A stretch of 64,000 nucleotides of DNA from Microbacterium radiodurans (lineage in GTDB: Bacteria > Actinomycetota > Actinomycetes > Actinomycetales > Microbacteriaceae): contig NZ_VYRZ01000001.1 of the NCBI RefSeq assembly GCF_008710705.1, forward strand, positions 744,001-808,000, read 5' to 3'. Position numbers and translations under genes: made by a program. The notes beneath the pieces are model-generated. The model was not told where the DNA came from and did no database searches. It saw only the letters and a program-made list of their open reading frames with translations. Shown piece by piece: positions 1 to 64,000 of this stretch. Within the stretch, counting starts at the first letter, position 1. Each line of letters starts with the position of its first letter.

Positions 1-861
1 GACGCGGCGCGGCAGCTGCGAGCGGGGCGGAGCCGGAGCATCGGCCTCGTCGTCCTCGACATCTCGAACCCCTTCTTCGCCGAGGTGGCCCGCGGCGCCG
101 AAGCCCGCGCTGCGGAGAGCGGCATGACCGTGCTCCTGAGCACGAGCGACGAGAAGCTCGAGCGGGAGGGCGCGCACCTCGAGCTGTTCCGGGAGCAGCG
201 CGTGAACGGCGTGCTGGTCACCCCCGTGGGCGATGATCTCGCCCGGCTGCGCTCGCTCCAGGCCTCGGGCGTGCCGGTCGTGCTCGTCGACCGCGAGACC
301 GATGACGACGCCTTCGCCTCGGTCGCCGTCGACGACGTCGAGGGCGGGTATCTGGCCGTGTCGCACCTGTTGTCGGCCGGGCGCCGGCGCATCGCGTTCG
401 TGGGTGGACCGGCATCCCTGCGACAGGTCGCCGACCGGCTCGAGGGCGCGCGCCGCGCCGTGGCCGAGGTCGACGGTGCGACCCTCGTCGAGGTCGAGAT
501 GCCCGCGCTGTCGGTGCTGAACGGCCGCGCCGCCGGCGAGGAGCTGCGCGGGCGCGCCGGTGCGGACGCCGTGGACGCGGTCTTCGCCGCCAACGACCTG
601 CTCGCCGTCGGCCTGCTCCAGGGGCTGGCCGTGCTCGGAGGAGTCCGGGTTCCCGCAGACATGGCCCTCATCGGATACGACGACATCGACTTCGCCTCGG
701 CGACCGTCGTGCCTCTCAGCTCGGTGCGCCAACCCGCGTACGAGATCGGCTTCCGGGCGGTCGACCTGCTGCTGCGCGGCCTCGACGCCCCGGACGGCGC
801 TCATGAGCGCCGCGTGCGCTTCCGCCCCGAGCTCGTGGTGCGCGAGTCCACGACCGGTTGA
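1..861 (+). CDS. LacI-family transcriptional regulator (5' end cut by window)
   Basis: The frame is open from the first base, so the N-terminal helix-turn-helix lies outside the window and only the periplasmic-binding-protein-like effector domain (about 286 residues) is seen. Family landmarks are the early SIGLVVLDISNPFF strand-turn, a VDDVEGGYLAVSHLL segment, and a C-terminal IGYDDIDFASATVVPLSSV block followed by VVRES. LacI-type proteins are sugar-responsive DNA-binding repressors. The next gene is convergent with a 13-base gap, so its target is probably upstream of the window or one of the sugar genes to the right. The effector cannot be read from sequence. Confidence 0.93.
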   Translation, partial: DAARQLRAGRSRSIGLVVLDISNPFFAEVARGAEARAAESGMTVLLSTSDEKLEREGAHLELFREQRVNGVLVTPVGDDLARLRSLQASGVPVVLVDRETDDDAFASVAVDDVEGGYLAVSHLLSAGRRRIAFVGGPASLRQVADRLEGARRAVAEVDGATLVEVEMPALSVLNGRAAGEELRGRAGADAVDAVFAANDLLAVGLLQGLAVLGGVRVPADMALIGYDDIDFASATVVPLSSVRQPAYEIGFRAVDLLLRGLDAPDGAHERRVRFRPELVVRESTTG

Positions 862-874
862 GGGATCCGCGGGC

Positions 875-3730
875 TCACCGGGTGGCCTCTTCGAGCAGCT
901 CGAGCACGTGCCGGTAGTCGGAGCCGGTCGCGCGGGTCATCCCGAGCTCGCACGTCCGGTTGCACGACGCGTGCGCGTCGGCGCCGAGCGCGCGCACCTC
1001 GGCGGCCTCGGCGGCGGTGGCCGAGGCCGTGAGCTCGGGATGCAGCATCCCGCGGTCGCCGGCGAAGGCGCAGCATCCCCACGCCTGCGGCACGACGACC
1101 TCTGCCGCGACCGCCTCGCCGAGCGTCCGCAGTGCGGGGTCGAGCCCGAGCTGGGTCGACGAACAGGTGGGATGCAGCACGAGAGACGGGATGCCGGGGG
1201 CGGGCACCGCGAGGCGCGGCAGCAGCTCGCGCACGGCGAACGCGACGACGTCTTCGACCCGGACCGCGGCGCCCGCATCGGCGAGCAGGTGCGCGAAGCC
1301 CTCGGTGCAGCTCGAGGCGTCGGTGACGACGGTCAGCTCGCCGTCGCGGGTCGCCTCACGCACGGTCGCGGCGACGCGTCGCAGCATGACCTCGCGGCCG
1401 TCGGCGAACCCCTTCGAGGTCCACGGTGTGCTGCAGCACAGGCTGTCCACTCCCGGCGGTACGACCATCCGGATCCCGGTGCGCTCGGCGAGCCGGCGGA
1501 CGGCCTCGGTCACTCCGATGCCGGCGCCGCCCTCCGCGGCGCCGAACATCGTGTTGACGCAGGCCGGCAGGTAGACCGCGATCGGATCGCCCGCCGGCGC
1601 GCCGACCGCCGCTCCGAGCCTCCCGCGCGACCGGCCGCCGCCGGGCAGGTCGGACGTGTAGCGCGGGACGCTCTCGCGGCCGAGCGCAGCGCGTGCGATG
1701 TCGGTGACGGCGCGGGTCGGTGCGGTCGGCAGAGCCTCCGCGGCGGTCAGGGCGAGCGCGGCGCCGCGGGTCACGGGCGCCCAGGCGCGAGCCGCCGCCG
1801 ACCACGCCGCCTCGGCGACCGGCTGACGGCGCTCGCGCCGCAGTCGCTTGACGAGATCGCCGGTGTTGATGAGTACCGGGCAGGCGGTCCGGCACATGCC
1901 GTCCGCGGCGCACGTGTCGACTCCGTCGTAGTCGAAGGCGCGCTCGAGCTCGGTGACGAGCTCGCCGTCACCGGCCGCCTCGGCCCGTGCGATCGCCCGG
2001 CGCGTGACGATGCGCTGGCGGGGCGTGAGCGTGAGGTCCTTGCTGGGGCAGACCGGCTCGCAGTATCCGCACTCCACGCACCGATCGACCTCGGTCTCGA
2101 CCGTTTCGGCGAGTTTGATGTCGCGCAGGTGGGCGTCCGGATCGTCGTCGATGATGACGCCCGGATTCAGGATGCCGGCGGGATCGCACAGCCGCTTCAG
2201 CTGCACCATGACGTCGTAGAGCTCGTCGCCGTACTGACGCCTGACGAAGGGAGCCATGACGCGGCCGGTGCCGTGCTCGGCCTTGAGGTTGCCCCCGGCG
2301 CCGAGGACGAGGTCGACGAGGTCGTCGGTGAATCCGGCGTATCTCGAGAGCTGATCGTCGGTCTCGAAACGATCGGTCAGCATGAAGTGGATGTTGCCGT
2401 CCTTCGCGTGGCCGAAGATGACGCTGTCGCGGTAGGCGTAGCGCTCGAAGAGCTCCTGCAGCGATGCGCATGTCGCGGCGAGCTCCGGCACCGGCACGAC
2501 GATGTCCTCGAGCAGCGCGGTCGTGCCGCTCGGCCGCGCGCCGGCGACCGATGCGTAGAGCCCCTTGCGGAGCTTCCACGCCGACGCGCGTGCGTCGGCG
2601 TCGGGCGAGAGGCGAGCCGGGGCGACGAGCGGCAGGTCGCCGAGCACGCCGGAGCCCGCCGACACCAGGGCGGCGAGCTCGTCCGCCTCGGGCGCCTGGT
2701 ACTCCACCAGCAGGGCGGCGTGGTCGGCGACGTCGAAGCCGGTGATGGCGGCGGGCGCGTCGGCGAAACCCCGGCCGACGCGGATGCTCGTGGCATCCAT
2801 CAGTTCGAGGGTCGCGGCTCCGGTGGCGACGAGCCCGGGGAGCGAGCGGGTGGCGGCGTCGAGATCTGCGAACACCGCGAGGGTCGTGGCCGCGTGCGCC
2901 CGCACGGGCACCGTGCGGAAGGTGGCCTCGGCGACGAAGGCGAGCGTCCCCTCGCCGCCGATCACGAGCCGCGAGAGCAGCTCGGCGGGCGAGGAATGAT
3001 CGAGGAACGCATTGACGCCGTAGCCCATCGTGTTCTTCATGGCGAACATCCGCCGGATGAGGCGCACGCTCTCGGGGTCGCCGGCAACCCGACGCCGCAG
3101 CCGCTCGAGTCCCGCGACGAGAGCCGGTTCGGCGGCGGCGAGGGCGCGATCGGCGTCGGGTGCGGCGGTGTCGACGATGGTGCCCGAGGGCAGCACGAAC
3201 ACCATGCTCTCCAGCGTCCGGTAGGTGTTCTCGTTCGTGCCGCAGGCCATTCCGCTCGAGTTGTTGCTGACCACGCCGCCGATCGTGCAGGCGGCTTCGC
3301 TCGCGGGGTCGGGACCCAGCCGGTGGCCGAAGCGGGCGAGACGCGCGTTCACCTGGCGCACGGTCGCGCCCGGCTGGCAGCGCACGCGACGACCCCCGTC
3401 GAGGACGTCGACGCGGCGGAACCCGCGGCGCACGTCGAGCAGCAGACCGTCACCGGACGCCTGGCCCGACAGGCTCGTGCCGCCCGAGCGGAAGGTGACC
3501 GGCACGCGGCGCACGGTCGCCGTCCGGAGCAGGCGGGCGACGCTCGCAGCGTCGGTGGCCGCCGCGACGGCGCGCGGCGTCAGGAGCACGTGCGACGCGT
3601 CGGCGGCCTGCGCCACCCGGTCGAGCGACCGGGTCGAGACACCGCCCGCCCCCGTCTGGTCCCCGAGGGCGGCGCCGAGGTCGGCGACGACGTCGTCGGC
3701 GAACGCGGGTGCGAGCGAAGTGGTCGCCAT
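875..3730 (-). CDS. FAD-binding / 4Fe-4S D-2-hydroxyacid dehydrogenase (D-lactate dehydrogenase-like)
   Basis: A 951-residue respiratory-type oxidoreductase. In order it has a PCMH-type FAD-binding domain (RSGGTSLSGQ at 81-90), an FAD-oxidase C-terminal domain with HAKDGNIHF and AEHGTGR, a ferredoxin-like domain with CVECGYCEPVCPS (Cys551, 554, 557, 561) and a second cluster starting at Cys607 (CAADGMCRTACPV), and a C-terminal CCG-type region with two CC motifs (LCCSTPW, GCCAFAG). This is the layout of single-chain D-lactate/D-2-hydroxyacid dehydrogenases that pass electrons to the respiratory chain at the membrane. The ATG at 3730 is chosen because AAAGAGG lies at 3737-3743; the frame also stays open upstream. 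It is divergent from the aldo/keto reductase. Whether the substrate is D-lactate or another 2-hydroxyacid is not shown. Confidence 0.85.
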   Translation of the reverse strand: MATTSLAPAFADDVVADLGAALGDQTGAGGVSTRSLDRVAQAADASHVLLTPRAVAAATDAASVARLLRTATVRRVPVTFRSGGTSLSGQASGDGLLLDVRRGFRRVDVLDGGRRVRCQPGATVRQVNARLARFGHRLGPDPASEAACTIGGVVSNNSSGMACGTNENTYRTLESMVFVLPSGTIVDTAAPDADRALAAAEPALVAGLERLRRRVAGDPESVRLIRRMFAMKNTMGYGVNAFLDHSSPAELLSRLVIGGEGTLAFVAEATFRTVPVRAHAATTLAVFADLDAATRSLPGLVATGAATLELMDATSIRVGRGFADAPAAITGFDVADHAALLVEYQAPEADELAALVSAGSGVLGDLPLVAPARLSPDADARASAWKLRKGLYASVAGARPSGTTALLEDIVVPVPELAATCASLQELFERYAYRDSVIFGHAKDGNIHFMLTDRFETDDQLSRYAGFTDDLVDLVLGAGGNLKAEHGTGRVMAPFVRRQYGDELYDVMVQLKRLCDPAGILNPGVIIDDDPDAHLRDIKLAETVETEVDRCVECGYCEPVCPSKDLTLTPRQRIVTRRAIARAEAAGDGELVTELERAFDYDGVDTCAADGMCRTACPVLINTGDLVKRLRRERRQPVAEAAWSAAARAWAPVTRGAALALTAAEALPTAPTRAVTDIARAALGRESVPRYTSDLPGGGRSRGRLGAAVGAPAGDPIAVYLPACVNTMFGAAEGGAGIGVTEAVRRLAERTGIRMVVPPGVDSLCCSTPWTSKGFADGREVMLRRVAATVREATRDGELTVVTDASSCTEGFAHLLADAGAAVRVEDVVAFAVRELLPRLAVPAPGIPSLVLHPTCSSTQLGLDPALRTLGEAVAAEVVVPQAWGCCAFAGDRGMLHPELTASATAAEAAEVRALGADAHASCNRTCELGMTRATGSDYRHVLELLEEATR

Positions 3731-3770
3731 CGGGAACCTCTTTCGATAAACTGACACCACATTCATAACA

Positions 3771-3782
3771 GAATGGATATTC
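3771..3782. promoter_or_regulatory. Possible operator between divergent genes
   Basis: The 55-base divergent gap is AT-rich and holds the inverted repeat GAAT-GGAT-ATTC, just before the aldo/keto reductase start. A looser CATAA/TTATG pair surrounds it. Short enough to occur by chance, but placed where a regulator would act on both genes. Confidence 0.3.
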
Positions 3783-3785
3783 ATT

Positions 3786-4745
3786 ATGCGGCAGCGCAGC
3801 CTCGGCGACACCGGCATCCCGGTCGACGCCATCACTCTCGGCACCTCCTCACTCGGGCGCGGAACGGTTCCCGGATCGCGGGAGGAGGCGGATGCGGTCG
3901 ATACCGCCCGGGCCTTCCTGACCGGTCCGTTCGCCGTCGTCGACACGTCCAACGAGTACGCCGGTGGTCGCAGCGAGGCGGTGCTCGGCCTCGCGCGGGC
4001 GGACATCGGCGCCGATGCCTCGGCTCGCAACGTCAGGAACCGCATCTTCACCAAGGTCGATCGCGACCCCGACACCGGCAGGTTCGATCGCGACCGGGTC
4101 ATGCGCTCGTTCGAGGAGAGCTGCGCGCGTCTCGGCGTCGACCGGGTCGACGTCCTGCACCTCCACGACCCGTACAGCGTCACGTTCGCCGAGGCGACGG
4201 GGCCGGGCGGGGCGGTCGAGGGGCTCCGAGAGCTGCGTGAGTCCGGAGCCGCGGCCGCGATCGGTATCGCGGCCGGGCCGGTCCCGCTCATGACCGCCTA
4301 TGTCGAGACCGGGCTCTTCGACGTCCTCCTCTCGCACAACCGCTTCACGATCGTCGACCGGTCGGCGGAGCCCCTGTTCGAGCTGGCGCGCGGCCGCGGC
4401 ATGGGCGTGTTCAACGCGGCCCCGTTCGGCGCCGGCATCCTCGCCACGGGCGCGCGCCCGGATGCCTCCTACGGCTACCGGCCCGCCGGAACCGACCTCA
4501 TCGCGTGGGTCGCTCAGGTCGAGCGGATCTGCGCGGACGCCGGCATCCCGCTGCAGGCGGCCGCCCTGCACTTCTCGCTGCGCTCGCCGCTCGTGGACTC
4601 CACCGTCGTCGGGGTGTCGTCCCCGCGCCGGCTCGACCAGCTCGTGGAGCTTCAGGGCTCGGCCGTTCCCGACGATGTCTGGGCCCGGATCGACGACCTC
4701 GGCCCGGCGCCGACGACGATCGAGGACGACGGAGAGGTCGCGTGA
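3786..4745 (+). CDS. Aldo/keto reductase (aldose dehydrogenase-like)
   Basis: A 319-residue (beta/alpha)8 aldo/keto reductase of the group that includes D-threo-aldose/L-fucose 1-dehydrogenases. The catalytic tetrad is readable: Asp53 and Tyr58 (VDTSNEY), Lys90 (IFTK) and His127 (LHLHDPY). The C-terminal VVGVSSPRRLDQ matches the family's cofactor phosphate-binding region. The N-terminus MRQRSLGDTGIPV fits the family start, yet there is no Shine-Dalgarno sequence before 3786, so a leaderless mRNA is possible. Its TGA overlaps the GTG start of the beta-galactosidase by 4 bases, so the two are translationally coupled and probably handle a released aldose. Substrate is inferred from family only. 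Confidence 0.85.
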   Translation: MRQRSLGDTGIPVDAITLGTSSLGRGTVPGSREEADAVDTARAFLTGPFAVVDTSNEYAGGRSEAVLGLARADIGADASARNVRNRIFTKVDRDPDTGRFDRDRVMRSFEESCARLGVDRVDVLHLHDPYSVTFAEATGPGGAVEGLRELRESGAAAAIGIAAGPVPLMTAYVETGLFDVLLSHNRFTIVDRSAEPLFELARGRGMGVFNAAPFGAGILATGARPDASYGYRPAGTDLIAWVAQVERICADAGIPLQAAALHFSLRSPLVDSTVVGVSSPRRLDQLVELQGSAVPDDVWARIDDLGPAPTTIEDDGEVA

Positions 4746-7700
4746 CCTACTGGGAGAGCACCGAGCCCGGGGCTGGACGGCGCTCACCCCGAGCGGATGC
4801 CGTCACCGACGCCCGCGTGCTGGATCTCTCGGGCACCTGGCGCTTCCGGCTCGCGCCCACCGCGGCGGGTACGGGGGAGGCGTTCCTCGGCGCCGACTTC
4901 GACGCGTCGGGGTGGGACGAGATCCGCGTGCCCTCCCACTGGGTGCTGGAGGAGATCACGCCCCTCGCGGGCGGACCCGCCCGATCGCTGCTCGGCACGG
5001 CGGAGGGCCCGCTCTACACGAACACCGCCTATCCGATCCCGCTGGATCCGCCGCGCGTGAGCACCGAGAACCCGACCGGCGACTATCGCCTCGTGTTCGA
5101 CGTGCCGGCCGACTTCGGCGCCGCTGTGCTGCGCTTCCAGGGTGTCGATTCGTGCGCGAAGGTGTGGTTGAACGGGCGCGAGCTCGGCTGGTCGAGCGGC
5201 AGCCGGCTCCCGTTCGAGTTCGACGCGCCGGTCGAGGCCGGGCGCAACGTGCTCGCGGTCCGCGTCCATCGGTGGTCGAGCGGCACGTACCTCGAGGACC
5301 AGGACATGTGGTGGCTCCCGGGGATCTTCCGCGAGGTCGAGCTGATCGCCCGCCCGGAGGGCGCGATCGACGATCACACCGTCCACGCCGACTACGACGC
5401 GGCGACCGGACTCGGCACGCTCCGCGTCGAGGCCTCGACAGCGGCGACGGTCGAGATACCGGAGCTCGGGATCCGGATGCCGGCGGGCGAGACCGCGACG
5501 GTCGCGGTGGCCCCGTGGAGCGCCGACAGTCCGAGGCTGTACCGCGGCACGCTCAGCACGGCCGGGGAGAGCGTCGAGCTCGCGATCGGGTTCCGGACGG
5601 TCGCGATCGTCGACGGGGTGTTCACGGTCAACGGCCGGGCGGTCGTGTTCCGCGGCGTGAACCGGCACGAGCACCACCCGCGGACCGGCCGCACGCTCGA
5701 CCGCGAGACGATGCTGAGCGACATCCTGATGATGAAGCGGGCGAACGTCGATGCCGTCCGCACAAGTCACTATCCGCCGCATCCGGAGTTCCTGCGCCTC
5801 TGCGACGAGTACGGCCTCTGGGTCGTCGCGGAGTGCGACCTCGAGACCCACGGCTTCATCTACGCGGGGTGGGAGGGCAACCCGCCGGCCGAGCCGGTGT
5901 GGCGCGACGCGCTCATGGACCGGCTCCGCCGCACCGTCGAGCGCGACAAGAATCACCCGAGCATCGTCGTGTGGTCGCTCGCGAACGAGAGCTGGGTGGG
6001 CGAGACCTTCGGTGACATGCGGCGGTGGCTCGACGAGCGCGACCCGTCGCGGACGGTGCTCTACGAACGGGATCCGAGCTACCGGGACTCGGACTTCTCG
6101 TCGCTGATGTATCCCTCGCTCGAGCTGCTCGAGCTCATCGGCAGGCGCGAGGAGCCCCGCGGCGGGCGGGTCGGGATGCATGGACTGGTCTTCGACGGCT
6201 CCGCTCCGCCGGTGCCGGCTTCGGCGAGATCCGCCCCGGGCGAGGTGAGCGAGGCCGACGACGAACGCCGGCGCGGGCTGCCGTTCCTCCTCGTGGAGTA
6301 CGCCCACGCGCAGGGGAACGGCCCGGGGTCGCTGTCGGACTACTGGCGGATCATCCGGGCGCACGAGCGCCTGTGCGGAGCGTTCGTCTGGGAGTGGATC
6401 GACCACGGGTTCACGGCGGTGGACGACAGCGGCGGCGAGCACATCATGCACGGCGACGACGTCGACTACGAACCGCGCGGCGGGCGCTTCGGTCTGCACG
6501 GTCTGGTCTTCAGCGACCGGACGCCCACGCCGGGTCTCGTCGAGCTCGCGAAAGCACACGAGCCGTTCCTGATCACGATCGACGTCGACGGTGTCGGCGG
6601 CGTCGAGATCGCCAACGATCGGCACAGCGCCGACACCGCGGACATCCGGTGGCGGTGGTCTCTGTCGGAGGCCGGCGTCGAGGTGGCGGCGGGGGATCTC
6701 GACGTGCTGCCGCTGGCCGCGGGGATGCGTGCGCAGCTTCCGCTCCCGGCCCGGGTGCGGGCGCTCGCTCGCGCGGACGTGGGCGACCCGAGCGTGCTCA
6801 CCATCGAGGCGGTGCTCGCGGACGACGCCCGGTGGGCGCCCGCTGGGCACGTCCTCGCCTGGTCGCAGGCTGAGCTCGCGTCGGCCGCGTCGTGGCCGCA
6901 TGTGCCGGCAGTGACCCTCGACCGGCGAGTCGCGGCATCCGCGCCATCGGTTGCGACAGCGGGGAGCATCCTGCATCTCGGTCCCGGTGAGTTCGACGCC
7001 GGCACCGGTCGGATCCGGCGACTGGGCGCGCTGGTGCTCGACGGGCCGTCGCTCGACCTGCACCGCGCCCCGACCGAGAACGATCACGGTCAGGGCGAGA
7101 CGAACAACATCGCCGCCGTGTGGGTGAAGACGGGGATGGACCGGATGCTGCACCGTGTCGACGCGGTCGAGGTCGCTGACGCGATGATCTCGGTGCGGGG
7201 CCGGACAGCGCCCGCGGCGCACCCGCATGCGGCGCGGTGGAGCATGACGTGGCGCGTCGACGCCGACGATGCCCGCGCGCTGGTGCTCGACGTCGTCGTC
7301 GACTTCGAGGGGCCGTGGGTCGACACGCCCTACCAGCACCGCGACATCTGGGTGCCGCGTGTGGGGCTGCTCTTCGCGCTTCCGGGGGCCGCCGCCGAGG
7401 TGGAGTGGCTCGGACGCGGACCCGGTGAGACGTACCGCGATTCGTTCGAGGGATCGCGGTTCGGCCGGTGGCGGTCGAGCATCGATGCGATGCAGACGCC
7501 GTATCCGGTTCCGCAGGAGAACGGCAACCATGTGCAGACGCGCCGCCTGCGGGTGTCGGGTGACGGCATCCCGGATCTGCGGGTCGACGGGATGCCGGAG
7601 TTCGACTTCACCGCCCGGCGGTGGACGTCGCTGGATCTGCAGCGCGCGCAGAAGCCGCACGAGCTGCGCGACAGCGGTCGCGTGTGGCTGAATCTCGACG

Positions 7701-7807
7701 CCGGACAGCAGGGCATCGGATCGGCCTCGGTCGGCCCCGCCCTGCCGGAGCGCTATCGGATGCCGCGCGAGCGCACGACGTGGTCGCTGCGCCTGTCGGC
7801 CGGCTGA
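4742..7807 (+). CDS. Beta-galactosidase, GH2 (LacZ type)
   Basis: A 1021-residue LacZ-type enzyme with N-terminal sugar-binding domain, GH2 immunoglobulin-like domain, TIM barrel, further beta domain and C-terminal Bgal-small domain, which is full length for the family. Acid/base Glu416 lies in WSLANES and nucleophile Glu519 in VEYAHAQGN. HGLVFSDRTPTPG corresponds to the LacZ segment NGLVFADRTPHPA. It starts at the GTG overlapping the preceding stop codon and has no signal peptide, so it acts in the cytoplasm on imported galactosides. An oddity: about 100 residues before that segment there is a second, similar PRGGRVGMHGLVFDG stretch just before the nucleophile (see findings). Confidence 0.93.
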   Translation: MTYWESTEPGAGRRSPRADAVTDARVLDLSGTWRFRLAPTAAGTGEAFLGADFDASGWDEIRVPSHWVLEEITPLAGGPARSLLGTAEGPLYTNTAYPIPLDPPRVSTENPTGDYRLVFDVPADFGAAVLRFQGVDSCAKVWLNGRELGWSSGSRLPFEFDAPVEAGRNVLAVRVHRWSSGTYLEDQDMWWLPGIFREVELIARPEGAIDDHTVHADYDAATGLGTLRVEASTAATVEIPELGIRMPAGETATVAVAPWSADSPRLYRGTLSTAGESVELAIGFRTVAIVDGVFTVNGRAVVFRGVNRHEHHPRTGRTLDRETMLSDILMMKRANVDAVRTSHYPPHPEFLRLCDEYGLWVVAECDLETHGFIYAGWEGNPPAEPVWRDALMDRLRRTVERDKNHPSIVVWSLANESWVGETFGDMRRWLDERDPSRTVLYERDPSYRDSDFSSLMYPSLELLELIGRREEPRGGRVGMHGLVFDGSAPPVPASARSAPGEVSEADDERRRGLPFLLVEYAHAQGNGPGSLSDYWRIIRAHERLCGAFVWEWIDHGFTAVDDSGGEHIMHGDDVDYEPRGGRFGLHGLVFSDRTPTPGLVELAKAHEPFLITIDVDGVGGVEIANDRHSADTADIRWRWSLSEAGVEVAAGDLDVLPLAAGMRAQLPLPARVRALARADVGDPSVLTIEAVLADDARWAPAGHVLAWSQAELASAASWPHVPAVTLDRRVAASAPSVATAGSILHLGPGEFDAGTGRIRRLGALVLDGPSLDLHRAPTENDHGQGETNNIAAVWVKTGMDRMLHRVDAVEVADAMISVRGRTAPAAHPHAARWSMTWRVDADDARALVLDVVVDFEGPWVDTPYQHRDIWVPRVGLLFALPGAAAEVEWLGRGPGETYRDSFEGSRFGRWRSSIDAMQTPYPVPQENGNHVQTRRLRVSGDGIPDLRVDGMPEFDFTARRWTSLDLQRAQKPHELRDSGRVWLNLDAGQQGIGSASVGPALPERYRMPRERTTWSLRLSAG

Positions 7808-7840
7808 CGACGGCGGCAGACGCCTCGTTAGGCTCGCATC

Positions 7841-8338
7841 ATGAGAATGACACGAACGGCCGGTATCGGCGTGACCGTGTTGGGATGCGTTCTGTTGGCG
7901 GGCTGCACATCGCCGACGAGCAGCGACTCATCGAGCACCGGGGTTCCGTCCTCGTCGGTCACGGCGTCCGAGGCGCCCGAACCTTCGGGGGCGCCCCAGC
8001 CCGTCGGGGCCGTGACGATCCCCGACGGCGACACCGCCGCGATTCGCTGGACTGATCAGGTGGGAGCTCCGTCGGCCGAGACGGTCCGTGTCGCGGGAGG
8101 GAGCATGACCATCTCGATCCGTGTCGCCTGCGATGCCGAGGACGCCACGGTCACCGTCCACGTCGACGGGCTGCTCACCACCGCGTCCACATGCTTCTTC
8201 GATCCGAGGATCACGCGGGGAGAAACGGGCGCCGACGTCAGCACGATGCAGACCGCCGTCGATCAGGATGCGGCGGTCACGGTGACGACGGAACCCCACG
8301 ACGCCCGCTGGTCGGCGGCGATCTCCACGTCTCCGTGA
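7841..8338 (+). CDS. Small secreted lipoprotein, unknown function
   Basis: 165 residues with a lipoprotein signal peptide: Arg-rich start, hydrophobic stretch and the lipobox LLAGC (Cys at about 27), followed by a Ser/Thr/Pro-rich linker and then a roughly 100-residue globular domain predicted mostly beta with two cysteines (VACDAED and TCFFDP). It would be anchored on the outer face of the cell membrane. No known family is recognised. It lies 33 bases after the beta-galactosidase but has no evident functional link to it. Confidence 0.75.
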   Translation: MRMTRTAGIGVTVLGCVLLAGCTSPTSSDSSSTGVPSSSVTASEAPEPSGAPQPVGAVTIPDGDTAAIRWTDQVGAPSAETVRVAGGSMTISIRVACDAEDATVTVHVDGLLTTASTCFFDPRITRGETGADVSTMQTAVDQDAAVTVTTEPHDARWSAAISTSP

Positions 8339-8426
8339 GTCGCACCCGATGTGCAGCGGGGCGGCTGTTCGCGGGGTGAATCGGGCGCTACGGTGGGGCG
8401 ATCCGGCGAACGACGAGGGGAGCGGC

Positions 8427-8804
8427 GTGAGCACCGCGAAGTTCATCACCGAGCTCGACGCTCATGAGGTGTTCGTGTTCGGATCCAACGCGGCGGGTGC
8501 GCATGGCGCCGGCGCTGCCCGCACGGCGTATGAGAAGTTCGGTGCAGTCTGGGGTGACGGTCACGGCCACCACGGGCAGAGCTACGCCATCGACACCATG
8601 AGCGGTTTCGACGAGCTCGCTGCCGAGGTGTCGAGGTTCTGCACGTATGCGGCGACACGTTCGGAACTGACGTTCCTCGTCACCGAGGTCGGCTGCGGGA
8701 TCGCCGGCTACGCACCCGAGCAGGTGGCGCCGCTGTTCGTCGGCGCTCCCGGCAACGTCGAGCTTCCCGAATCGTTCGAGCGGGTCATCCGATCGCGCAC
8801 CTGA
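8427..8804 (+). CDS. Macro-like / A1S_2505-type small protein
   Basis: 125 residues. The N-terminal FVFGSNAAGAHGAGAA, followed by SYAIDT and then EVGCGIAGY, matches the pattern of a family of small proteins resembling macro (ADP-ribose-binding) domains, often annotated as A1S_2505-like. The GTG at 8427 is preceded by GAGGGGAG at good spacing; an upstream in-frame start at 8349 lacks one. The biochemical role is unproven. It stands alone between the lipoprotein and the convergent HNH gene. Confidence 0.65.
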   Translation: MSTAKFITELDAHEVFVFGSNAAGAHGAGAARTAYEKFGAVWGDGHGHHGQSYAIDTMSGFDELAAEVSRFCTYAATRSELTFLVTEVGCGIAGYAPEQVAPLFVGAPGNVELPESFERVIRSRT

Positions 8805-8833
8805 GGAAGTGAGGCGCGGCCAGGTGGGTTGTG

Positions 8834-10174
8834 TCAGAACGGGGGCGGCGGTCCGGGCGGAGGCCGGTCGGCGACGAACTCCGGTGTGAAGCACACCGAT
8901 GGCACCGGGAGGTCTTCCCGGTAGACCCGTCCGGTGGGTGAGGTCCATTGGATCACCCCGCCGCCGAGTTGGAGGACGAGCCAGTCGGTGAACTGCTTCA
9001 TCGAGTGGTGCCTTCGGCACAGGTTGCACAGGTTCGATTCGCACGTCGGACCACCGCGGGCGTGATCGATCGAGTGGTCCAGTTCGCACCGGATCGCGGG
9101 GAGGTGGCATCCGGGCCACCGGCAATGTCGATCCCGCGCCTGCAGCATCCTCCGCAGCGCGGCCGGTGGCCGGTATTGATCGACACGCGTCACGGTTTTG
9201 GTGGTCGCGTCGAGGTATACCCGGTCCCACAGGGTGGCGTCCCCGGCGAGGGTCCGGGCGGTGTCCGCGTCGATCAGGCCCGCGCCGACGAGTTCGGCGG
9301 CGCGGTCGTCCTTCCCCGAAAGGGTGTCGGCCGTCACGACGAGCTGCACCCGTGCGCGGATCGCGCCGAGCGAGGTCTTCCCGTCGACACCGTGGGTGGG
9401 GTCGACGGCGGGTCCGCCGGTGAGGCCGAGGTCGCATAGCACGTCCGCTCGAACCTGCTGACGAGTGCGCATGTCGGGCTCGTGCTCCTCGCCCGCAGCC
9501 CGGGCCTCCGCCGCCGCTTCCCTCGCGGCGTCGATCGTCGACACGGCCATCTGATTGAGCCGATCGTCGATCGCGACCAGCAGCGTCGTCGCACCCCGCA
9601 GGGTGAGCTCCGACATCCCGTCACCGAGATCCCGCAGGTACACACCCCGGTCCGCGACCGCTGCCTTGTGCCGTTCCGCGAAGGTGCGGGCGGTGAAGTG
9701 CTGCGCCAACGACTCCAGAGCGCCATGTACCCGCGCCGGCACATCCCGCTCCGCCACCGCGATGGCGGCCTCCTGCCACTCCTCGTGGTTCTCCTCGGGG
9801 ATGTTCCGGCCGAGCTTCACCACGTCATCGACATGCTTGGCCGTCAGCCGGCCGGCCTCCCACGCGGTGAGCACGAGAGGATTCCCGTCGACGATCTCCA
9901 ACGCACGGCCGATCTCGTTCTGCACCCGCCGATCCCCGCACCGCGCGATCGCGGCGAACTCCGCCGCAACAGCCCGCAGCTGCATGTCGGTCTCGCGGCC
10001 GAGCAGCCCGTTTCGGCGCGATATCGACAGAGCCTCACGGCCGAGGACGGCGAGCTTGCGCAACCGGGCGATATCGGCAGCATCCTGAGCCCGAACCACA
10101 TCGAGCACGCCGTCGAGCTCGGCGCGGATGCGCGCCCACGACTCCTCGTCGCTGCTCGATCGGTTCGTGCCCAT
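8834..10174 (-). CDS. DUF222 / HNH endonuclease domain protein
   Basis: 446 residues: a helical DUF222 (13E12-repeat type) N-terminal region over roughly 30-330 and a C-terminal HNH nuclease motif, CRWPGCHLP, then CELDHSIDHARGGP and NLCNLCRRHHSMK, with two zinc-binding CxxC-like pairs. Such genes occur in many copies in actinobacterial genomes, sometimes linked to mobile elements; their function is not established. The extreme C-terminus is proline-rich (PPPGPPPPF). No Shine-Dalgarno sequence is visible before the ATG, so a leaderless start is possible. Confidence 0.88.
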   Translation of the reverse strand: MGTNRSSSDEESWARIRAELDGVLDVVRAQDAADIARLRKLAVLGREALSISRRNGLLGRETDMQLRAVAAEFAAIARCGDRRVQNEIGRALEIVDGNPLVLTAWEAGRLTAKHVDDVVKLGRNIPEENHEEWQEAAIAVAERDVPARVHGALESLAQHFTARTFAERHKAAVADRGVYLRDLGDGMSELTLRGATTLLVAIDDRLNQMAVSTIDAAREAAAEARAAGEEHEPDMRTRQQVRADVLCDLGLTGGPAVDPTHGVDGKTSLGAIRARVQLVVTADTLSGKDDRAAELVGAGLIDADTARTLAGDATLWDRVYLDATTKTVTRVDQYRPPAALRRMLQARDRHCRWPGCHLPAIRCELDHSIDHARGGPTCESNLCNLCRRHHSMKQFTDWLVLQLGGGVIQWTSPTGRVYREDLPVPSVCFTPEFVADRPPPGPPPPF

Positions 10175-10279
10175 GTACTACATCATGCCATACAACACCG
10201 GCATTAGTCTAGAACATAACTTCGATACGTGGACAAGTCGCGTCGAGGCTGATGTGAGGAGGGCCCGATGCGAACGGCT

Positions 10280-11593
10280 TCAGCCGGCGAGCCCTCGAAC
10301 GCGTTCGAAGAGGTCGTCGTCGCCGACCTGGCCGCCCTTGAGCAGCAGCTCCAGTCCGTCGACGGCCTCGTCGCCGGCGTGAGCGCGCAGCAGCACGACG
10401 TTGCTCCAGGGGTTCGCCGCGATCGACAGGGAATGCGCGCCGAGCAGCACCGTCACGCGGCTCGACGTGTCGCCGCCGCACACGATCACGCGACGCGTCG
10501 CGCCGGTGCGGGCGGCACGCAGGACGACGGATGCCGCGGCCGCCGCGATCGTCTCGAGCAGCGCATCGCCGGCGCCGACACCGGTCCCGCCCGCATCGAC
10601 CGCGTCGTCCGAGGTCAGCACGACGCTCCGGCCCGAGGCGAGTGCGCGCAGCACGTCGTCGATGGCATCGTCCGTTCCGAGGCCCAGCGGTCTCACCAGC
10701 CATCCGGCTGCGGCCGCGGCGTCGGCCTGACGGCGCGTGGCGGGTGATCTGCTGCCCGAGACGACGAGCACCGGACCCGACGCGGTCGACGCCGTGGGGA
10801 TCGACTCCGCGTCGCGGCGGTCCGCGGCGCTCAGCCCCCAGCTCAGGCCGCCGGACCCGACGACGAAGACCGGGCCATCGGCGGCGTCGGCGAGGTCGGC
10901 GATCGCGGCGCCGACCACCTCGAGGTGAGCGGAGTCGAGCGCGTCGAGAACGACCGCGGCCGCCGGGCTGCTTCCGAGCGCCGCCGCCAGATCCTCGGAC
11001 GAGGTGTAGGCCGGGAAGGCGAGCGATGCGATCGGCAGATCGGTCTGGTGCCCGAGGTGCACGGCGAGATCGGACTCGGTCATGGGCGTCGACGGGTGCG
11101 TCGACATCGTCGGCTGACGATCGAGTCGGTACACGGTGCCGCGCTCGGCGGCGAAGTGATGCCCGAAAACGGTGTACCGGCCGAAGTCCGGCTGCGCGAA
11201 CAGCAGCGGAACCGGAAGCGCCGTGCCGCCGGCATCCGCGACGGCCGACCGGCCGACCTCGATCACCCGGCCGAGACTGCCGGTCCCGGGCGACGAGTCC
11301 GCGGTCGAGCAGGCCTTGTACTGCAGGACGGCGGGATGCAGCGACACCAGCTGCGCGAGCGCCGGACGCAGCTCGGCCTCGAGCTCGGCCGGGGCCAGCG
11401 ACCGTGCGATCCCGGCGATGCCGACGACATCGCACGCGGCGGCGGCATCGGCCAGATCGTCGGCGGCAGGCGTGCCGACGAACAGCCGCCCGCTCCAGCC
11501 GTTGCGCGCGAATTGGAGCAGGGCATCGACGCTGCCGGTGAAATCGTCGCCGTAGAACGCCGCGGCGATCGACGCGGCGCCAGCCTCAGACAC
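10280..11593 (-). CDS. oiaK: DUF1537 four-carbon acid sugar kinase, likely 3-oxo-isoapionate kinase (OiaK-like)
   Basis: 437 residues with the two-domain DUF1537 layout: N-terminal sugar-acid-binding domain with FYGDDFTGSVDALLQF (Asp16/Asp17) and a C-terminal nucleotide-binding domain (VVSGSRSPATRRQ, later VIVCGGDTSSRV and AGDEAVDGLELLLKGGQVG). Family members phosphorylate sugar acids. Immediate co-transcription behind a RuBisCO-like protein is the arrangement of OiaK/OiaX, where the kinase makes 3-oxo-isoapionate 4-phosphate for decarboxylation. Start GTG 11593 lies 5 bases after the upstream stop, without its own Shine-Dalgarno sequence, so translation is probably by reinitiation. Substrate is inferred from context and from the D-apiose operon at 29-38 kb. 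Confidence 0.72.
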   Translation of the reverse strand: MSEAGAASIAAAFYGDDFTGSVDALLQFARNGWSGRLFVGTPAADDLADAAAACDVVGIAGIARSLAPAELEAELRPALAQLVSLHPAVLQYKACSTADSSPGTGSLGRVIEVGRSAVADAGGTALPVPLLFAQPDFGRYTVFGHHFAAERGTVYRLDRQPTMSTHPSTPMTESDLAVHLGHQTDLPIASLAFPAYTSSEDLAAALGSSPAAAVVLDALDSAHLEVVGAAIADLADAADGPVFVVGSGGLSWGLSAADRRDAESIPTASTASGPVLVVSGSRSPATRRQADAAAAAGWLVRPLGLGTDDAIDDVLRALASGRSVVLTSDDAVDAGGTGVGAGDALLETIAAAAASVVLRAARTGATRRVIVCGGDTSSRVTVLLGAHSLSIAANPWSNVVLLRAHAGDEAVDGLELLLKGGQVGDDDLFERVRGLAG

Positions 11594-11598
11594 GAGAG

Positions 11599-12855
11599 TC
11601 AGACACGAACCGGGCCGAACCTCTCTGCCGCTCGCCGGAGGGCCGGCGACGAGGCGTACGCGGCATCCACCGGCTCGCCGCGCTCGGCCGATGCCCAGGC
11701 GTCGCGCATGCTCGCCACTCCCGCGGCGGCGCCGTCGGGGTGACCGTGGATGCCTCCCCCGGACAGTACCAGCAGGTCCGTCGTCCCCACGGCGGCATAG
11801 GTGGCATGGGCGAGGCCCGCCCACTGTCCCGACGAGAGCACCGGCACGGTCGAGGTGAGGCCGAGGAGCGGCGTGCGCACCGCGGCGATGGAGTCGAGCA
11901 CCTCGGCATCCGTCTCGTAGAACTTGTTGCTGATGCCGTTCGTGTGCAAGTGGTCGGCTCCGGAGAGGCGAGCCAGCTGCTGCCACGCCCGGAAGGAGAT
12001 GCCGATCTGATCGCTGCGCGCGATCGCGCCGAGCATCGCGCGGTGGCCGTGGATCGGCACCTCCGCGTGGGTGCGCAGGAATTCGAGTCCGGCGAGGCCC
12101 ACCATGTTGATGCAGGCCATGACGCACGTGCCGCCGTGGCTGACGACGAGGTCGTGATTGGCCTCGAGGCGTCCGATGTCGTCGGTGATGTTGAAGGCGT
12201 ACATGGGCTTGCGCCCGGTGCGATCGGCGTAGCGCTCGAGCACCGGCATCACAGCCTTCACGCGGGCCTCGAGCGGCGTGTACGGGTTGTTGCCCTGCAG
12301 CTCGTCGTCCTTGATGAAGTCGATCCCCGCCTCGGCGAGCTCGCCCACGACCTCGGCGAGGTCTTCGGCGGCGAGGCCGATGCTCGGCTTGATGATCGTG
12401 CCGATCATCGCCCCCGACGGACGGCCGACGAGAGCGCGCGTGCCGGCGACGCCGAACTGCGGTCCGGCATAGCGCACCGCGAACGCGGGCGGCAGTTCGA
12501 GGTCGACCAGCCGGATCGCCGCGAGCTCCTTCAGCTCGAAGAGATTGCCCGCCACGGCGGCGAGGAGATTCGGCAGCGACGGCCCGAAGTTGTCGAGCGG
12601 GAAGCGCAGCCGCAGGCGCGCTCGGCGACGCGCGGCCGGATCGCCGACCGTTCCGGGCAGGGCGCTCGCGCCGGTGAGGGGGAGCTCCTCGAGGCTCTCC
12701 ACCTGCGCGGCGAACCGGGCGCGCACGTCGTCGGACTCGCGCTCGACGCGCACGAACGTCCCGGTCGACTGCTCGCCCGCGAGCACCTCGGCCGCCCGCG
12801 CGAGCGGCAGCGAGGTCTCGATGATGTACGTCGCGATGACGGATGCCGCGGTCAT
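11599..12855 (-). CDS. oiaX: RuBisCO-like protein, likely 3-oxo-isoapionate-4-phosphate decarboxylase (OiaX-like)
   Basis: 418 residues of the RuBisCO large-subunit superfamily. Catalytic landmarks persist: Lys156 in GTIIKPS, the carbamylated-lysine metal site FIKDDE (Lys182, Asp184, Glu185), His271 (GHRA), loop-6-like NGISNKF (Lys311) and SGGGIHGHP (365-373). The sequence lacks typical photosynthetic RuBisCO motifs, so it is a form IV RuBisCO-like protein rather than a CO2-fixing enzyme. With a DUF1537 kinase directly downstream it fits OiaX, which decarboxylates 3-oxo-isoapionate 4-phosphate to D-erythrulose 4-phosphate. It sits 7 bases after the GH127 gene in one operon. An alternative is another branched keto-acid phosphate substrate. 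Confidence 0.75.
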   Translation of the reverse strand: MTAASVIATYIIETSLPLARAAEVLAGEQSTGTFVRVERESDDVRARFAAQVESLEELPLTGASALPGTVGDPAARRRARLRLRFPLDNFGPSLPNLLAAVAGNLFELKELAAIRLVDLELPPAFAVRYAGPQFGVAGTRALVGRPSGAMIGTIIKPSIGLAAEDLAEVVGELAEAGIDFIKDDELQGNNPYTPLEARVKAVMPVLERYADRTGRKPMYAFNITDDIGRLEANHDLVVSHGGTCVMACINMVGLAGLEFLRTHAEVPIHGHRAMLGAIARSDQIGISFRAWQQLARLSGADHLHTNGISNKFYETDAEVLDSIAAVRTPLLGLTSTVPVLSSGQWAGLAHATYAAVGTTDLLVLSGGGIHGHPDGAAAGVASMRDAWASAERGEPVDAAYASSPALRRAAERFGPVRV

Positions 12856-12862
12856 CGCCGGA

Positions 12863-14854
12863 TCACCAGACCACCGGGAGCCACACCGACATCTCGCCGG
12901 CCCCCCGATTGCCCCACGCGAAGTAGGGGATGAGGCGCACGGCCGCGGGGCGAAGCGGTGTCTCGGCGACGTCGGCGTACAGCGCCTCGTCCGAATCCAC
13001 CGGGAGGACGGCGACCTTCGTCTCGAGGGCGACGACGCGCGTCCCGTCGATCTCGGCCTCGACGGGACGCAGCGCCGCGCCGCGGCGGAGCGCCGCCTGC
13101 TCGAGCCGAACGTCGTCCGGCAGATCCGCGCTCTCGAGGCAGTAGACGAGAGGTCCGCGCTGCACGGCGACCTGATTCGTCAGCTCCTCGGCGAGGCGGT
13201 GGCCGCGCAGCATCCGCACCGGCAGCGGCAGGACGAGTTCCACGACGTCGCCGACCTGCCAGTCCCGCTCGATGCGGGTGTAGGTGCCGGGCTCCGAGAC
13301 GGGGACCTGCTCGCCGGCGACCGTGAGGACCGCGCCCGACGACCAGCCCGGGATGCGCAGGTGCAGCGGCAGGGCGCCCGTCGCGGCGGTCACCGTGAAG
13401 ACGATCGTGCCGTCCCACGGGTAGTCGCTCGTCTCGCTCAGCGCGAGGGCGTTGCCGGCGTCGTCGGCGACATCGATGTCGCTGCCGCCGTAGAGGTGCA
13501 CGTACAGACCGTCGGCCGACAGCGACGCGGCGCGCTGGTGGAAGCTCGCGAGGGCGCGCGCGATGTTCGGCGGGCAGCAGAAGCACGAGAGGTAGCGCTC
13601 GCGCAGACGCTCGTCCGACGGCGGGGGCGCGGGGACGTCGACCTGACCGGTGTCTCCCGGGCGCCGCAGGTCGAACGGCAGGCCGCGAACCTGTCGGAGC
13701 GCGTTGGTGTAGAAGTACTCCGAGCCGCGGAGGCTGATGCTGCCGAGCAGGCTGTTGTAGGCGACCTGTTCGATGACGTCGGCGTAGCGTGCGTCGGGGG
13801 CGAGGGCGAGCATCCGCTCGCTCCAGAAGATCATCCCGATGTTGGCGCACGATTCGGCGTGGGCCGTCGTGTGGGGCAGCTGGTACGCGCGGCCGTAGGC
13901 CTGGTGGACGCGGCTGATCTCGCCCTGCCAGGGGTTGCCGTCGGGGGACGCGCCGTCGTACAGCGCGCCGCAGCCGCCGGTGATGTAGAGCTTCGTGTCG
14001 ACGACGTCGCGCCAGAGGCGTTCGAGCACCACCCGCAGTTCGTCGTCGCCGGTCTCGGCGACGAGGTCGGCGAGCCCCGCGTAGAGGTAGTTGGCCCGCA
14101 CCGCGTGGCCGGCGACGACGGTCTGCTCGCGGACGGGGAGACGGTCCTGGTTGTCGTCGCCGCCCTCGTCGAACTCGTCGCGAACCCGCACGAACGCCTC
14201 GGCCAGCCGCAGCCAGCGCTCGTCCGAGGTCGCCCGGTAGAGGTCGATGACCGCCATGTAATGCGACGGGCAGATGGCGCTGCGAGCGAGCTCGACGGGC
14301 TTCTCGGTCGCGAGCGACTCGAGGAAGACGGCGGCCTTCTTCGCCGCGTCGAGCAGTGTCTCGCTGCCCGTGACCTGCCAGTGGCGGACGCCCGCCGTGA
14401 TGAGGTGGCCCAGGTTGTAGGTCTCGAAGTTGAATCGATCGGCGAGTGCGCGGACATCCTCGCCCCCGCGCGCGGAGATGAACGTCGGGGTGTGCAGGTA
14501 GCCGTCGTCGCGCTGGACCGACGCGATGAGCTCGGCGATGTGCTGCAGCCGTGCGGCGAGCTCCGCGTCGGGATCGGTCTCGAGGCGGTCGACGGCGGCC
14601 TCGAACCACTTGTAGAAGTCGCCGTCCATGAACGGCGGGCCGACGTGGGAACCCGTCTCCGTGCCCGCGGCGAGGTGGAAGTTGCGCAGGCCCGGGCTGA
14701 CCTGCGGGTCGCTCAGGGAGTCCCAGATGCTCTCGACGGTGACATCGCGCGTGCGTGCGTGGACGTCGCCCCAGAAGCCGCGCGCCCACCGGGCCTGCTC
14801 GGCATCGAGCGGCCTCAGGGGGGCGTGCGCGCGGGGCGCGGTGGTGGCGGGCAT
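12863..14854 (-). CDS. GH127-family glycoside hydrolase (beta-L-arabinofuranosidase-like, DUF1680)
   Basis: 663 residues with an (alpha/alpha)6 barrel and C-terminal beta domains. The family zinc/cysteine site is present: Glu334 and Cys336 in AESCANIG, Cys426 and Cys427 in CFCCPPN; Cys426 would be the nucleophile by comparison with the Bifidobacterium enzyme. GH127 includes beta-L-arabinofuranosidases and an enzyme that removes L-aceric acid from rhamnogalacturonan II. Aligning by eye, the acid/base Glu of the type enzyme falls on Gln318 (VHQAYG). No signal peptide. ATG 14854 has GAGAGGAC upstream; the frame stays open beyond it. First gene of the operon with the RuBisCO-like protein and kinase. 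Confidence 0.85.
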   Translation of the reverse strand: MPATTAPRAHAPLRPLDAEQARWARGFWGDVHARTRDVTVESIWDSLSDPQVSPGLRNFHLAAGTETGSHVGPPFMDGDFYKWFEAAVDRLETDPDAELAARLQHIAELIASVQRDDGYLHTPTFISARGGEDVRALADRFNFETYNLGHLITAGVRHWQVTGSETLLDAAKKAAVFLESLATEKPVELARSAICPSHYMAVIDLYRATSDERWLRLAEAFVRVRDEFDEGGDDNQDRLPVREQTVVAGHAVRANYLYAGLADLVAETGDDELRVVLERLWRDVVDTKLYITGGCGALYDGASPDGNPWQGEISRVHQAYGRAYQLPHTTAHAESCANIGMIFWSERMLALAPDARYADVIEQVAYNSLLGSISLRGSEYFYTNALRQVRGLPFDLRRPGDTGQVDVPAPPPSDERLRERYLSCFCCPPNIARALASFHQRAASLSADGLYVHLYGGSDIDVADDAGNALALSETSDYPWDGTIVFTVTAATGALPLHLRIPGWSSGAVLTVAGEQVPVSEPGTYTRIERDWQVGDVVELVLPLPVRMLRGHRLAEELTNQVAVQRGPLVYCLESADLPDDVRLEQAALRRGAALRPVEAEIDGTRVVALETKVAVLPVDSDEALYADVAETPLRPAAVRLIPYFAWGNRGAGEMSVWLPVVW

Positions 14855-14940
14855 GGGGTGGGTCCTCTCGGAGTGCGGTTCAGTCTCGCGCCGGTTTCGG
14901 GAGGCCGGCAAGCGGGCGCTTCACCGATTGAGCCATAAAG

Positions 14941-14954
14941 TGAATAGAATTTCA
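14941..14954. promoter_or_regulatory. Possible operator, GH127 / ABC divergent region
   Basis: TGAATAGAATTTCA contains the inverted pair TGAA/TTCA. Read on the minus strand it includes TTGAAA, a candidate -35 for the GH127 operon. It resembles AT-rich motifs before the aldo/keto reductase and near the SorC regulator. Weak evidence. Confidence 0.25.
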
Positions 14955-14966
14955 ACCCTGACTGTG

Positions 14967-14995
14967 TTGACACTTTGGTCGTTCGACCCTACTGT
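14967..14995 (+). promoter_or_regulatory. Sigma-70-type promoter of the first sugar ABC operon, with palindrome in spacer
   Basis: A -35 TTGACA (14967-14972), 17-base spacer and -10 TACTGT (14990-14995) form a near-consensus promoter about 70 bases before the binding-protein start. The spacer holds GGTCG-TT-CGACC (14977-14988), a perfect inverted repeat suited to a repressor that blocks RNA polymerase. A smaller GTGT-TG-ACAC repeat overlaps the -35. The SorC regulator at 18916-19893 is the nearest candidate ligand. Confidence 0.65.
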
Positions 14996-15064
14996 CATCG
15001 ATGTACCCGCAATCGTTGGCCGCCAACCCGCACAACGCCCATGGTCGTCGTCAAGGAGGACGCT

Positions 15065-16405
15065 ATGAACATCCGCACCCCGCGGCGCAGCATGATCGTG
15101 ACCGGTCTCGCGCTCGCTTCCATCGTCTCGCTCGCCGCCTGCGCCGGCGGAGCCGAACCGGCCTCGTCCGGCGACAGCGCCGGCAGCGGCTTCTCGGGAA
15201 CGGATCCCGAGAACTTCACCGTGCTCACGGCGAACGAGAACCCCACGCTCGAGGCTCAGCTCGACGCGCTCGCCGCCGACCAGTGCAAGGCCGAGAACGA
15301 GGCGCTTCCGCTCGTGCACGAGAAGACGGCCCAGGCCGACACCGTGCAGAAGGTCACCCTGCTCGCGAGCCAGGACGCGCTGCCCGCGCACTTCATCGCC
15401 GGCACCGCGATGGTCCGCCCCGACGGCGACCTCGGCGTCGCCGACCTCGTCCTGAACTACGAGGACCTCCTCACCCAGACCGGTGCGTGGGAGAACATCC
15501 TCCCGGCGGCCGCGTCGACGGTGAACAACGTGTACGGCCAGATGGTCTCGCTGCCGTACCAGTACAACCTCGAGGGCATCTGGTACAACAAGGCCGCCTT
15601 CGCCGAGGTCGGGCTCGAGGAGCCGCAGACCTTCGACGAGCTGACCGCCGCGAGCGAGAAGCTCGCCGCCGCCGGCTACCAGCCCTTCGCCCAGGCGGGC
15701 TCGCAGGGATGGCCTCTGACGCGTCTCATGGGCATGTACATCTTCCGCAACGTCGGCCCCGAGGCGATGACCGACATCCGCGACGGCAACGCCCAGCTGA
15801 CCGACCCGGAGTACGTCGAAGGGGCGCAGGCTCTTCAGGACATGGCCGCCGACGGCTTCTTCGGCGACGGCTTCAACTCCGTCGAGCCCGACGCCGCGAC
15901 CGCTGCGTTCCTGACCGGCAAGGCCGCGATGAAGTACGACGGCACGTGGCTTCTCAGCAACATCAACGACGAGTCGCAGAACGAGATCGGCATCGACAAC
16001 GTCGGCTTCATGCCGTTCCCCGCCGTCGAGGGCGGCGAGGGCTCGATCGACCAGTGGCCGGCGAACGCCGGAACCGCGATGGCCGCCAGCCCGAAGCTGG
16101 CCGGGCCGAAGGTCGCGGACTGGTTCTCGTGCATCGCCGAGAACTACGGACAGCAGGCGCTGCAGGATGCCGGTGTGCTCTCGGGCTTCAAGGTGAACGG
16201 CGAGGTGACCGACGTCCCCGAGACGACGAGCTTCGTCCAGGAGAAGATCTCCGAGATCACCGAGACGGTGCTGTGGTTCGAGGCCCTGCTGGACGCGAAG
16301 TCCAACTCTCTCGCCTCCTCGAACGTCACACTGCTGACGACGGGCCAGATGACCCCCGAGCAGTACATGACGGACCTGCAGGCGAGCGTCGACGCGAACC
16401 GCTGA
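15065..16405 (+). CDS. Sugar ABC transporter substrate-binding lipoprotein (CUT1 family)
   Basis: 446 residues. A lipoprotein signal peptide ends in the lipobox SLAAC, so the protein is tethered outside the membrane. The body is a family 1 solute-binding protein; LPYQYNLEGIWYNKAAF, QGWPLTRL and MKYDGTWLLSNIND are typical CUT1 segments. It would bind an oligosaccharide and deliver it to the two permeases that follow. Start 15065 has AAGGAGG upstream. No ATPase gene is in the operon, as is common in actinobacteria where a shared MsiK-type ATPase serves several transporters. It is clearly paralogous to the binding protein at 26932-28239. Confidence 0.93.
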   Translation: MNIRTPRRSMIVTGLALASIVSLAACAGGAEPASSGDSAGSGFSGTDPENFTVLTANENPTLEAQLDALAADQCKAENEALPLVHEKTAQADTVQKVTLLASQDALPAHFIAGTAMVRPDGDLGVADLVLNYEDLLTQTGAWENILPAAASTVNNVYGQMVSLPYQYNLEGIWYNKAAFAEVGLEEPQTFDELTAASEKLAAAGYQPFAQAGSQGWPLTRLMGMYIFRNVGPEAMTDIRDGNAQLTDPEYVEGAQALQDMAADGFFGDGFNSVEPDAATAAFLTGKAAMKYDGTWLLSNINDESQNEIGIDNVGFMPFPAVEGGEGSIDQWPANAGTAMAASPKLAGPKVADWFSCIAENYGQQALQDAGVLSGFKVNGEVTDVPETTSFVQEKISEITETVLWFEALLDAKSNSLASSNVTLLTTGQMTPEQYMTDLQASVDANR

Positions 16406-16413
16406 TCTCCTCC

Positions 16414-16444
16414 GCCCGGCGCCCGCCGTCGGCGGGCGCCGGGC
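16414..16444 (+). terminator. Hairpin between binding-protein and permease genes
   Basis: A perfect 14-bp GC-only stem (GCCCGGCGCCCGCC and its complement) with a 3-base loop sits 9 bases after the binding-protein stop. There is no T-tract, so it is more likely an mRNA-stabilising or partial-termination element that raises binding-protein output over permeases than a full terminator. Confidence 0.6.
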
Positions 16445-16469
16445 CCCTCACGACCGCGGAAGGACGCCG

Positions 16470-17351
16470 ATGAACCGCGTCTTCGGGGATCGCAAGACGA
16501 TCCTCATCCTCCTCATCCCGCCGCTGGCGATCTACGTCCTCCTGAAGGTCGTGCCGGTCCTCTGGTCGCTCGGCCTCGCGTTCTTCCAGGGCAACACGCT
16601 CCGCGGGTTCGAATTCGTCGGCATCGACAACTTCACGACGTTCGCCACCGACGGCGCCGCCCTGCAGTCGCTGTGGGTGACAGTCGGGTTCGCCATCGCC
16701 GCGACGGTGTCGCAGGTGACCTTCGGCTACCTGCTCGCCCTCCTCTACGTGTTCGTGCTCCGCAAGGGCTCGGCGTTCGTCCGGACGGCCGTCTTCTTCC
16801 CCATGGTGCTGCCGACCGTCGCCGTCGCGCTGCTGTTCCGCAGCTTCGTCGCGGTGGGCGACAACCAGGGTCCGATCAACGACCTCATCAACTTCTTCGG
16901 GGGCGACAGCGTCGAGTTCATGGCGTCGACCGCCGGCACGATGGTCACCGCCATCGTCATGACGCTGTGGAGCTCGATGGGCTTCTACGCCGTCCTGCTC
17001 TACACGGGACTCCTCGACATCCCCGACGAGATCATCGAGTCCTCGCGCCTCGACGGCGCCGGCGGATTCCGCCTCGTACGCCACATCATCGTGCCGCTGT
17101 CGGCGCCGATCCTGCTGTCGTCGATCATCTTCAGCCTCAATTCGACGCTCAAGGTGTTCGACAGCCTGCTGGCGCTGAACAAGGGCGGCCCGGGCACGTC
17201 GACCTCGCCGCTCACCCTGTACATGTACCGCACCGCGTTCGAGTACGCCGAATACGGATACGGCAGCACGATCGCCCTCGTGCTGACGCTCCTGTGCCTC
17301 GTGTTCACGCTGACCGTGTTCCGCTCGTCGAGCAAGCGCGTGGAGGACTGA
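16470..17351 (+). CDS. Sugar ABC transporter permease (MalF type)
   Basis: 293 residues with six hydrophobic segments; the first begins at about residue 10 (ILILLIPPLAIYVLL). The ABC-permease EAA loop is seen around DEIIESSRLDGAGGFRLVRHIIVPLSAPI, where the ATPase docks. It is a full-length MalF-like inner-membrane subunit without the long MalF extension. GGAAGGA precedes the ATG. It pairs with the next permease, one base downstream. Confidence 0.93.
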   Translation: MNRVFGDRKTILILLIPPLAIYVLLKVVPVLWSLGLAFFQGNTLRGFEFVGIDNFTTFATDGAALQSLWVTVGFAIAATVSQVTFGYLLALLYVFVLRKGSAFVRTAVFFPMVLPTVAVALLFRSFVAVGDNQGPINDLINFFGGDSVEFMASTAGTMVTAIVMTLWSSMGFYAVLLYTGLLDIPDEIIESSRLDGAGGFRLVRHIIVPLSAPILLSSIIFSLNSTLKVFDSLLALNKGGPGTSTSPLTLYMYRTAFEYAEYGYGSTIALVLTLLCLVFTLTVFRSSSKRVED

Positions 17352-17352
17352 G

Positions 17353-18258
17353 ATGACCGCCACCCAGACCATCACCCAGGCGCGGCCGCAGTCGCGCAAG
17401 GTCACCGCCCCGCGCCGCCCGCGCCGGCTCATGCGCTACGTGCGCCGCATCCCGGTGTGGCTCGTCGTCACAGTGCTGCTGATCGTCGTGCTCTACCCGC
17501 AGCTGTGGATGATCCTCGGCTCGTTCAAGACGCAGACCGAGTTCTTCGAGAACCCGACGTGGGCGCTGCCCGAGACCCTGACGCTCGACAACTACGTCGC
17601 GGCGCTGACCCGCGGCAACGTCGCGATCAACTATCGCAACAGCCTGCTCGTCACGATCCCCTCGGTCGCCCTCATCATCCTGCTCGGCGTCGCCGCCGGC
17701 TACGTGCTCGAGGTGATGATCTGGAAGGGCCGTCGTAAGGTTCTGCTCTTCATCCTGGCGGGCATCATGGTGCCGGGTCAGATGATCCTCGTGCCGCTGT
17801 TCACGGTCTACTTCCGGCTGGGGCTGACGAACTCGCTCTGGCCGCTCATCCTGACCTACACGGCGATGGGCATCCCGCTGACGACCTTCCTCATGGCGGC
17901 CTACTTCCGCTCGGTTCCGCGGGAGATCTTCGAAGCGGCGACGATGGACGGCGCGAGCCCGCTGCGCTCCTTCTTCGTGATCGCGCTGCCGCTGATGAAG
18001 AACTCGATGCTCACGATCGGACTCGTCCAGTTCTTCAGCGTGTTCAACGATCTCCTCATCGCGCTGACATTCACCACGAAGCCCGATCTGGCTACGATCC
18101 AGGTGGGCCTGCTGAGCCTGTCGGACGAGTACGGATCGACGCAGTACGGGCCGCTGTTCGCGGCGATCAGCATCAACATCGTCGTGCTGCTGGTCGTCTT
18201 CGTGTTCCTGAACAAGAAGATCATGGCCGGTCTCGCGGCCGGCTCGCTGAAGGGATGA
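17353..18258 (+). CDS. Sugar ABC transporter permease (MalG type)
   Basis: 301 residues, six membrane segments after a basic N-terminus of about 30 residues. The EAA loop reads EIFEAATMDGASPLRSFFVIALPLM. The C-terminal KKIMAGLAAGSLKG ending is typical of MalG-type subunits. It forms the channel with the MalF-type partner. The stop overlaps the first possible ATG of the racemase-like gene. Confidence 0.93.
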   Translation: MTATQTITQARPQSRKVTAPRRPRRLMRYVRRIPVWLVVTVLLIVVLYPQLWMILGSFKTQTEFFENPTWALPETLTLDNYVAALTRGNVAINYRNSLLVTIPSVALIILLGVAAGYVLEVMIWKGRRKVLLFILAGIMVPGQMILVPLFTVYFRLGLTNSLWPLILTYTAMGIPLTTFLMAAYFRSVPREIFEAATMDGASPLRSFFVIALPLMKNSMLTIGLVQFFSVFNDLLIALTFTTKPDLATIQVGLLSLSDEYGSTQYGPLFAAISINIVVLLVVFVFLNKKIMAGLAAGSLKG

Positions 18259-18260
18259 CC

Positions 18261-18905
18261 ATGACGCGCATCGCGTTCCTGCACACCGGCGCTGTCAACA
18301 TCGCCCCGTTCGGCGCGCTCGCGGCCGAGCTGCTGCCGGACGCCGAGGTCGTCAACTACCTCGACGACCGCATCGTCGCCGACCTGCGGAACGACGCGCG
18401 CGCGGCCTCGGTGCCGGGCCGGGTCGAGGCCCTCGTCCGCGCGGCCGCGGCGGGCGGCGCCGACGCCGTCATGTTCACCTGCTCGTCGATCTCGGAGCTC
18501 GCCGCCCCCGCGGCCGCGGCGGCCGGGGTGCCCGTGCTCCGGGTCGACGAGGCGATGGCGGATGCCGCGGTCGCCGCCGGTCGGCGGGTGCGGGTGCTCG
18601 CGACCCTCGCGACCACGAGCCGACCGACGACGGGGCTGCTGCGCGAGCGCGCCGAGCTCGCCGGACTCTCGCCCGAGATCACCGACGAGGTCATCGACGG
18701 CGCGTTCGACGCCGTGGTGTCGGGCGATCGCGCGACCCATGACCGCCTGGTCGGCGAGGCGATCGAGCGCGGCGCGGCGGAGGCCGACGTGATCGTCCTC
18801 GCGCAGGCGTCGATGGCCGGCGCCGCCGAGGCCGTCTCGGTGGACGTCCCGGTGCTCACGAGCCCGCGTCCGGGCGTCGAACGCCTCGCGGCGTCGCTGG
18901 CCTGA
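18261..18905 (+). CDS. Aspartate/glutamate/hydantoin racemase-family protein
   Basis: 214 residues. The family cysteines are present: the first in MFTCSSISEL, while the second position reads VLAQASMAG, with Ala where racemases have Cys. A two-base-racemase mechanism is therefore unlikely, and an isomerase or decarboxylase-like role is possible. Two starts exist; ATG 18261 has AAGGG six bases upstream, whereas ATG 18255 has it abutting. Last gene of the transporter operon, so it probably modifies the imported compound or its acid product. The substrate cannot be deduced. Confidence 0.75.
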   Translation: MTRIAFLHTGAVNIAPFGALAAELLPDAEVVNYLDDRIVADLRNDARAASVPGRVEALVRAAAAGGADAVMFTCSSISELAAPAAAAAGVPVLRVDEAMADAAVAAGRRVRVLATLATTSRPTTGLLRERAELAGLSPEITDEVIDGAFDAVVSGDRATHDRLVGEAIERGAAEADVIVLAQASMAGAAEAVSVDVPVLTSPRPGVERLAASLA

Positions 18906-18915
18906 CCGGCGCTCG

Positions 18916-19893
18916 TCATTCGGCGGCGAGCAGCTCGGCGGTGCGCAGGTCGGTGATGAGGGTCGTCACCCAGCCGCCCGCGACGGCGCCGCGGATCGCG
19001 TCGAGCTTGCGGGGCCCGCCCGCGACGCCCACGCGGCGCGGGATGCGGCGGAGGTCATCGACGGGGATGGCGATGATGCGGTCGTCGATGTCGCCGCGCA
19101 CGAGCGAGCCGTCGCCGCGGTAGATGCGGTGGCAGATGTCGCCGACGGCTCCGGCGGCCAGCAGCGGTGAGCGCTCCTCGGGCGAGAAGGCATTGCCGCT
19201 CGTGGCCAGGACGTCGGAGGGCTCGACGCTGCCGATGCCCATGATCGCCATCGTCAGCTCGCGCCAGCGCCGGGTGACGTCCTGCATCGACGCGTCGGCG
19301 AGGAGGCTGTCGCGGATGTCGGGTCCGGCGACGAGACCGGGTGCCGGAACGTACACGGGCTCGGCGCCCAGCATCCGCGCGAGCTCGCCGAGGATGCGGT
19401 GCGAGTGGCTCTGCGCCTCGGCGGCACCCATGCCGCCCAGCAGCTGCACGACCTCGGTTGCGCCGCGCGTCGGGAACGGCCGCATCCGATCGACCATCGC
19501 GAGGATCGTCTGACTCCACGACGAGACGCCGATGCGGTCGGTGCCCGACAGGGTGGCCTCGAGGTAGGCGGCGGCGCCGGCACCGATGGAGGCGAGCGTC
19601 TCGGTCTCGTCCGCTTCGGGGTCGACGTCGACGATGACGACCTCGGTGAGCCCGTAGCGCTGCTCGAGCTGCTCCTCGAGCTCGGTGTAGACGCCCGGTG
19701 CGACCGTGACGATCGTGCGGACGATGCCGAGCGCCTCGGCCCGTTTGAGCAGCCGCGACACCTTCGCCTGCGAGATGCTCAGCGCTTCGGCGATGTCGGC
19801 CTGGCGTGCGCCGCGCTCGTGGTACATCCGCGCGATCTTGGTCATCAGGCGCACCTGCCCGTCATGCGGACGCGGATAGCGGCTCATCGACAC
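18916..19893 (-). CDS. SorC/DeoR-type sugar-binding transcriptional regulator
   Basis: 325 residues: an N-terminal winged helix-turn-helix (about 12-62; GARQADIAEALSISQAKVSRLLKRA) and a SorC-type sugar-phosphate-binding domain with GVSSWSQTILAMVDRM, VVQLLGGMG and VAGGPRKLDAIRGAV. Such proteins bind phosphorylated sugars and control transport and catabolic operons. GTG 19893 has ACGGAG upstream at good spacing; ATG 19887 is an alternative. It is convergent with the ABC operon (10-base gap) and divergent from the epimerase gene, so both are candidate targets. Confidence 0.92.
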   Translation of the reverse strand: MSMSRYPRPHDGQVRLMTKIARMYHERGARQADIAEALSISQAKVSRLLKRAEALGIVRTIVTVAPGVYTELEEQLEQRYGLTEVVIVDVDPEADETETLASIGAGAAAYLEATLSGTDRIGVSSWSQTILAMVDRMRPFPTRGATEVVQLLGGMGAAEAQSHSHRILGELARMLGAEPVYVPAPGLVAGPDIRDSLLADASMQDVTRRWRELTMAIMGIGSVEPSDVLATSGNAFSPEERSPLLAAGAVGDICHRIYRGDGSLVRGDIDDRIIAIPVDDLRRIPRRVGVAGGPRKLDAIRGAVAGGWVTTLITDLRTAELLAAE

Positions 19894-20030
19894 GCGGGCT
19901 CCGTTCAGGATTCGACCGGGGAGAGGGTGGGATCGTGCACAACAAGGATGCCATCCGAGCCCCGCGACGGAGTCGGGCGGGCGAGGGATCCCGTCCGGTC
20001 GAGCGGCATCCGACCACCCATGTAAACAAT

Positions 20031-20060
20031 CCTCACTATAGAATGATTATGCACCGGCGC
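20031..20060. promoter_or_regulatory. AT-rich patch in SorC/epimerase divergent region
   Basis: In otherwise GC-rich DNA the stretch CACTATAGAATGATTATG lies about 40-60 bases before the epimerase start. It shares AGAATG and ATTATG with the region before the aldo/keto reductase, and ATAGAAT with that before the first ABC operon. Candidate promoter/operator only. Confidence 0.3.
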
Positions 20061-20092
20061 ACCGTGCCGAGGCTGAATCCAGGGGTGTGGCG

Positions 20093-20923
20093 ATGATCAT
20101 CGGCGTGACAGGCAGTGGCGGAAAGCTCGGGCGGGCGACGGTCGAGCGACTGCGCTCCGACGGTCACGAGGTGATCGGGTTCGATACGGTCGGACACCCG
20201 GGGCCGGGGTTCACCCGGATCGACCTGACCGACTACGGCCAGGCTCTCGACGCGATGCTCGGGGTCACGGCCCGCCACTCCGGCCTCGAGGCCCTCGTCC
20301 ACCTCGCTGCGATCCCCGTCAACGGGCTCGTCCCCGACGCGGCGACATTCCACGCCAACGTGGCCGTCACCTTCAACACGCTCTTCGCGGCCCACCGCGC
20401 CGGCATCCGGCGCGTCGTGTTCGCTTCGAGCATCACCGCCATGGGGTTCCCCTTCGACGAGGCGCCGCCCGCGCTCCCCGTCGACGAGTCCTACAGCGCG
20501 GCCAACAACACCTACGGACTCGGCAAGGTGGTCGAAGAGGCGATGGCCGCGCAGATGGCACGGTGGGGCGAGGACGTCTCGATCACCGCACTTCGCTTCA
20601 CGAACGTCGTGGCTCCCGACGAGTACGAGATCTTCGAGCGCGCGAGCGAGCCGGACTACCGGCGCGACCTGATCGGATCGTGGATCGACGCGCGCGACGG
20701 AGCCGCCGCCGTCGCCCTCGCGCTCGCCGCCGGTCGCCCGGGGTTCGAGGTCTACAACGTCGCCGCCCCGACCTCGGGCACGCGGCAGGCCTCGCGTGCT
20801 GCAGCTGCGCGCTGGTTCCCCGGAACGCCGGTGGCCGATGATCTCGGCGAGTTCGAATCGCTCATGTCGACGCGCAAGCTGCAGCGCGAGCTCGGCTTCC
20901 GCGCCGAGCACGACTGGCGCTGA
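20093..20923 (+). CDS. NAD-dependent epimerase/dehydratase (extended SDR)
   Basis: 276 residues with a Rossmann GxxGxxG-like motif (GSGGKLG, 7-13), Asp31 at the end of the second strand suggesting NAD(H), and the catalytic Tyr141-x-x-x-Lys145 (YGLGK) with a preceding ASSITAMG serine. The overall pattern resembles uronate dehydrogenases and related sugar SDRs. ATG 20093 is preferred over GTG 20087 because CAGGGG is 7 bases upstream. It lies 10 bases before the apiosidase-like gene, so it may oxidise or epimerise a sugar released by it. Confidence 0.8.
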   Translation: MIIGVTGSGGKLGRATVERLRSDGHEVIGFDTVGHPGPGFTRIDLTDYGQALDAMLGVTARHSGLEALVHLAAIPVNGLVPDAATFHANVAVTFNTLFAAHRAGIRRVVFASSITAMGFPFDEAPPALPVDESYSAANNTYGLGKVVEEAMAAQMARWGEDVSITALRFTNVVAPDEYEIFERASEPDYRRDLIGSWIDARDGAAAVALALAAGRPGFEVYNVAAPTSGTRQASRAAAARWFPGTPVADDLGEFESLMSTRKLQRELGFRAEHDWR

Positions 20924-20933
20924 GGGCGCGCCG

Positions 20934-22436
20934 ATGACCGACGCCGTGCCGGCGTACGCACCGGTGGAGCTCGCCTTCGCGGGGCCTGCTGTGCCGATCC
21001 CCGCCTCGCGCACTCCGTTCACCCTCGATGTCGGCCTCGGCGATCGGCGCCTGCGCGTCCCCGGCTTCTGGGACGGCGGCGACCGTTACGTCGCGCGCTT
21101 CCTGCCGGAGACGGCGGGGGAGTGGTCGTGGTCGACCGCAAGCGAGGCGCCCGAGCTCGATGGCCGCAGCGGCACGGTCGTCGTGTCGGGCGCCGCGGGG
21201 CATGGTCCGGTGCGGGTGGTCGAACGCTTCCACTTCGCCCACGCCGACGGCACCCCGCACCGACCGGTCGGCGCGACCGTGTACAACTGGCTTCATCAGT
21301 CCGACGAGCTGTTCACCGCCACCGCCGACGCGATCGCCCAGGCGCGCTTCACCAAGCTGCGCTTCATGGTCTTCCCGCAGGCGGGCGACTACGTGGAGCA
21401 TCATCCCGAGCTACTGCCCTTCGAGCGCGGCCCGTCCGGGTGGGACGTCGATCGGCCGAACGTCGCCTTCTTCCGCCGGCTCGATGCGGCCGTCGCGCTG
21501 CTGGGGGACCGCGGCATCCAGGCCGACGTCCTCATCCTGAACGCGTACGACGGCGGTCGCTTCGGTCTCGACGGGCTCACCGAAGAGCAGGATGCGGTCT
21601 ACCTTCGCTACCTCGTGGCGCGGCTCTCGGCGTTCCCCCACGTGTGGTGGTCGCTGTGCAACGAGTTCGACATCCTCGACCGCCCCCGTTCGCGGTGGGA
21701 CCGACTGGGGACTCTCCTGGCCGAGACCGATCCGCACGATCACCTGCGCTCGATCCACAACTGGATCGAGCTGTTCGACCACAACCGTCCGTGGATCACC
21801 CACGCGTCGATACAGAACGGTCACGTCACGACGGAGCTCGGACGGGCGGGACTGTACCGCGACGTCTACGACAAGCCGATCGTGCTCGACGAGATCAAGT
21901 ACGAAGGCGATATCCCCGAGCGCTGGGGGCATCTGAGCGCCGAGGAGCTCGTGCACCAGTTCTGGGTCGCGACGGTGTCGGGATGCTATGCCTCGCACGG
22001 CGAGAGCTTCGCGCTCCCTGGCGGCAGCCTGCACATCGTCGAAGGGGGCGCGCTGCTCGGGCGCTCTCCGCAGCGCCTCGCGTTCCTCCGACACGTGCTC
22101 GACGACCTCGTCGTCCCCGGGATCGATCCGATCGACAAATGGGACGATCCCGAGTTCGTCGGCGGCGTCGCGCGTCGCCAATATCTGCGCTACTTCGGCC
22201 GGTCCGCGCCGCCGTCCTGGCGCTTCCGGCTTCCGCAGGCGACCAATGTGGGCGAGCGGCTGCAATCCGGTGACGCGTTCACCGTAGACATCATCGACAC
22301 GTGGAACATGACGGTCACCGCGGTGGAGCGCCCATTCGTGCTCGACGACGTGCGGCGCAACGAGGCGTTCGCCCCGGAGGCGATCGCCCTGCCGGCGGGC
22401 GAGGCGATCGCGCTCCGCATCACGCGGACGCGGTGA
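20934..22436 (+). CDS. DUF5060/DUF5605 apiosidase-like glycoside hydrolase
   Basis: 500 residues: N-terminal beta-sandwich (DUF5060-like, 1-95), a (beta/alpha)8 barrel resembling the DUF4038/GH140 apiosidase group, and a C-terminal beta domain (DUF5605-like) with DTWNMTV. Candidate acid/base is Glu244 (WSLCNEFD) and nucleophile Glu320 (VLDEIKYEGD), the usual clan GH-A spacing. No signal peptide, so it would act on imported oligosaccharides. The gene end overlaps the convergent rhamnosidase by 17 bases. Apiosidase activity is inferred from fold similarity and from the D-apiose operon nearby, not proven. Confidence 0.75.
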   Translation: MTDAVPAYAPVELAFAGPAVPIPASRTPFTLDVGLGDRRLRVPGFWDGGDRYVARFLPETAGEWSWSTASEAPELDGRSGTVVVSGAAGHGPVRVVERFHFAHADGTPHRPVGATVYNWLHQSDELFTATADAIAQARFTKLRFMVFPQAGDYVEHHPELLPFERGPSGWDVDRPNVAFFRRLDAAVALLGDRGIQADVLILNAYDGGRFGLDGLTEEQDAVYLRYLVARLSAFPHVWWSLCNEFDILDRPRSRWDRLGTLLAETDPHDHLRSIHNWIELFDHNRPWITHASIQNGHVTTELGRAGLYRDVYDKPIVLDEIKYEGDIPERWGHLSAEELVHQFWVATVSGCYASHGESFALPGGSLHIVEGGALLGRSPQRLAFLRHVLDDLVVPGIDPIDKWDDPEFVGGVARRQYLRYFGRSAPPSWRFRLPQATNVGERLQSGDAFTVDIIDTWNMTVTAVERPFVLDDVRRNEAFAPEAIALPAGEAIALRITRTR

Positions 22437-25050
22437 CGGGGGCCGCTCGGCCGGCCGGATCCCACGCGACGGAGCGGACATGCGTTCCGTGCCCGAGCTC
22501 CTCTGCCGCGGTCCCGGGCAGCTCGAGGACCGCCGTCGCGCCTACGGGCACGGCGATCTCCGCCTGCAGCGTCGTCCCCTCGATCCGCCAGGAGATGGCG
22601 GCGTCGCCGTAGGGTGTCCGATGGCGTGCACTCGCGTGCGAGAGGCCGCCGCCCGGCTGCGGTGCGAACCGGATGCGGCGGTACCCCGGTTCGGCAGGCG
22701 CGAGCCCCGCCACGGCGCGATGCATCCAGTCGGCCACCGCACCCAGGGCGTAGTGGTTGAACGAGGTCATCGTGCCGGGGTTGACCGTGCCGTCGGGCAG
22801 CATCGAGTCCCAGCGCTCCCACACGGTGGTCGCCCCCATGCCGACCTGGTAGAGCCACGAAGGGCATTCACGCTCCATCAGCAGGGCGTACGCGGCGTCG
22901 GCCTCGCCCTCCGAGCTGAGCGCGTCCGTCACGTAGGGTGTGCCGACGAAACCGGTCGCGATGCGATTGCCCGACTCCTCCACCAGCTGCGCCAGTCGGC
23001 GCGCTGCGGGCGCACGCAGCCCCGGCGGCAGCAGCTCGAAGCGGAGCGCGACGGCGTAGGCGGTCTGCGCGTCGGAGGTCATCCGTCCATCGGACTCGAC
23101 GTAGCGGCCGACGAACGCCTCACGGACCTCGTCGGCGAGACGCCCGTAGCGCGCGGCCGCCTCGGCGTCGTCCAGCACGCCGGCCATCCGCGCGACGATC
23201 CGCGCCGAAAGGGCGAAGTAGGCCGTTGCGACGAGGTACTTGTCGGTCAGGCCGGCGGCAGGATCCTGCGGCGGCGCCGCGGGGTCGAGCCAATCGCCGA
23301 GCTGGTAGCCGGTGTCCCACAGCCGCGAGGGGCCGGAGATGTCGGCGATGAGGTCGACCCAGGCGCGAGCGCTGTCGAACTGGGCGCGCAGGATCCCGAC
23401 GTCGCCGAAGCGTTCGTACAGGGTCCAGGGCACGACCGTCGCCGCATCGCCCCACGCCGCGCCCGGACGCATCGGCGTCCACATCGTGTCGGCCGGGATG
23501 ACCGGCACGTACCAGGGCACGGTGCCGTCGGGCAGCTGCTCGGCGGCGAGATCGCGCAGCCATCCCGCCAGCATCCCCGAGCTGTCGAAGAGGAACGACG
23601 CGGTGGGAGCGAACATCTGGATGTCGCCGGTCCATCCCAGGCGCTCGTCGCGCTGCGGGCAGTCGGTGGGGATGTCGACGAAGTTGCCGCGCATGCCCCA
23701 GACGACGTTCTCGTGCAGGCGGTCGAGATCGGGCTCGGACGAGGTGAACCAGCCGGTGCGCTCCAGATCGGTGTGGATGACGCGGGCCACCAGGGCTCCC
23801 TCGGCGACGTCGGCGTCGAGGTCGCCCGGCCAGTCCTCGATCTCGACGTAGCGGAATCCGTGGAAGGTGAAGCGCGGCTCCCACTCCTCCGGCTCATCGC
23901 GGCCGGCGAACGTGTAGCGGTCGGTGGATGCCGCGTCGCGCAGCGGGCGGCGGTAGAGCTCGCCGTCCTGCAGCACCTCGGCGGTGCGGAGGGTCACGGT
24001 GTGACCGGCGGCCGCTCGCGCCCGCAGTCGCACGACGCCGGTCAGGTTCTGGCCGAAGTCGAGCAGCCGTCGTCCGGACGGCGAGGTGAGCACGCTCAGC
24101 GGGAGGCGATCCTCGGTGACGCGCACCGGTGGCGCGGTGGGGGCGACGAGTGTCGCCGGGTCGCGTCGGCGCAGCTGCACACGACCCCAGTCGGCGTCGT
24201 CGAAACCGGGCGCGGACCACCCGGTCTGCTCCTCGCGCGCGTCGTAATGCTCGCCGTCGTAGATGCCCGAGGCGATGATGGGGCTCGGTGCCGCCCGCCA
24301 CGAGGTGTCGGTCGCGACGGTGTCGCGGGAGCCGTCGTCGTAGGTCAGTTCGAGCTGACCGAGGAACGAGAGGTCGTCGCCGTACACGTTGCGGAAGCCG
24401 CCGCGCCAGCCCAGCCGCCCGCGATACCAGCCGTCTCCGAGCCAGGCGCCGATCGCGTTCTCGCCCTCGGTGAGCAGGTCGGTCACGTCGTAGGTGTAGT
24501 AGCGCAGCCGCTGCCCGTACACGGTCCATCCCGGCGAGAGCACATCGTCCCCGACGCGGCGTCCGTTGATCTCGGCCTGGTACACCCCGTGGGCGCTCGC
24601 ATACAGGCGCGCACGTGCCAGGTCCGGACGTACGACGAAGGTGCCGCGGACGAGCGACGGACGTCGGGTGTCGGTGAGCGGGTTCTCGTTGCGGATCGAT
24701 CCGATCGGACCCGCCGTCCAGTCCGACGGCGACAGGAGCCCGGTCTCGAGCCGGAGGGGCTCGCTCCACGCCGAGCGTTCGCCGTCGCCGCCGACGACGC
24801 GCACCCGGACCTGCGCCAGCTCGCGGGAGCGCAGCGGCGCATCGGGCCAGGGGACGAGAACCTGGTCGCCGGAGGGCACGAGCCGGGTCCGGGCGGGACC
24901 GTCGCCGCGGCGGACCTCCACCTCGTAGGCCTGCTGGCGCCAGCCCGCCGGGGCATCGGTCACGATCCACGACAGGCGGGGCTCGGCCTCGCCGATGCCG
25001 AGGGCATCGCGGTGGTGTTCGGCGCGCACGGCGCGGACGGTCGTCGTCAT
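22420..25050 (-). CDS. Alpha-L-rhamnosidase, GH78 (copy 1)
   Basis: 876 residues with the GH78 order: beta-sandwich N-terminal domains (INGRRVGDDVLSPGWTVY), concanavalin-like domain, (alpha/alpha)6 barrel and C-terminal beta domain. Active-site signature DCPQRDERLGWTGD carries Glu469, the likely general acid, and WERWDS carries Glu745, the likely base. It hydrolyses terminal alpha-L-rhamnose, abundant in rhamnogalacturonans and plant glycosides. No signal peptide. ATG 25050 has GAAGGG nine bases upstream; ATG 25059 overlaps the permease stop and has it abutting. Last gene of the second ABC operon, which therefore probably imports rhamnose-containing oligosaccharides. Confidence 0.92.
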   Translation of the reverse strand: MTTTVRAVRAEHHRDALGIGEAEPRLSWIVTDAPAGWRQQAYEVEVRRGDGPARTRLVPSGDQVLVPWPDAPLRSRELAQVRVRVVGGDGERSAWSEPLRLETGLLSPSDWTAGPIGSIRNENPLTDTRRPSLVRGTFVVRPDLARARLYASAHGVYQAEINGRRVGDDVLSPGWTVYGQRLRYYTYDVTDLLTEGENAIGAWLGDGWYRGRLGWRGGFRNVYGDDLSFLGQLELTYDDGSRDTVATDTSWRAAPSPIIASGIYDGEHYDAREEQTGWSAPGFDDADWGRVQLRRRDPATLVAPTAPPVRVTEDRLPLSVLTSPSGRRLLDFGQNLTGVVRLRARAAAGHTVTLRTAEVLQDGELYRRPLRDAASTDRYTFAGRDEPEEWEPRFTFHGFRYVEIEDWPGDLDADVAEGALVARVIHTDLERTGWFTSSEPDLDRLHENVVWGMRGNFVDIPTDCPQRDERLGWTGDIQMFAPTASFLFDSSGMLAGWLRDLAAEQLPDGTVPWYVPVIPADTMWTPMRPGAAWGDAATVVPWTLYERFGDVGILRAQFDSARAWVDLIADISGPSRLWDTGYQLGDWLDPAAPPQDPAAGLTDKYLVATAYFALSARIVARMAGVLDDAEAAARYGRLADEVREAFVGRYVESDGRMTSDAQTAYAVALRFELLPPGLRAPAARRLAQLVEESGNRIATGFVGTPYVTDALSSEGEADAAYALLMERECPSWLYQVGMGATTVWERWDSMLPDGTVNPGTMTSFNHYALGAVADWMHRAVAGLAPAEPGYRRIRFAPQPGGGLSHASARHRTPYGDAAISWRIEGTTLQAEIAVPVGATAVLELPGTAAEELGHGTHVRSVAWDPAGRAAPVTASA

Positions 25051-25055
25051 GATGC

Positions 25056-25964
25056 TCATCCCTTCACCGCACCGGCGGCGAGGCCTTTCATGATCCGCTG
25101 GTTCAGGAACAGGTACAGCAGGAGGATGCCGCCCACGGTGATGCAGATCGCGGCGAACAGCGGGCCGTAGTTGGTCGATCCGTACTCGCCCGAGAAGTTG
25201 AGCAGTCCGACCTGGATCGTGTTGAGGCGTCGCTGGCCGGCGAAGATCAGGGCGAAGAGCAGATCGTTCCAGATCTGGAAGAACTGCACGATGGCCACGG
25301 TCAGGATCGCGTTGCGCATCATCGGCATGCCGATCGCGAAGAAGGCACGCACCATCGAGGCGCCGTCGATCGTGGCCGCCTCGAAGATCTCCCGCGGGAT
25401 GGCGCGGAAGTAGGTGGCCATCATGAAAACCGTCAGCGGCAGACCCGACGCGGTGTAGATGAGGATCAGCGGCAGGAGCGAGCCGGTCGCACCGATCGTG
25501 AAGGCAGCCGTGAACAGGGGCAGCACGATCATCTGGCCGGGGATCATGATGCCCGCCAGGAACAGCAGCAGGATCGTGGCGCGGCCGCGGAACACCAGGA
25601 CCTCGAGGGCGTAGCCCGCGGCGGTTCCGAGGATGACGAGGAGGATGAGCGAGGGGAACGTCACGATCACCGAGTTGACGATCGTGGTCGACAGGTTGGC
25701 CGTCTCCCACCCGGTGATGTAGTTGTCCCAGCGCCACGACTCCGGCAGGGCGTAGGACGGGTTGTTGAGGAAGTCGCTGTTGGACTTCAGCGAGTTGATG
25801 AACATCCAGAACAGCGGATACGCCGTGATGAGGATGAGGAAGGCGATCGTCAGCAGCGCGGGGATGCGGCGAAGCCCGCGGGCGGCCGCAGCGCCCGCGC
25901 CGCCGGGACGCATCCGGGGTGCGCGAGGGGAGCGGACGGCGACGGTGTCGAGCGTGGCGGTCAT
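25056..25964 (-). CDS. Sugar ABC transporter permease (MalG type), second operon
   Basis: 302 residues, six membrane segments, EAA loop EIFEAATIDGASMVRAFFAIGMPMM and C-terminal QRIMKGLAAGAVKG. Very similar in layout and motifs to the permease at 17353-18258, so the two transporters are paralogous. It follows the MalF-type subunit by 10 bases and overlaps the first candidate start of the rhamnosidase. Confidence 0.93.
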   Translation of the reverse strand: MTATLDTVAVRSPRAPRMRPGGAGAAAARGLRRIPALLTIAFLILITAYPLFWMFINSLKSNSDFLNNPSYALPESWRWDNYITGWETANLSTTIVNSVIVTFPSLILLVILGTAAGYALEVLVFRGRATILLLFLAGIMIPGQMIVLPLFTAAFTIGATGSLLPLILIYTASGLPLTVFMMATYFRAIPREIFEAATIDGASMVRAFFAIGMPMMRNAILTVAIVQFFQIWNDLLFALIFAGQRRLNTIQVGLLNFSGEYGSTNYGPLFAAICITVGGILLLYLFLNQRIMKGLAAGAVKG

Positions 25965-25974
25965 GTCGGCCCCT

Positions 25975-26856
25975 TCAGACGGTGATGTCGCGACGCGACG
26001 AGCGGAAGATGAACAGGGTGATCACCAGGCACATGATCGTCAGCAGCAGCGCGATCGTGGAGCCGTAGCCGTAGTCGCTGTACTGGAAGGCCGTGCGGTA
26101 CATGTACAGCGTCAGCGGGGTCGTGGAGCTGCCGGGTCCGCCGCCGGTCAGGGCGAACACCGAATCGAAGACCTTGATGGTGCCGTTGATCGAGAAGATG
26201 AACGACGCGAACAGGATCGGCAGCGACATCGGCAGCACGATGTGGCGGAAGAGGCTCACTCCGCGCGCGCCATCGAGACGGGCCGACTCGATGATCTCGT
26301 CGGGGATGTCGAGGAGCCCGGAGAAGATGAGGATGCCGTAGAAGCCGATCGAGCGCCAGACGTCCATGATGACGATGACGATGAACGCCGTCGTCCCCGC
26401 GCCGAGCCAGTCGACCGAGTCCAGGCCCACATTCACGAGGAGCTCGTTGACGAAGCCGTCGCTCGGCGCGGACTGGAAGATCTTCTGGTACAGCAGCGAG
26501 ACCGCCACGGTGGGCAGCACGACGGGGAAGAACACGAGCGTCCGCACGAGCACCGAGGACTTTCGCAGCACGAAGTTGTACAGCAGGGCGAGGCCGTAGC
26601 CGAGCACCACCTGGCACAGCGTCACCAGGACGGCGTAGCGGACGGTGAACCAGAACGCGTCCCACACGGCACTGTCGGCGATGAGGCGCTCGAAGTTCGC
26701 CAGACCGGAGAACTCGAACCCCATCAGCGGGCTCCCGGAGAAGAATGTCAGCCCCAGCGACCACACCACGGGCGCGAGCATGATCACGGTGTAGACGAGG
26801 AGGGCGGGCGTCAGCAGCAGGATGATCGCCTTGCGATCGCCGAGGACGGACTTCAT
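25975..26856 (-). CDS. Sugar ABC transporter permease (MalF type), second operon
   Basis: 293 residues, exactly the length of its paralogue at 16470-17351. Six membrane segments and the EAA loop DEIIESARLDGARGVSLFRHIVLPMSLPI. Forms the inner-membrane channel with the following MalG-type subunit and needs a shared ATPase encoded elsewhere. Confidence 0.93.
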   Translation of the reverse strand: MKSVLGDRKAIILLLTPALLVYTVIMLAPVVWSLGLTFFSGSPLMGFEFSGLANFERLIADSAVWDAFWFTVRYAVLVTLCQVVLGYGLALLYNFVLRKSSVLVRTLVFFPVVLPTVAVSLLYQKIFQSAPSDGFVNELLVNVGLDSVDWLGAGTTAFIVIVIMDVWRSIGFYGILIFSGLLDIPDEIIESARLDGARGVSLFRHIVLPMSLPILFASFIFSINGTIKVFDSVFALTGGGPGSSTTPLTLYMYRTAFQYSDYGYGSTIALLLTIMCLVITLFIFRSSRRDITV

Positions 26857-26892
26857 CGCGGGCCTTTCGGAGATGAGGAGGAGGGGCGCGGG

Positions 26893-26926
26893 GGTGCCCT
26901 CGGCGCGTCACCGCACCGAGGGCACC
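26893..26926 (-). terminator. Hairpin between binding-protein and permease genes, second operon
   Basis: GGTGCCCTCGG and its complement form an 11-bp stem around a 12-base loop, 5 bases beyond the binding-protein stop. No T-tract follows. It sits at the same place as the hairpin of the first ABC operon and probably tunes the ratio of binding protein to permease. Confidence 0.6.
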
Positions 26927-26931
26927 GCGTC

Positions 26932-28239
26932 TCACGGGTTGTCGATCGCGTCCTGGACGAGGGTCATGAACTCCTCCGGCGTCAGCTGACCGGTCGCCAG
27001 CAGAGCCGCGTTGGTCGAGGAGATCTGGCTCGCCTTCGCCGGGAACAGCGCTTCGAACCAGAGCACACTGTCGGTGCTGGTGGCGATCGTGTCGGCGACC
27101 TTCTGCGAGATCTCGGGGAGATCCGCCTCCTCGTCGGCGACGAAGCCGGTGATCTGACCCTCCTGCAGTGCCGCGTTGCCGTAGTTCTCGGCGATGCAGC
27201 CGAGCCAGCCGGCGACGTCGTCCGAGTACGCGTCGGCGCTGAACGTGGCGGGAAGCCCGACGTTCGAGGGGTACTGGTCGATCGACCCTGCCCCGCCCTC
27301 GACGGCGGGGAACGGGAAGAAGCTCATGTTCTCGGCGCCCACCTCGTTCCCGTCGCCGTTGATGTTGCCGAGGATCCAGCTGCCCATGTAGATCATGGGA
27401 GCCTGCCCGGTGAGGAAGAGATTGTATGAGCCGTCGATGTCGAGCGAGGTGACGTTGTCGCCGAAGTAGCCCTGGGCGCCGAGATCGGCGATGGCGGCGG
27501 CGGCCTCGACGTACTCGGGATCGGTGAGCTTGGCCTCGCCGTCGGCCACCTTCTGCAGTGCGTCGGGTCCGACGGAACGGAAGAGGTAGGTCGAGACGAG
27601 TCGCGTCAGCGGCCAGCCCTGCTCGCCCGAGGCGGAGAAGGGCGTGAGGCCGGCGGCCTTGGCCTCGCCGGCGATCTCGACGAGGTCGTCCCAGGTCTCC
27701 GGCACCTCCCAGCCGTTCTCCTCGAAGATCTGCGTGTTGTACCAGATGCCCTCGATGTTGTACTGGAACGGCAGGAAGTTGAACCCGCCGCCGTAGAGCT
27801 TCTCGATCGTCGAGACGGCTCCGGGGGCGATCTTGTCGCGCATACCCAGATCGGTCAACGCCTCATCGAAGTCGACGAGCGCGCCCGCTTCGGCCAGTCG
27901 CGCCCCTTCGGCGGGGTTGCCGCCCGCCGAGAACATCGGAGGCAGGCCGCCCTGGCTCGCGAGCAGCTGGATCTGCGCGTCGAGCTCGGCCTGGGGCACC
28001 GAGCTGACCTCGAGCGGCAGCGCCTCGTTCTGCTCGGCGCACGCACCGTCGATGAGTGCGTCGAGGACGGGCTCGGTGGTGGTGTTCTCGGCGTTCTTCA
28101 AGAACTCGAAGGCCGACGGGGTGCTGCCACCGCCCCCGCCACCGCCGGAGCAGCCGGCGAGAGCGAGCGCTCCGACGCTCATCAGACCGAGAGCGCCGAG
28201 CAGCGGCTTGCGGAGCCGACGCGTTGATGCTGTGGACAC
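26932..28239 (-). CDS. Sugar ABC transporter substrate-binding lipoprotein, second operon
   Basis: 435 residues. Signal peptide with lipobox LALAGC, then a glycine-rich linker and a family 1 solute-binding domain with LPFQYNIEGIWYNTQIF and GEQGWPLTRLV, closely matching the paralogue at 15065. GTG 28239 is preceded by AAGGAGGAAT. First gene of the operon that ends with the alpha-L-rhamnosidase, transcribed from the promoter at 28301-28329. The ligand is probably a rhamnose-containing oligosaccharide, by context. Confidence 0.93.
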   Translation of the reverse strand: MSTASTRRLRKPLLGALGLMSVGALALAGCSGGGGGGGSTPSAFEFLKNAENTTTEPVLDALIDGACAEQNEALPLEVSSVPQAELDAQIQLLASQGGLPPMFSAGGNPAEGARLAEAGALVDFDEALTDLGMRDKIAPGAVSTIEKLYGGGFNFLPFQYNIEGIWYNTQIFEENGWEVPETWDDLVEIAGEAKAAGLTPFSASGEQGWPLTRLVSTYLFRSVGPDALQKVADGEAKLTDPEYVEAAAAIADLGAQGYFGDNVTSLDIDGSYNLFLTGQAPMIYMGSWILGNINGDGNEVGAENMSFFPFPAVEGGAGSIDQYPSNVGLPATFSADAYSDDVAGWLGCIAENYGNAALQEGQITGFVADEEADLPEISQKVADTIATSTDSVLWFEALFPAKASQISSTNAALLATGQLTPEEFMTLVQDAIDNP

Positions 28240-28281
28240 GATTCCTCCTTGAATGGTGCGCGTCTCCGGCCGGTGCCATGG

Positions 28282-28295
28282 TTGAGACGTTTCAA
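28282..28295. promoter_or_regulatory. LacI-family operator of the second ABC operon
   Basis: TTGAGACGTTTCAA is a 14-bp near-perfect palindrome with the central CG typical of LacI-family sites. It lies directly downstream of the -10 element of the minus-strand promoter, where a bound repressor would block transcription. Confidence 0.75.
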
Positions 28296-28300
28296 GTCAG

Positions 28301-28329
28301 ATGGTAGGTCGCGTCTCTCATGCTGTCAA
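28301..28329 (-). promoter_or_regulatory. Promoter of the second ABC / rhamnosidase operon
   Basis: On the minus strand TTGACA (28324-28329), a 17-base spacer and TACCAT (28301-28306) make a good sigma-70-type promoter. Transcription would start inside or next to the LacI operator at 28282-28295. Confidence 0.7.
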
Positions 28330-28370
28330 CAGTCCAGAACATGTCGCGTTCCGTGTGCCGGGGCCTCGTC

Positions 28371-28386
28371 ATTGAAACGTCACAAT
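28371..28386. promoter_or_regulatory. Second LacI-family operator (autoregulatory)
   Basis: ATTGAAACGTCACAAT shares the half-site TTGAAACG with the first operator and has ATTG/CAAT ends. It lies about 63 bases before the regulator start, suggesting autoregulation or looping with the first site 89 bases away. Confidence 0.6.
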
Positions 28387-28448
28387 ATGTCGCTGAATCG
28401 CTGGCGCTGCACTACTGTCGGAAGGCAGCGCGAACAAGGGAGGTCGGT

Positions 28449-29462
28449 GTGCCGAGAGTGGGGATCCGCGACGTCGCGGCGCTCGCCGGCGTCGCCGTCG
28501 GCACCGTCTCCCATTACCTGAACCACCCCGATCGGGTCTCCGACGAGAAGGCCCTGCGCATCCGCGGCGCCATCGAGACGCTCGGATTCGTCCCGTCAAG
28601 CGCCGGGCGTCAGCTGCGGCTGGGGGTGAGCGCCGTCGTCGGCTACATCGCTCCCGACGTGAGCAACCCCTATTTCGCCGAGATCGCCGAAAGCGTCGAG
28701 CGGCGCGCCTCGGAACTGGGCCTGAGCATCTTCCTCGCCAACTCGCACCGCAGCAAGGAGCGTGAGGACGCGTATCTGAAGGTGTTCGAGGAACACCGCG
28801 TACGCGGGCTCATCGTCTCGTCGCACCACCCGATCGAGGAGCGGCTCGAAGCGGTGCGGCTTCGCGGCACGCCGTCTGTCCTCGTGGGCCAGCGCGCTCA
28901 TTCCGCACAGCAGGCCTCGGTCTCAGTCGATGACGAGGAAGGCGGGCGCCTCGTCGCCGGGCACCTGCTCGAGCAGGGGTGCCGCCGCCTGGCGTTCGTG
29001 GGCGGGCCTCTCGACATCCCGCAGGTGGCGGCGCGTCTGGCCGGTGCCGGCGAGGCCGTGCGCACCTCCGGTCCGGCGACCCTCGAGATCCTCCCGCAGC
29101 CCGACCGGACGGTCGAGGGCGGGCGCGAGATCGGCGCCGTGATCGCGTCGCGTCCGCCCGAGCTGCGGCCGCAGGGCGTCTTCGCCGTGAATGACCTGCT
29201 CGCCCTCGGCATCTTGCAGGAGCTCGCGCGCGCCGGCATCCGGGTGCCTGAAGATCTCGCGCTCGTCGGCTACGACGACAACGTGTACGCGCAGGCGTCC
29301 CTCATTCCGCTGACCACCGTGCGCACGCGGCACGTCGGATTCGGGGTGGCGGTGGTCGACGTGCTCTCCGACGTCCTCTCGGGGCGCTCCATCGACGAAC
29401 CGCATCGGGTGTTCCGGCCCGAGCTGGTCGTCCGCGAGAGCAGCCTCACCTCGCGCGGGTGA
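28449..29462 (+). CDS. LacI-family transcriptional regulator of the second ABC operon
   Basis: 337 residues with an N-terminal LacI helix-turn-helix (VGIRDVAALAGVAVGTVSHYL, about 4-24) and a sugar-binding core (IAPDVSNPYFAEIAESVERRA, VDDEEGGRLVAGHLL, LVGYDDNVYAQASLIPLTTV). GTG 28449 gives the canonical start and has AGGGAGG upstream; the frame stays open much further but without family sequence. It is divergent from the ABC/rhamnosidase operon and two LacI-type palindromes lie in the gap, so it almost certainly represses that operon until a sugar inducer appears. Confidence 0.93.
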   Translation: MPRVGIRDVAALAGVAVGTVSHYLNHPDRVSDEKALRIRGAIETLGFVPSSAGRQLRLGVSAVVGYIAPDVSNPYFAEIAESVERRASELGLSIFLANSHRSKEREDAYLKVFEEHRVRGLIVSSHHPIEERLEAVRLRGTPSVLVGQRAHSAQQASVSVDDEEGGRLVAGHLLEQGCRRLAFVGGPLDIPQVAARLAGAGEAVRTSGPATLEILPQPDRTVEGGREIGAVIASRPPELRPQGVFAVNDLLALGILQELARAGIRVPEDLALVGYDDNVYAQASLIPLTTVRTRHVGFGVAVVDVLSDVLSGRSIDEPHRVFRPELVVRESSLTSRG

Positions 29463-29472
29463 TCGACCCGGC

Positions 29473-30738
29473 TCAGAACTCCCACACCGGTGCCCGGTCC
29501 TCGAGGAACGCGATCATCGTCAGCGCGAGGAAGTTCCAGTTCTGGAAGCCGTGCGTGATGATCGGCTCCCCCGTGTCGGGGTGGTAGTACTCGTGGAGCG
29601 AGCCGTTCGCCTCGAGGTCGGCGCCGAAGAGCGCGACGGTCTTCTCGGCGAGATCGCGCGCGTCGTCCACGAACCCGTACTTCAGCAGTCCGCGGAACAC
29701 GAGGTAGTTGCTGATGCCCCACACCGGCCCGAGCCAGTTCGAGGGGTTGTTCGACGCCCGGAGGTCGAAGCCCTTCTCCAGCCGGGAGAGGGTGCGGACC
29801 CCGTAGTTGGCGTGGAAGGTGCGCGAATCGCGGTACCGTTCGACCATCCGCTCGGCCTGGACCTGGCTCGCCAGTCCCGCCCACATCGGCAGGAAGCTCG
29901 ACCAGCTGTCGACGCGCAGCAGCAGCCCTGACCAATGCCGTGGCGCGCCCCGGTGCAACCAGTCGTCGGGGTCGATTCCGCGCAGGCCGATGTCGACGCT
30001 GTAGAACGTACCGTCGCGTTCGTCCCAGGCGGAGGCGTGGAGAGCGTCAGCCAGGTCCTGGGCGCGCCCGCGCCACCGGTTGGCGGCGACGGGATCGCCG
30101 AGCTCCTCGTGGAGGTAGCCGGCGGCGAGCAGCTCCCGGTACAGCAGGCTGTTGAGGAAGATCGCCGCCGTGCTGCGATCGGGCCGGTAGTACACCGACG
30201 GGTCGTTGTCGACACCCACGGCGAAGTCGGTCTGCCAGTACGCGAGCCCGGTTCCGGCGTGCAGATGGCTCGTCAGGTAGCGCTCGAGGAAGGTCTCGAG
30301 CACGTGCAGGTGCGGCCGCATCCACTCCGCGCTTCCCGCGCGGCGAGACAGCAGGGCGGCATGCTGGGCCAGCACGGGCTTGTGCATGTTCTGCCGGAAT
30401 CCGCCGGCGCGCCCGGACTCCCCGTGCTGCAGCGACCCCGACGGGCTGAGCTGGATGGGCATGACCCCATCGGCATCGGTGTGGTCGAGGAAGTTCAGGA
30501 TGCTGCCGCGCTCGTACTCGGCGAAGTGGCCCGGTCGGTCGGTGTCGCGCTCGACCTGGCCGAGGGCGATGCTGATGGTCCAGGAGTCCCAGTCCCAGAG
30601 CGCATGCGAGTAGTACGGCGAGTCCGGGTCGCTGGGAACCGTGTACGGGTGCGCCAGGATGCCTTCGGGCTCGCGTGTCATCCGATCGGACCGCGCGCGG
30701 ACGAACGTACTCAGTTCCTGTCGCCAACGCTCCTGCAT
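29473..30738 (-). CDS. (Alpha/alpha)6-barrel glycoside hydrolase, trehalase/GH63-like
   Basis: 421 residues of a mostly helical six-hairpin fold, like MGH1-type/GH63/trehalase hydrolases: WDWDSW near residue 50, DNDPSVYYRPDRST, SNNPSNWLGPVWGISNYLVF and ENSLHEYYHP-like NGSLHEYYHPDTGEP. The Asp in the WDWDSW region and Glu in LHEYYH are candidate catalytic acids. No signal peptide. The ATG shares one base with the stop of the ApnL-like gene (TGATG), making this the last gene of the apiose operon. It may hydrolyse an imported apioside or related glycoside; this is inference from position only. Confidence 0.7.
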   Translation of the reverse strand: MQERWRQELSTFVRARSDRMTREPEGILAHPYTVPSDPDSPYYSHALWDWDSWTISIALGQVERDTDRPGHFAEYERGSILNFLDHTDADGVMPIQLSPSGSLQHGESGRAGGFRQNMHKPVLAQHAALLSRRAGSAEWMRPHLHVLETFLERYLTSHLHAGTGLAYWQTDFAVGVDNDPSVYYRPDRSTAAIFLNSLLYRELLAAGYLHEELGDPVAANRWRGRAQDLADALHASAWDERDGTFYSVDIGLRGIDPDDWLHRGAPRHWSGLLLRVDSWSSFLPMWAGLASQVQAERMVERYRDSRTFHANYGVRTLSRLEKGFDLRASNNPSNWLGPVWGISNYLVFRGLLKYGFVDDARDLAEKTVALFGADLEANGSLHEYYHPDTGEPIITHGFQNWNFLALTMIAFLEDRAPVWEF

Positions 30739-32534
30739 CACTGCTCCTGTTCGAGGTCGAGCCGGCGCCACGCGCCCGCGGGGATGTCCAGAACCGTGTG
30801 CCGACCGGCGGCGTGCAGCTCGGCGCGGCGCGGGACACGATCCAGGTTCGCGGCCAGCACCGAGATGCCGTCGGCGGTGCGGGCGGCGAGCGCCCAGATC
30901 AGCCCGTCGGGGCTGCTCCCACTCTCCGCCTCGTGACCGGCGAGCAGCGCGAGAGCGCGCATCGCGGCCGCCACCGGACGTGCCACACCGCTCGCGTCGA
31001 GGATTCCGCGCGGACCCCACGACTCGAAGAACGTCAGGCTCGCCACGCCCGGCACGGCGAGGGCGGCGGCGCTCGCGATGGTCCAGGCCGCGAGCTCGGG
31101 CGCACTCTGGCGCGAATCGTCGGCGTCGATCAGGTGCGTGCCGTAGCCGCTCGACAGATCGGATGCCGCGGGGCGCGGCGGCGCCGTGGTGGCGACGTCG
31201 TTGAAGTGCGGACGCAGCGTGATCGGGCCGATGTGCACCGGCGTCCCCCGGGCGACCTCGACCGCCTGCGCGGCGACCAGACGCTGCACCGCGAGCGACT
31301 CGACGAGCTGCTCGGTGTCGCGACTGTGGAAGAGCGGGGTGACGCTGAAGACCGTTCCGGCGAGGTCGCCCGGCAGCCGGTGCCGCTCGCGGTTCAGCTC
31401 GGTGAAGTGGGCGCGCGAGCCGCCGACCACCGGAACCTCGAGGCCGGCTCGCTGCAGCGCGGTTCGGAGCAGCGCGACCGAGACCGCGTCGGAGATATGG
31501 CGTGCCGGCCCGGTGGGCTGGAAGGCGGTCACACGGACGAGGGGATGCGCGGTGAGGGCTGCGATCGCTTCCGCGAGTACGGCGGCGATCCCGGCATCCG
31601 CTTCAGCCGACACCCCCGCCTCGGCCGGAAGCACGAGCCGCGCATCGAGGGGCCGCCCCTCGGTCACCGCGCGGTCGAGCGCCGCCCGCCACCCGGGCCA
31701 GGCCAGGTCGAGCTCGACGAGCGTGATCGCGACGTCGGACCCCGATCCGACCCGCGCGCCCGTGGTGCGCCCGACATGGTCGGGCGCCCGGTCGGGCGCC
31801 GTCGAAGCGCTCAGTCCGATCATCGGGAAGACCCCCGCGGGTCGCAGGTCGACCACGGCATCGTCCGCGTGCGCTGCGGGCGGCGCGCTGACATCGGCCG
31901 TGATGAGAACGGCCTGACGCACCCGCTCTCCCGCGTCGACCGGGTAGGGGAACGGCAGCGACAGCGGCCGGCTGTAGACCTTGAACGACGCGTCCGTCCA
32001 GTTGCGCTGATCCTCGATCTCGAAGACGTCGCCGTCGAAGGCGAGCCCGACGGCGAGGCCGTCTTCGGACCACCGGATGCCGGCGACGTCGAGAACCGGC
32101 TGATGCGGACTGATGGCGACCGGCAGCGCTGTGGAGGACGCGGTTCCGGTCGCGTGCTCGACGTCGAGCCGGGCGCCTGCAGCGGCGGGCGGGATGAGGG
32201 CGACCAGTCCGGTGCGGTTCGTCTCGACGGGCTCCGCCGCCTCGAGGTCGCACAGCACGCGCAGGTCCGCGCCGCGCACCTCTGCGCGGACGACGCCGCG
32301 GAACGGCATCCGATCGTCGTCGGTGCGGACGTGCAGCGTGAGGCTCGACTCCGCCGGCGTGACTCGGTCGACGACGAGATCGATCGTGTTCCAGTCGCGG
32401 TCGCGGACGACGGCCCGGATGCTGCGGAGAACGCGGCGCCCGCGCCAGGCGAGATCGGCGAACTCGTCGCCGCGCAGGTCGAAGGTCCACTCGCCGAGCT
32501 CGCGTCGGTCGACGGCCTCGCGCCACCAGGTCAT
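30738..32534 (-). CDS. apnL: D-apionate (apionolactone) lactonase-like protein, ApnL-like
   Basis: 598 residues in three parts: N-terminal beta domain (FRGVVRAEVRGADLRVLCDLEA; EDQRNWTDASFKVYSRPL at about 205), a central TIM-barrel-like domain and a small C-terminal beta domain. This size and the DQRNWTDASFK segment match the D-apionate lactonase family, which opens D-apionolactone to D-apionate. Start 32534 has GGAGA upstream. It is flanked in the same operon by ApnO-, OiaC-, LerK-, LerI- and DerI-like genes, the strongest support. The family match was made by recall of its architecture, not by a search. Confidence 0.72.
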   Translation of the reverse strand: MTWWREAVDRRELGEWTFDLRGDEFADLAWRGRRVLRSIRAVVRDRDWNTIDLVVDRVTPAESSLTLHVRTDDDRMPFRGVVRAEVRGADLRVLCDLEAAEPVETNRTGLVALIPPAAAGARLDVEHATGTASSTALPVAISPHQPVLDVAGIRWSEDGLAVGLAFDGDVFEIEDQRNWTDASFKVYSRPLSLPFPYPVDAGERVRQAVLITADVSAPPAAHADDAVVDLRPAGVFPMIGLSASTAPDRAPDHVGRTTGARVGSGSDVAITLVELDLAWPGWRAALDRAVTEGRPLDARLVLPAEAGVSAEADAGIAAVLAEAIAALTAHPLVRVTAFQPTGPARHISDAVSVALLRTALQRAGLEVPVVGGSRAHFTELNRERHRLPGDLAGTVFSVTPLFHSRDTEQLVESLAVQRLVAAQAVEVARGTPVHIGPITLRPHFNDVATTAPPRPAASDLSSGYGTHLIDADDSRQSAPELAAWTIASAAALAVPGVASLTFFESWGPRGILDASGVARPVAAAMRALALLAGHEAESGSSPDGLIWALAARTADGISVLAANLDRVPRRAELHAAGRHTVLDIPAGAWRRLDLEQEQ

Positions 32535-32545
32535 GGCGTCTCCGA

Positions 32546-33301
32546 TCAGAGGGTCGTCATGCCGCCGTCGACCGAGAAGGTCGCGCCGGTCGCGAAGGAG
32601 CCCTCGTCGCTCGCGAGGTAGACCATGATCCCGGTGACGTCGGCGGGCGTGCCGGCGCGGCCGATCGGGATGCGCGAGACGATCGCGGCGCGCGAGTCGG
32701 GGTCGTCGGTGATGGCCGCGACGAGCGGGGTCTCGGTGTAGGCCGGCTGCACCGTGTTCACTCGGATGCCGCGATCGGCATACGCCGCCGCGACGGTGCG
32801 GCCGAGCCCGTGGACGCCCGCCTTCGACGCGCTGTAGGCCGTGAAGTCGCGTCCCTCGCCGTTCACGGCGGTCGGGCTCCCGGTCAGGATGATCGACCCG
32901 CCGCCGCGCGAGAGCAGGGCGCGGACGGCGTACTTCACCGTCAGGAACGTGCCCGTCAGGTTGATGTCGATCGTCCGCCGCCACACGTCGAGGTCGAGGT
33001 CGGCCGCGGGTGCGTCGTGTCCGAAGAGCTGCACCCCCGCGTTGGCGACGACGACATCGGGCGTCCACCCGGCCGCCTCGAGCTCGGCGAAGGCCGCGGC
33101 GACGGCGGCCTCGTCGGAGATGTCCATCGTCGCCGCCCGCGCGAGCGGACCGAGTGCGCCGGCGGCCTCGGCGACGGCCGCCGCATTGCGGTCCGCGAGC
33201 ACGACCCGCGCGCCCTCGGCGATGAAGCGCTCGGCGACCGCGTACCCGATGCCCATCGCGGCACCCGTGACGAGCGCCGTCTTGCCCTGGAGTCTGGTCA
33301 T
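32546..33301 (-). CDS. Short-chain dehydrogenase/reductase, candidate D-apiose dehydrogenase
   Basis: 251-residue classical SDR: TGAAMGIG (12-19), Asp37 in LADR suggesting NAD+, NAG motif (NAGV, 87-90), catalytic Ser142, Tyr156 and Lys160 (YSASK). The known D-apiose dehydrogenase belongs to the Gfo/Idh/MocA family and none is encoded in this operon or window. An SDR lying between the ApnO-like and ApnL-like genes is therefore a good candidate for the first step, oxidation of D-apiose to apionolactone. That role is inference; it could equally oxidise another released sugar. Confidence 0.85.
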   Translation of the reverse strand: MTRLQGKTALVTGAAMGIGYAVAERFIAEGARVVLADRNAAAVAEAAGALGPLARAATMDISDEAAVAAAFAELEAAGWTPDVVVANAGVQLFGHDAPAADLDLDVWRRTIDINLTGTFLTVKYAVRALLSRGGGSIILTGSPTAVNGEGRDFTAYSASKAGVHGLGRTVAAAYADRGIRVNTVQPAYTETPLVAAITDDPDSRAAIVSRIPIGRAGTPADVTGIMVYLASDEGSFATGATFSVDGGMTTL

Positions 33302-33310
33302 CGTCGTCCC

Positions 33311-34174
33311 TCAGCGCTCGATGTGGTCGAGGTGCAGCATCCGAGCGAGGTTCTTGTCGAGCTCGTCGTCGCGGAAGATCTTCTTCCAGTCGTCCTTGAT
33401 GATGCTCTCGCGACCGTAGTCCATCGCGATGAGGCACGCGTCGCTGAAGGGGTTGTCGCCGCGGAGGCCATTGGCGAGGGCCACCTGGGTGTGGCCGTAG
33501 AGGATGCTGCGCGCCGCCGCCTCGGGAACGCCCATCGTGTGGATGGCCTCGTCGAGCGCCTCGTTCAGGAGCGAGCCGATCATGCAGGCGACCGTCTCGA
33601 CCAGGGTCGGCTCGAGCTGCGCCAGCTGCTTCACGGTCACGAAGTGCACGTCGACGACCGGCGCGTAGATGGCACGCACGGTGGCCTCGACGATCTCGCG
33701 GTGCACCGGATCGTCCGATTCGACGGCGGCGATCGCATCCTGCGGCGCGGCGATGCCGCCGAAGGTGTCGGCCCATTCCTCCTTCGTCGTCCGCTCGAGG
33801 AAGACCGAGGGGTGGCACGGGTGGGCGACCGCCTGGACGACGTCGTCGCGCGTCGTGAGGAGCCCCGCGTACGCGGCGGCGGGGTCGAGGGTCAGCACGA
33901 TCGCGCCGGACTTCAGCTGCGGCACGAGCTCGGCGGTCACGGGCCCCAGGGCGAGGTCGGGCACCGCGAGCACGACGATGTCGGCATCGGCGACGGCGTC
34001 GCGGGCGTCGGTCAGCTCGCGTCCGGCGGCTATCGTGCGTTCGCGTCCGGCGGGGGAGTTCTCGACGTAGCGGACGGAATGGGCGGTCTTCACGAGGTTG
34101 TTCGACACCCGCATCCCCATCTTCCCGCCGGCGCCGACGACGGCGATCGTGTAGGTCTCGGTCGTTGCGGTCAT
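33311..34174 (-). CDS. apnO: D-apionate oxidoisomerase-like, ApnO-like (PGDH_C domain)
   Basis: 287 residues: N-terminal Rossmann domain (VVGAGGKMGMRVSNNL, 12-27) and a helical 6-phosphogluconate-dehydrogenase-like C-terminal domain with PCHPSVF, SILYGHTQVALANGL and IIKDDWKKIF. This matches ApnO, which oxidises and isomerises D-apionate to 3-oxo-isoapionate with NAD+. GAGGAG precedes ATG 34174, which overlaps the stop of the OiaC-like gene by 4 bases. The order ApnO-OiaC-LerI-DerI-LerK in one operon supports the call. Confidence 0.78.
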   Translation of the reverse strand: MTATTETYTIAVVGAGGKMGMRVSNNLVKTAHSVRYVENSPAGRERTIAAGRELTDARDAVADADIVVLAVPDLALGPVTAELVPQLKSGAIVLTLDPAAAYAGLLTTRDDVVQAVAHPCHPSVFLERTTKEEWADTFGGIAAPQDAIAAVESDDPVHREIVEATVRAIYAPVVDVHFVTVKQLAQLEPTLVETVACMIGSLLNEALDEAIHTMGVPEAAARSILYGHTQVALANGLRGDNPFSDACLIAMDYGRESIIKDDWKKIFRDDELDKNLARMLHLDHIER

Positions 34175-35010
34175 GGTGTGCTCCTCAGATAGTCGATGGC
34201 GGTGCGGGTCCACGCCCGCTCGGTTCGGACGGTCGTCTCGGCGTCGCCCTGCCAGGGCAGCCAGTGCTCGACGATCTCGTTCACCCCGGGCTCGTCGCCC
34301 CCGGGCTCGTCGCCCCCGGGCTCGTCGATCCCGCGCCCGCGCGGGCGGACGGTCTCCAGCAGCCGGGGGTAGTCGTGCAGGCCCTCGCCGAGGGGAGCGC
34401 CGGAGTAGGTGAAGCCCACCCAGCCGGGCTGACGGTCGAAGGCGAAGTCCTTGGCGTGGATGTTCACGACGTGATCGGCGGCGAGCTCCACGCACGTTTC
34501 CGGCAGCTCGAGCCGCGCGACGACGTTCGCGGGGTCGAGGCAGATCCCCAGGCGCGGGCTTCCGATCGACGCGACGAGCCGAACGAGGTCGGCCGTGGCC
34601 ACCTGCTCGTACGTCTCGAGCGCGAGGGTGACGCCGGCGCTCTCGAACGACGGCAGGATGCCGCGCAGCCACGCCTCGGCCTCGCTCATCGTGGGGCGGG
34701 AGTCGGGGCCGAGCAGCATGCTGCGGACGAGGCGCGCGTCGAACACGTCGGCGATGTCGAGGAAGCGCCCCAGCCGTGCGGGCTCGATCCCCTTGGTGCC
34801 GAGCTCGATCGCGAGGCCGAGGTCGCGTGCGGTCGCCGCGGCGTCGGAGATCTCGCGGCCGGTCATCGACTCGAGGGGAGCGAAGTCGCAGATCTGGAAC
34901 AGGTCGACGTCGAGCTCGCGCGTCGCTTCGAGCGCGCCGCGCAGCGTCAGCGGCTCGTCGACGCGCTCGGAGTGCTGCCAGAAGAACGCGTAGGTGCCGA
35001 GGCCGATCAT
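34171..35010 (-). CDS. oiaC: 3-oxo-isoapionate decarboxylase-like, OiaC-like (xylose-isomerase-type TIM barrel)
   Basis: 279 residues of the sugar phosphate isomerase/epimerase-like TIM barrel. Candidate metal ligands are Glu in LALETYEQ, Asp in CLDPANV and His in VNIHAKDF. In D-apiose pathways OiaC, of this fold, decarboxylates 3-oxo-isoapionate to L-erythrulose, which the neighbouring LerK-like kinase would use. It overlaps both neighbours by 4 bases. Odd feature: residues about 226-243 contain three tandem DEPG units (IDEPGGDEPGGDEPGV), encoded by a 15-bp DNA repeat, probably a surface loop. Confidence 0.72.
   Translation of the reverse strand: MIGLGTYAFFWQHSERVDEPLTLRGALEATRELDVDLFQICDFAPLESMTGREISDAAATARDLGLAIELGTKGIEPARLGRFLDIADVFDARLVRSMLLGPDSRPTMSEAEAWLRGILPSFESAGVTLALETYEQVATADLVRLVASIGSPRLGICLDPANVVARLELPETCVELAADHVVNIHAKDFAFDRQPGWVGFTYSGAPLGEGLHDYPRLLETVRPRGRGIDEPGGDEPGGDEPGVNEIVEHWLPWQGDAETTVRTERAWTRTAIDYLRSTP
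34285..34330. repeat. 15-bp tandem repeat within the OiaC-like gene
   Basis: Three near-identical copies of CCCGGGCTCGTCGCC in tandem; the last ends in GATC. The unit is in frame and adds five residues per copy (DEPGG), so copy-number change would lengthen a loop without breaking the frame. Confidence 0.85.
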
Positions 35011-35774
35011 CGGCTGCTCCGCCGCGCCGCGAGATCGGCAGCCTCGTCGAGCACCGCCGCGAAGGCGGCCGGATCATGCGCGAACCGGCCGAGGAACAGG
35101 CCGTCGACGTCATCGCCGAGCCGGGCGAGGAGGCCCGGGCCGGCGGATCCGCCGTAGACGACGCTCGAGCCGGCGCGGTCGGCGTCGGCGTCGAGGGCGC
35201 CCCGCACGGCGCGGGCGACGGCCGCGACGTGCGTCGGCGGCGCCGGTTCGGGCGCGCCGATCGCCCAGACCGGCTCGTAGGCGACGACGACCCGGCCCGC
35301 GGGCGCGTCGGCGAGGGCGGCGCGCAGCTGATCGACGGACTCGCGGGCGGCGGCCGCGGCATCCTGTCGCTCGACCTCGCCGATGCACAGCACCGGGGTC
35401 AGGCGGTGGCGGAGCGCAGCGGCGGTCTTCGCCGCGACGACCTCGGGGGTGTCGCCGAGGAGGCGCCGCCGCTCGGCGTGGCCGATCTCGGCGTAGGTGA
35501 CCCCCGATTCGGCGAGCTCGGCCGCGGTGACCTCCCCGGTGTAGGCGCCGGGCTCGAAGGCCGAGACGTCCTGCGCGGCGAGGGCGATGCCGGTGCCGTC
35601 GACGTAGCCGCGGGCATCGTCGATCTGCAGATAGCTCGGAGCGACGAAGACGCTCACCTCGCCGCTGCGGACGGCCGCGTTGCCGCGCGCGATCCCGGCG
35701 ATCTCGCCGAACCAGACGCGGGCGCGTCGACGGCCGAAGTACGCCTTGAGGCTGACTCCGACGACGACCGCCAT
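35007..35774 (-). CDS. lerI: Triosephosphate-isomerase-family protein, L-erythrulose-1-phosphate isomerase-like (LerI)
   Basis: 255 residues with the TPI catalytic set: Lys10 (VSLKAYF, in place of the usual NWK), His99 (EIGHAERR) and Glu167 (AYEPVWAIG), plus the phosphate loop VVYGGSAGPGLL. The SLK start and operon partners distinguish it from glycolytic TPI. LerI interconverts L-erythrulose 1-phosphate and D-erythrulose 4-phosphate. Its ATG shares one base with the DerI-like stop (TGATG) and its stop overlaps the OiaC-like start. Confidence 0.8.
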   Translation of the reverse strand: MAVVVGVSLKAYFGRRRARVWFGEIAGIARGNAAVRSGEVSVFVAPSYLQIDDARGYVDGTGIALAAQDVSAFEPGAYTGEVTAAELAESGVTYAEIGHAERRRLLGDTPEVVAAKTAAALRHRLTPVLCIGEVERQDAAAAARESVDQLRAALADAPAGRVVVAYEPVWAIGAPEPAPPTHVAAVARAVRGALDADADRAGSSVVYGGSAGPGLLARLGDDVDGLFLGRFAHDPAAFAAVLDEAADLAARRSSR

Positions 35775-36244
35775 CAGCAGTGTCCCGTGGTCTCGTACTC
35801 CCCGATGACCGCCACCTTCGCGGCGGACGCGGACGCGGGGTCGAAGCGGTAGCCGAGCCACTCGCGGACCAGTCGCCGGGCGAGCTCGATGCCGATGACG
35901 CGCTGGCCCATCGTGAGCACCTGCGCGTCGTTGGAGAGCACGCCGCGCTCGACCGAGAACGAGTCGTGGGCGGTGACGGCACGGATGCCGGTGACCTTGT
36001 TCGCCGCGATCGCGACCCCGAGGCCGGTGCCGCAGATGAGCAGCGCGCGGTCGGCCTCGCCGCGCGCGACGCGCTCGGCCGCCTCGATGGCGACCTTCGG
36101 GTACGCGGTGTGCCCGTCGGCGTCGACTCCGACGTCGACGACGGACGCGACGGCGTCGCTCGCCTCGAGATCGCCCTTGAGGATCTGCTTGTAGTCGAAG
36201 CCGGCGTCGTCGCTGCCGATCACGATGCGCAGGGGAGTGGTCAT
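35774..36244 (-). CDS. derI: RpiB-family isomerase, D-erythrulose-4-phosphate isomerase-like (DerI)
   Basis: 156 residues, the normal RpiB length. [11 protein letters not shown] (9-19) binds phosphate, Cys71 in [13 protein letters not shown] is the catalytic base and His93 in [10 protein letters not shown] helps ring opening. In apiose and erythritol pathways DerI converts D-erythrulose 4-phosphate to D-erythrose 4-phosphate, which enters the pentose phosphate pathway. Both decarboxylation branches (OiaC/LerK/LerI and OiaK/OiaX) need this enzyme. GAGAGGA precedes the ATG, which overlaps the kinase stop by 4 bases. Confidence 0.82.
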
Positions 36245-38019
36245 GAGGGGGTCCTCTCGGATTCGCGTGCGGCGTCCTGCAGCACGTCGGCGACGGCGGT
36301 GACGATGAGGGCGAGCGAGTGCGCGCCGGGGTCGGGGGTGCCGAGGCTGTGGTCGCCGTGGGTGCGGGCGCGACCCCGGCGAGCCTGGAGCTCGGCGGTG
36401 TCGGCGGCGGCGGTCGTTGCCGTCGACGCCGCGGTGCGCCATGCGGCCGCGGCGTCGGCGCCGGCGGACGTCTCGGCGCGGAGCGTGTCGGCGAACGGCT
36501 GCAGCGCGTCGACCATCGTCTTGTCGCCCGGCTGCGCCCCGCCCGAGGCGGAGACCGCGTCGGCGGCGGCCGCGACGGCGTCGGCGACGGACGCGGCGGT
36601 CGGGGAGCCGGTGTCGCCGATCCGAGCGCCGAGGGTGCGGAGGATGATGCCCCACAGGGCGCCGGAGGTGCCGCCCGCGCGATCGGACCAGGCGTCGCCG
36701 GCTCTCTCGAGCACCGATCCGGCGCCGGCCCCGTCGGCCACCGCCGTGCGCGCGGCGGCGATCGCGGCGGTCGCGCCCCGCTGCATCCCGATGCCGTGGT
36801 CGCCGTCTCCGGCGACGCTGTCGAGGCGGCCGAGCTCGTCGACGTGGCGGTCGATCGTCGCCGCCGTCACCGCGATCGCCGCCAGTACGGTGCGGGCGGC
36901 GTCGCGGGATGCGGCGTCGGCGGGCGCCGCCGCGGGTGCAGCCGCGGTGCGGATGTCGTCGGAAGTCGGCGCTGCGGTGGTGGCGGTCGCGGCATCCGAG
37001 ATGGTCCGGGCCGGGTCGACGCTGCCGCGACGGTACGCGGGAGTGTCGACCGGCGTCTCCCACAGGTCGGCGAGCTCGTCGTCGAGCCAGAACAGCGTGA
37101 GCGATGCGCCCGCCATGTCGAAGCTCGTGCAGTACTCGCCGACGTGCGGATCGACGATCGTGACGCCCGCATCGTCGAGCAGTTCGGCGATGCGGCGGTA
37201 GACGACGAACAGCTCCTCGTACTTCAGCGAGCCGAGGCCGTTGAGCACGGGCACCACCCTGCCTTCGATGCCGGCGTCGTCCGGGCGTTCGGCGAGCACG
37301 CGCTCGACCAGCAGTTCGGCGAGACCGTCGGCGGACGGGATGCCGGTCTCGTCGATGCCCGGCTCGCCGTGGATGCCGAGGCCGACGGCCATCCGTCCCT
37401 CCGGCACCGTGAACAGCGGTGCCGGGGCTCCGGGCAGGGTGCATCCCGTGAAGGCGACGCCGAACGAGCGGGTGCGGTCGTTGGCGTGGCGAGCGACGCG
37501 AGCGACCTCGGCCAGGGGCGCTCCGGCGGCCGCCGCGCCCGCGGCGGCGCGGAAGACGGTCAGGTCGCCGGCGATGCCGCGCCGTTCGCCCGCGCGCTCG
37601 GGCGGTGCGGAGGCGATGTCGTCGGTCACGACCACCGTCTCGCACGCGATGCCCTCGGCGCGCAGACGCCGCTGCGCCTCGTCGAAGTTGAGGACGTCGC
37701 CCGCGTAGTTGCCGTAGGAGAAGAGGATGCCGCCACCGGCGTGCGCGGCGCGGGCGACCGAGACGATCTGCTGGGTCGACGGCGAGGCGAAGAGGTTGCC
37801 CATCGCGGCGCCGTGGGCGAGGCCGGGGCCGACCAGGCCGCCGAACGCGGGGTAGTGCCCCGACCCGCCGCCGATCACGACGGCGACCTCGCCCTCGGGC
37901 ACGGCGGTGCTGCGGACGACGCCGCCGGGCACGCGGCGGACGGAGCGCGCGTTGGCGGCGACGAACCCGGCGATCATCTCGTCGGCGAAGTCGGCGGGGT
38001 CGTTCCACAGGCGGGTCAT
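36241..38019 (-). CDS. lerK: Dihydroxyacetone-kinase-family protein, L-erythrulose kinase-like (LerK)
   Basis: 592 residues, a single-chain DhaK-DhaL fusion. DhaK part: [16 protein letters not shown] (49-64) and His217 in [11 protein letters not shown], the residue that covalently holds the keto substrate. DhaL part from about 380 has the nucleotide site [12 protein letters not shown]. An Ala/Asp-rich linker joins them. LerK phosphorylates L-erythrulose to L-erythrulose 1-phosphate. It is the first gene of the eight-gene operon and faces the GntR regulator across a strong palindrome. A general dihydroxyacetone kinase role cannot be excluded from sequence alone. Confidence 0.82.
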
Positions 38020-38075
38020 CGCGGGCCAATCGACGGTGATCAGAGGGATGCCGCTCGGGCTGCGGCGAGATCAGT

Positions 38076-38095
38076 TTGGCAAACCGGTTGACCAA
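38076..38095. promoter_or_regulatory. GntR/FadR-type operator between the apiose operon and its regulator
   Basis: TTGGCAAACCGGTTGACCAA is a 20-bp palindrome with two mismatched pairs, built on the half-site TTGGTCAACC typical of FadR-subfamily operators. It lies between the divergent lerK-like gene and the GntR gene. On the minus strand TTGCAA ends the site and CAAACT follows at 17 bases, so the palindrome would sit in the promoter spacer. Confidence 0.75.
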
Positions 38096-38135
38096 TTGCA
38101 ACCGGCATCCGCCCGGCTGCGGGTAGGTTGTTCGC

Positions 38136-38870
38136 ATGCCCGCCTACCGTGACACCGGCGCGCCCGACCTCACCGCGGCGCTCACCTCGTTGCCGGCGCG
38201 CACTCCCGTCTCGGAGGTGGCGCGCCGCCTCATGGACCTGTTCACGAGCGGCGACGTCGCGCCCGGCACCCGCCTGCCGCCCGAACGCCAGCTCGCGGCG
38301 ACCCTCGGCGTCGGACGCTCGGCGGTGCGCGAAGCCCTCGCCGCGCTCGAGATCCTCGGCATCGTCGACGTTCGTCCCGGGTCGGGCACCTACCTGCGCG
38401 GCGCGGCGAGCGAGCTCCTGCCGCAGACGCTCCGCTGGGGGCTCCTCATCGGCGAGCGCAACACCCGCGAGCTGATCGAACTCCGCTCCGGACTCGAGAT
38501 CTACGTCGCGCGTCTGGCCGCGGGCGCCGCCGCCGGCGACGGGGGCACGCTCGGACGCTTCGTCGACCGGATGCGCGACGCCCTCGACGACCTCCCCGCC
38601 TTCGCCCGAGCCGACCTCGCGTTCCACCACGAGCTCGCCCGTCTGGCGGGCAACGCGATGCTCGTCGACCTCCTGCACGTCGTCCGCTCGCTGCTGCAGG
38701 TCTACGCCGACCGGGCCGTGCACGATGCCGAGCAGGCGAGCCGGGCGCTCGCCGAGCACGAGGCGATCGCGCGGGCGGTCGCCGCCGGCGATGCCGATGC
38801 CGCGGCATCCGCCATGGCCGGGCACATGGCCACCGCGGCTCAGCGCATCACCGCCGACCACGCCCTCTGA
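38136..38870 (+). CDS. GntR-family regulator (FadR subfamily, FCD domain)
   Basis: 244 residues: winged helix domain at about 22-90 ([41 protein letters not shown]) and an all-helical FCD effector domain ([38 protein letters not shown]) whose Asp and His residues normally bind a metal and a carboxylate ligand. It is divergent from the apiose operon with a matching palindrome in the gap, so it is the likely repressor. A sugar acid of the pathway such as apionate or 3-oxo-isoapionate is a plausible inducer, because FCD domains usually bind organic acids. Confidence 0.92.
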
Positions 38871-38973
38871 CCCGCCAGCTGTCACTGCCCGCCCGCACCG
38901 CCGCTGGCTGTTCCCGCCGGCGCGATCGCTGGCACGCATCGGGCGCCCCCGCGAAGTTCAAGAGCCTGCCGGG

Positions 38974-38988
38974 AACGATCGTTTGCGG
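38974..38988. repeat. 15-bp inverted repeat, left copy
   Basis: AACGATCGTTTGCGG, exactly the reverse complement of 40409-40423. The two copies flank the sigma factor, its membrane partner and a gene remnant. Confidence 0.6.
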
Positions 38989-39017
38989 CGGTGAGCGAGG
39001 TGGCCGGCCGCGATCTG

Positions 39018-39536
39018 TCAGACGCGCTCAGCCTGGAGGAGTGTCTGCAGCAGTGATCGTGCTCTTGCGTGTCGGCTGCGCACGGTGGCGGGGTTCATCC
39101 CGAGGTGTAGCGCGACGTCCGTCAAGGTGAAGCCGTCCCAGTAGACGAGGCGGATGATCTCTTGATCGACGGCCTGGAGCTCGGCGATCGCGGCGCGCAC
39201 GTCGGCCGCGTGATCGTGTTCCTCAGCCGGCGCCAGATGGGCGAGGTGGTGGGCGAGCTTGTCCGTGAGTGAGTGCCGACGCGCACGTGACCGCCAGCTT
39301 TGAGAGAGGATGCGGCGAGCGATGCCGAACATCCACATCCGCGCCTCGATGGGGTCGGCGGGGACAGACCGCACCTTCCGCCACACGACGACGAGCGTCT
39401 CACCCAGAAGGTCAGCGGCATCTTCGCGATCGGGAACTCGCCGAACGAAGTAGTCCAGGAGCGAACCGGCGTGGTCCTTCACCAACTGAGCGACCCGCTC
39501 GTCGTTCGTCACAGCGACTTCCGGCGCCCCCGTCAA
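39018..39536 (-). CDS. ECF-type RNA polymerase sigma factor
   Basis: 172 residues with sigma-70 region 2 (DYFVRRVPDREDAADLLGETLVVVWRK; MWMFGIARRIL) and region 4 (AVDQEIIRLVYWDGFTLTDVALHLGMNPATVRSRHARARSLL), without regions 1 and 3, as in ECF sigma factors. It would direct RNA polymerase to a small stress or envelope regulon. Its ATG overlaps the stop of the upstream membrane-protein gene by 4 bases, so the two are co-translated and probably act together. Confidence 0.92.
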   Translation of the reverse strand: MTGAPEVAVTNDERVAQLVKDHAGSLLDYFVRRVPDREDAADLLGETLVVVWRKVRSVPADPIEARMWMFGIARRILSQSWRSRARRHSLTDKLAHHLAHLAPAEEHDHAADVRAAIAELQAVDQEIIRLVYWDGFTLTDVALHLGMNPATVRSRHARARSLLQTLLQAERV

Positions 39537-40063
39537 TGCAACTCTCCCGTGCAGTCGGTGTCGCTGCCGACACCACCGTCGCCGGGGAGGATGTACTCGT
39601 CCGCGCCAGCGAAGATCACATCCTGCGCGGCCCCGAAAAATGGTGCGAAGTCACCGGCCGCGTCGCGTTTGACGGCCTCGTCGTAGATCCGCTGTCCCAC
39701 GCCCTCCCAGTTCTGCGCCGCGATGAACTCGACGGCTTTCGTGTTGGTCTCGGCGTAATTCATTTCGCCGTTGAAGAGCTCGATCGAGCAGGAGACCTCA
39801 CGGCCGGTGTCGGTGACGTACGAGATGGGGATCTCGAAATCGGGGATCATTCGCGGGTCGGTGCCGGCTGTGGACGCGAGTGCGATCCCCGGGAGGGCGA
39901 GCACGGGCACCGCGACCCACGACAGACGCCGGACGCGTCGTCGCCGCGCTGCGTGAACACGCGCCGCGATCCCAACGCGATCGATTTCAGCTGCGACCAT
40001 TCCGTCCGTTGATGCGCGGTGCGGGGCACTTGCCCGCAGCAGGTCATCGATCGATGTGTCCAT
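39533..40063 (-). CDS. Single-span membrane protein coupled to the sigma factor
   Basis: 176 residues. The N-terminal 45 residues are cytoplasmic and charged, followed by an Arg-rich stop and one membrane segment (SWVAVPVLALPGIALAST, about 48-65), then an outer domain with two cysteines. The single span and coupling to an ECF sigma gene suggest an anti-sigma or sensor role, but no zinc-binding anti-sigma motif (HxxxCxxC) is present and the gene precedes the sigma gene rather than following it. AGGAGG lies before the ATG. No family recognised. Confidence 0.75.
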   Translation of the reverse strand: MDTSIDDLLRASAPHRASTDGMVAAEIDRVGIAARVHAARRRRVRRLSWVAVPVLALPGIALASTAGTDPRMIPDFEIPISYVTDTGREVSCSIELFNGEMNYAETNTKAVEFIAAQNWEGVGQRIYDEAVKRDAAGDFAPFFGAAQDVIFAGADEYILPGDGGVGSDTDCTGELH

Positions 40064-40082
40064 GGCGTCCTCCTAGATGCTC

Positions 40083-40318
40083 ACCACGTACATGGCCGGC
40101 ACCCGCCTAAACGTTGCACGCGAGTGGAAATTCACCCTGCGCCTCGACACCGGAGGAGGAACATCGGATGCCCGGTTCATCTCCCGACACGGCGAGGTGT
40201 CAAGTTCGGCCTCGTCAGCAACACCATCCATCAGGTCGAAAAACACGTCCGCCTCGATGATCTCGAGGCATTCACCGAGATCTACCGCACCGCGCTGGCG
40301 GACTTCTTCGCCCGCTGA
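40083..40318 (+). pseudogene. Frameshifted gene remnant
   Basis: Protein-like sequence continues across two frames: MAGTRLNVAREWKFTLRLD...ARFISRHGEV in one and VKFGLVSNTIHQVEKH...LEAFTEIYRTALADFFAR to a stop at 40318 in the other, changing frame near 40200. Neither frame alone gives a sensible gene. It looks like the broken C-terminal part of a larger gene whose identity I do not recognise. The stretch between it and the DUF3800 remnant (40319-40537) shows no gene. Confidence 0.4.
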
Positions 40319-40408
40319 GAGGCCGGAACAGTCAGCCGAAGACGGTCCGCCAGAGCAGAGTTGTGACGATCGTTACTGGTGCGTCAACTTGCCCGCAACG
40401 GGCGACTC

Positions 40409-40423
40409 CCGCAAACGATCGTT
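40409..40423. repeat. 15-bp inverted repeat, right copy
   Basis: CCGCAAACGATCGTT, the exact reverse complement of 38974-38988. It contains the palindromic core AAACGATCGTTT, and a third ACGATCGT occurs at about 40366. Confidence 0.6.
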
Positions 40424-40627
40424 TTCGGCAGGCCGACAAGTGCCGACGATCTAGTGGGCGACACGCCGAGAAGCTATCCACCGAAACCCCCTGCCGAAAC
40501 CTGAACGCGCCGAAACTTCGGCGGTACCGTTTGCGGCATGAGCCACGAAGTTGGATACGCCCCCGTCTCGAAGCGGGAACAGAATCTGGAGGCGCAGGCG
40601 GTCGAGCTGCGAGCCGCCCGGATGTGA

Positions 40628-41236
40628 ACGGGTTTTCGTCGATCGCGGCGAGTCCAGCCGAGTCGCAGACGCCTCTGGCGCGATCTCGGGATCCCCGTCA
40701 CTCGGGAGCTCCACCCGACTGAGTACGTAAACGGTCGGAGTCGAATATCCCGTCGGTTCCCTGACCGACATCGCCACGACGGAGTTGAGTTCTGGAAGGA
40801 CCTCGGCCGTGAAGTTGCAGCTGAATGCTTAGAGGCGCTTCGTTGTACCGAAGGACTCACCGTCGGAGCCGTCTTTCGCCACGGCGATCCGAAGCAGCTC
40901 GCTCAGACGCGCCACTCCGCATATACGGCGCTTGTCGAACGATTTGAAAGCGAGCTCGACGCGCATGATGCTCTAGGCATGGTGTTCATGGACGGCGATG
41001 GATCGGACCCCACGTACCGCACTGCCCACCGGGCACTCAAGCTGGATCAGCGACGAGTCATCGAAGATGCGATCCACCTCGATTCGAAGCACTCTCAGCT
41101 CGAGCAGATGGCGGACCTCGTTGCGTGGAGCGCCTACGCCTCTTTAGACCACCATGGAGGAAACGAATTCGCCTGGGACTGGTACGCCACATCCCTCGCT
41201 GAAAGAGACATCAACCGGGGGCCGCTGGAAATCTGA
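40628..41236 (+). pseudogene. Broken DUF3800-family gene
   Basis: The frame from 40628 to 41236 encodes about 200 residues that end in a typical DUF3800 C-terminus: HRALKLDQRRVIEDAIHLDSKHSQLEQMADLVAWSAY. Upstream, FWKDLGREVAAECLEALR and VGAVFRHGD also fit. The N-terminal metal-binding strand with its DESG-type motif is missing from this frame, a TGA at 40625 closes the frame, and no start codon is well placed before ATG 40979. DUF3800 proteins are RNase H-like and common near mobile and defence genes. Probably inactive. Confidence 0.65.
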
Positions 41237-41367
41237 CCGAAGACACAGCAAGACCCCCTTGATCCACGTGTGCGGGGGGGGGTCTGCGATGTACAGCATG
41301 CCCGATTGCCAACGATGGATACCAGTCGTCGGCGGCTCGCACCCGCATCGACACCCGGCCGGGGGGC

Positions 41368-42318
41368 TTATTTCATTCGGCCGAAGGTCGCATCGATGTC
41401 GGCCATTTCCATCGCTGCGGTCGCCTCGATGAGTTCGCGCAGCTCAGCGTCGGCGCCGGGGGAGAACTCTTCGAGCCGCTCCGGTGCGATCGTCATCGGT
41501 GCGCCCACCGGTGCTTGTTCGCTCGCATCGAGCTGCGTCCCGTCGTTCGACGGAGAGGCGCCCTGGAAGATCTTGCCTGCCTCGGACTGGTTGCCGAGGT
41601 CGAACGAGTACTGCTTGCTCTGCAGGCCGAGGTCGAGGAGTCGCTTCACCTCGGGGAACTGCTCGGCGTTGGTCTTGGGGATCGGCAGGGACGTGCGCCA
41701 GTTGACTCCGAGGGTTTCGAGCGCTTTGGCGTACGCGTTCTCGTGGGCCTGGTCGCGTACGATCAGATAGGAGATGGTGCTGCGGGCCGTCTTGTTGTCC
41801 GTCATCTCGTAGAGGCGGCATTTTTGCAGGCGCCCGGTCGATTCGAGCATCAGGTTGTAGAGCAGATCGAGCACGAGGTTTCCGGAGTTGTAGACGTAGC
41901 TCCCCGACCAGGGGTTGCCGACGGAGTCCACGGGCAGAGCGCCCTGGGCGCCCACGAGGTAGTGATGGATGTTGCCGTGATCGACCGCGATGCTCAGGGG
42001 CGTCGCACCGCCGGCGCCGGGCTGGTCCACCGGGTCGCCTTTCTTGCCCTGGTACGCCGGCGAGCCGTCGAGTAGGCGCGAGATTGTGGTGCCGATCAGC
42101 TCGACGTGGCTGATCTCCTCGGTGCCGATGCCCTGGATGAGATCCTTATACGCCTTCCCAGAGGGGCCGCGGAAGTTCATGCTCTGGAAGAGGTACTGCA
42201 TCATCGTCCGCATCTCGCCGAATTGACCGCCGAGACCTTCCTGGAGGGCGTTGGCTGCGGCCGGATCCGGTTCGTCCTGCGCGATCTCGTTGATGAATTC
42301 CTGGACGTGGAAGTACAT
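41368..42318 (-). CDS. Manganese catalase
   Basis: 316 residues of the ferritin-like Mn-catalase family, which destroys H2O2 with a dimanganese centre. Metal-ligand motifs are visible: Glu in GQFGEMRTMMQYLFQSMNF, Glu/His in GTEEISHVELI, and Glu/His in LIVRDQAHENAY. Start MYFHVQEF is typical and ATG 42318 has GGAGGAAAC upstream; an 18-residue upstream extension is open but lacks family sequence. Monocistronic, cytoplasmic, probably part of stress protection. Confidence 0.93.
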   Translation of the reverse strand: MYFHVQEFINEIAQDEPDPAAANALQEGLGGQFGEMRTMMQYLFQSMNFRGPSGKAYKDLIQGIGTEEISHVELIGTTISRLLDGSPAYQGKKGDPVDQPGAGGATPLSIAVDHGNIHHYLVGAQGALPVDSVGNPWSGSYVYNSGNLVLDLLYNLMLESTGRLQKCRLYEMTDNKTARSTISYLIVRDQAHENAYAKALETLGVNWRTSLPIPKTNAEQFPEVKRLLDLGLQSKQYSFDLGNQSEAGKIFQGASPSNDGTQLDASEQAPVGAPMTIAPERLEEFSPGADAELRELIEATAAMEMADIDATFGRMK

Positions 42319-42761
42319 GTTTCCTCCAAGGGCGGTTGGTGCTCCGACACTGGAAGCTCGGCGGGCGTTCACCTACCCCCTCGCTCTGAGCGCGAGCGCG
42401 CGATACCCTCCTGATCTGAACCTGTCGGGTCCTGTCTCGTTCACTGACCGCGGCGGCGAAGTGAGGTCGACAGTCGGCGTGAAGCGCACTTCGTAGGTGT
42501 GATCGTTGCCGGGCGCAAACTGCTCAGTGGATCGTGGGATGTGCGCGCCTTCGATTTTCTACTTGAGATCGCATCGAGTCGAGCCGCGGGAGAAACCGCC
42601 TAGCGAACCGCCGGCGTGAACAAAACTGGTGCTTTCGATTGCCATCTCGAGACCGCGCGTTGTGGCGGTCCGCACCGAGTTGCGTTGCTCGCAGGCTTGC
42701 CTCGCCGTGAGTCGAACAGAAACCCGCTCGCTCACGTCTGGCGTAGCTGAGAGGGTTGCGT
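42319..42761. other. Gene-free stretch between Mn catalase and membrane protein
   Basis: About 440 bases without a convincing gene on either strand. Long frames here lack family sequence. It should contain the catalase promoter (minus strand) and the promoter of the membrane protein; no clear -10/-35 pair, tRNA or strong hairpin is seen. Confidence 0.5.
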
Positions 42762-43313
42762 ATGCGTTCGTTCCGTTCACTGTCTTTATGGGTGCTGGCG
42801 CCGACGATGTTCATCGTCCTGGGCGGTGTGTGGTTCCTGGGCGGGCTGCTTGCTGGACCAGCTCTGCTCCATTGGGGGCGTCTGATGGGTGCGCTGGTCT
42901 ACGCCAGTGTGATGACTGCGTTCTTCACGTTTTGGATCGCGCGGGCACGTCGGCGAGCCGGCGGCACCGTCGAACTGGCTCGGATTGGAAGGAGCGTTCA
43001 TACCGGTCAGGTGCCGGCGGACGTCGACGTCCCAGCTTGGGTAGCCGCGGTGGAGGTCCAGCACCGGCAGCTACGCCGCAACTTGTCGATGGGGCCGGTC
43101 GTATTCGGGCTGATGATCGTACTGTCGTTGTGGCTCGCAGTAGCCCAGAGCCCGTACTGGTTGTTCGGTACAGCATTTTTCGTTGCCTTCCTCATCTACT
43201 CCGCGATCGATACCCCACGGAATCTGCGGAAGGTAGCGGTGGTGCGAGATGAGCTGGTTCGGCGCAGAAGCGGTGGTTCGTTCACGCCCGACTCTCGCGC
43301 TGACAGTCGGTGA
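42762..43313 (+). CDS. Small four-span membrane protein, unknown function
   Basis: 183 residues with four predicted membrane segments in two pairs: LWVLAPTMFIVLGGVWFLGGL and LMGALVYASVMTAFFTFWIA, then VVFGLMIVLSLWLAVAQ and LFGTAFFVAFLIYSAI. An intervening loop of about 45 residues and the basic C-terminus would be cytoplasmic. ATG 42762 has GAGAGGG six bases upstream. No family recognised; small actinobacterial membrane proteins of this kind are common. Confidence 0.7.
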   Translation: MRSFRSLSLWVLAPTMFIVLGGVWFLGGLLAGPALLHWGRLMGALVYASVMTAFFTFWIARARRRAGGTVELARIGRSVHTGQVPADVDVPAWVAAVEVQHRQLRRNLSMGPVVFGLMIVLSLWLAVAQSPYWLFGTAFFVAFLIYSAIDTPRNLRKVAVVRDELVRRRSGGSFTPDSRADSR

Positions 43314-43502
43314 GACCGCCGAGCGAAATGGCGCCGCGACTCGCCCTCGAGCAGGCAGCCACCTCGTCACAGATGGACTTCAAGCCGCGGGGGTATGTCG
43401 CTGAAGGCGCCCGCGCTACTCCAGGTCTGCCGAATCGGTAGGGGTGTGATGAGTAGTGGCTTTCTAGGTGGGATGCAGGCCGTTATCGCGTATCCTTGAG
43501 GA

Positions 43503-43889
43503 ATGTCCACGATCATCGAGGCCAATAGGCTTGCTGCTTTCAACGAGTCGATTCGTCAGGGTTTGCCTCAGATCGTTTCGGAACTGAGAAGCCGGCTTGG
43601 CGCGAAGCTCGTTGCGTATATCGCGAATGTCACGGAGACTCGCGCGGTTCGTTCATGGGCGGACGGCGAGCGTGTGCCGACGCCGAACACAGAGCGACGG
43701 CTGCGTCTGGCTTTTCAGGTCGCGGCCCTCATCGATCTCAGCGAGGGCGACGGTGTCGCTGCGACCTGGTTTCAGGGGATGAACCCGCAGCTTGGAGATC
43801 GGTCGCCTGCTTGGGTGCTTCATGAGGACCGCAGCGACGATGCCCTGGACCGTGTTCTTGACGCCGCAAAGGGATTTGTCGGTTCCTGA
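43503..43889 (+). CDS. Xre/MbcA-type antitoxin
   Basis: 128 residues. A helix-turn-helix-like segment (LGAKLVAYIANVTETRAVRSWADGERVPTPNTERRLRLAFQ, about 32-72) and a following helix, as in Xre/MbcA antitoxins paired with RES toxins. It would bind the toxin and repress the operon. GAGGA precedes the ATG and an AT-rich TATCGCGTATCC patch lies just upstream. The stop shares one base with the toxin start. Confidence 0.82.
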   Translation: MSTIIEANRLAAFNESIRQGLPQIVSELRSRLGAKLVAYIANVTETRAVRSWADGERVPTPNTERRLRLAFQVAALIDLSEGDGVAATWFQGMNPQLGDRSPAWVLHEDRSDDALDRVLDAAKGFVGS

Positions 43890-44605
43890 TGGCGGCGCTC
43901 GAGCTGCAGCTGGCCGATGCGGCCGGCGTGACTGTCTGGCGTGTCGGCCGCGCGCCGGATCCTTGGGCGTGGATCGACCACCAGTACGCCGGAAAGGCAA
44001 GGTGGGACGACCCGGCGGTGACGTTCCGCACGATCTACGCCGCCGACTCTCTGTTCGGCTGTTACACCGAGTTGCTTGCCTATGCGCGGCCCGATCGTAA
44101 CGATGACGGGTCTGACCTGCTCGCCAGTATCGACGAGGACCCTAAGGATGCGGCAGATTTCCCCGTCCCGCCGGCGGGATCGATCGAACGCCATTGGGTA
44201 ACCGGGCGGATGGTTGGGACCGCCTCTCTGGACGGTACTTACGTCGACGTCCGTGCTGCGGCCACCGTCGCTGCCTTGCGGCCGAGGTACCTCACGTACG
44301 CGCGGACCCTCGGATTCGATGACTTCGATGCTGCCGCGCTTAAGCGTGCTCACCCTCGCGAGCTCACACACCGCCTGACGGTCGACTTCTACGCCATGAC
44401 TCGTAGCGATGGCACCCCCACACTCGACGGGGTCCACTTCGGGTCCCGCCACGGCGACGACCTCGCCCTCTGGGCCATCTACGAACGTCCCGGCGACGAT
44501 CCCTCCAGCCACCGGTTTCGCCAGCAAGACGCGCACCTCGTACGCGAGGACGACGACGAGCTACTTCGCGCGATGAGACTCCACGGACTCACCTGGCGCC
44601 ACTGA
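43889..44605 (+). CDS. RES-domain toxin (NAD+-degrading type)
   Basis: 238 residues with the RES fold elements: an Arg in VWRVGRAP, RTIYAADSLFGCYTELLA with the Glu of the motif, and a late GVHFGSRHGDDLALWAIYE carrying the Ser. RES toxins of the MbcT kind deplete NAD+ by phosphorolysis or hydrolysis. At 238 residues it is longer than many RES toxins (about 160-190). It is translationally coupled to the antitoxin by a TGATG junction, forming a type II toxin-antitoxin module within the accessory stretch. Confidence 0.82.
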   Translation: MAALELQLADAAGVTVWRVGRAPDPWAWIDHQYAGKARWDDPAVTFRTIYAADSLFGCYTELLAYARPDRNDDGSDLLASIDEDPKDAADFPVPPAGSIERHWVTGRMVGTASLDGTYVDVRAAATVAALRPRYLTYARTLGFDDFDAAALKRAHPRELTHRLTVDFYAMTRSDGTPTLDGVHFGSRHGDDLALWAIYERPGDDPSSHRFRQQDAHLVREDDDELLRAMRLHGLTWRH

Positions 44606-44641
44606 CGTCGATGCGCAATTCGCCAACGGCCGTTGGCGAAT

Positions 44642-44974
44642 TCAGCGCCCGTTCGAGGTGTCCCTCGGCGGTTCGTGTCGTTGCGCGGCGATTGGTGCAC
44701 CGTGTGACGCTGCGCCCCGGCGTCTCCTGCCGAGAGCAATCCATGTCTCCGCACCATCGATCATCAAGAGGGCGGCGATCAGCTCGGGTGTCGCGTCGCG
44801 TTCGTAGTAGCCCGCCCACATGCCGGCGGTCTGCGCGAGGATGTCGGTCCGGTCACCCGCGGTCGCGCGCAGTTCTTCGATGACGGGGGAGACGTCGCGG
44901 CGGTATCTCGCCCTCGAGCACATCGCGGACAACGTGATGTCAAGCAGCACGTCGGGGTGAAGTCGTGGTCGCAT
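44642..44974 (-). CDS. Conserved small hypothetical protein
   Basis: 110 residues: MRPRLHPDVLLDITLS, then VSPVIEELRATAGDRTDILAQTAGMWAGYYERD and PELIAALLMIDGAETWIALGRRRRG. The central helical part looks protein-like and resembles small unannotated actinobacterial proteins; the last 20 residues are low in order. No function can be assigned. Confidence 0.6.
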   Translation of the reverse strand: MRPRLHPDVLLDITLSAMCSRARYRRDVSPVIEELRATAGDRTDILAQTAGMWAGYYERDATPELIAALLMIDGAETWIALGRRRRGAASHGAPIAAQRHEPPRDTSNGR

Positions 44975-45030
44975 CGGCCGGGTCCCATCTCCCGGCCGGA
45001 GGAGGCCTCATCGTACGCCGCGGCAACGAC

Positions 45031-45036
45031 TACGAT
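45031..45036 (+). promoter_or_regulatory. -10 element of a probable leaderless gene
   Basis: TACGAT lies 6 bases before ATG 45043, the spacing expected for leaderless transcripts in actinobacteria. No good -35 is visible. Confidence 0.45.
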
Positions 45037-45042
45037 CGGCGC

Positions 45043-45291
45043 ATGCGATGGTGGCGCACCAGCATCCGAACATGGTCCGGACCGGCATTCCCGCTGCTCA
45101 TCATGCAAATCTTCGTGTGCGGAGCGATGGTGGTCACGAACGGCCTGGGGCTGCTTTTTCGCGAGTACGAACCGATTCGCGTTTGGTTTCTCGCCGGCTT
45201 TGGCTCGCTCCTCATTTGGTGGGTCGCGACCTTCGTCGGGGTTCTCCGGCAGAGAGCTTCAGATCGACGGGCCGCGGAGCAGGCCACCTGA
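45043..45291 (+). CDS. Small two-span membrane protein
   Basis: 82 residues from ATG 45043: a basic start, membrane segments FPLLIMQIFVCGAMVVTNGLGLL and VWFLAGFGSLLIWWVATFVGVL, and a charged tail. The frame is open back to GTG 44965, but that region overlaps the opposite gene and has no Shine-Dalgarno sequence, while a TACGAT -10 lies 6 bases before 45043. Function unknown. From 45292 to 45497 no gene is seen. Confidence 0.6.
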   Translation: MRWWRTSIRTWSGPAFPLLIMQIFVCGAMVVTNGLGLLFREYEPIRVWFLAGFGSLLIWWVATFVGVLRQRASDRRAAEQAT

Positions 45292-45497
45292 GGTGACGCG
45301 CGCCGCCCGGGCCGATGTGCTGTCGAGCGAGCACGGGAGCGGTAGTGAGCCCGAACCTGACATAACGTTGACTATCCGCGCGATCAAGAATCTGAGATGC
45401 CGCACTCTGGGGGACCTACCGTATCTGGGATTGACCAGCCTGCGCCCGAGCTCGGTCATGGTTCCCATCGGGCGTTTGAACTACAGGTCAAAACGCA

Positions 45498-45532
45498 GGA
45501 GGTGCCCGCAGCCGTAGCTGCGGGCACCTCCC
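45498..45532 (-). terminator. Strong intrinsic terminator of the surface-protein gene
   Basis: A perfect 15-bp stem (GGAGGTGCCCGCAGC) with a CGTA loop lies 18 bases beyond the minus-strand stop and is followed on that strand by TGCGTTTT, a short T-tract. A classic rho-independent terminator. Confidence 0.9.
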
Positions 45533-45549
45533 GGTGGTTTTGACTGGGG

Positions 45550-47325
45550 TCAGTTCAGAACGCGGCGACGCTTGCTGACGACGAGTGCTCCCGCACCGGC
45601 GAGCAGCGTCAGTGCGGCGATGCCGAACATCAGCGAGGGGTCAGCCCCACCCGTTGCCGCGAGCGTCGGGTTGGTCGGGTTGGCGGCAGGAGCCGCGCCC
45701 GATCCGCCACCGGCCGGGGCGGGCACCGGAGCGACGAGCGAGAAGTTCACCGGTTCCGAGGCAGCGGAGAGGCCGGTGGCGCCCTCCGGGTCGGCAGCCT
45801 GGATGGCGACGACCGTGTAGTTCTCGGGCAGCAGGGCGAGCGTGACGGTCCAGTTGCCGTTCTCGTCGACCAGGATAGGGTCGGCGGGGTCAGCGGGAGC
45901 CGGTGCGGCGGCGCGCGCCTGGGGCGCGGCATCCTCGACCAGCTCGGTGGGAACGACGAGCAGGCCGATGTAAGCGCCGGGCGTGCCGGTGCCTTCGAAC
46001 GTGACCTGCGTGCCCGTGACGGTCTGGCCCTCGGTGGGGCTGGTGATGACCGGTGCGGGCAGCTCTGCGGGAGCGGGGGCCGGGAGGGTGAAGTTGACCG
46101 TGGCGTTGCCGCGGCCGGCGCCGCCGGTGACCTGGTTGATGTTGACCGTCTGGGCGACGGGGGCGTCGTCGGAGTAGGTGACGGTAGTGCTCCACTGGTC
46201 GTCGCCGTTCACGACAGCCTGGGGTGCGGCGCGGTTGCCGTCGACGTCGAGGACGTTGACGGTCGAGCCCTCGGTGCCGGTTCCGGTGAAGGTGACGGTG
46301 CGCGACTCGACGGTGGAGCCGTTCTCCGGTGCGGTGACGGTGAAGTTACCCACCGGCACGACGGCCGGGAGGGTGAAGTTGACCGTGGCGTTGCCGCGGC
46401 CGGCGCCGCCGGTGACCTGGTTGATGTTCACGGTCTGGGCGACGGGGGCGTCGTCGGCGTAGGTGGTGGTGGTGCTCCACTGGCCGGCGCTGTTCACGCG
46501 GGCCTGGTCGGCGGCGCGGCTGCCGTCGACGTTGAGGACGTTGACGAGCGAGCCCTCGGTGCCGGTTCCGGTGAAGGTGACGGTGCGCGACTCGACGGTG
46601 GAGCCGTTCTCCGGTGCGGTGACGGTGAAGTTACCCACCGGCACGACGGCCGGGAGGGTGAAGTTGACCGTGGCGTTGCCGCGGCCGGCGCCGCCGGTGA
46701 CCTGGTTGATGTTCACGGTCTGGGCGACGGGGGCGTCGTCGGCGTAGGTGGTCGTGGTGCTCCACTGGCCGGCGCTGTTCACGCGGGCCTGGTCGGCGGC
46801 GCGGCTGCCATCGACGTTCAGCACGTTGACGAGCGAGCCCTCGGTGCCGGTTCCGGTGAAGGTGACGGTGCGCGACTCGACCGTCGAGCCGTTCTCCGGC
46901 GCGGTGACGGTGAAGTTGCCCACCGGTGCGGGGGCCGGGAGGCTGAAGGTGAGCCGCTGCTGCGGGATGCCGCTGCCGCCGTAGAAACCACTGACGATGA
47001 CCGTCTGCGAGGTGGCCGCGTCGTCTGCGAATGCCGGGAGTGTCACCGAGTACGGTGCGGGCTGTCCGAAGGTTCCGCGCACGTTGGTGCGCGCGAGCTC
47101 CACGGTGTCGTCAGCGTTGCGAATGGTGACGGTGGAGCCACCGAAGACTTCACCCGAGATAGTGACGGTGCGCGAGTCGACGGTGGATCCGTTTACCGGG
47201 CTGGTGATTGTGAGGCCTGCCGGCGCCGCAGAAGCGGGCGCGGCGGTGAGAGCCACGCCGCCTAGGGCGAGGGCGAGGGCGGCGGGAACAGCAAGCGCTT
47301 TCCGCCAGAACGAACTACGAGACAT
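45550..47325 (-). CDS. Repeat-rich surface protein with LAxTG sortase signal
   Basis: 591 residues. Secretory signal peptide ending near ASAAPA, one divergent Ig-like domain, then three nearly identical 95-residue Ig-like repeats (each with APENGSTVESRTVTFTGTGTEGS and VNINQVTGGAGRG), another Ig-like domain (SPTEGQTVTGTQVTFEGTGTPG), a Pro/Ala/Gly linker, the sorting motif LAATG, a hydrophobic span and the basic tail KRRRVLN. LAxTG is the class E sortase signal of high-GC actinobacteria, so the protein is attached to the cell wall. It probably acts as a stalk or adhesin. No catalytic domain is seen. Confidence 0.92.
   Translation of the reverse strand: MSRSSFWRKALAVPAALALALGGVALTAAPASAAPAGLTITSPVNGSTVDSRTVTISGEVFGGSTVTIRNADDTVELARTNVRGTFGQPAPYSVTLPAFADDAATSQTVIVSGFYGGSGIPQQRLTFSLPAPAPVGNFTVTAPENGSTVESRTVTFTGTGTEGSLVNVLNVDGSRAADQARVNSAGQWSTTTTYADDAPVAQTVNINQVTGGAGRGNATVNFTLPAVVPVGNFTVTAPENGSTVESRTVTFTGTGTEGSLVNVLNVDGSRAADQARVNSAGQWSTTTTYADDAPVAQTVNINQVTGGAGRGNATVNFTLPAVVPVGNFTVTAPENGSTVESRTVTFTGTGTEGSTVNVLDVDGNRAAPQAVVNGDDQWSTTVTYSDDAPVAQTVNINQVTGGAGRGNATVNFTLPAPAPAELPAPVITSPTEGQTVTGTQVTFEGTGTPGAYIGLLVVPTELVEDAAPQARAAAPAPADPADPILVDENGNWTVTLALLPENYTVVAIQAADPEGATGLSAASEPVNFSLVAPVPAPAGGGSGAAPAANPTNPTLAATGGADPSLMFGIAALTLLAGAGALVVSKRRRVLN
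46082..46936 (-). repeat. Three tandem 285-bp repeats in the surface-protein gene
   Basis: Identical landmarks recur at a period of exactly 285 bases (for example GGGAGGGTGAAGTTGACCG at about 46082 and 46367). Copies nearer the N-terminus (higher coordinates) are almost identical to each other; the copy nearest the C-terminus has diverged. The DNA identity implies recent duplication or gene conversion. Confidence 0.9.
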
Positions 47326-47740
47326 CTTTGCCTTTTCGCTGGATCATGCATTGATCTCGCAGGCGATCACAGAGTTGCGACGGCCCGCTTGAATGGGGCC
47401 CGAGAACGCACCCGCCCCCCAGAATGATGCGCTGCTGCCAGGCTACGGACACCATGAGAGTTTTGCCACATCGCAGTCCAAACCGCGAAAGCTCTTGCGC
47501 AATGCTGCACTGATGATGCATAGGGAGGAGTAGCGATAGTGAACCAGATGACGAGAGTCGATCGGCGAACTGACATAAGATCCAATATCGGCCGGATGGT
47601 CGATTGGCCGGTCCAGCAAGCAGACGGCAAGCGCCGGGAGCACGCACCCAGCGGAAGCAGCGGCCGCCGCAACCCGCCGCGCGAGCGCCGAACATCACCG
47701 CTGACATCCTCCGCAGCGCACGACGTGTCCGTTGCGCCAT
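47326..47740. other. Gene-free stretch upstream of the surface protein
   Basis: About 415 bases with no convincing gene. Composition is less GC-rich than its surroundings around 47520-47600. It should hold the promoter and leader of the minus-strand surface-protein gene; no clear hexamer pair stands out. It also separates that gene from the 3' end of the long operon starting at 62824. Confidence 0.5.
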
Positions 47741-49516
47741 TCAGTCGCCGAGGCGGGTGAGGCGCACCGCCATGAACTGCCGGCCGGGGAGCTCGACGCG
47801 GACCTGACCGCGCTGCTCGCCGGGCACCTCCTCGACGGTCATGTTCCAGGTGTCGACGACCTCGACGCGCCACGCCCCCTCGTCGAGGATGAGGTTGCGG
47901 AACCGCGGCCGGTTGAAGCCGAAGTACCCGACCTTCACAGCCCCCGCGACCCCGCCCCACGGCACGTCCCAGTCGCTCGGCAGCGGATCCCACACGCCCG
48001 TGGGCGACTCGGCCTGCAGGCGCTCGAGGAAGGCGATGCGCTCGGGTGACGAGCCGTGCAGCGCGCCGCCCTTCGACCACCACAGCACCTCGTCGTCGTC
48101 GCCGAAGGAGCCGGCGCCGTCCAGCGCGGGCGGGTAGTAGGTCTCGCCGTGGCCGACGTAGCCGCCGCGCACCGCGCCCTCCCAGAACCGGCGGGTCATC
48201 TCCTCGCCGGTGATGTTGCCCCAGCCCTGATCGATGTCGCCCTCGTAGGCGCATTCGTCGATGACGACGGGCTTTCCCCACTGCTCGCGCCACTGGTCGG
48301 TGTTCTCCGCGGTGCGGTAGACGTCGACGCGCTGGATGCTGACGTGGGTGATCCACGGCTTGTCGTAGTCGTACACCGGCCGGCAGTTGTGGATGGAGTT
48401 CAGGTGGCCGAACGCATCCTCCGCAGCGACGACGGCGGCGAGGCGCTCCCAGTCGTCGAGGTCCTTCGACCACAGCAGGTCGTACTCGTTGGCCATCGAC
48501 CACCAGACGTTCGCGAAGCCCGCGAGGCGGCGGACGACGTAGCGGAGGTATCGCTCGTCGACGGCGGGGCCGAGGTCGGCGAAGCCCCACCGGTCGTAGG
48601 CGTGGAAGAGGATGAGGTCGGCCTCGAGGCCGAGGTCGCCGAGCTGGCGGATGCGCTCCTCGAGCCGGCGGAAGTGCGCCGGGTCGAACCGCGTCAGGTC
48701 GAACCCGTCCGCCAGCGACCCGACGAAGGGGAAGTCGGCGGGCTCGTTCGCGTTGTAGAGGTACGACTTCGGGAAGACGCACATCCGCAGCTTCGCGAAC
48801 GGGGATTCGGCGAGCGTCCGGAGCGTCTCCTCCTGCAGGGCGCCCGGCTGGTGCGTCCAGGCGTACGCCGTCGTCCCGACCGGACGGTGGCGCGTGCCGT
48901 CGGCGTGCCGGAAGTGGAACCCGTCGACCCGGACGGGTCCGTGCCGACCATCGAGCGCCGCGACCACCTCGACCTCGCCGGCGATGCCGTCGAGCGATCG
49001 GGCCGTCGAGCGGGTGCGGAACGACCAGGTGCCCTCGCGGTCGGCGAGAGCGCGGATGACGTAGGCGCCGTCGCCGTCGTAGAACCCGCCGACGCGCACC
49101 TCCTCACCCTCGCGGGTGAAGACGGCGTCGAGCTCGACGTCGACGAAGGGGTTGCCGTGCGACGGCCCGGCGAGCCGGATCTCGAGCGGCTCCCAGAGCG
49201 CGACCGCACCGGGCAGCGTCACCTCGGCCGATCCGGCGGGGACGGAGTCGTCCTCGAACCCGGGGTCGGGTTCGATCGCCGGGGCATACGGCGCCCTCGC
49301 CGACCCCTCGCCGATGTCGGCGAGGGCGGCGAAGAAGCGCTGCCGCTCCTCGACGTCCTCGAGCGCCGGCACCAGGGCCAGGAGCTGGCCGAGGCGGCCG
49401 CCCCGGAACTGCGTCGCCATGGGGGATGCCGCGATGCCCGGCAGGTACCGCTCGAGGATCGCGCGGGCGTCGGGGTTGTCGAGGGCCTCGCCGAAGGTGC
49501 TGGCGCGGTCGAACAT
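47741..49516 (-). CDS. DUF5060/DUF5605 apiosidase-like glycoside hydrolase, second copy
   Basis: 591 residues: a roughly 100-residue helical N-terminal extension, a DUF5060-like beta-sandwich (VALWEPLEIRLAG; VGGFYDGDGAYVIRALADREGTW), a (beta/alpha)8 barrel and a C-terminal DUF5605-like beta domain (VVDTWNMTVEEV). Candidate acid/base Glu344 (WSMANEYD) and nucleophile Glu421 (VIDECAYEGD). It is a diverged paralogue of the protein at 20934. GAGGAGAT precedes the ATG. Last gene of the operon with GH78, GH43 and GH3; no signal peptide, so intracellular. Confidence 0.75.
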   Translation of the reverse strand: MFDRASTFGEALDNPDARAILERYLPGIAASPMATQFRGGRLGQLLALVPALEDVEERQRFFAALADIGEGSARAPYAPAIEPDPGFEDDSVPAGSAEVTLPGAVALWEPLEIRLAGPSHGNPFVDVELDAVFTREGEEVRVGGFYDGDGAYVIRALADREGTWSFRTRSTARSLDGIAGEVEVVAALDGRHGPVRVDGFHFRHADGTRHRPVGTTAYAWTHQPGALQEETLRTLAESPFAKLRMCVFPKSYLYNANEPADFPFVGSLADGFDLTRFDPAHFRRLEERIRQLGDLGLEADLILFHAYDRWGFADLGPAVDERYLRYVVRRLAGFANVWWSMANEYDLLWSKDLDDWERLAAVVAAEDAFGHLNSIHNCRPVYDYDKPWITHVSIQRVDVYRTAENTDQWREQWGKPVVIDECAYEGDIDQGWGNITGEEMTRRFWEGAVRGGYVGHGETYYPPALDGAGSFGDDDEVLWWSKGGALHGSSPERIAFLERLQAESPTGVWDPLPSDWDVPWGGVAGAVKVGYFGFNRPRFRNLILDEGAWRVEVVDTWNMTVEEVPGEQRGQVRVELPGRQFMAVRLTRLGD

Positions 49517-49580
49517 GGGATCTCCTCGGGTCGATTCGGGACGTGACGGTCGGGACCGGTCGTCGGTCGGGACGGGGCGG

Positions 49581-52394
49581 TCAGGACGGCGCGGTGGCCC
49601 GCCGGATGGCCGCGTCGACGGCGTCCTGCACGGCGGGCGGGGTGAACATGAGGGCGGTGGTGACGGGGCGTCCCGACCCCCAGCGCGTCTCGCCGCGGAC
49701 GGTGTCGACGCGGTCGGGGGCGACCTCGGCGAGGGTGTCGAGCAGCGCCGCATAGGCCCGCGGGTCGTCGATCACGTCGGCGAGCGATGCGCGGATGCCG
49801 TCGAGCTCGGCGCGCGCCGCGTTCGGCGTGTCGGCGAACCGCCACTCGTGCGCGCCCGAGCCGACCTCGTCGCTCAGGCCGGGCAGGTCCACCTCGGCCC
49901 GGGTGTTCGGCGGAACGACCGCGCTCACGACGATCTCGGAACCCTCGCGGCGCCACGAGACGGCGGCCTCGCCGTAGGGCGTCCGGTGCCGCGTCGAGGC
50001 CGACCCGAGCGTGCGGAGCGGACGCGGTGCGATCCGCAGGCGCCGATAGCCGGGCGCCGCGGGGGCGAGGCCGGCGACCGTGCGGTGCAGCCAGTCGGCG
50101 ACGGCGCCGAGGGCGTAATGGTTGAACGAGGTCATCTCGCCGGGATTGACCGAGCCGTCGGGGAGGAGCGAGTCCCACCGCTCCCACACCGTCGTCGCCC
50201 CCTGCGTGACGGGGTACAGCCACGACGGGCATTCGGTCTGGGTGAGCAGGCGTTCGGCGGCGTCGAGATGACCGCCGCGGGTCAGTGCGTCGGTCACCAG
50301 CGGCGTGCCGACGAAGCCCGTGCCGATGCGGTAGCCGCCCTCGCGGACGAGGTCGGCGAGCCGTTCGGCCAGACCCGCGCGCACGGCGGCGTCCGTCACG
50401 AGGTCGAATTCGAGAGCGAGCGCGTAGGCGGTCGGCGCGTCGCTCATCATGCGCCCCGCGGCGGTCACGTACTCCGCGACGAACGCCCGCCGGCTGTGCT
50501 CGGCACGCGCCGCGTACGCGTCGGCGTCGGCCCTGCGGCCGAGCAGGCGTGCCGCCTCGGCGACCTGGCGGAGCGACCGGGCGTAGTACGCGGTCGCGAC
50601 GATGTCGGAGTCGACCTTCGCCTGGCCGGGCTTGTCGGGCGGGGCGGCCGGGTCGAGCCAGTCGCCCAGCTGCATCCGTCCCGCCCACAGGCCGCTGTCG
50701 CCGGCGTCGCGCCCGACGGCGTCCACCCAGGCGCGCATGCTCTCGTACTGGTCGGCGACGACCGAGCGGTCGCCGAACCGCTCGTGCATCACGGTCGGCA
50801 CGACGGTCGCCGCATCGCCCCAGGCAGCCGGGCTCACCCCGAACGCGCCGAAGCCGGTGAGGGCCGCGGGCACGACGACCGGCACCGAGCCGTCGTCGCG
50901 ACGCTGCTCGTGCGCGAGGTCGCGCAGCCACGAGGTCAGGAAGCCCGCGCAGTCGTACAGGTACGACGCCGTGGGGGCGAAGACCTGCAGGTCACCCGTC
51001 CAGCCGAGTCGCTCGTCGCGCTGCGGGCAGTCGGTGGGGATCGACAGGAAGTTGCCGCGCATGCCCCACACGACGTTCTCGTGGAGGCGGTCGAGGAGCG
51101 GGTCGGAGGAGGAGAACCATCCGGTGCGGGTCATGTCGGTGTGCAGCACGACGGCCTCGACGTCGCCCGGCGACACGTCGACGCCGGTGATCTGCGCATA
51201 TCGGAACCCGTAGAAGCTGAAGCGCGATTCGAGCTCGTCGTCGCCGCCGCTGAGCTCGAACGTCGCCGTGGCCGCGGCGTTGCGCAGGGGGCGGAGGGCG
51301 AGCTCGCCGTCGTCGAGCACCTCGGCGTGGCGGATGACGACCCGGGTGCCCGCGGCGCCGCGCACCCGCACGCGGACGCGCCCGACGAGGTTCTGGCCGA
51401 AATCGAGGATGCTCCCGCCGGCGGCGGCGAGCACCTCGGCGACCGGCAGGGTCTGGATGCGGCGCACCGGCGGCGCGATGCGCGCCTCGGGCGTCGGGAC
51501 GTTCTCGTAGCCCGGTCTGGCCGCGGCTCCCACGCGGGCGGGTGCGAACGCGCGCGGCGAGCGGCGGAGGTCCTGATGCTCGCCGGCGTAGATGCCGCTG
51601 TCGACGATCGGTCCGTCGCCCGCGGCCTCCCACCCGTCGCCGGTCGGGGCGATCGTCCGGGTCGAACCGTCGGTGAAGGTCACCCGCAGCTGCGCGAGGA
51701 ACGACGGCTGGGTGCCGTAGAGCCGGTCCGCGAAGGCGAAGAACCCGTACTTCTCGGTGTACCACGCGCCGGTGATCGTGGCCGACAGCTCGTTCTCGCC
51801 GGGACGGACGAGCGCCGTCACGTCGACGGTCTCGTGCACGAGGCGGTCGCGGTAGGCCGTCCAGCCCGGAGCGAGGACGTCGCCCGAGACGGGGATGCCG
51901 TTGACCTCCGGCTCGGCGGCGCCGAGCGCCGTCCACAGCAGCACCGCCCGCTCGACCGGCCGGTCGAGCGCGAAGCGCGTGCGGACGACGGCGGGCTGGG
52001 CGTCGCGCTCGGGCTCGGCGAGCCCGACGGGCAGCGCGACCCACTCGTCGTCCGCGAGGAAGCCCGCGACCACCTCGACCGGCTCGCTCCACGGCGTCCA
52101 CGCGGCATCCGCGGGCGTGATCCCGCTCGCCGTCCCGCGCACGCGCACGCGCACGGTGCGGCGCTCGCCGGCCCGCAGCGCCGCGAACGGCCACGCGATC
52201 AGGACGCTGTCGCCGGACCCGATCGACGCGGATTCGACGCCCCCGGCCCCGCCCGTCGCCTCGATCTCGGCCGCGACCTGCGACCAATCGCGCTCGTCGG
52301 TCTCGACCGTCCAGGTCAGGCGCGGACGCGCGGTGGCGACGAACGTCGTGTCGTCGCGCTGCTCGGCGCGCAGGGTCGCGATACGGGCGCTCAT
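49581..52394 (-). CDS. Alpha-L-rhamnosidase, GH78 (copy 2)
   Basis: 937 residues with the GH78 domain order. Signature DCPQRDERLGWTGD carries Glu461 (likely acid) and WERWDS carries Glu738 (likely base). Compared with the copy at 22420 it has a C-terminal extension of about 70 residues (ADTPNAARAELDGIRASLADVI...), a feature of some GH78 enzymes of unknown role. No signal peptide. Its ATG overlaps the GH43 stop by 4 bases. Its separate operon and regulator suggest action on a different rhamnoside than copy 1. Confidence 0.92.
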   Translation of the reverse strand: MSARIATLRAEQRDDTTFVATARPRLTWTVETDERDWSQVAAEIEATGGAGGVESASIGSGDSVLIAWPFAALRAGERRTVRVRVRGTASGITPADAAWTPWSEPVEVVAGFLADDEWVALPVGLAEPERDAQPAVVRTRFALDRPVERAVLLWTALGAAEPEVNGIPVSGDVLAPGWTAYRDRLVHETVDVTALVRPGENELSATITGAWYTEKYGFFAFADRLYGTQPSFLAQLRVTFTDGSTRTIAPTGDGWEAAGDGPIVDSGIYAGEHQDLRRSPRAFAPARVGAAARPGYENVPTPEARIAPPVRRIQTLPVAEVLAAAGGSILDFGQNLVGRVRVRVRGAAGTRVVIRHAEVLDDGELALRPLRNAAATATFELSGGDDELESRFSFYGFRYAQITGVDVSPGDVEAVVLHTDMTRTGWFSSSDPLLDRLHENVVWGMRGNFLSIPTDCPQRDERLGWTGDLQVFAPTASYLYDCAGFLTSWLRDLAHEQRRDDGSVPVVVPAALTGFGAFGVSPAAWGDAATVVPTVMHERFGDRSVVADQYESMRAWVDAVGRDAGDSGLWAGRMQLGDWLDPAAPPDKPGQAKVDSDIVATAYYARSLRQVAEAARLLGRRADADAYAARAEHSRRAFVAEYVTAAGRMMSDAPTAYALALEFDLVTDAAVRAGLAERLADLVREGGYRIGTGFVGTPLVTDALTRGGHLDAAERLLTQTECPSWLYPVTQGATTVWERWDSLLPDGSVNPGEMTSFNHYALGAVADWLHRTVAGLAPAAPGYRRLRIAPRPLRTLGSASTRHRTPYGEAAVSWRREGSEIVVSAVVPPNTRAEVDLPGLSDEVGSGAHEWRFADTPNAARAELDGIRASLADVIDDPRAYAALLDTLAEVAPDRVDTVRGETRWGSGRPVTTALMFTPPAVQDAVDAAIRRATAPS

Positions 52395-53890
52395 TCGTCG
52401 TCTCCGTCGATCGTCCAGTCCGTCACCGCGATCTCGCCCGAGACGGCGTAGGCGCCGATGACGCGCCCCGTGAACGACTCGGCGGTCTCGGCGGAGAGGA
52501 GGCGGCCGTCGATGCGGGCGAGCTCGACGACGTCCCCGTCGATGGTCGCGGACAGGTGGAACACGTCGCTCGTGCGGAGGAGGCCCGTGGCCTCCGGCGG
52601 ACGCGAGGCGATGTGCAGCCGGAGCACCGGTCCGGAGATCGGATGCCGCCACTCCTGCACGAGGCCGGCGGCGACCGCCCGCGCGGTCACCGCGTCGGCG
52701 CTCACCTCGAGCTCGACGTGGAAGTTCTCGTCGTATCGCACCGCGAGCCCGCCGACTCCGGCGCTCGCGTCGACGGTGGCGGAGGTCTCGTTCGTCAGGT
52801 GCTCCTGCCGGCGTCCGACGAAGGCGGGGCGGGGATCGCTCAGCGTCGCGCCCGTTCCCCGCAGCACGAGGCGTCCGTCCCGCTGCTCGGCGACCGCCTC
52901 CGGCAGCGCGCGCACGGCGATCCATTCGCCATCGAGCGGGCTTGTGAAGTCGACGTGGACCGATGTGCCGGGGCGCGGGTTGAGCTCCACCGGGTCGATC
53001 TCGGGCCACCCGTCGCCCCGCCAGCGCACCGGCGTGACGAAGCTCTCGCGGCCGAGGGCCGAGAAGGCGCGGGTCATCGATCGGGGGCGGACGCCCAGCA
53101 GGACGCACAGCCAATCGCCGGCGGGGCCCACAACGAGGTCGCCGTGGCCGGTGTTCTGCACGGGGCGCACGGTCGAGCGGGCCGAGACGAGCGGGTTGTG
53201 GGGTGCCTTCTCGAAGGGACCCTCGGGGCCGTCGCCGCGCGCGATCGAGATGCCGTGGCCGCGCTCGGTGCCCCCCTCGGCGATCATCAGGTACCACCGC
53301 CCGTCGCGGGAGTACAGGTGCGGGGCTTCGGGGAACGCCCCGGTGCTGCCCGACCAGAGCGAGCGCGGCTCCTCGAGCGCCACGTGATTCTGGAGATCGA
53401 CCCGCACCTGCTGGATGCCGAGGTGCTCGCCCATCCGCGGCCCGCCGAGGATGAGGCCCGAGAACGTGATGTAGACGGTGCCGTCCTCGTCCCACGCGAT
53501 GTCGGGGTCGATCCCGTCGATCGACGCCGAGCCGCCGGCGGAGCGGATGAGCTCGCCGTCGCTCCAGGGCCCCGCGGCATCCGTCGCGGTGAAGTGCAGC
53601 ATGCCGCGCCCCATCGCGTCGGTGATGACGAGGTGGAAGACCCCGTCGCGATGACGGATGGTCGGTGCCCAGGCGCCGCCGGCGGTCGGCACGTTCTCGA
53701 CCCCGAGCTGGCCGGGCCGGGTGGCGACGTGGCCGATGAGCTCCCACGTCTCGAAATCCGTCGACCGGTGGATCGGGATGCCGGGCAGGTACTCGAACGT
53801 CGAGGTCGCGAGGTACCAGGTGTCGCCCACCCGCACGACCGAGGGGTCGGGGTGGAAGCCGTTCAGCAGCGGGTTGTACAGCGTCGTCAT
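52391..53890 (-). CDS. GH43 beta-xylosidase / alpha-L-arabinofuranosidase-like
   Basis: 499 residues: five-bladed propeller followed by a C-terminal beta-sandwich (from about 310). The GH43 catalytic triad is clear: Asp15 in GFHPDPSVV (base), Asp128 in IDGIDPDIAW (pKa modulator) and Glu188 in FPEAPHLY (acid). This two-domain form is typical of intracellular beta-D-xylosidases/alpha-L-arabinofuranosidases. No signal peptide. Its start lies 46 bases after the serine hydrolase stop. Which of the two sugars it releases cannot be decided. Confidence 0.9.
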   Translation of the reverse strand: MTTLYNPLLNGFHPDPSVVRVGDTWYLATSTFEYLPGIPIHRSTDFETWELIGHVATRPGQLGVENVPTAGGAWAPTIRHRDGVFHLVITDAMGRGMLHFTATDAAGPWSDGELIRSAGGSASIDGIDPDIAWDEDGTVYITFSGLILGGPRMGEHLGIQQVRVDLQNHVALEEPRSLWSGSTGAFPEAPHLYSRDGRWYLMIAEGGTERGHGISIARGDGPEGPFEKAPHNPLVSARSTVRPVQNTGHGDLVVGPAGDWLCVLLGVRPRSMTRAFSALGRESFVTPVRWRGDGWPEIDPVELNPRPGTSVHVDFTSPLDGEWIAVRALPEAVAEQRDGRLVLRGTGATLSDPRPAFVGRRQEHLTNETSATVDASAGVGGLAVRYDENFHVELEVSADAVTARAVAAGLVQEWRHPISGPVLRLHIASRPPEATGLLRTSDVFHLSATIDGDVVELARIDGRLLSAETAESFTGRVIGAYAVSGEIAVTDWTIDGDDE

Positions 53891-53936
53891 CGAGCGCTCC
53901 GTTCGAGGGCGGGGGCGGGCTGAGCCGAGGTGGGGG

Positions 53937-55064
53937 TCAGGTCAGGATGCGACCGAGCTCGGCCGCCAGGGCGACGGCACGGGGGTCGGCGCCGCCCGGC
54001 CAGGGCCCGCGGGCGATGGTCCACGCGAAGGCGAGGCCCGTGTCGGGGTCGACGCACGCGAGGGCTCCGGCGGCGCCGTCGTGCCCGAAGGCGCGCGGCC
54101 CGCCGAACGCCAGCTGCTGCGACGGCTTCTGGAACACGATCGCGTGCGCGCGGTCGTGCTGGTGGAGCACCTCGTCGTAGCCGCGGATCTGCTGCTGTCC
54201 GATTGCGGCGACGGTCTCGGCGGACAGCGCCGGCTCGGCGCCGTCCAGGCCCGTGACCATCACGGCGAACAGGCGCGCGAGTCCGCGCGCCGTGCCCGTC
54301 CCGCTTCCGGCCGGGTGGCCGTAGCGCCAGCTGCGCGGGGAGTTGCCGAGATCGACGTCTCCCGTCATCGCGCCGAAGACGAGCGGACCGAGCGCCGAGG
54401 TCTGCCGCGTCTGGTCGGCTGAGACGGGGGCGATCATCGGCAGCACGTCCGCGCGGCGGTCTTCGAGCTCGGCGGGCAGCCCGAGGCGGAAGTCGATGTC
54501 GTGCGGTGCGCGGATCTCGCTCTCGTAGAACTCGTGGAGCGTCCGTCCGGTCACGCGGAAGACCAGCTCGTCGGCGAGGTTGCCGATCGTGATGGCGTGA
54601 TAGCCGAACGCGCTCCCGGGGTGCCAGAACGGCACCGTGTCGGCGAGGCGCTCGGCCGCCGCGTGGTGATCGAGCAGCTCGTCCCATGTCAGCGGCGGCT
54701 GCGCCTGCGGGAGCCCTGCCTGATGCGACAGGAGCTGGCGGATCGTCACCGCGCCCTTGCCGTGCGCGGCGAACTCCGGCCACACCGAGGCGACGGCGGC
54801 ATCCAGGTCGAGCTCGCCTCGCTCGATCAGGAGGCCGATCGCGAGTCCGATCGTGTTCTTCGTCACGGAGTACGGCACCATGACCGAGTGCTCGCCCAGA
54901 TGCGGCCCGCCCCAGGCGTCGAGCACGAGGTCGCCGCGGTGATAGGCCGCGACCTGGAACGACAGGTCGGGGTCGGCCGCGAGGTAGCCGGCGAGGCGAT
55001 CGACGACGGCCCCCAGGCGTTCGTCGGCGGTGCCCGAGAGCGCTCCGTTCAGCACGGCGCTCAT
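53937..55064 (-). CDS. Serine hydrolase of the beta-lactamase/esterase family
   Basis: 375 residues with the class C beta-lactamase-like fold: nucleophile Ser in SVTK (SxxK, near residue 69), tyrosine motif YHA (YxN-like) near 150 and a late HDGAAG replacing KTG. No signal peptide, so it is not a secreted beta-lactamase. Members of this group in sugar operons are often esterases. Within this operon, removal of acetyl or other ester groups from imported pectic oligosaccharides is a reasonable guess. Its ATG overlaps the GH3 stop by 4 bases. Confidence 0.85.
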   Translation of the reverse strand: MSAVLNGALSGTADERLGAVVDRLAGYLAADPDLSFQVAAYHRGDLVLDAWGGPHLGEHSVMVPYSVTKNTIGLAIGLLIERGELDLDAAVASVWPEFAAHGKGAVTIRQLLSHQAGLPQAQPPLTWDELLDHHAAAERLADTVPFWHPGSAFGYHAITIGNLADELVFRVTGRTLHEFYESEIRAPHDIDFRLGLPAELEDRRADVLPMIAPVSADQTRQTSALGPLVFGAMTGDVDLGNSPRSWRYGHPAGSGTGTARGLARLFAVMVTGLDGAEPALSAETVAAIGQQQIRGYDEVLHQHDRAHAIVFQKPSQQLAFGGPRAFGHDGAAGALACVDPDTGLAFAWTIARGPWPGGADPRAVALAAELGRILT

Positions 55065-57469
55065 TCGGCGACCGTCCAGGTCAGCTCGAGGGGGAGGTCG
55101 ACGACCGACGCTCCGATCCGGATCGTGTAGGCCCCGGGTTCGACCAGCCAGCCGTCGGCCCAGTGGGCGAGGCGCCGTTCCGGCAGATCGATCGTGACGG
55201 TGGCGCTCTCGCCGGGCGCCGCGTGGACCGGCGCGAACCCGACGAGCCAGCGCACCGGCCGCTCGACCCCGGAGTCGGCGCGCTCGGCGTAGACCTGGAC
55301 GACGTGCTTGCCGGAGCGATCGCCCGTGTTCGTCACCGACACCTCGACACCGCCCTCGTGGCGGCGCGCGGCATCCCACGACCACGACGTGTATCCCAGG
55401 CCGTGCCCGAACGGGAAGGCCGGGGCGGCGCCCTGTCGGAGCCAGGCGCGGTAGCCGATGTGCAGCCCCTCGGTGTACCGCAGCACGCCGTCTTCGGGGG
55501 CGACGTCGGTGACCGGGACGTCGGCGAGGCTCGCCGGCCAGGTCGTCGGCAGGCGCCCGCCGGGCTCGTCCGCGCCGGTGAGGATGCCGGCGATCGCCGT
55601 GCCGAACTCCTGACCGCCGAAGTATCCCTGCACGACCGCGGCCACCTCGCCCGCCCAGGGGAGGACGACGGGGGAGCCGGCGTTGACGACGACGATCGTC
55701 GGCGTGCCGGTCGCGGCGACGGCGCGGACGAGCTCGTCCTGGTGCCCGGGCAGGTCGAGGTTCTCGCGGTCGTATCCCTCCGATTCCACCTTCGCGTTCG
55801 TGCCGACGACGACGACGGCGACCTCGGCGGCGGCGGCCGAGGCCACGGCGCGCCGGATGAGCTCGCCGGGCTCGGTGCGCTCGGGGGCGATCCCGACCGT
55901 CGCCGACAGGGCTCCCGACAGGGCGCCGGCGCCCGCGCGCACGAACTCGACGCGGATGTCGATCGCCGAGCCGCCCGTGACGTGGACGGGGGCGGTGACG
56001 GACGGCGGGTTGAGGAAGGCGGCGCCGAGGTCGCGGCCCTCGATCACGGGGGCGTCGTCGAGGACGAGCGCGCCGTCGACCCACATCCGCGCCGGGTTCG
56101 CCCCGGCGAAGCCCAGCTCGATCTCGCCGTCGGCCTCGGGCGTGTAGCGCGTCTCGAACACGACGGTGCGGCTCGCCTCGATGGGGGCGTCGCCCCCGAA
56201 CCAGACGAGCGCCGTCGAACGGCGGTCCTCGGCGAAGAGCTCGCGGCCGTCGGCGTCGTGGAAGCTCACACGGATGCCGGGACCGCCCGTGACGGGGTTC
56301 TCGAGCTGCGCGAGCGGGATCTCGGCGACCCCCTCCTGCACGACGGCGCCGATGTCGTAGGTCACCTCGGCGCCCGGCAGGGCGGCCCGCAGTCCCTCGA
56401 GCGGCGAGACGGTGCGCTCGGGCAGGACCGTCGCCGACCCGCCGCCCTGCGTGCGGGCGTCGCGGGCGTTGTGGCCGATGACGGCGACGCGTGCGAGCGT
56501 GTCGGCGTCGAGGGGCAGGACCCCGTCGTTGCTCAGCAGGACGGTTCCGGCGACGCCGGCCTCGCGGGCGAATGCCGGTCCGTCGAGCGGGGCGGTCTCG
56601 GTCGGGGTCGCCGTTCCCAGCGCGCCGACCCGCTCGGCGAGCAGCAGCAGCCGCAGCACCTTACGGTCGAGGTCCGCCTCGGAGACCTCGCCGGCGCGGA
56701 CGGCCGCCACGAGCCCCGCCCAGGCCGGTGCCGGTCCGGGCATCGCGAGGTCCTGCGCGGCGGGCACGGAACCGAGCGAGCGCACGGCGGTCCAGTCGCT
56801 GACGACGACGCCGTCGAAGCCCCACTCGCTGTTCAGCGGGGTCTCGAGCAGCTCGTTCTCGGTCATCGTCACGCCGTCGACGGAGTTGTAGGCGCTCATG
56901 AGCGCCCAGGCGCCGGCGTCGACCGCGCGCTCGAACGGCGCGAGGTACACCTCGCGGAGGGTCCGCTCGTCGACATCGATGTCGACCGTGAAGCGGTCGG
57001 TCTCGGAGTCGTTGGCGACGTAGTGCTTGGGCGTGGCGGCGACGCCGTTGTCCTGCAGCCCGCGGACGTAGGCGGCGCCGAGCTCGCCGGTGAGCTCGGG
57101 ATCCTCCGACAGGCATTCGAAATGCCGGCCGCCGAGCGGCGAGCGGTGCAGGTTGATGGTCGGACCGAGCACGACGTCCACGCCCTTGCGGCGGGCCTCG
57201 GCGGCCGCGGCGGCGCCGTAGCGATAGGCGAGATCGGGGTCCCAGGATGCGGCCAGCGCCGATCCCGACGGCAGGTTCAGTGACGGCTCCCGCTCGTCCC
57301 ACCGCGGACCGCGGACGCCGGCAGGCCCGTCCGAGAGGGTCATCGCGCGCAGGTCGATCCCGGGGATCGGCACGGTCGTCCAGAAGTCGGCGCCCTGGAC
57401 GAGGGCGGCCTTCTGCTCGAGGGTCAGCTCCGACAGGAGCGGCCGGAGGTGGTCGGTGGAATGGGTCAC
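55061..57469 (-). CDS. GH3 glycoside hydrolase with PA14 domain
   Basis: 802 residues: GH3 N-terminal barrel with nucleophile Asp225 (VVVSDWTAV), KHYVAND around 148-154 and GHNARDARTQGGGSATV at the start of the second alpha/beta domain, a PA14 insertion (about 400-530, LFAEDRRSTALVWFGG...), and a C-terminal fibronectin-like domain. The PA14 insertion occurs in beta-glucosidases and restricts chain-length preference. No signal peptide. GAGGAG precedes the ATG. Likely beta-glucosidase or beta-xylosidase-type exo-enzyme; exact sugar unknown. Confidence 0.92.
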   Translation of the reverse strand: MTHSTDHLRPLLSELTLEQKAALVQGADFWTTVPIPGIDLRAMTLSDGPAGVRGPRWDEREPSLNLPSGSALAASWDPDLAYRYGAAAAAEARRKGVDVVLGPTINLHRSPLGGRHFECLSEDPELTGELGAAYVRGLQDNGVAATPKHYVANDSETDRFTVDIDVDERTLREVYLAPFERAVDAGAWALMSAYNSVDGVTMTENELLETPLNSEWGFDGVVVSDWTAVRSLGSVPAAQDLAMPGPAPAWAGLVAAVRAGEVSEADLDRKVLRLLLLAERVGALGTATPTETAPLDGPAFAREAGVAGTVLLSNDGVLPLDADTLARVAVIGHNARDARTQGGGSATVLPERTVSPLEGLRAALPGAEVTYDIGAVVQEGVAEIPLAQLENPVTGGPGIRVSFHDADGRELFAEDRRSTALVWFGGDAPIEASRTVVFETRYTPEADGEIELGFAGANPARMWVDGALVLDDAPVIEGRDLGAAFLNPPSVTAPVHVTGGSAIDIRVEFVRAGAGALSGALSATVGIAPERTEPGELIRRAVASAAAAEVAVVVVGTNAKVESEGYDRENLDLPGHQDELVRAVAATGTPTIVVVNAGSPVVLPWAGEVAAVVQGYFGGQEFGTAIAGILTGADEPGGRLPTTWPASLADVPVTDVAPEDGVLRYTEGLHIGYRAWLRQGAAPAFPFGHGLGYTSWSWDAARRHEGGVEVSVTNTGDRSGKHVVQVYAERADSGVERPVRWLVGFAPVHAAPGESATVTIDLPERRLAHWADGWLVEPGAYTIRIGASVVDLPLELTWTVAE

Positions 57470-57501
57470 GGAATGCTCCTCGAGCGGCGTAGGGGGTGGG
57501 G

Positions 57502-57541
57502 GGATGCCGGAGGCGGGTGCGAGTCACCGTCTCCGGCATCC
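57502..57541 (-). terminator. Hairpin at the end of the oligopeptide-type ABC genes
   Basis: GGATGCCGGAG and its complement form an 11-bp stem 2 bases beyond the minus-strand stop, with an 18-base loop and no T-tract. It may reduce but not stop transcription into the GH3 gene. Confidence 0.5.
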
Positions 57542-57543
57542 GG

Positions 57544-58410
57544 TCATGCGGCGTCGGTGCCGGCCTGAGCGGCGGCGCCGGCCTCGGACGCGAGGAAGGC
57601 GCGGCGCGCGGCGCGACGCTCCTCCTGCTTGTCGGGGTCGGGCACCGGAGCGGCCATGAAGAGCCGCTGCGTGTACGGATGCCGCGGCCGCGACGTCACC
57701 TGGTCGCCGTCGCCCGACTCGACGATCTCGCCGCGGTACATCACGGCGACGCGGTGGCTGATGTGACGGACGACGGCGAGGTCGTGCGTCACGAACAGGT
57801 AGGCCACGCCCGTGCGCTCCTGGATCTCGATGAAGAGGTCGAGCACGCGGGCCTGCGTCGACAGGTCGAGCGCCGACACCGGCTCGTCGCAGACGATGAG
57901 GCGCGGGCGCAGCGCGAGCGCGCGCGCGATCGCGACGCGCTGACGCTGACCGCCCGAGAACTCCCGAGGCAGCCGGCTGCGCGCGTCGGCCGGCAGGCCG
58001 ACCTGGTCGAGCAGGTCGCGGACGCGGTCGCGCGCCTCGCGCGTGCCCACACCGGCGGCGGTGAGGGGCTCGGTGAGGATCTGCTCGATCGTCATGGACG
58101 GGTTGAGCGAGGAGTACGGGTCCTGGAAGACGACCTGGATGTCCGAGCTCAGCGCCCGCCGGTCGCGCCGGTTCAGGTGCGAGATGTCGCGACCGTCGAA
58201 GCGGATCGTGCCCTCCGTGACCGGGGCGAGCCCGAGCGCCGCACGGCCGAGCGTCGTCTTGCCCGACCCCGACTCGCCCACGAGACCGACGGTCTCGCCG
58301 GGGAGGATGTCGAGCGAGACGCCCTTCAAGGCGCGGAACGGCTCGGCGCGGAATCCCTTCCCGGGGTACTCGACGACGAGGTCCGAGATCTCCAGCAGCG
58401 GAGCGGTCAT
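57544..58410 (-). CDS. ABC transporter ATP-binding protein (OppF/DppF type)
   Basis: 288 residues: Walker A GESGSGKTT (45-53), Q-loop VVFQDPYSSLNP, signature FSGGQRQR, Walker B LIVCDEP and H-loop VTHD, with the C-terminal RHPYTQRLF found in oligopeptide/nickel transporter ATPases. It forms a heteromeric ATPase with the C-terminal half of the upstream fusion protein. ATG 58410 overlaps the preceding stop by 4 bases. Confidence 0.93.
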   Translation of the reverse strand: MTAPLLEISDLVVEYPGKGFRAEPFRALKGVSLDILPGETVGLVGESGSGKTTLGRAALGLAPVTEGTIRFDGRDISHLNRRDRRALSSDIQVVFQDPYSSLNPSMTIEQILTEPLTAAGVGTREARDRVRDLLDQVGLPADARSRLPREFSGGQRQRVAIARALALRPRLIVCDEPVSALDLSTQARVLDLFIEIQERTGVAYLFVTHDLAVVRHISHRVAVMYRGEIVESGDGDQVTSRPRHPYTQRLFMAAPVPDPDKQEERRAARRAFLASEAGAAAQAGTDAA

Positions 58411-60287
58411 GCTCCGACCTCCTTCGATGACAGCGCCGGGCGGGCGGGACCCTCGTCGAGGATCGCGTCCAGCAGCGCCTGCGTGTACGGGTGACGGGCG
58501 TCGTTGAAGATCGCGCGAACGGGACCCTGTTCGACGAAGAGGCCGTTCTGCATGACCGTGACGCGGTCGCACAGGTCGGCGACGACACCGAAGTTGTGGG
58601 TCACCAGGAGCATCGCCATGTGGCGCTCGGCCTGCAGATCGCGCAGCAGCTCGAGCACCTCCGCCTGCACCGTGACGTCGAGCGCCGTCGTGGGCTCGTC
58701 GGCGATGATCAGGTCGGGATCGGTCGAGACGGCGCCGGCGATCAGGACGCGCTGCGCCATGCCTCCGGAGACCTCGAACGGGTAGGCGTCGAAGGTGCGC
58801 TTCGGCTGCGGGATGCCGACCCGGTCGAGGAGGTGGAGGGCGCGGTCGGTCGCATCCTTCTTCGACATCCCCAGGGTCTTGCGCAGCGGCTCGACGAGCT
58901 GGCTGCCGATCGTGAACGACGGGTCGAGGTTGCTCATCGGCTCCTGTGGGATGTAGCCGATGCGCTTGCCGCGCATCGCGCCGTAGACCCGGTCGGACTC
59001 GTCGGCGAGCTCGGTGCCGTCGAACGAGATCGAGCCGCCGGTGACCCGGCCGCCGCGGGGGAGGAGCCCGAGCACCGCGAACGCGGTCTGGGTCTTGCCC
59101 GAGCCGGACTCGCCGATGAGGCCGTGCACCTCGCCCTTGCGGACATCCAGCGAGACGCCGTGGACCACCTCGATGTGCGATCCGTCGGGCTGGTCGTAGC
59201 CGACGGTGAGGTCGCGCACCGTCAGGAGCTTCGCGCTCGTCTTGCTGCGGGCGTCTTCGCGGTGGATCGTGACGCCGGCTCCCTCGATGACGGGCAGCTC
59301 GTCGAGGTCGGTGATCGGCTCGCCGCCGCTCGTGCCCACCGAGGTCGTCACGGCCGCGACCGAACCGGTGGCGGTGGTGACCGCGCGACGGCGCTTGCGG
59401 CGTACCGTGACGGTGCGCTCGAGCTCGTCGCGCATGACGTTCGCGAGGAGGGTCAGGGCGATGCAGGTGAGGGCGATCGCGAGCGAGGGCCAGATCATCA
59501 GCACGGGTGCCTTGTAGATGTTCTTGAAGCCGTCGGTGAGCATCGAGCCCCACGTGGGGACGTTGACATCTCCGAGGCCGAGGAACTCCAGGCCCGACTG
59601 GATCGCGATGGCGATGCCGGCGATGATCGCCGCCTGGATGATGATGGGCGCGCGGACGACCGCGAGGACGTGGCGCCCGATGATGCGGCTGTCGCTCAGG
59701 CCCGAGACCCGCGCGGCGTCGACGTACAGCTCGCCGCGGACGGCGGTGACGGCGGCGTAGACGAGCCGGAAGAAGGCCGGAGCGAGCAGGATGCCGAAGA
59801 TGAACATCGAGATCCACACCGACGGGCCGAGGACGGCCCGCGCGGCGAGCAGCACGACGATGCCCGGAAGGGCCATGTTCAGCTCGGTGACCCACGTCGC
59901 CGCAGCGTTGAACCAGCCCTGGTAGTAGCCGGCGATGAGGCCGCTCACGACACCGAGCACGATCGCGACCACGACGGCGATGAGCGCGGCGGCGATGCTC
60001 GTCTGCGTCGCCGACAGCAGCCGCGAGAGCACGTCGCGGCCGCTGCCGTCGGTGCCGAGGATGTGAGCCGCGCTCGGGCCGGCGAGGACGCTGCGGATGT
60101 CGGCGTAGTTCGGATCCTGCGGGGCGATGACCGGGCCGAGGACGGCGATGACCGCGACGAGGGCGAGGAAGGCGGCCGAGACGATGCCGAGCGGCCGGCG
60201 CATGAGACGGCGCCAGAGGTGCACGCGGACGGGCGCGATCGCGACCGCCGGCGACGAGGGGACGGGAGGGACGTCGATGGCGGTCAT
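58407..60287 (-). CDS. Fused ABC permease and ATP-binding protein (DppC-DppD type)
   Basis: 626 residues. The N-terminal half (1-305) is a DppC-type permease with an opening span GIVSAAFLALVAVIAVLGPVIAP, the DGSGRDVLSRL segment and EAA-like loop YVDAARVSGLSDSRIIGRHVL. After a charged linker of about 60 residues comes a DppD-type ATPase: GESGSGKTQ, VSGGMAQR, LIIADEPTTALD and RHPYTQALL. The fusion keeps permease and ATPase in 1:1 ratio and occurs in several actinobacteria. The signature reads VSGGM rather than LSGGQ. Overlaps both neighbours by 4 bases. Confidence 0.92.
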   Translation of the reverse strand: MTAIDVPPVPSSPAVAIAPVRVHLWRRLMRRPLGIVSAAFLALVAVIAVLGPVIAPQDPNYADIRSVLAGPSAAHILGTDGSGRDVLSRLLSATQTSIAAALIAVVVAIVLGVVSGLIAGYYQGWFNAAATWVTELNMALPGIVVLLAARAVLGPSVWISMFIFGILLAPAFFRLVYAAVTAVRGELYVDAARVSGLSDSRIIGRHVLAVVRAPIIIQAAIIAGIAIAIQSGLEFLGLGDVNVPTWGSMLTDGFKNIYKAPVLMIWPSLAIALTCIALTLLANVMRDELERTVTVRRKRRRAVTTATGSVAAVTTSVGTSGGEPITDLDELPVIEGAGVTIHREDARSKTSAKLLTVRDLTVGYDQPDGSHIEVVHGVSLDVRKGEVHGLIGESGSGKTQTAFAVLGLLPRGGRVTGGSISFDGTELADESDRVYGAMRGKRIGYIPQEPMSNLDPSFTIGSQLVEPLRKTLGMSKKDATDRALHLLDRVGIPQPKRTFDAYPFEVSGGMAQRVLIAGAVSTDPDLIIADEPTTALDVTVQAEVLELLRDLQAERHMAMLLVTHNFGVVADLCDRVTVMQNGLFVEQGPVRAIFNDARHPYTQALLDAILDEGPARPALSSKEVGA

Positions 60288-61225
60288 GACAGTCTCACCT
60301 TCGGGTTGAGGGCGGCCTGGGCGAGGTCGATGAGGAGGTTGACGATGACGACGATGATCGCGAACGCGATCACGAGCCCCATCACGACGGGCACGTCGCC
60401 GAGCGTGGTCGAGCGGACGCTGAGCTGGCCCATCCCCGGGATGGCGAAGATCTGCTCGACGACGACGGCGCCGCCGAGGAGGCCGACGAACTGGACGGCC
60501 AGCACCGCGAGGGCGGGGCCGCCGGCGTTGCGCAGCACGTGCTTGTAGATGACGGATCCGAGTCCGAGCCCGCGCGAGCGGAGCGTTCGGACGTAGTCGC
60601 GAGACATCGCGTCGATGACCGAGCCGCGCACCTGAGCGGCGACCGTCGCGATCGCCCCGATCGACAGCGCGACGATCGGGAGAATGACGGATGCGACCCA
60701 TCCGCCGAGCGAGGACGTGATCGGCACGTACCCCGTCGCCTTGAACCAGCCGAGGTTGATCGCGAAGACGAGGACGAGGAAGAGGGCGATGAGGAAGCCC
60801 GGGATGGCGAAGCCGACCAGGGAGAGGAACTGCACCGCGCCGTCGACGGCGCCGCCGCGGCGGGCGGCCAGGACGCCGAGGACCACCGCGAGGATGGCGG
60901 AGACGATCGTGGCCCCGACGACGAGGGAGAGGGTGACGGCCAGTCGGCCCGACACGCTCACCGAGACGAGTTCGCCGGTGAACCAGCTGCGGCCGAGGTT
61001 GCCGGTGACGGCTGAGGTCACCCAGTCGGCGTACTGCACCAGGAGCGGGCGGTTGAGGCCGAGCTCCGCGGTCTTCTTGGCGACGGTCTCGGCGGTGGCG
61101 TTCTCGCCGAGGATGCGGCGGGCGATGTCGCCGCCGCCCATGTAGAGGAGCAGGAACGCGATGAACGAGATCACCACGATCAGCACGACGCCCGAGGCGA
61201 GGCGCCGGAGAATGAATGGCAGCAT
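60284..61225 (-). CDS. ABC transporter permease (DppB type)
   Basis: 313 residues, six membrane segments starting with LASGVVLIVVISFIAFLLLYMGGGD. Large outer loop after span 1 (residues about 30-100) as in DppB, and the EAA loop DYVRTLRSRGLGLGSVIYKHVLRNA. Partner of the DppC half of the fusion protein. Start 61225 has GAGAGG-type purines only weakly placed upstream; it follows a strong hairpin after the binding-protein gene. Confidence 0.92.
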   Translation of the reverse strand: MLPFILRRLASGVVLIVVISFIAFLLLYMGGGDIARRILGENATAETVAKKTAELGLNRPLLVQYADWVTSAVTGNLGRSWFTGELVSVSVSGRLAVTLSLVVGATIVSAILAVVLGVLAARRGGAVDGAVQFLSLVGFAIPGFLIALFLVLVFAINLGWFKATGYVPITSSLGGWVASVILPIVALSIGAIATVAAQVRGSVIDAMSRDYVRTLRSRGLGLGSVIYKHVLRNAGGPALAVLAVQFVGLLGGAVVVEQIFAIPGMGQLSVRSTTLGDVPVVMGLVIAFAIIVVIVNLLIDLAQAALNPKVRLS

Positions 61226-61246
61226 GATGCCTTCCCGGAGGGTCGG

Positions 61247-61287
61247 CCCGTCCGCCTGACCGGTCGGGCACCGGTCAGGCGGACGGG
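61247..61287 (-). terminator. Hairpin between family 5 binding-protein and permease genes
   Basis: A perfect 17-bp stem (CCCGTCCGCCTGACCGG and complement) with a 7-base loop, 7 bases past the binding-protein stop. No T-tract. Third example in the window of a strong hairpin directly after a binding-protein gene. Confidence 0.65.
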
Positions 61288-61294
61288 GATCGGA

Positions 61295-62824
61295 TCAGTT
61301 CTTCGGCGAGAAGTCGAAGATCGACGGGTAGGCGTTGGTGGGCCAGAACTCGAGGTTCGTGTTCGCGTCGGTGGCGAACGTGCCCTGCACGCGGAAGAAC
61401 GGAGCGAACCAGGCCTGGTCGACGAGGTACTTGTTGAGGTCCTTCAGCGCCTGGTCGGACTCCTCGGGGGTGCCGAACTGCACGGTCTGGATGTAGCCGT
61501 CGACGGTCGGGTCCTCGTAGCCGAACGGGTTGAACGTCGCGTCGGGTCCGACCATGAAGTTGATCAGCTGCCAGTCGGGGTTCTGCTCGAGGGCCATCCA
61601 GGTGGCGGGGTACTTCGGCGCGAGCATGTCGGTGATGAAGTTGCCGGTGCCCGGGTCGGTGTAATTGACCGTGATGCCGATGTCGTCGAGCTGCTGCGCG
61701 ACGAGGTCGAACGTGGTCTGGAACGCCGGCGTCGACATCATGTTCAGCGTGAAGCCGTTCGGGTAGCCGGCCTCGGCGAGGAGGTCCTTGGCGGCATCCG
61801 GGTCGTAGGAGTACGTGCCGTCGAGCGACTCGTCGTAGGCGACGGAGGTGGCCGGGAAGACCTGCTCGGTGACGGTGCCGTAGCCGCTCTGCAGCGACTG
61901 CAGGAGCGCCTCGCGGTCGAAGGCCATGTTGATCGCCTGACGCACCTGCACATCGGCGAGCTCGGGCGCCATCGTGCCGGCGCGGTCGAGGAGCAGCAGA
62001 CCCTGGAAGTCGAGCTCGTTGGACTCGATCGTCCAGCCGGCCCCCTCGACCTCGGAGATCGTGTTGTTGTCGGCGATCTTGGCGCCGTTGGCCTCGCCGG
62101 CCTTGATCGCGTTGGTGGTGGCCGTGACGTCCTCGAGGACGTTGATCGTCAGGTTGTCGTACTTGACCGCGTCGGCGTTCCAGTAGTCGGGGTTGGCGGT
62201 GTAGTTGTACGTCGTGCCGGTGACGCTCGAGGCGGTGTCGAGGATGTACGGGCCGGAGCCGATCGGGTCGGTCGCCGAGTCGGGGTTGCCGAACGTCGAG
62301 GGTGCCTGGATGAGGCCCTGGGCGTTGGAGAGGATGTTCACCAGCGACGGGTCGGGCGCCGGGAGCGTGATCGTCACGGTGGTCGCGTCGGGTGCCGCGA
62401 ACTCCTTGCCGGCGAGGGTCGCGGCCTGCGGTGCGGTGCCGTCGCGGAAGTGCTCGAGGCTCGCCACGACCGCCTCGGCGTCGAGGGCGCTGCCGTCGCT
62501 GAAGGTGATGCCTTCGCGGAGGATGAGGGTGAGGACGGTGTTGTCGTCGTTGTACGACCACTCGGTCGCCAGCCACGGCTGCGTCTCGCCCGAGGAGTCC
62601 TTCATCAGGAGGGTGTCGAAGACCGCCTGGAAGAACGGGCTGCGGTTGCCCCACTCGGCGCCCTGGCCGATGTCGTAGCTGGTGGGTGCGGTGATCGCGG
62701 TGAGGGTCAGTCGGTCGGCGCGACCGCTGTCGCTGCCGCCGGATCCGTCATCCGTCCCCGCGCATCCCGCCAGGGCGAGCGCTGCGACGACGGTGAGGGC
62801 TGCTGTGGCCTTCCATCGGAACAT
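61295..62824 (-). CDS. Family 5 ABC substrate-binding lipoprotein (OppA/DppA type)
   Basis: 509 residues. Signal peptide with lipobox LALAGC and a family 5 solute-binding body: ITFSDGSALDAEAVVASLEHF, IGSGPYIL, VRQAINMAFDREALLQSL and a C-terminal tail rich in aromatic residues. Although family 5 proteins are called peptide-binding, several import oligosaccharides, including plant cell-wall ones. The downstream GH3, GH43 and GH78 genes make an oligosaccharide ligand likely here. First gene of the operon running down to 47741. Confidence 0.93.
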   Translation of the reverse strand: MFRWKATAALTVVAALALAGCAGTDDGSGGSDSGRADRLTLTAITAPTSYDIGQGAEWGNRSPFFQAVFDTLLMKDSSGETQPWLATEWSYNDDNTVLTLILREGITFSDGSALDAEAVVASLEHFRDGTAPQAATLAGKEFAAPDATTVTITLPAPDPSLVNILSNAQGLIQAPSTFGNPDSATDPIGSGPYILDTASSVTGTTYNYTANPDYWNADAVKYDNLTINVLEDVTATTNAIKAGEANGAKIADNNTISEVEGAGWTIESNELDFQGLLLLDRAGTMAPELADVQVRQAINMAFDREALLQSLQSGYGTVTEQVFPATSVAYDESLDGTYSYDPDAAKDLLAEAGYPNGFTLNMMSTPAFQTTFDLVAQQLDDIGITVNYTDPGTGNFITDMLAPKYPATWMALEQNPDWQLINFMVGPDATFNPFGYEDPTVDGYIQTVQFGTPEESDQALKDLNKYLVDQAWFAPFFRVQGTFATDANTNLEFWPTNAYPSIFDFSPKN

Positions 62825-62901
62825 CTTCGGTCCTTCTCTCAGGAGGCGATACCCCGGTGGATCGCCCTGGCGCTGGACGCTAGCAGCAAAATCTAACGAG
62901 G

Positions 62902-62943
62902 ACTAGGTTTTCAAATATAAATTTCTAGTAACTACTAGGTTTT
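62902..62943. promoter_or_regulatory. TetR operator and AT-rich promoter region
   Basis: A strikingly AT-rich patch between the divergent binding-protein and TetR genes. It contains the perfect inverted repeat CTAGTA-AC-TACTAG (62925-62938) and two direct copies of ACTAGGTTTT (62902-62911 and 62934-62943) 32 bases apart, three helical turns. On the minus strand TATATT is a good -10 for the transporter operon. Probable binding sites of the TetR protein. Confidence 0.75.
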
Positions 62944-63017
62944 GGGATCGCTGCCATGCAGACTGGCCTCAGCGCCCGCCAACGACGGTCGGCGAATCCC
63001 CCACGACGGCGAGGAAC

Positions 63018-63677
63018 ATGACCGAGACGATCGCCCCGGCACGCGGCCGCCGGGGCAGCTATGCGAAATCCGAGGCGACGCGGCAGGCGATCCTCGACGC
63101 GGCCCTCGAGGTGTTCTCCCAATCGGGCTACCGGGCGGGGTCGCTTCGCGACATCGCGCAGCGCGTCGACATGAGCGAGGCGGGGCTTCTGCACCACTTC
63201 CGCAACAAGAGCGCCCTCCTCGAAGCGGTGCTCGAGCTCCGAGACGAGCAGGCCCGCGCTCTGGTTCCGATCGAGTCCGGGGACGGCGTCGAGCTGCTGC
63301 GCGGCCTCGTCGGCCTCGCGGAGTACAACGCGTCGATCCCCGGCGTCGTCGAGCTGTTCACGACGCTCTCCGCCGAGGCGACCGCGCCCGACCACCCGGC
63401 GCACGCGTACTTCCTGCGGCGCTACGAGTACACCCGACGCAACATCGAGCGCGCCTTCCGCGATCTGCGCGACCGGGGGCTCCTCCGCCATGGGATGACG
63501 CCGCGCCGCGGGGCCGTGATCATGGTCGCCCTCATGGACGGGCTGCAGGTGCAGTGGCTCCTGCATCGCGACATCCTCGACATGGCCGAGGAGCTGCGCG
63601 CCGTCTTCTCGACCTTTGTCGACATCGACTGGAACGCGGCCGGAACCGACGCGGTTCCGGAGTCGGTCCCGGCATGA
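63018..63677 (+). CDS. TetR-family transcriptional regulator
   Basis: 219 residues: N-terminal helix-turn-helix (QAILDAALEVFSQSGYRAGSLRDIAQRVDMSEAGLLHHFRNKSALLEAVL, about 21-70) and an all-helical ligand-binding domain. It is divergent from the ABC/GH operon, with palindromic and directly repeated sites in the gap, so it probably controls that operon and itself. The stop overlaps the start of the propeller gene by 4 bases. The effector is unknown. Confidence 0.92.
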   Translation: MTETIAPARGRRGSYAKSEATRQAILDAALEVFSQSGYRAGSLRDIAQRVDMSEAGLLHHFRNKSALLEAVLELRDEQARALVPIESGDGVELLRGLVGLAEYNASIPGVVELFTTLSAEATAPDHPAHAYFLRRYEYTRRNIERAFRDLRDRGLLRHGMTPRRGAVIMVALMDGLQVQWLLHRDILDMAEELRAVFSTFVDIDWNAAGTDAVPESVPA

Positions 63678-64000
63678 GCGAGCGGTGGGCGCGTCGACTG
63701 GCGGACGGTCAGCGCTGCCGCGTGCACGTCTACGACACCGTCAGCCGGCGGTCGGAGGTCGTCCACGTCGACGAGCGGATTCTGCTGGAGGCGCCGAACT
63801 GGACGGCATCCGGCGATCTCGTGCTCAACGGCGACGGCGACCTGTGGACCATGCCCGCCGACGGCTCGCGCGCTCCCGAGCGCATCCCGCTGACCGGCGC
63901 CCCCGAGCTCAACAACGACCACGTGCTCGATCCCGACGGGCTGCGGATCCATCTCTCCGGCAATGACGGCGCGCTCTACACCGCGCCGCTGGCGGGCGGG
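63674..64000 (+). CDS. TolB-like beta-propeller protein (3' end cut by window)
   Basis: The visible 109 residues start with MSERWARRLADGQRCRVHVYD and show two blade-like repeats: LLEAPNWTASGDLVLNGDGDLWTMPADG and LNNDHVLDPDGLRIHLSGNDGALYTAPL. This W-T-x-D-G / I-x-x-x-G spacing is that of TolB/WD40-like propellers, a fold also used by oligogalacturonate lyases. No signal peptide. It is co-translated with the TetR gene. Its full length and catalytic residues lie outside the window. Confidence 0.75.
   Translation, partial: MSERWARRLADGQRCRVHVYDTVSRRSEVVHVDERILLEAPNWTASGDLVLNGDGDLWTMPADGSRAPERIPLTGAPELNNDHVLDPDGLRIHLSGNDGALYTAPLAGG

Follow-up and report, generated by a model that had tools for sequence, protein, structure and literature searches.

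Within the 64,000-nucleotide stretch of the Microbacterium radiodurans genome analysed here (the window), eight genes on the minus strand, running from 38019 down to 29473 by open reading frame calls with Pfam and NCBIfam matches, appear with good confidence to form one operon for the use of D-apiose, probably under the control of a GntR-type regulator. This reading draws on the genes, their order, their protein families, the conservation of the set in other genomes, and a conserved upstream site, and from these the substrates and reactions are deduced. D-apiose is the best-supported of the readings that were weighed for the operon. The operon in turn is one arm of a block of ∼34 kb seemingly built for the side chains of rhamnogalacturonan II (RG-II), a pectin domain of higher plants that has two branched residues, apiose and aceric acid.

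Table 1. Features of the apiose operon and the surrounding block, in order of position in the window.
Feature	Position	Strand	Basis
GH2 beta-galactosidase-like enzyme, start uncertain	4784..7807	+	same place in G352
OiaK-like four-carbon acid sugar kinase	10280..11593	-	SBD_N + NBD_C; first in-frame start GTG at 11593
RuBisCO-like protein (RLP), OiaX-related	11599..12855	-	NF042437
GH127 aceric-acid-hydrolase-like, true start probably downstream of 14911	12863..14911	-	NF049879
ABC importer 2: binding protein 15065-16405, permeases 16470-17351, 17353-18258	15065..18258	+	
Race: Asp/Glu-racemase-fold protein, one catalytic-type Cys, proposed aceric acid isomerase	18255..18905	+	PF01177, 68 vs 31
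SorC/DeoR-type sugar-binding regulator	18916..19893	-	
eSDR (extended SDR), second dehydrogenase candidate	20087..20923	+	PF01370, 77 bits
Apiosidase-like (GH140-like) hydrolase	20928..22436	+	PF13204, 61.6 vs 26.5
GH78 alpha-L-rhamnosidase	22420..25059	-	five rhamnosidase domain models
ABC importer 1, two permeases 25975-26856, 25056-25964	25056..26856	-	eye and position; same order in G352
ABC importer 1 solute-binding protein	26932..28239	-	weak matches to sugar-binding protein models
LacI-family regulator, true start probably downstream	28320..29462	+	
MGH1-like glycosidase	29473..30738	-	PF22422
ApnL-like D-apionolactonase	30738..32534	-	NF049900
Classical SDR, candidate D-apiose dehydrogenase	32546..33301	-	PF13561
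ApnO-like D-apionate oxidoisomerase candidate, PGDH_C dehydrogenase	33311..34174	-	PF16896
OiaC-like 3-oxo-isoapionate decarboxylase candidate, AP_endonuc_2/xylose-isomerase-like barrel	34171..35010	-	PF01261
LerI-like triose-phosphate-isomerase paralogue	35007..35774	-	PF00121
DerI-like RpiB-family isomerase	35774..36244	-	TIGR02133
LerK-like L-erythrulose kinase, fused DhaK-DhaL	36241..38019	-	NF011049, Dak1 + Dak2
Conserved 14-bp site upstream of operon	38082..38095	-	conservation
GntR/FadR-type regulator, likely regulator of operon	38136..38870	+	GntR and FCD domains

A preliminary description of this DNA had given the same eight-gene set with junctions that overlap by 1–4 bases apart from two gaps around the SDR, and both statements are confirmed by the coordinates and, for the set, by the family matches. 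From the kinase to the dehydrogenase the genes overlap by 4, 1, 4, and 4 bases, in that order; the SDR is flanked by gaps of 9 and 11 bases, and the lactonase and glycosidase overlap by 1 or 4 bases. GTG at 30741 is an alternative start for the glycosidase. The eight genes are predicted to be co-transcribed.

Pfam supports the class of seven of the eight proteins, the lactonase excepted, and NCBIfam supports that of the lactonase. The kinase, the only Dak1 match in the genome, passed NF011049 with 745 bits against a cut-off of 492, an assignment at class level only. The RpiB-like protein passed TIGR02133 ‘RPI_actino’ (210.6 against 168.2) and fell below the rhizobial DerI model NF051858 (142.6 against 240). 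The TPI-like protein matched PF00121 with 174 bits; nine NCBIfam TPI models are among the matches listed, and it falls short of every one of their cut-offs (e.g. 157 against 293). The OiaC-like barrel passed PF01261 (56.3 against 31.1) and matched no NCBIfam model; its metal-type residues E132, D159, H185, and E248 are invariant in an alignment of 26 sequences. At class level only, the ApnO-like protein carries PF16896 PGDH_C (188 against 25) and the NAD-binding PF03446 (30 against 21), and the NCBIfam models that it matched were weak dehydrogenase ones; its type has one match in its own genome at E 0.001. The SDR scored 203 bits to PF13561 and passed no cut-off among the matches listed, 25 of 228 NCBIfam models. 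The sole NCBIfam match of the lactonase, which has no match in Pfam, is ApnL (NF049900), nearly full length (residues 12–569 of 598) at 186 bits against a cut-off of 750, and the MGH1-like glycosidase matched PF22422 (126.6 against 27). The profile searches proposed in the preliminary description thus bore out the LerK class, and left ApnL and DerI below their cut-offs with no OiaC or ApnO model matched; at the level of curated models, the kind of result that this description had named as speaking against it was found in part. Because curated models were missed or are lacking for these four, the identities of the operon proteins rest on class, order, and context.

In the proposed pathway, the neighbouring ABC systems would bring in apiosyl oligosaccharides from RG-II, which the GH78, apiosidase-like, and MGH1-like enzymes would then trim within the cytoplasm. 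By eye, and with starts partly uncertain, no signal peptides were seen in the enzymes of the block, the MGH1-like glycosidase included, so trimming probably follows import. Either the SDR or the eSDR would act as the dehydrogenase that converts D-apiose to apionolactone, which ApnL would open to D-apionate; ApnO would turn D-apionate into 3-oxo-isoapionate by oxidation and a carbon shift, and the OiaC-type barrel would decarboxylate this to L-erythrulose. LerK would then form L-erythrulose 1-phosphate, and LerI and DerI would take it through D-erythrulose 4-phosphate to D-erythrose 4-phosphate. The earlier statement that each enzyme class matches a step from apionolactone to this product holds for six genes and not for the other two, which are here a candidate apiose dehydrogenase (the SDR) and, as the last gene, a glycosidase. 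A Gfo/Idh-type apiose dehydrogenase is known, whereas the operon holds an SDR, and this counts against the apiose reading; Pfam found no Gfo/Idh-type apiose dehydrogenase among the eight genes.

A survey of 297 order-level genomes gave 35 places with ApnO other than that of the window, and counts were made within the fetched stretches of 27 loci. The OiaC type occurs in all 27 (in one of them 4.9 kb off on the other strand), GntR in 24, DerI in 17, LerK and LerI in 15 each, and ApnL in 14. An SDR orthologue (at least 55% identity) is present in nine, and five others, with no SDR orthologue detected, have the eSDR type near apnL-apnO-oiaC. Within the fetched stretch, neither dehydrogenase orthologue was found in 13 of the 27 loci, and ApnL was likewise not found in 13, so the front end of the pathway is variable, and some species may start from free apionate. 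Since the block occurs in identical order in a congener (G352, loci L188-L189) and the OiaC type is constant, the arrangement is more than chance. Erwinia holds a related LerK-LerI-OiaC-ApnO run at 48–59% identity. Of 198 genus genomes, 10 carry the MGH1-like glycosidase, and each of these also has ApnO and a close RLP.

With up to two mismatches allowed, 24 of the 27 ApnO loci contain the conserved upstream site, TTGGTCAACCGGTT, and 18 have it exactly, counted anywhere in the fetched stretch. It is flanked by TTGCAA and CAAACT, 17 bp apart, which is promoter-like by eye only, and a sigma70 scan found no promoter at 38082-38095. The genome holds one exact copy, and five mononucleotide shuffles of the window gave no match at up to two mismatches. 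When one mismatch is tolerated, we estimate that about one match to a 14-mer is expected in such a genome, and a reversed control pattern also matched once, so the weight of the site lies in its exact upstream match and its conservation. The GntR regulator presumably binds there. The apionate-route enzymes, with the apiosidase-like, rhamnosidase, importer, GntR, and conserved-site surroundings, support the D-apiose use that had been deduced in the preliminary description.

Handling of another branched sugar acid, such as aceric acid, by apionate-like enzymes is an improbable role for the operon: ApnL is divergent by its score, and an aceric-acid-hydrolase-like gene lies within the same block, but a pathway ending at erythrose 4-phosphate fits a four-carbon ketose, and a close RLP is missing from 29 of 56 ApnO-bearing genus genomes. 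Less credible still is use of the tetritols erythritol and threitol through LerK, LerI, and DerI as a shared lower pathway with the SDR as threitol dehydrogenase (a weak match to the GolD/DthD model, 172.7 against 286); these three enzymes act in tetritol catabolism according to the available part of PMC10733421, yet this leaves no place for the ApnL, ApnO, and OiaC types, and it is set aside because ApnO and OiaC form the constant pair across the 27 loci, 12 of which gave no LerK within the fetched stretch.

Beyond the D-apiose operon, the block contains the apiosidase-like, GH78, GH2, and aceric-acid-hydrolase-like genes and two ABC importers, and a rhamnose operon adjoins it. The RG-II setting did not figure in the preliminary description. 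Among solved structures, the apiosidase-like hydrolase has a single relative at E 0.001, namely 4n0r, itself a putative glycoside hydrolase.

The new part, outside that earlier finding, is the module of GH127, RLP, OiaK-like kinase, and Race beside the operon, for which we tentatively suggest a pathway for aceric acid (3-C-carboxy-5-deoxy-L-xylose) as a possible function. GH127 would free aceric acid, Race would isomerize it to the 2-ketose, and the kinase would phosphorylate C1 of this ketose. The RLP would decarboxylate the resulting methyl homologue of 3-oxo-isoapionate 4-phosphate to a 5-deoxypentulose 1-phosphate, which a DHAP aldolase, perhaps that of the neighbouring rhamnose operon, would split into DHAP and acetaldehyde. 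Structurally, the apiose intermediate 3-oxo-isoapionate has its methyl homologue in the ketose form of aceric acid.

The AF2 model of Race (pLDDT 96.3) aligns with the aspartate racemase 3s81 (VIA Z 21.7, rmsd 2.4, 209 aligned), and C76 and Q184 are invariant in 29 of 29 sequences. Position 184 is taken, from the motif rather than from a superposition, to be the place of the second catalytic Cys, and holds Gln. With this cysteine apparently absent, a role as an amino-acid racemase was discounted. GH127 scored 754 against 950 with the aceric acid hydrolase model NF049879 and keeps the E-x-C and CC motifs in an alignment; its nearest solved relative is 5mqo (BT_1003) at 614 bits, the next being at 351, and it is thus nearer to this enzyme than to solved beta-L-arabinofuranosidases. 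The kinase scored 245.6 against 700 with NF042436. The RLP, with catalytic-type residues invariant (n = 10), reached 405 against 700 with the OiaX model NF042437; since RLPs near ApnO in Cupriavidus and Halalkalicoccus, at 473 and 518, also miss this cut-off, the score does not discriminate and was dropped as a test of membership.

The module recurs in four phyla, with a GH127 or GH127-like enzyme and mostly away from ApnO. On the RLP tree, the clade of 24 rows that includes the window RLP is labelled Race or GH127 in all 24 and ApnO in none, and in the window ∼20 kb separate the RLP from ApnO, without direct linkage. A hydrolase family with no Pfam match occurs in 17 of 84 RLP loci; 13 of these are from Bacillota, and in 11 of the 13 the hydrolase gene directly precedes Race. 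The family probably belongs to the GH127/GH146 clan: for its low-confidence model (pLDDT 57.7) the best 20 Foldseek hits are all GH127 or GH146, with poor superpositions (TM 0.32–0.38, rmsd 17–22), and a profile search gave only 5opj, at E 0.025.

Several observations count against the aceric acid reading. Labels change 12 times on the RLP tree, so RLP context is not strictly clade-bound; 17 of the 84 RLP loci have no ApnO, Race, or GH127 label; and a GH127 from Croceibacterium reaches no more than 87 bits with the aceric model, Race not being found in that stretch. Some unlabelled loci perhaps reflect missed genes, as L118 is unlike its sister Kribbella loci. Among the 70 commonest gene clusters of the RLP loci, no isomerase or aldolase stood out beyond Race; recurrence of a class II aldolase is confined to five loci of another kind. 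The genome has four aldolase-domain places, one in the rhamnose operon and none in the window. ApnO also stands alongside the Race or GH127 type in two of the 84 RLP loci (L123 and L169), which also favours an alternative, that RLP and kinase make up another OiaK/OiaX branch that acts on 3-oxo-isoapionate and duplicates the work of OiaC. This alternative seems rather unlikely. In its favour, OiaX and OiaK are the best family matches of the two proteins, and ApnO is present in every one of the 27 genus genomes that have a close RLP. Set against them, 42 of 44 Race-bearing RLP loci have no ApnO within 9 kb; among order-level genomes with an RLP of at least 47% identity, 6 of 15 lack an ApnO match at E 1e-20; two genus genomes hold a separate, divergent RLP (50–51%) beside its own ApnO-like, ApnL-like, and OiaK-like genes; and the upstream site of the apiose operon was not found in L189, which carries the module in G352.

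The probable apiose operon gives the pathway a well-delimited actinobacterial version, marked by conservation of its upstream site and by a choice of two dehydrogenase candidates. The module opens aceric acid catabolism to direct test with four enzymes and, if the aceric acid reading is true, would give an enzyme of the RuBisCO family a new role, add a reaction to that superfamily, and describe for the first time what becomes of aceric acid. A search by title and abstract start, with subscription papers mostly outside it, found no literature on aceric acid catabolism, and phrases for its catabolism, metabolism, or utilization had zero occurrences among the matches listed.

Comparison with known systems places the operon close to the D-apiose and D-apionate pathways that Carter et al. 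reportedly described in Nat Chem Biol in 2018, running by ApnL, ApnO, and OiaC and then LerK, LerI, and DerI. The enzyme classes and the order of steps are the same, whereas the window has an SDR or eSDR in place of the Gfo/Idh-type apiose dehydrogenase of those pathways, a divergent ApnL, an extra MGH1-like glycosidase, and the setting of an RG-II block. The other branch, with 3-oxoisoapionate kinase (OiaK) and 4-phosphate decarboxylase (OiaX) after ApnL, apiose dehydrogenase, and ApnO, is described in the available part of PMC11747546, where growth of a Rhodobacteraceae strain on D-apiose goes with a cluster for apionolactonase, apiose dehydrogenase, apionate oxidoisomerase, 3-oxoisoapionate kinase, and decarboxylase; RLPs of this pathway are cited in the accessible portion of PMC6302742. 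In the window, a kinase and an RLP belonging to these two families are neighbours too, but the pair sits with GH127 and Race, far from ApnO, and its RLP falls in an actinobacterial clade of its own. Pectobacterium and Escherichia start from the same sugar and degrade D-apiose through an isomerase or its replacement, a different first step, with no apionate enzymes named in the part of PMC13001218 at hand. For RG-II in Bacteroides thetaiotaomicron, the available parts of PMC10850190 and PMC7939467 describe the aceric acid hydrolase BT1003, apiosidase BT1012, and rhamnosidase BT1001, and the latter has apiosidase and rhamnosidase kinds releasing apiose and splitting Rha-Api. The window GH127 is closest to BT_1003 among solved relatives, and apiosidase-like and GH78 genes again occur together; unlike that system, the window encodes sugar pathways alongside, and its enzymes appear by eye to lack signal peptides. 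Finally, the reactions of LerI, DerI, and LerK are those described for tetritol catabolism (PMC10733421, as far as available), and the window operon shares these three enzymes while its front end is the apionate one.

The eight minus-strand genes read in the preliminary description as a D-apiose catabolic operon have gene coordinates that agree with it, together with the overlaps it claimed and the gaps of 9 and 11 bases that flank the SDR, and the class of each enzyme is backed by Pfam or NCBIfam. These classes are a fused DhaK-DhaL kinase, the RpiB family, the triose-phosphate-isomerase family, a xylose-isomerase-like barrel, a PGDH_C dehydrogenase, a classical SDR, an MGH1-like glycosidase, and a D-apionate lactonase, the last with support from NCBIfam only. 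The OiaC-type barrel keeps E132, D159, H185, and E248 in 26 sequences, and by analogy with related enzymes these residues may bind metal; the OiaC step was reportedly described by Carter and co-workers in 2018. Apionolactone would be converted to erythrose 4-phosphate via ApnL, ApnO, OiaC, LerK, LerI, and DerI. The reactions of LerK, LerI, and DerI are described in part of PMC10733421, and sections of PMC11747546 name an apionolactonase, apiose dehydrogenase, apionate oxidoisomerase, and a kinase/decarboxylase branch, with growth on D-apiose. The operon is confirmed and the D-apiose reading is supported.

ApnO-type genes (E 1e-20 or better) were found in 35 of 297 genomes of the order, the source genome counted, at 36 places. 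Of the 35 places beyond the source genome, 27 were analysed in stretches of up to 20 kb. Every one of these stretches has an OiaC-type gene (27/27); the GntR/FadR-type regulator (GntR) is found in 24 of them, 17 have a DerI-type gene, 15 a LerK-type gene, 15 a LerI-type gene, and 14 ApnL. The SDR occurs in nine of these stretches and a second dehydrogenase candidate, an extended SDR, in five; no stretch of the 27 has both, and neither was found in 13. Both occur in the window, in G478, and in G352, a congener whose block has the same gene order. The two enzymes may be alternatives for the first oxidation.

The operon's first gene is preceded by TTGCAA and CAAACT, separated by 17 bp that contain TTGGTCAACCGGTT. 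This arrangement is present in all eight stretches compared, window included, with variation in the last hexamer, and a sigma70 scan called no promoter at this site. The 14-mer occurs in 24 of the 27 ApnO stretches with at most two mismatches (exact in 18); at this tolerance it was not found in L050, which starts at a contig end, L071, or L088. Shuffling the window five times yielded no match. The 3.18 Mb genome has one place with at most one mismatch, the exact copy ahead of the operon, and a reversed control also gave one; the 20-mer around the site occurs once in the window versus none expected. Extra copies lie near ApnL or an importer in three loci (L065, L067, and L068). No match was found in L189, where G352 has its GH127-RLP-kinase module, nor in L186, L187, or the Erwinia locus L093. 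GntR is the putative binder of this conserved 14-bp site.

The operon is one end of a block at about 4.8-38.9 kb of the window. Outward from it come first a LacI regulator and an ABC importer, then a GH78 rhamnosidase and an apiosidase-like enzyme, then the extended SDR and a SorC-type regulator. Further out are a racemase-fold gene and a second ABC importer, then genes for a GH127 enzyme and a RuBisCO-like protein (RLP), and last those for an OiaK-like kinase and for a GH2 enzyme. The neighbouring L-rhamnose operon encodes mutarotase-like, isomerase, bifunctional rhamnulose-1-phosphate aldolase/dehydrogenase, and rhamnulokinase-like proteins. Rhamnose, galactose, apiose, and aceric acid all occur in side chain B of rhamnogalacturonan II (RG-II). 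Parts of PMC7939467 and PMC12168206 include these four among RG-II residues. Beside the block is a large FAD/Fe-S oxidase (glycolate-oxidase-like), perhaps for rhamnose-derived lactate, and a further sugar cluster lies elsewhere in the window.

Locations of features in and next to the window
Feature	Location	Remark
L-rhamnose operon	L179 (G000:C1:731000-744600), 5341-12753	directly upstream of window
FAD/Fe-S oxidase	875-4291	beside block
GH127, RLP, and OiaK-like kinase	10280-14911	module
One-Cys racemase-fold protein (Race)	18255-18905	module
14-mer	38082-38095	exact
Further sugar cluster	47741-57469	
Second apiosidase-like/DUF5060 gene	47741-49753	
GH43 gene	52391-53890	
GH3 gene	55061-57469	

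The GH127 enzyme, RLP, OiaK-like kinase, and Race make up a module found repeatedly in different phyla, and we propose, as a hypothesis from sequence comparison with good genomic support, that it may serve aceric acid. The nearest solved relative of the GH127 protein is BT_1003 (5mqo; 614 bits versus 351 for the second), described in part of PMC10850190 as an aceric acid hydrolase. RLPs acting on 3-oxo-isoapionate 4-phosphate are mentioned in a passage of PMC6302742, citing Carter et al. 2018. The 2-ketose of aceric acid would be HOCH2-CO-C(OH)(COOH)-CHOH-CH3, identical to 3-oxo-isoapionate except that CHOH-CH3 would replace CH2OH, so that it could be a substrate for an OiaK-like kinase and an OiaX-like RLP; the sole further need would then be an aldose-ketose isomerase. 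Race, the other recurring enzyme of the module, would be the candidate: it has a racemase fold with apparently one Cys remaining of the usual pair, and one-base proton transfer would fit this role. RpiB is a precedent for an isomerase with a single Cys base. In the RLP, K156, K182-D183-D184-E185, H271-R272, H304, S341-S342, and G366-368 are invariant in 10 sequences, at what we take to be RuBisCO catalytic positions.

Occurrence was assessed in 84 RLP loci, the best 80 of at least 570 confirmed relatives in a species-genome collection plus four plasmid loci; among these best 80, the closest with a genus name are mostly Microbacterium. An OiaK-like gene lies within 1.5 kb of the RLP in 78 of the 84; within 9 kb, Race is found in 44 and ApnO in 17, and 48 loci have either GH127 at that distance or a member of the GH127-like family. 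Across these 84 loci, Race is associated with the GH127 type (both, Race only, GH127 type only, neither: 40, 4, 8, 32; Fisher p 2e-11), and Race and ApnO avoid each other (2, 42, 15, 25 in the same order; p 2e-4), these p-values being a guide only because RLP rows share descent. Among the matches listed, Race and RLP co-occur with GH127 or a GH127-like gene in Actinomycetota, Bacillota, Acidobacteriota, and Pseudomonadota, and GH127 genes beyond Actinomycetota are divergent. In the RLP tree, the window RLP belongs to a 24-row clade (its own row counted; SH-aLRT 98) whose rows all bear the Race or GH127 label; this label is also found at several other positions. A hydrolase family without a Pfam match (L128:7518-9245 and relatives) precedes Race-RLP-kinase in Paenibacillus and Cohnella; it has E-T-C and CC motifs, and its best Foldseek hits, from a low-confidence model, are GH127/GH146. 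Five Bacillota loci (L129, L130, L138, L150, and L159) pair RLP-kinase with a class II aldolase-type gene, with neither ApnO nor Race found there, and possibly handle a third substrate.

Six of 15 genomes in the order sample with an RLP of at least 47% identity have no ApnO match at E 1e-20. In four of the six (G063, G091, G189, and G245) the RLP stands beside kinase, GH127, and Race; in G013 its stretch stops at a contig edge, and in G005 the kinase is the only module partner adjoining it. Within the genus, a close RLP (at least 74%) is present in 27 of 198 genomes, all 27 with ApnO, and is missing in 29 of the 56 ApnO-bearing genomes; G312 and G323 have an RLP at 35-37%. The MGH1-like glycosidase, whose candidate substrate is an apiosyl or RG-II oligosaccharide, is found in 10 of the 198, with ApnO and the close RLP in all 10 and within 3 kb of ApnO in eight, the source genome counted.

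In two of the 29 genomes, G395 and G459, which also have a standard ApnO, a divergent RLP (50-51%) directly adjoins an additional ApnO-like gene (45%) together with genes resembling ApnL and OiaK (L186 and L187). From sequence, this looks like a classical branch of OiaK/OiaX type as a cluster of its own. Relative to the operon of the window, the GH127-RLP-kinase-Race module with its proposed role is the more novel part.
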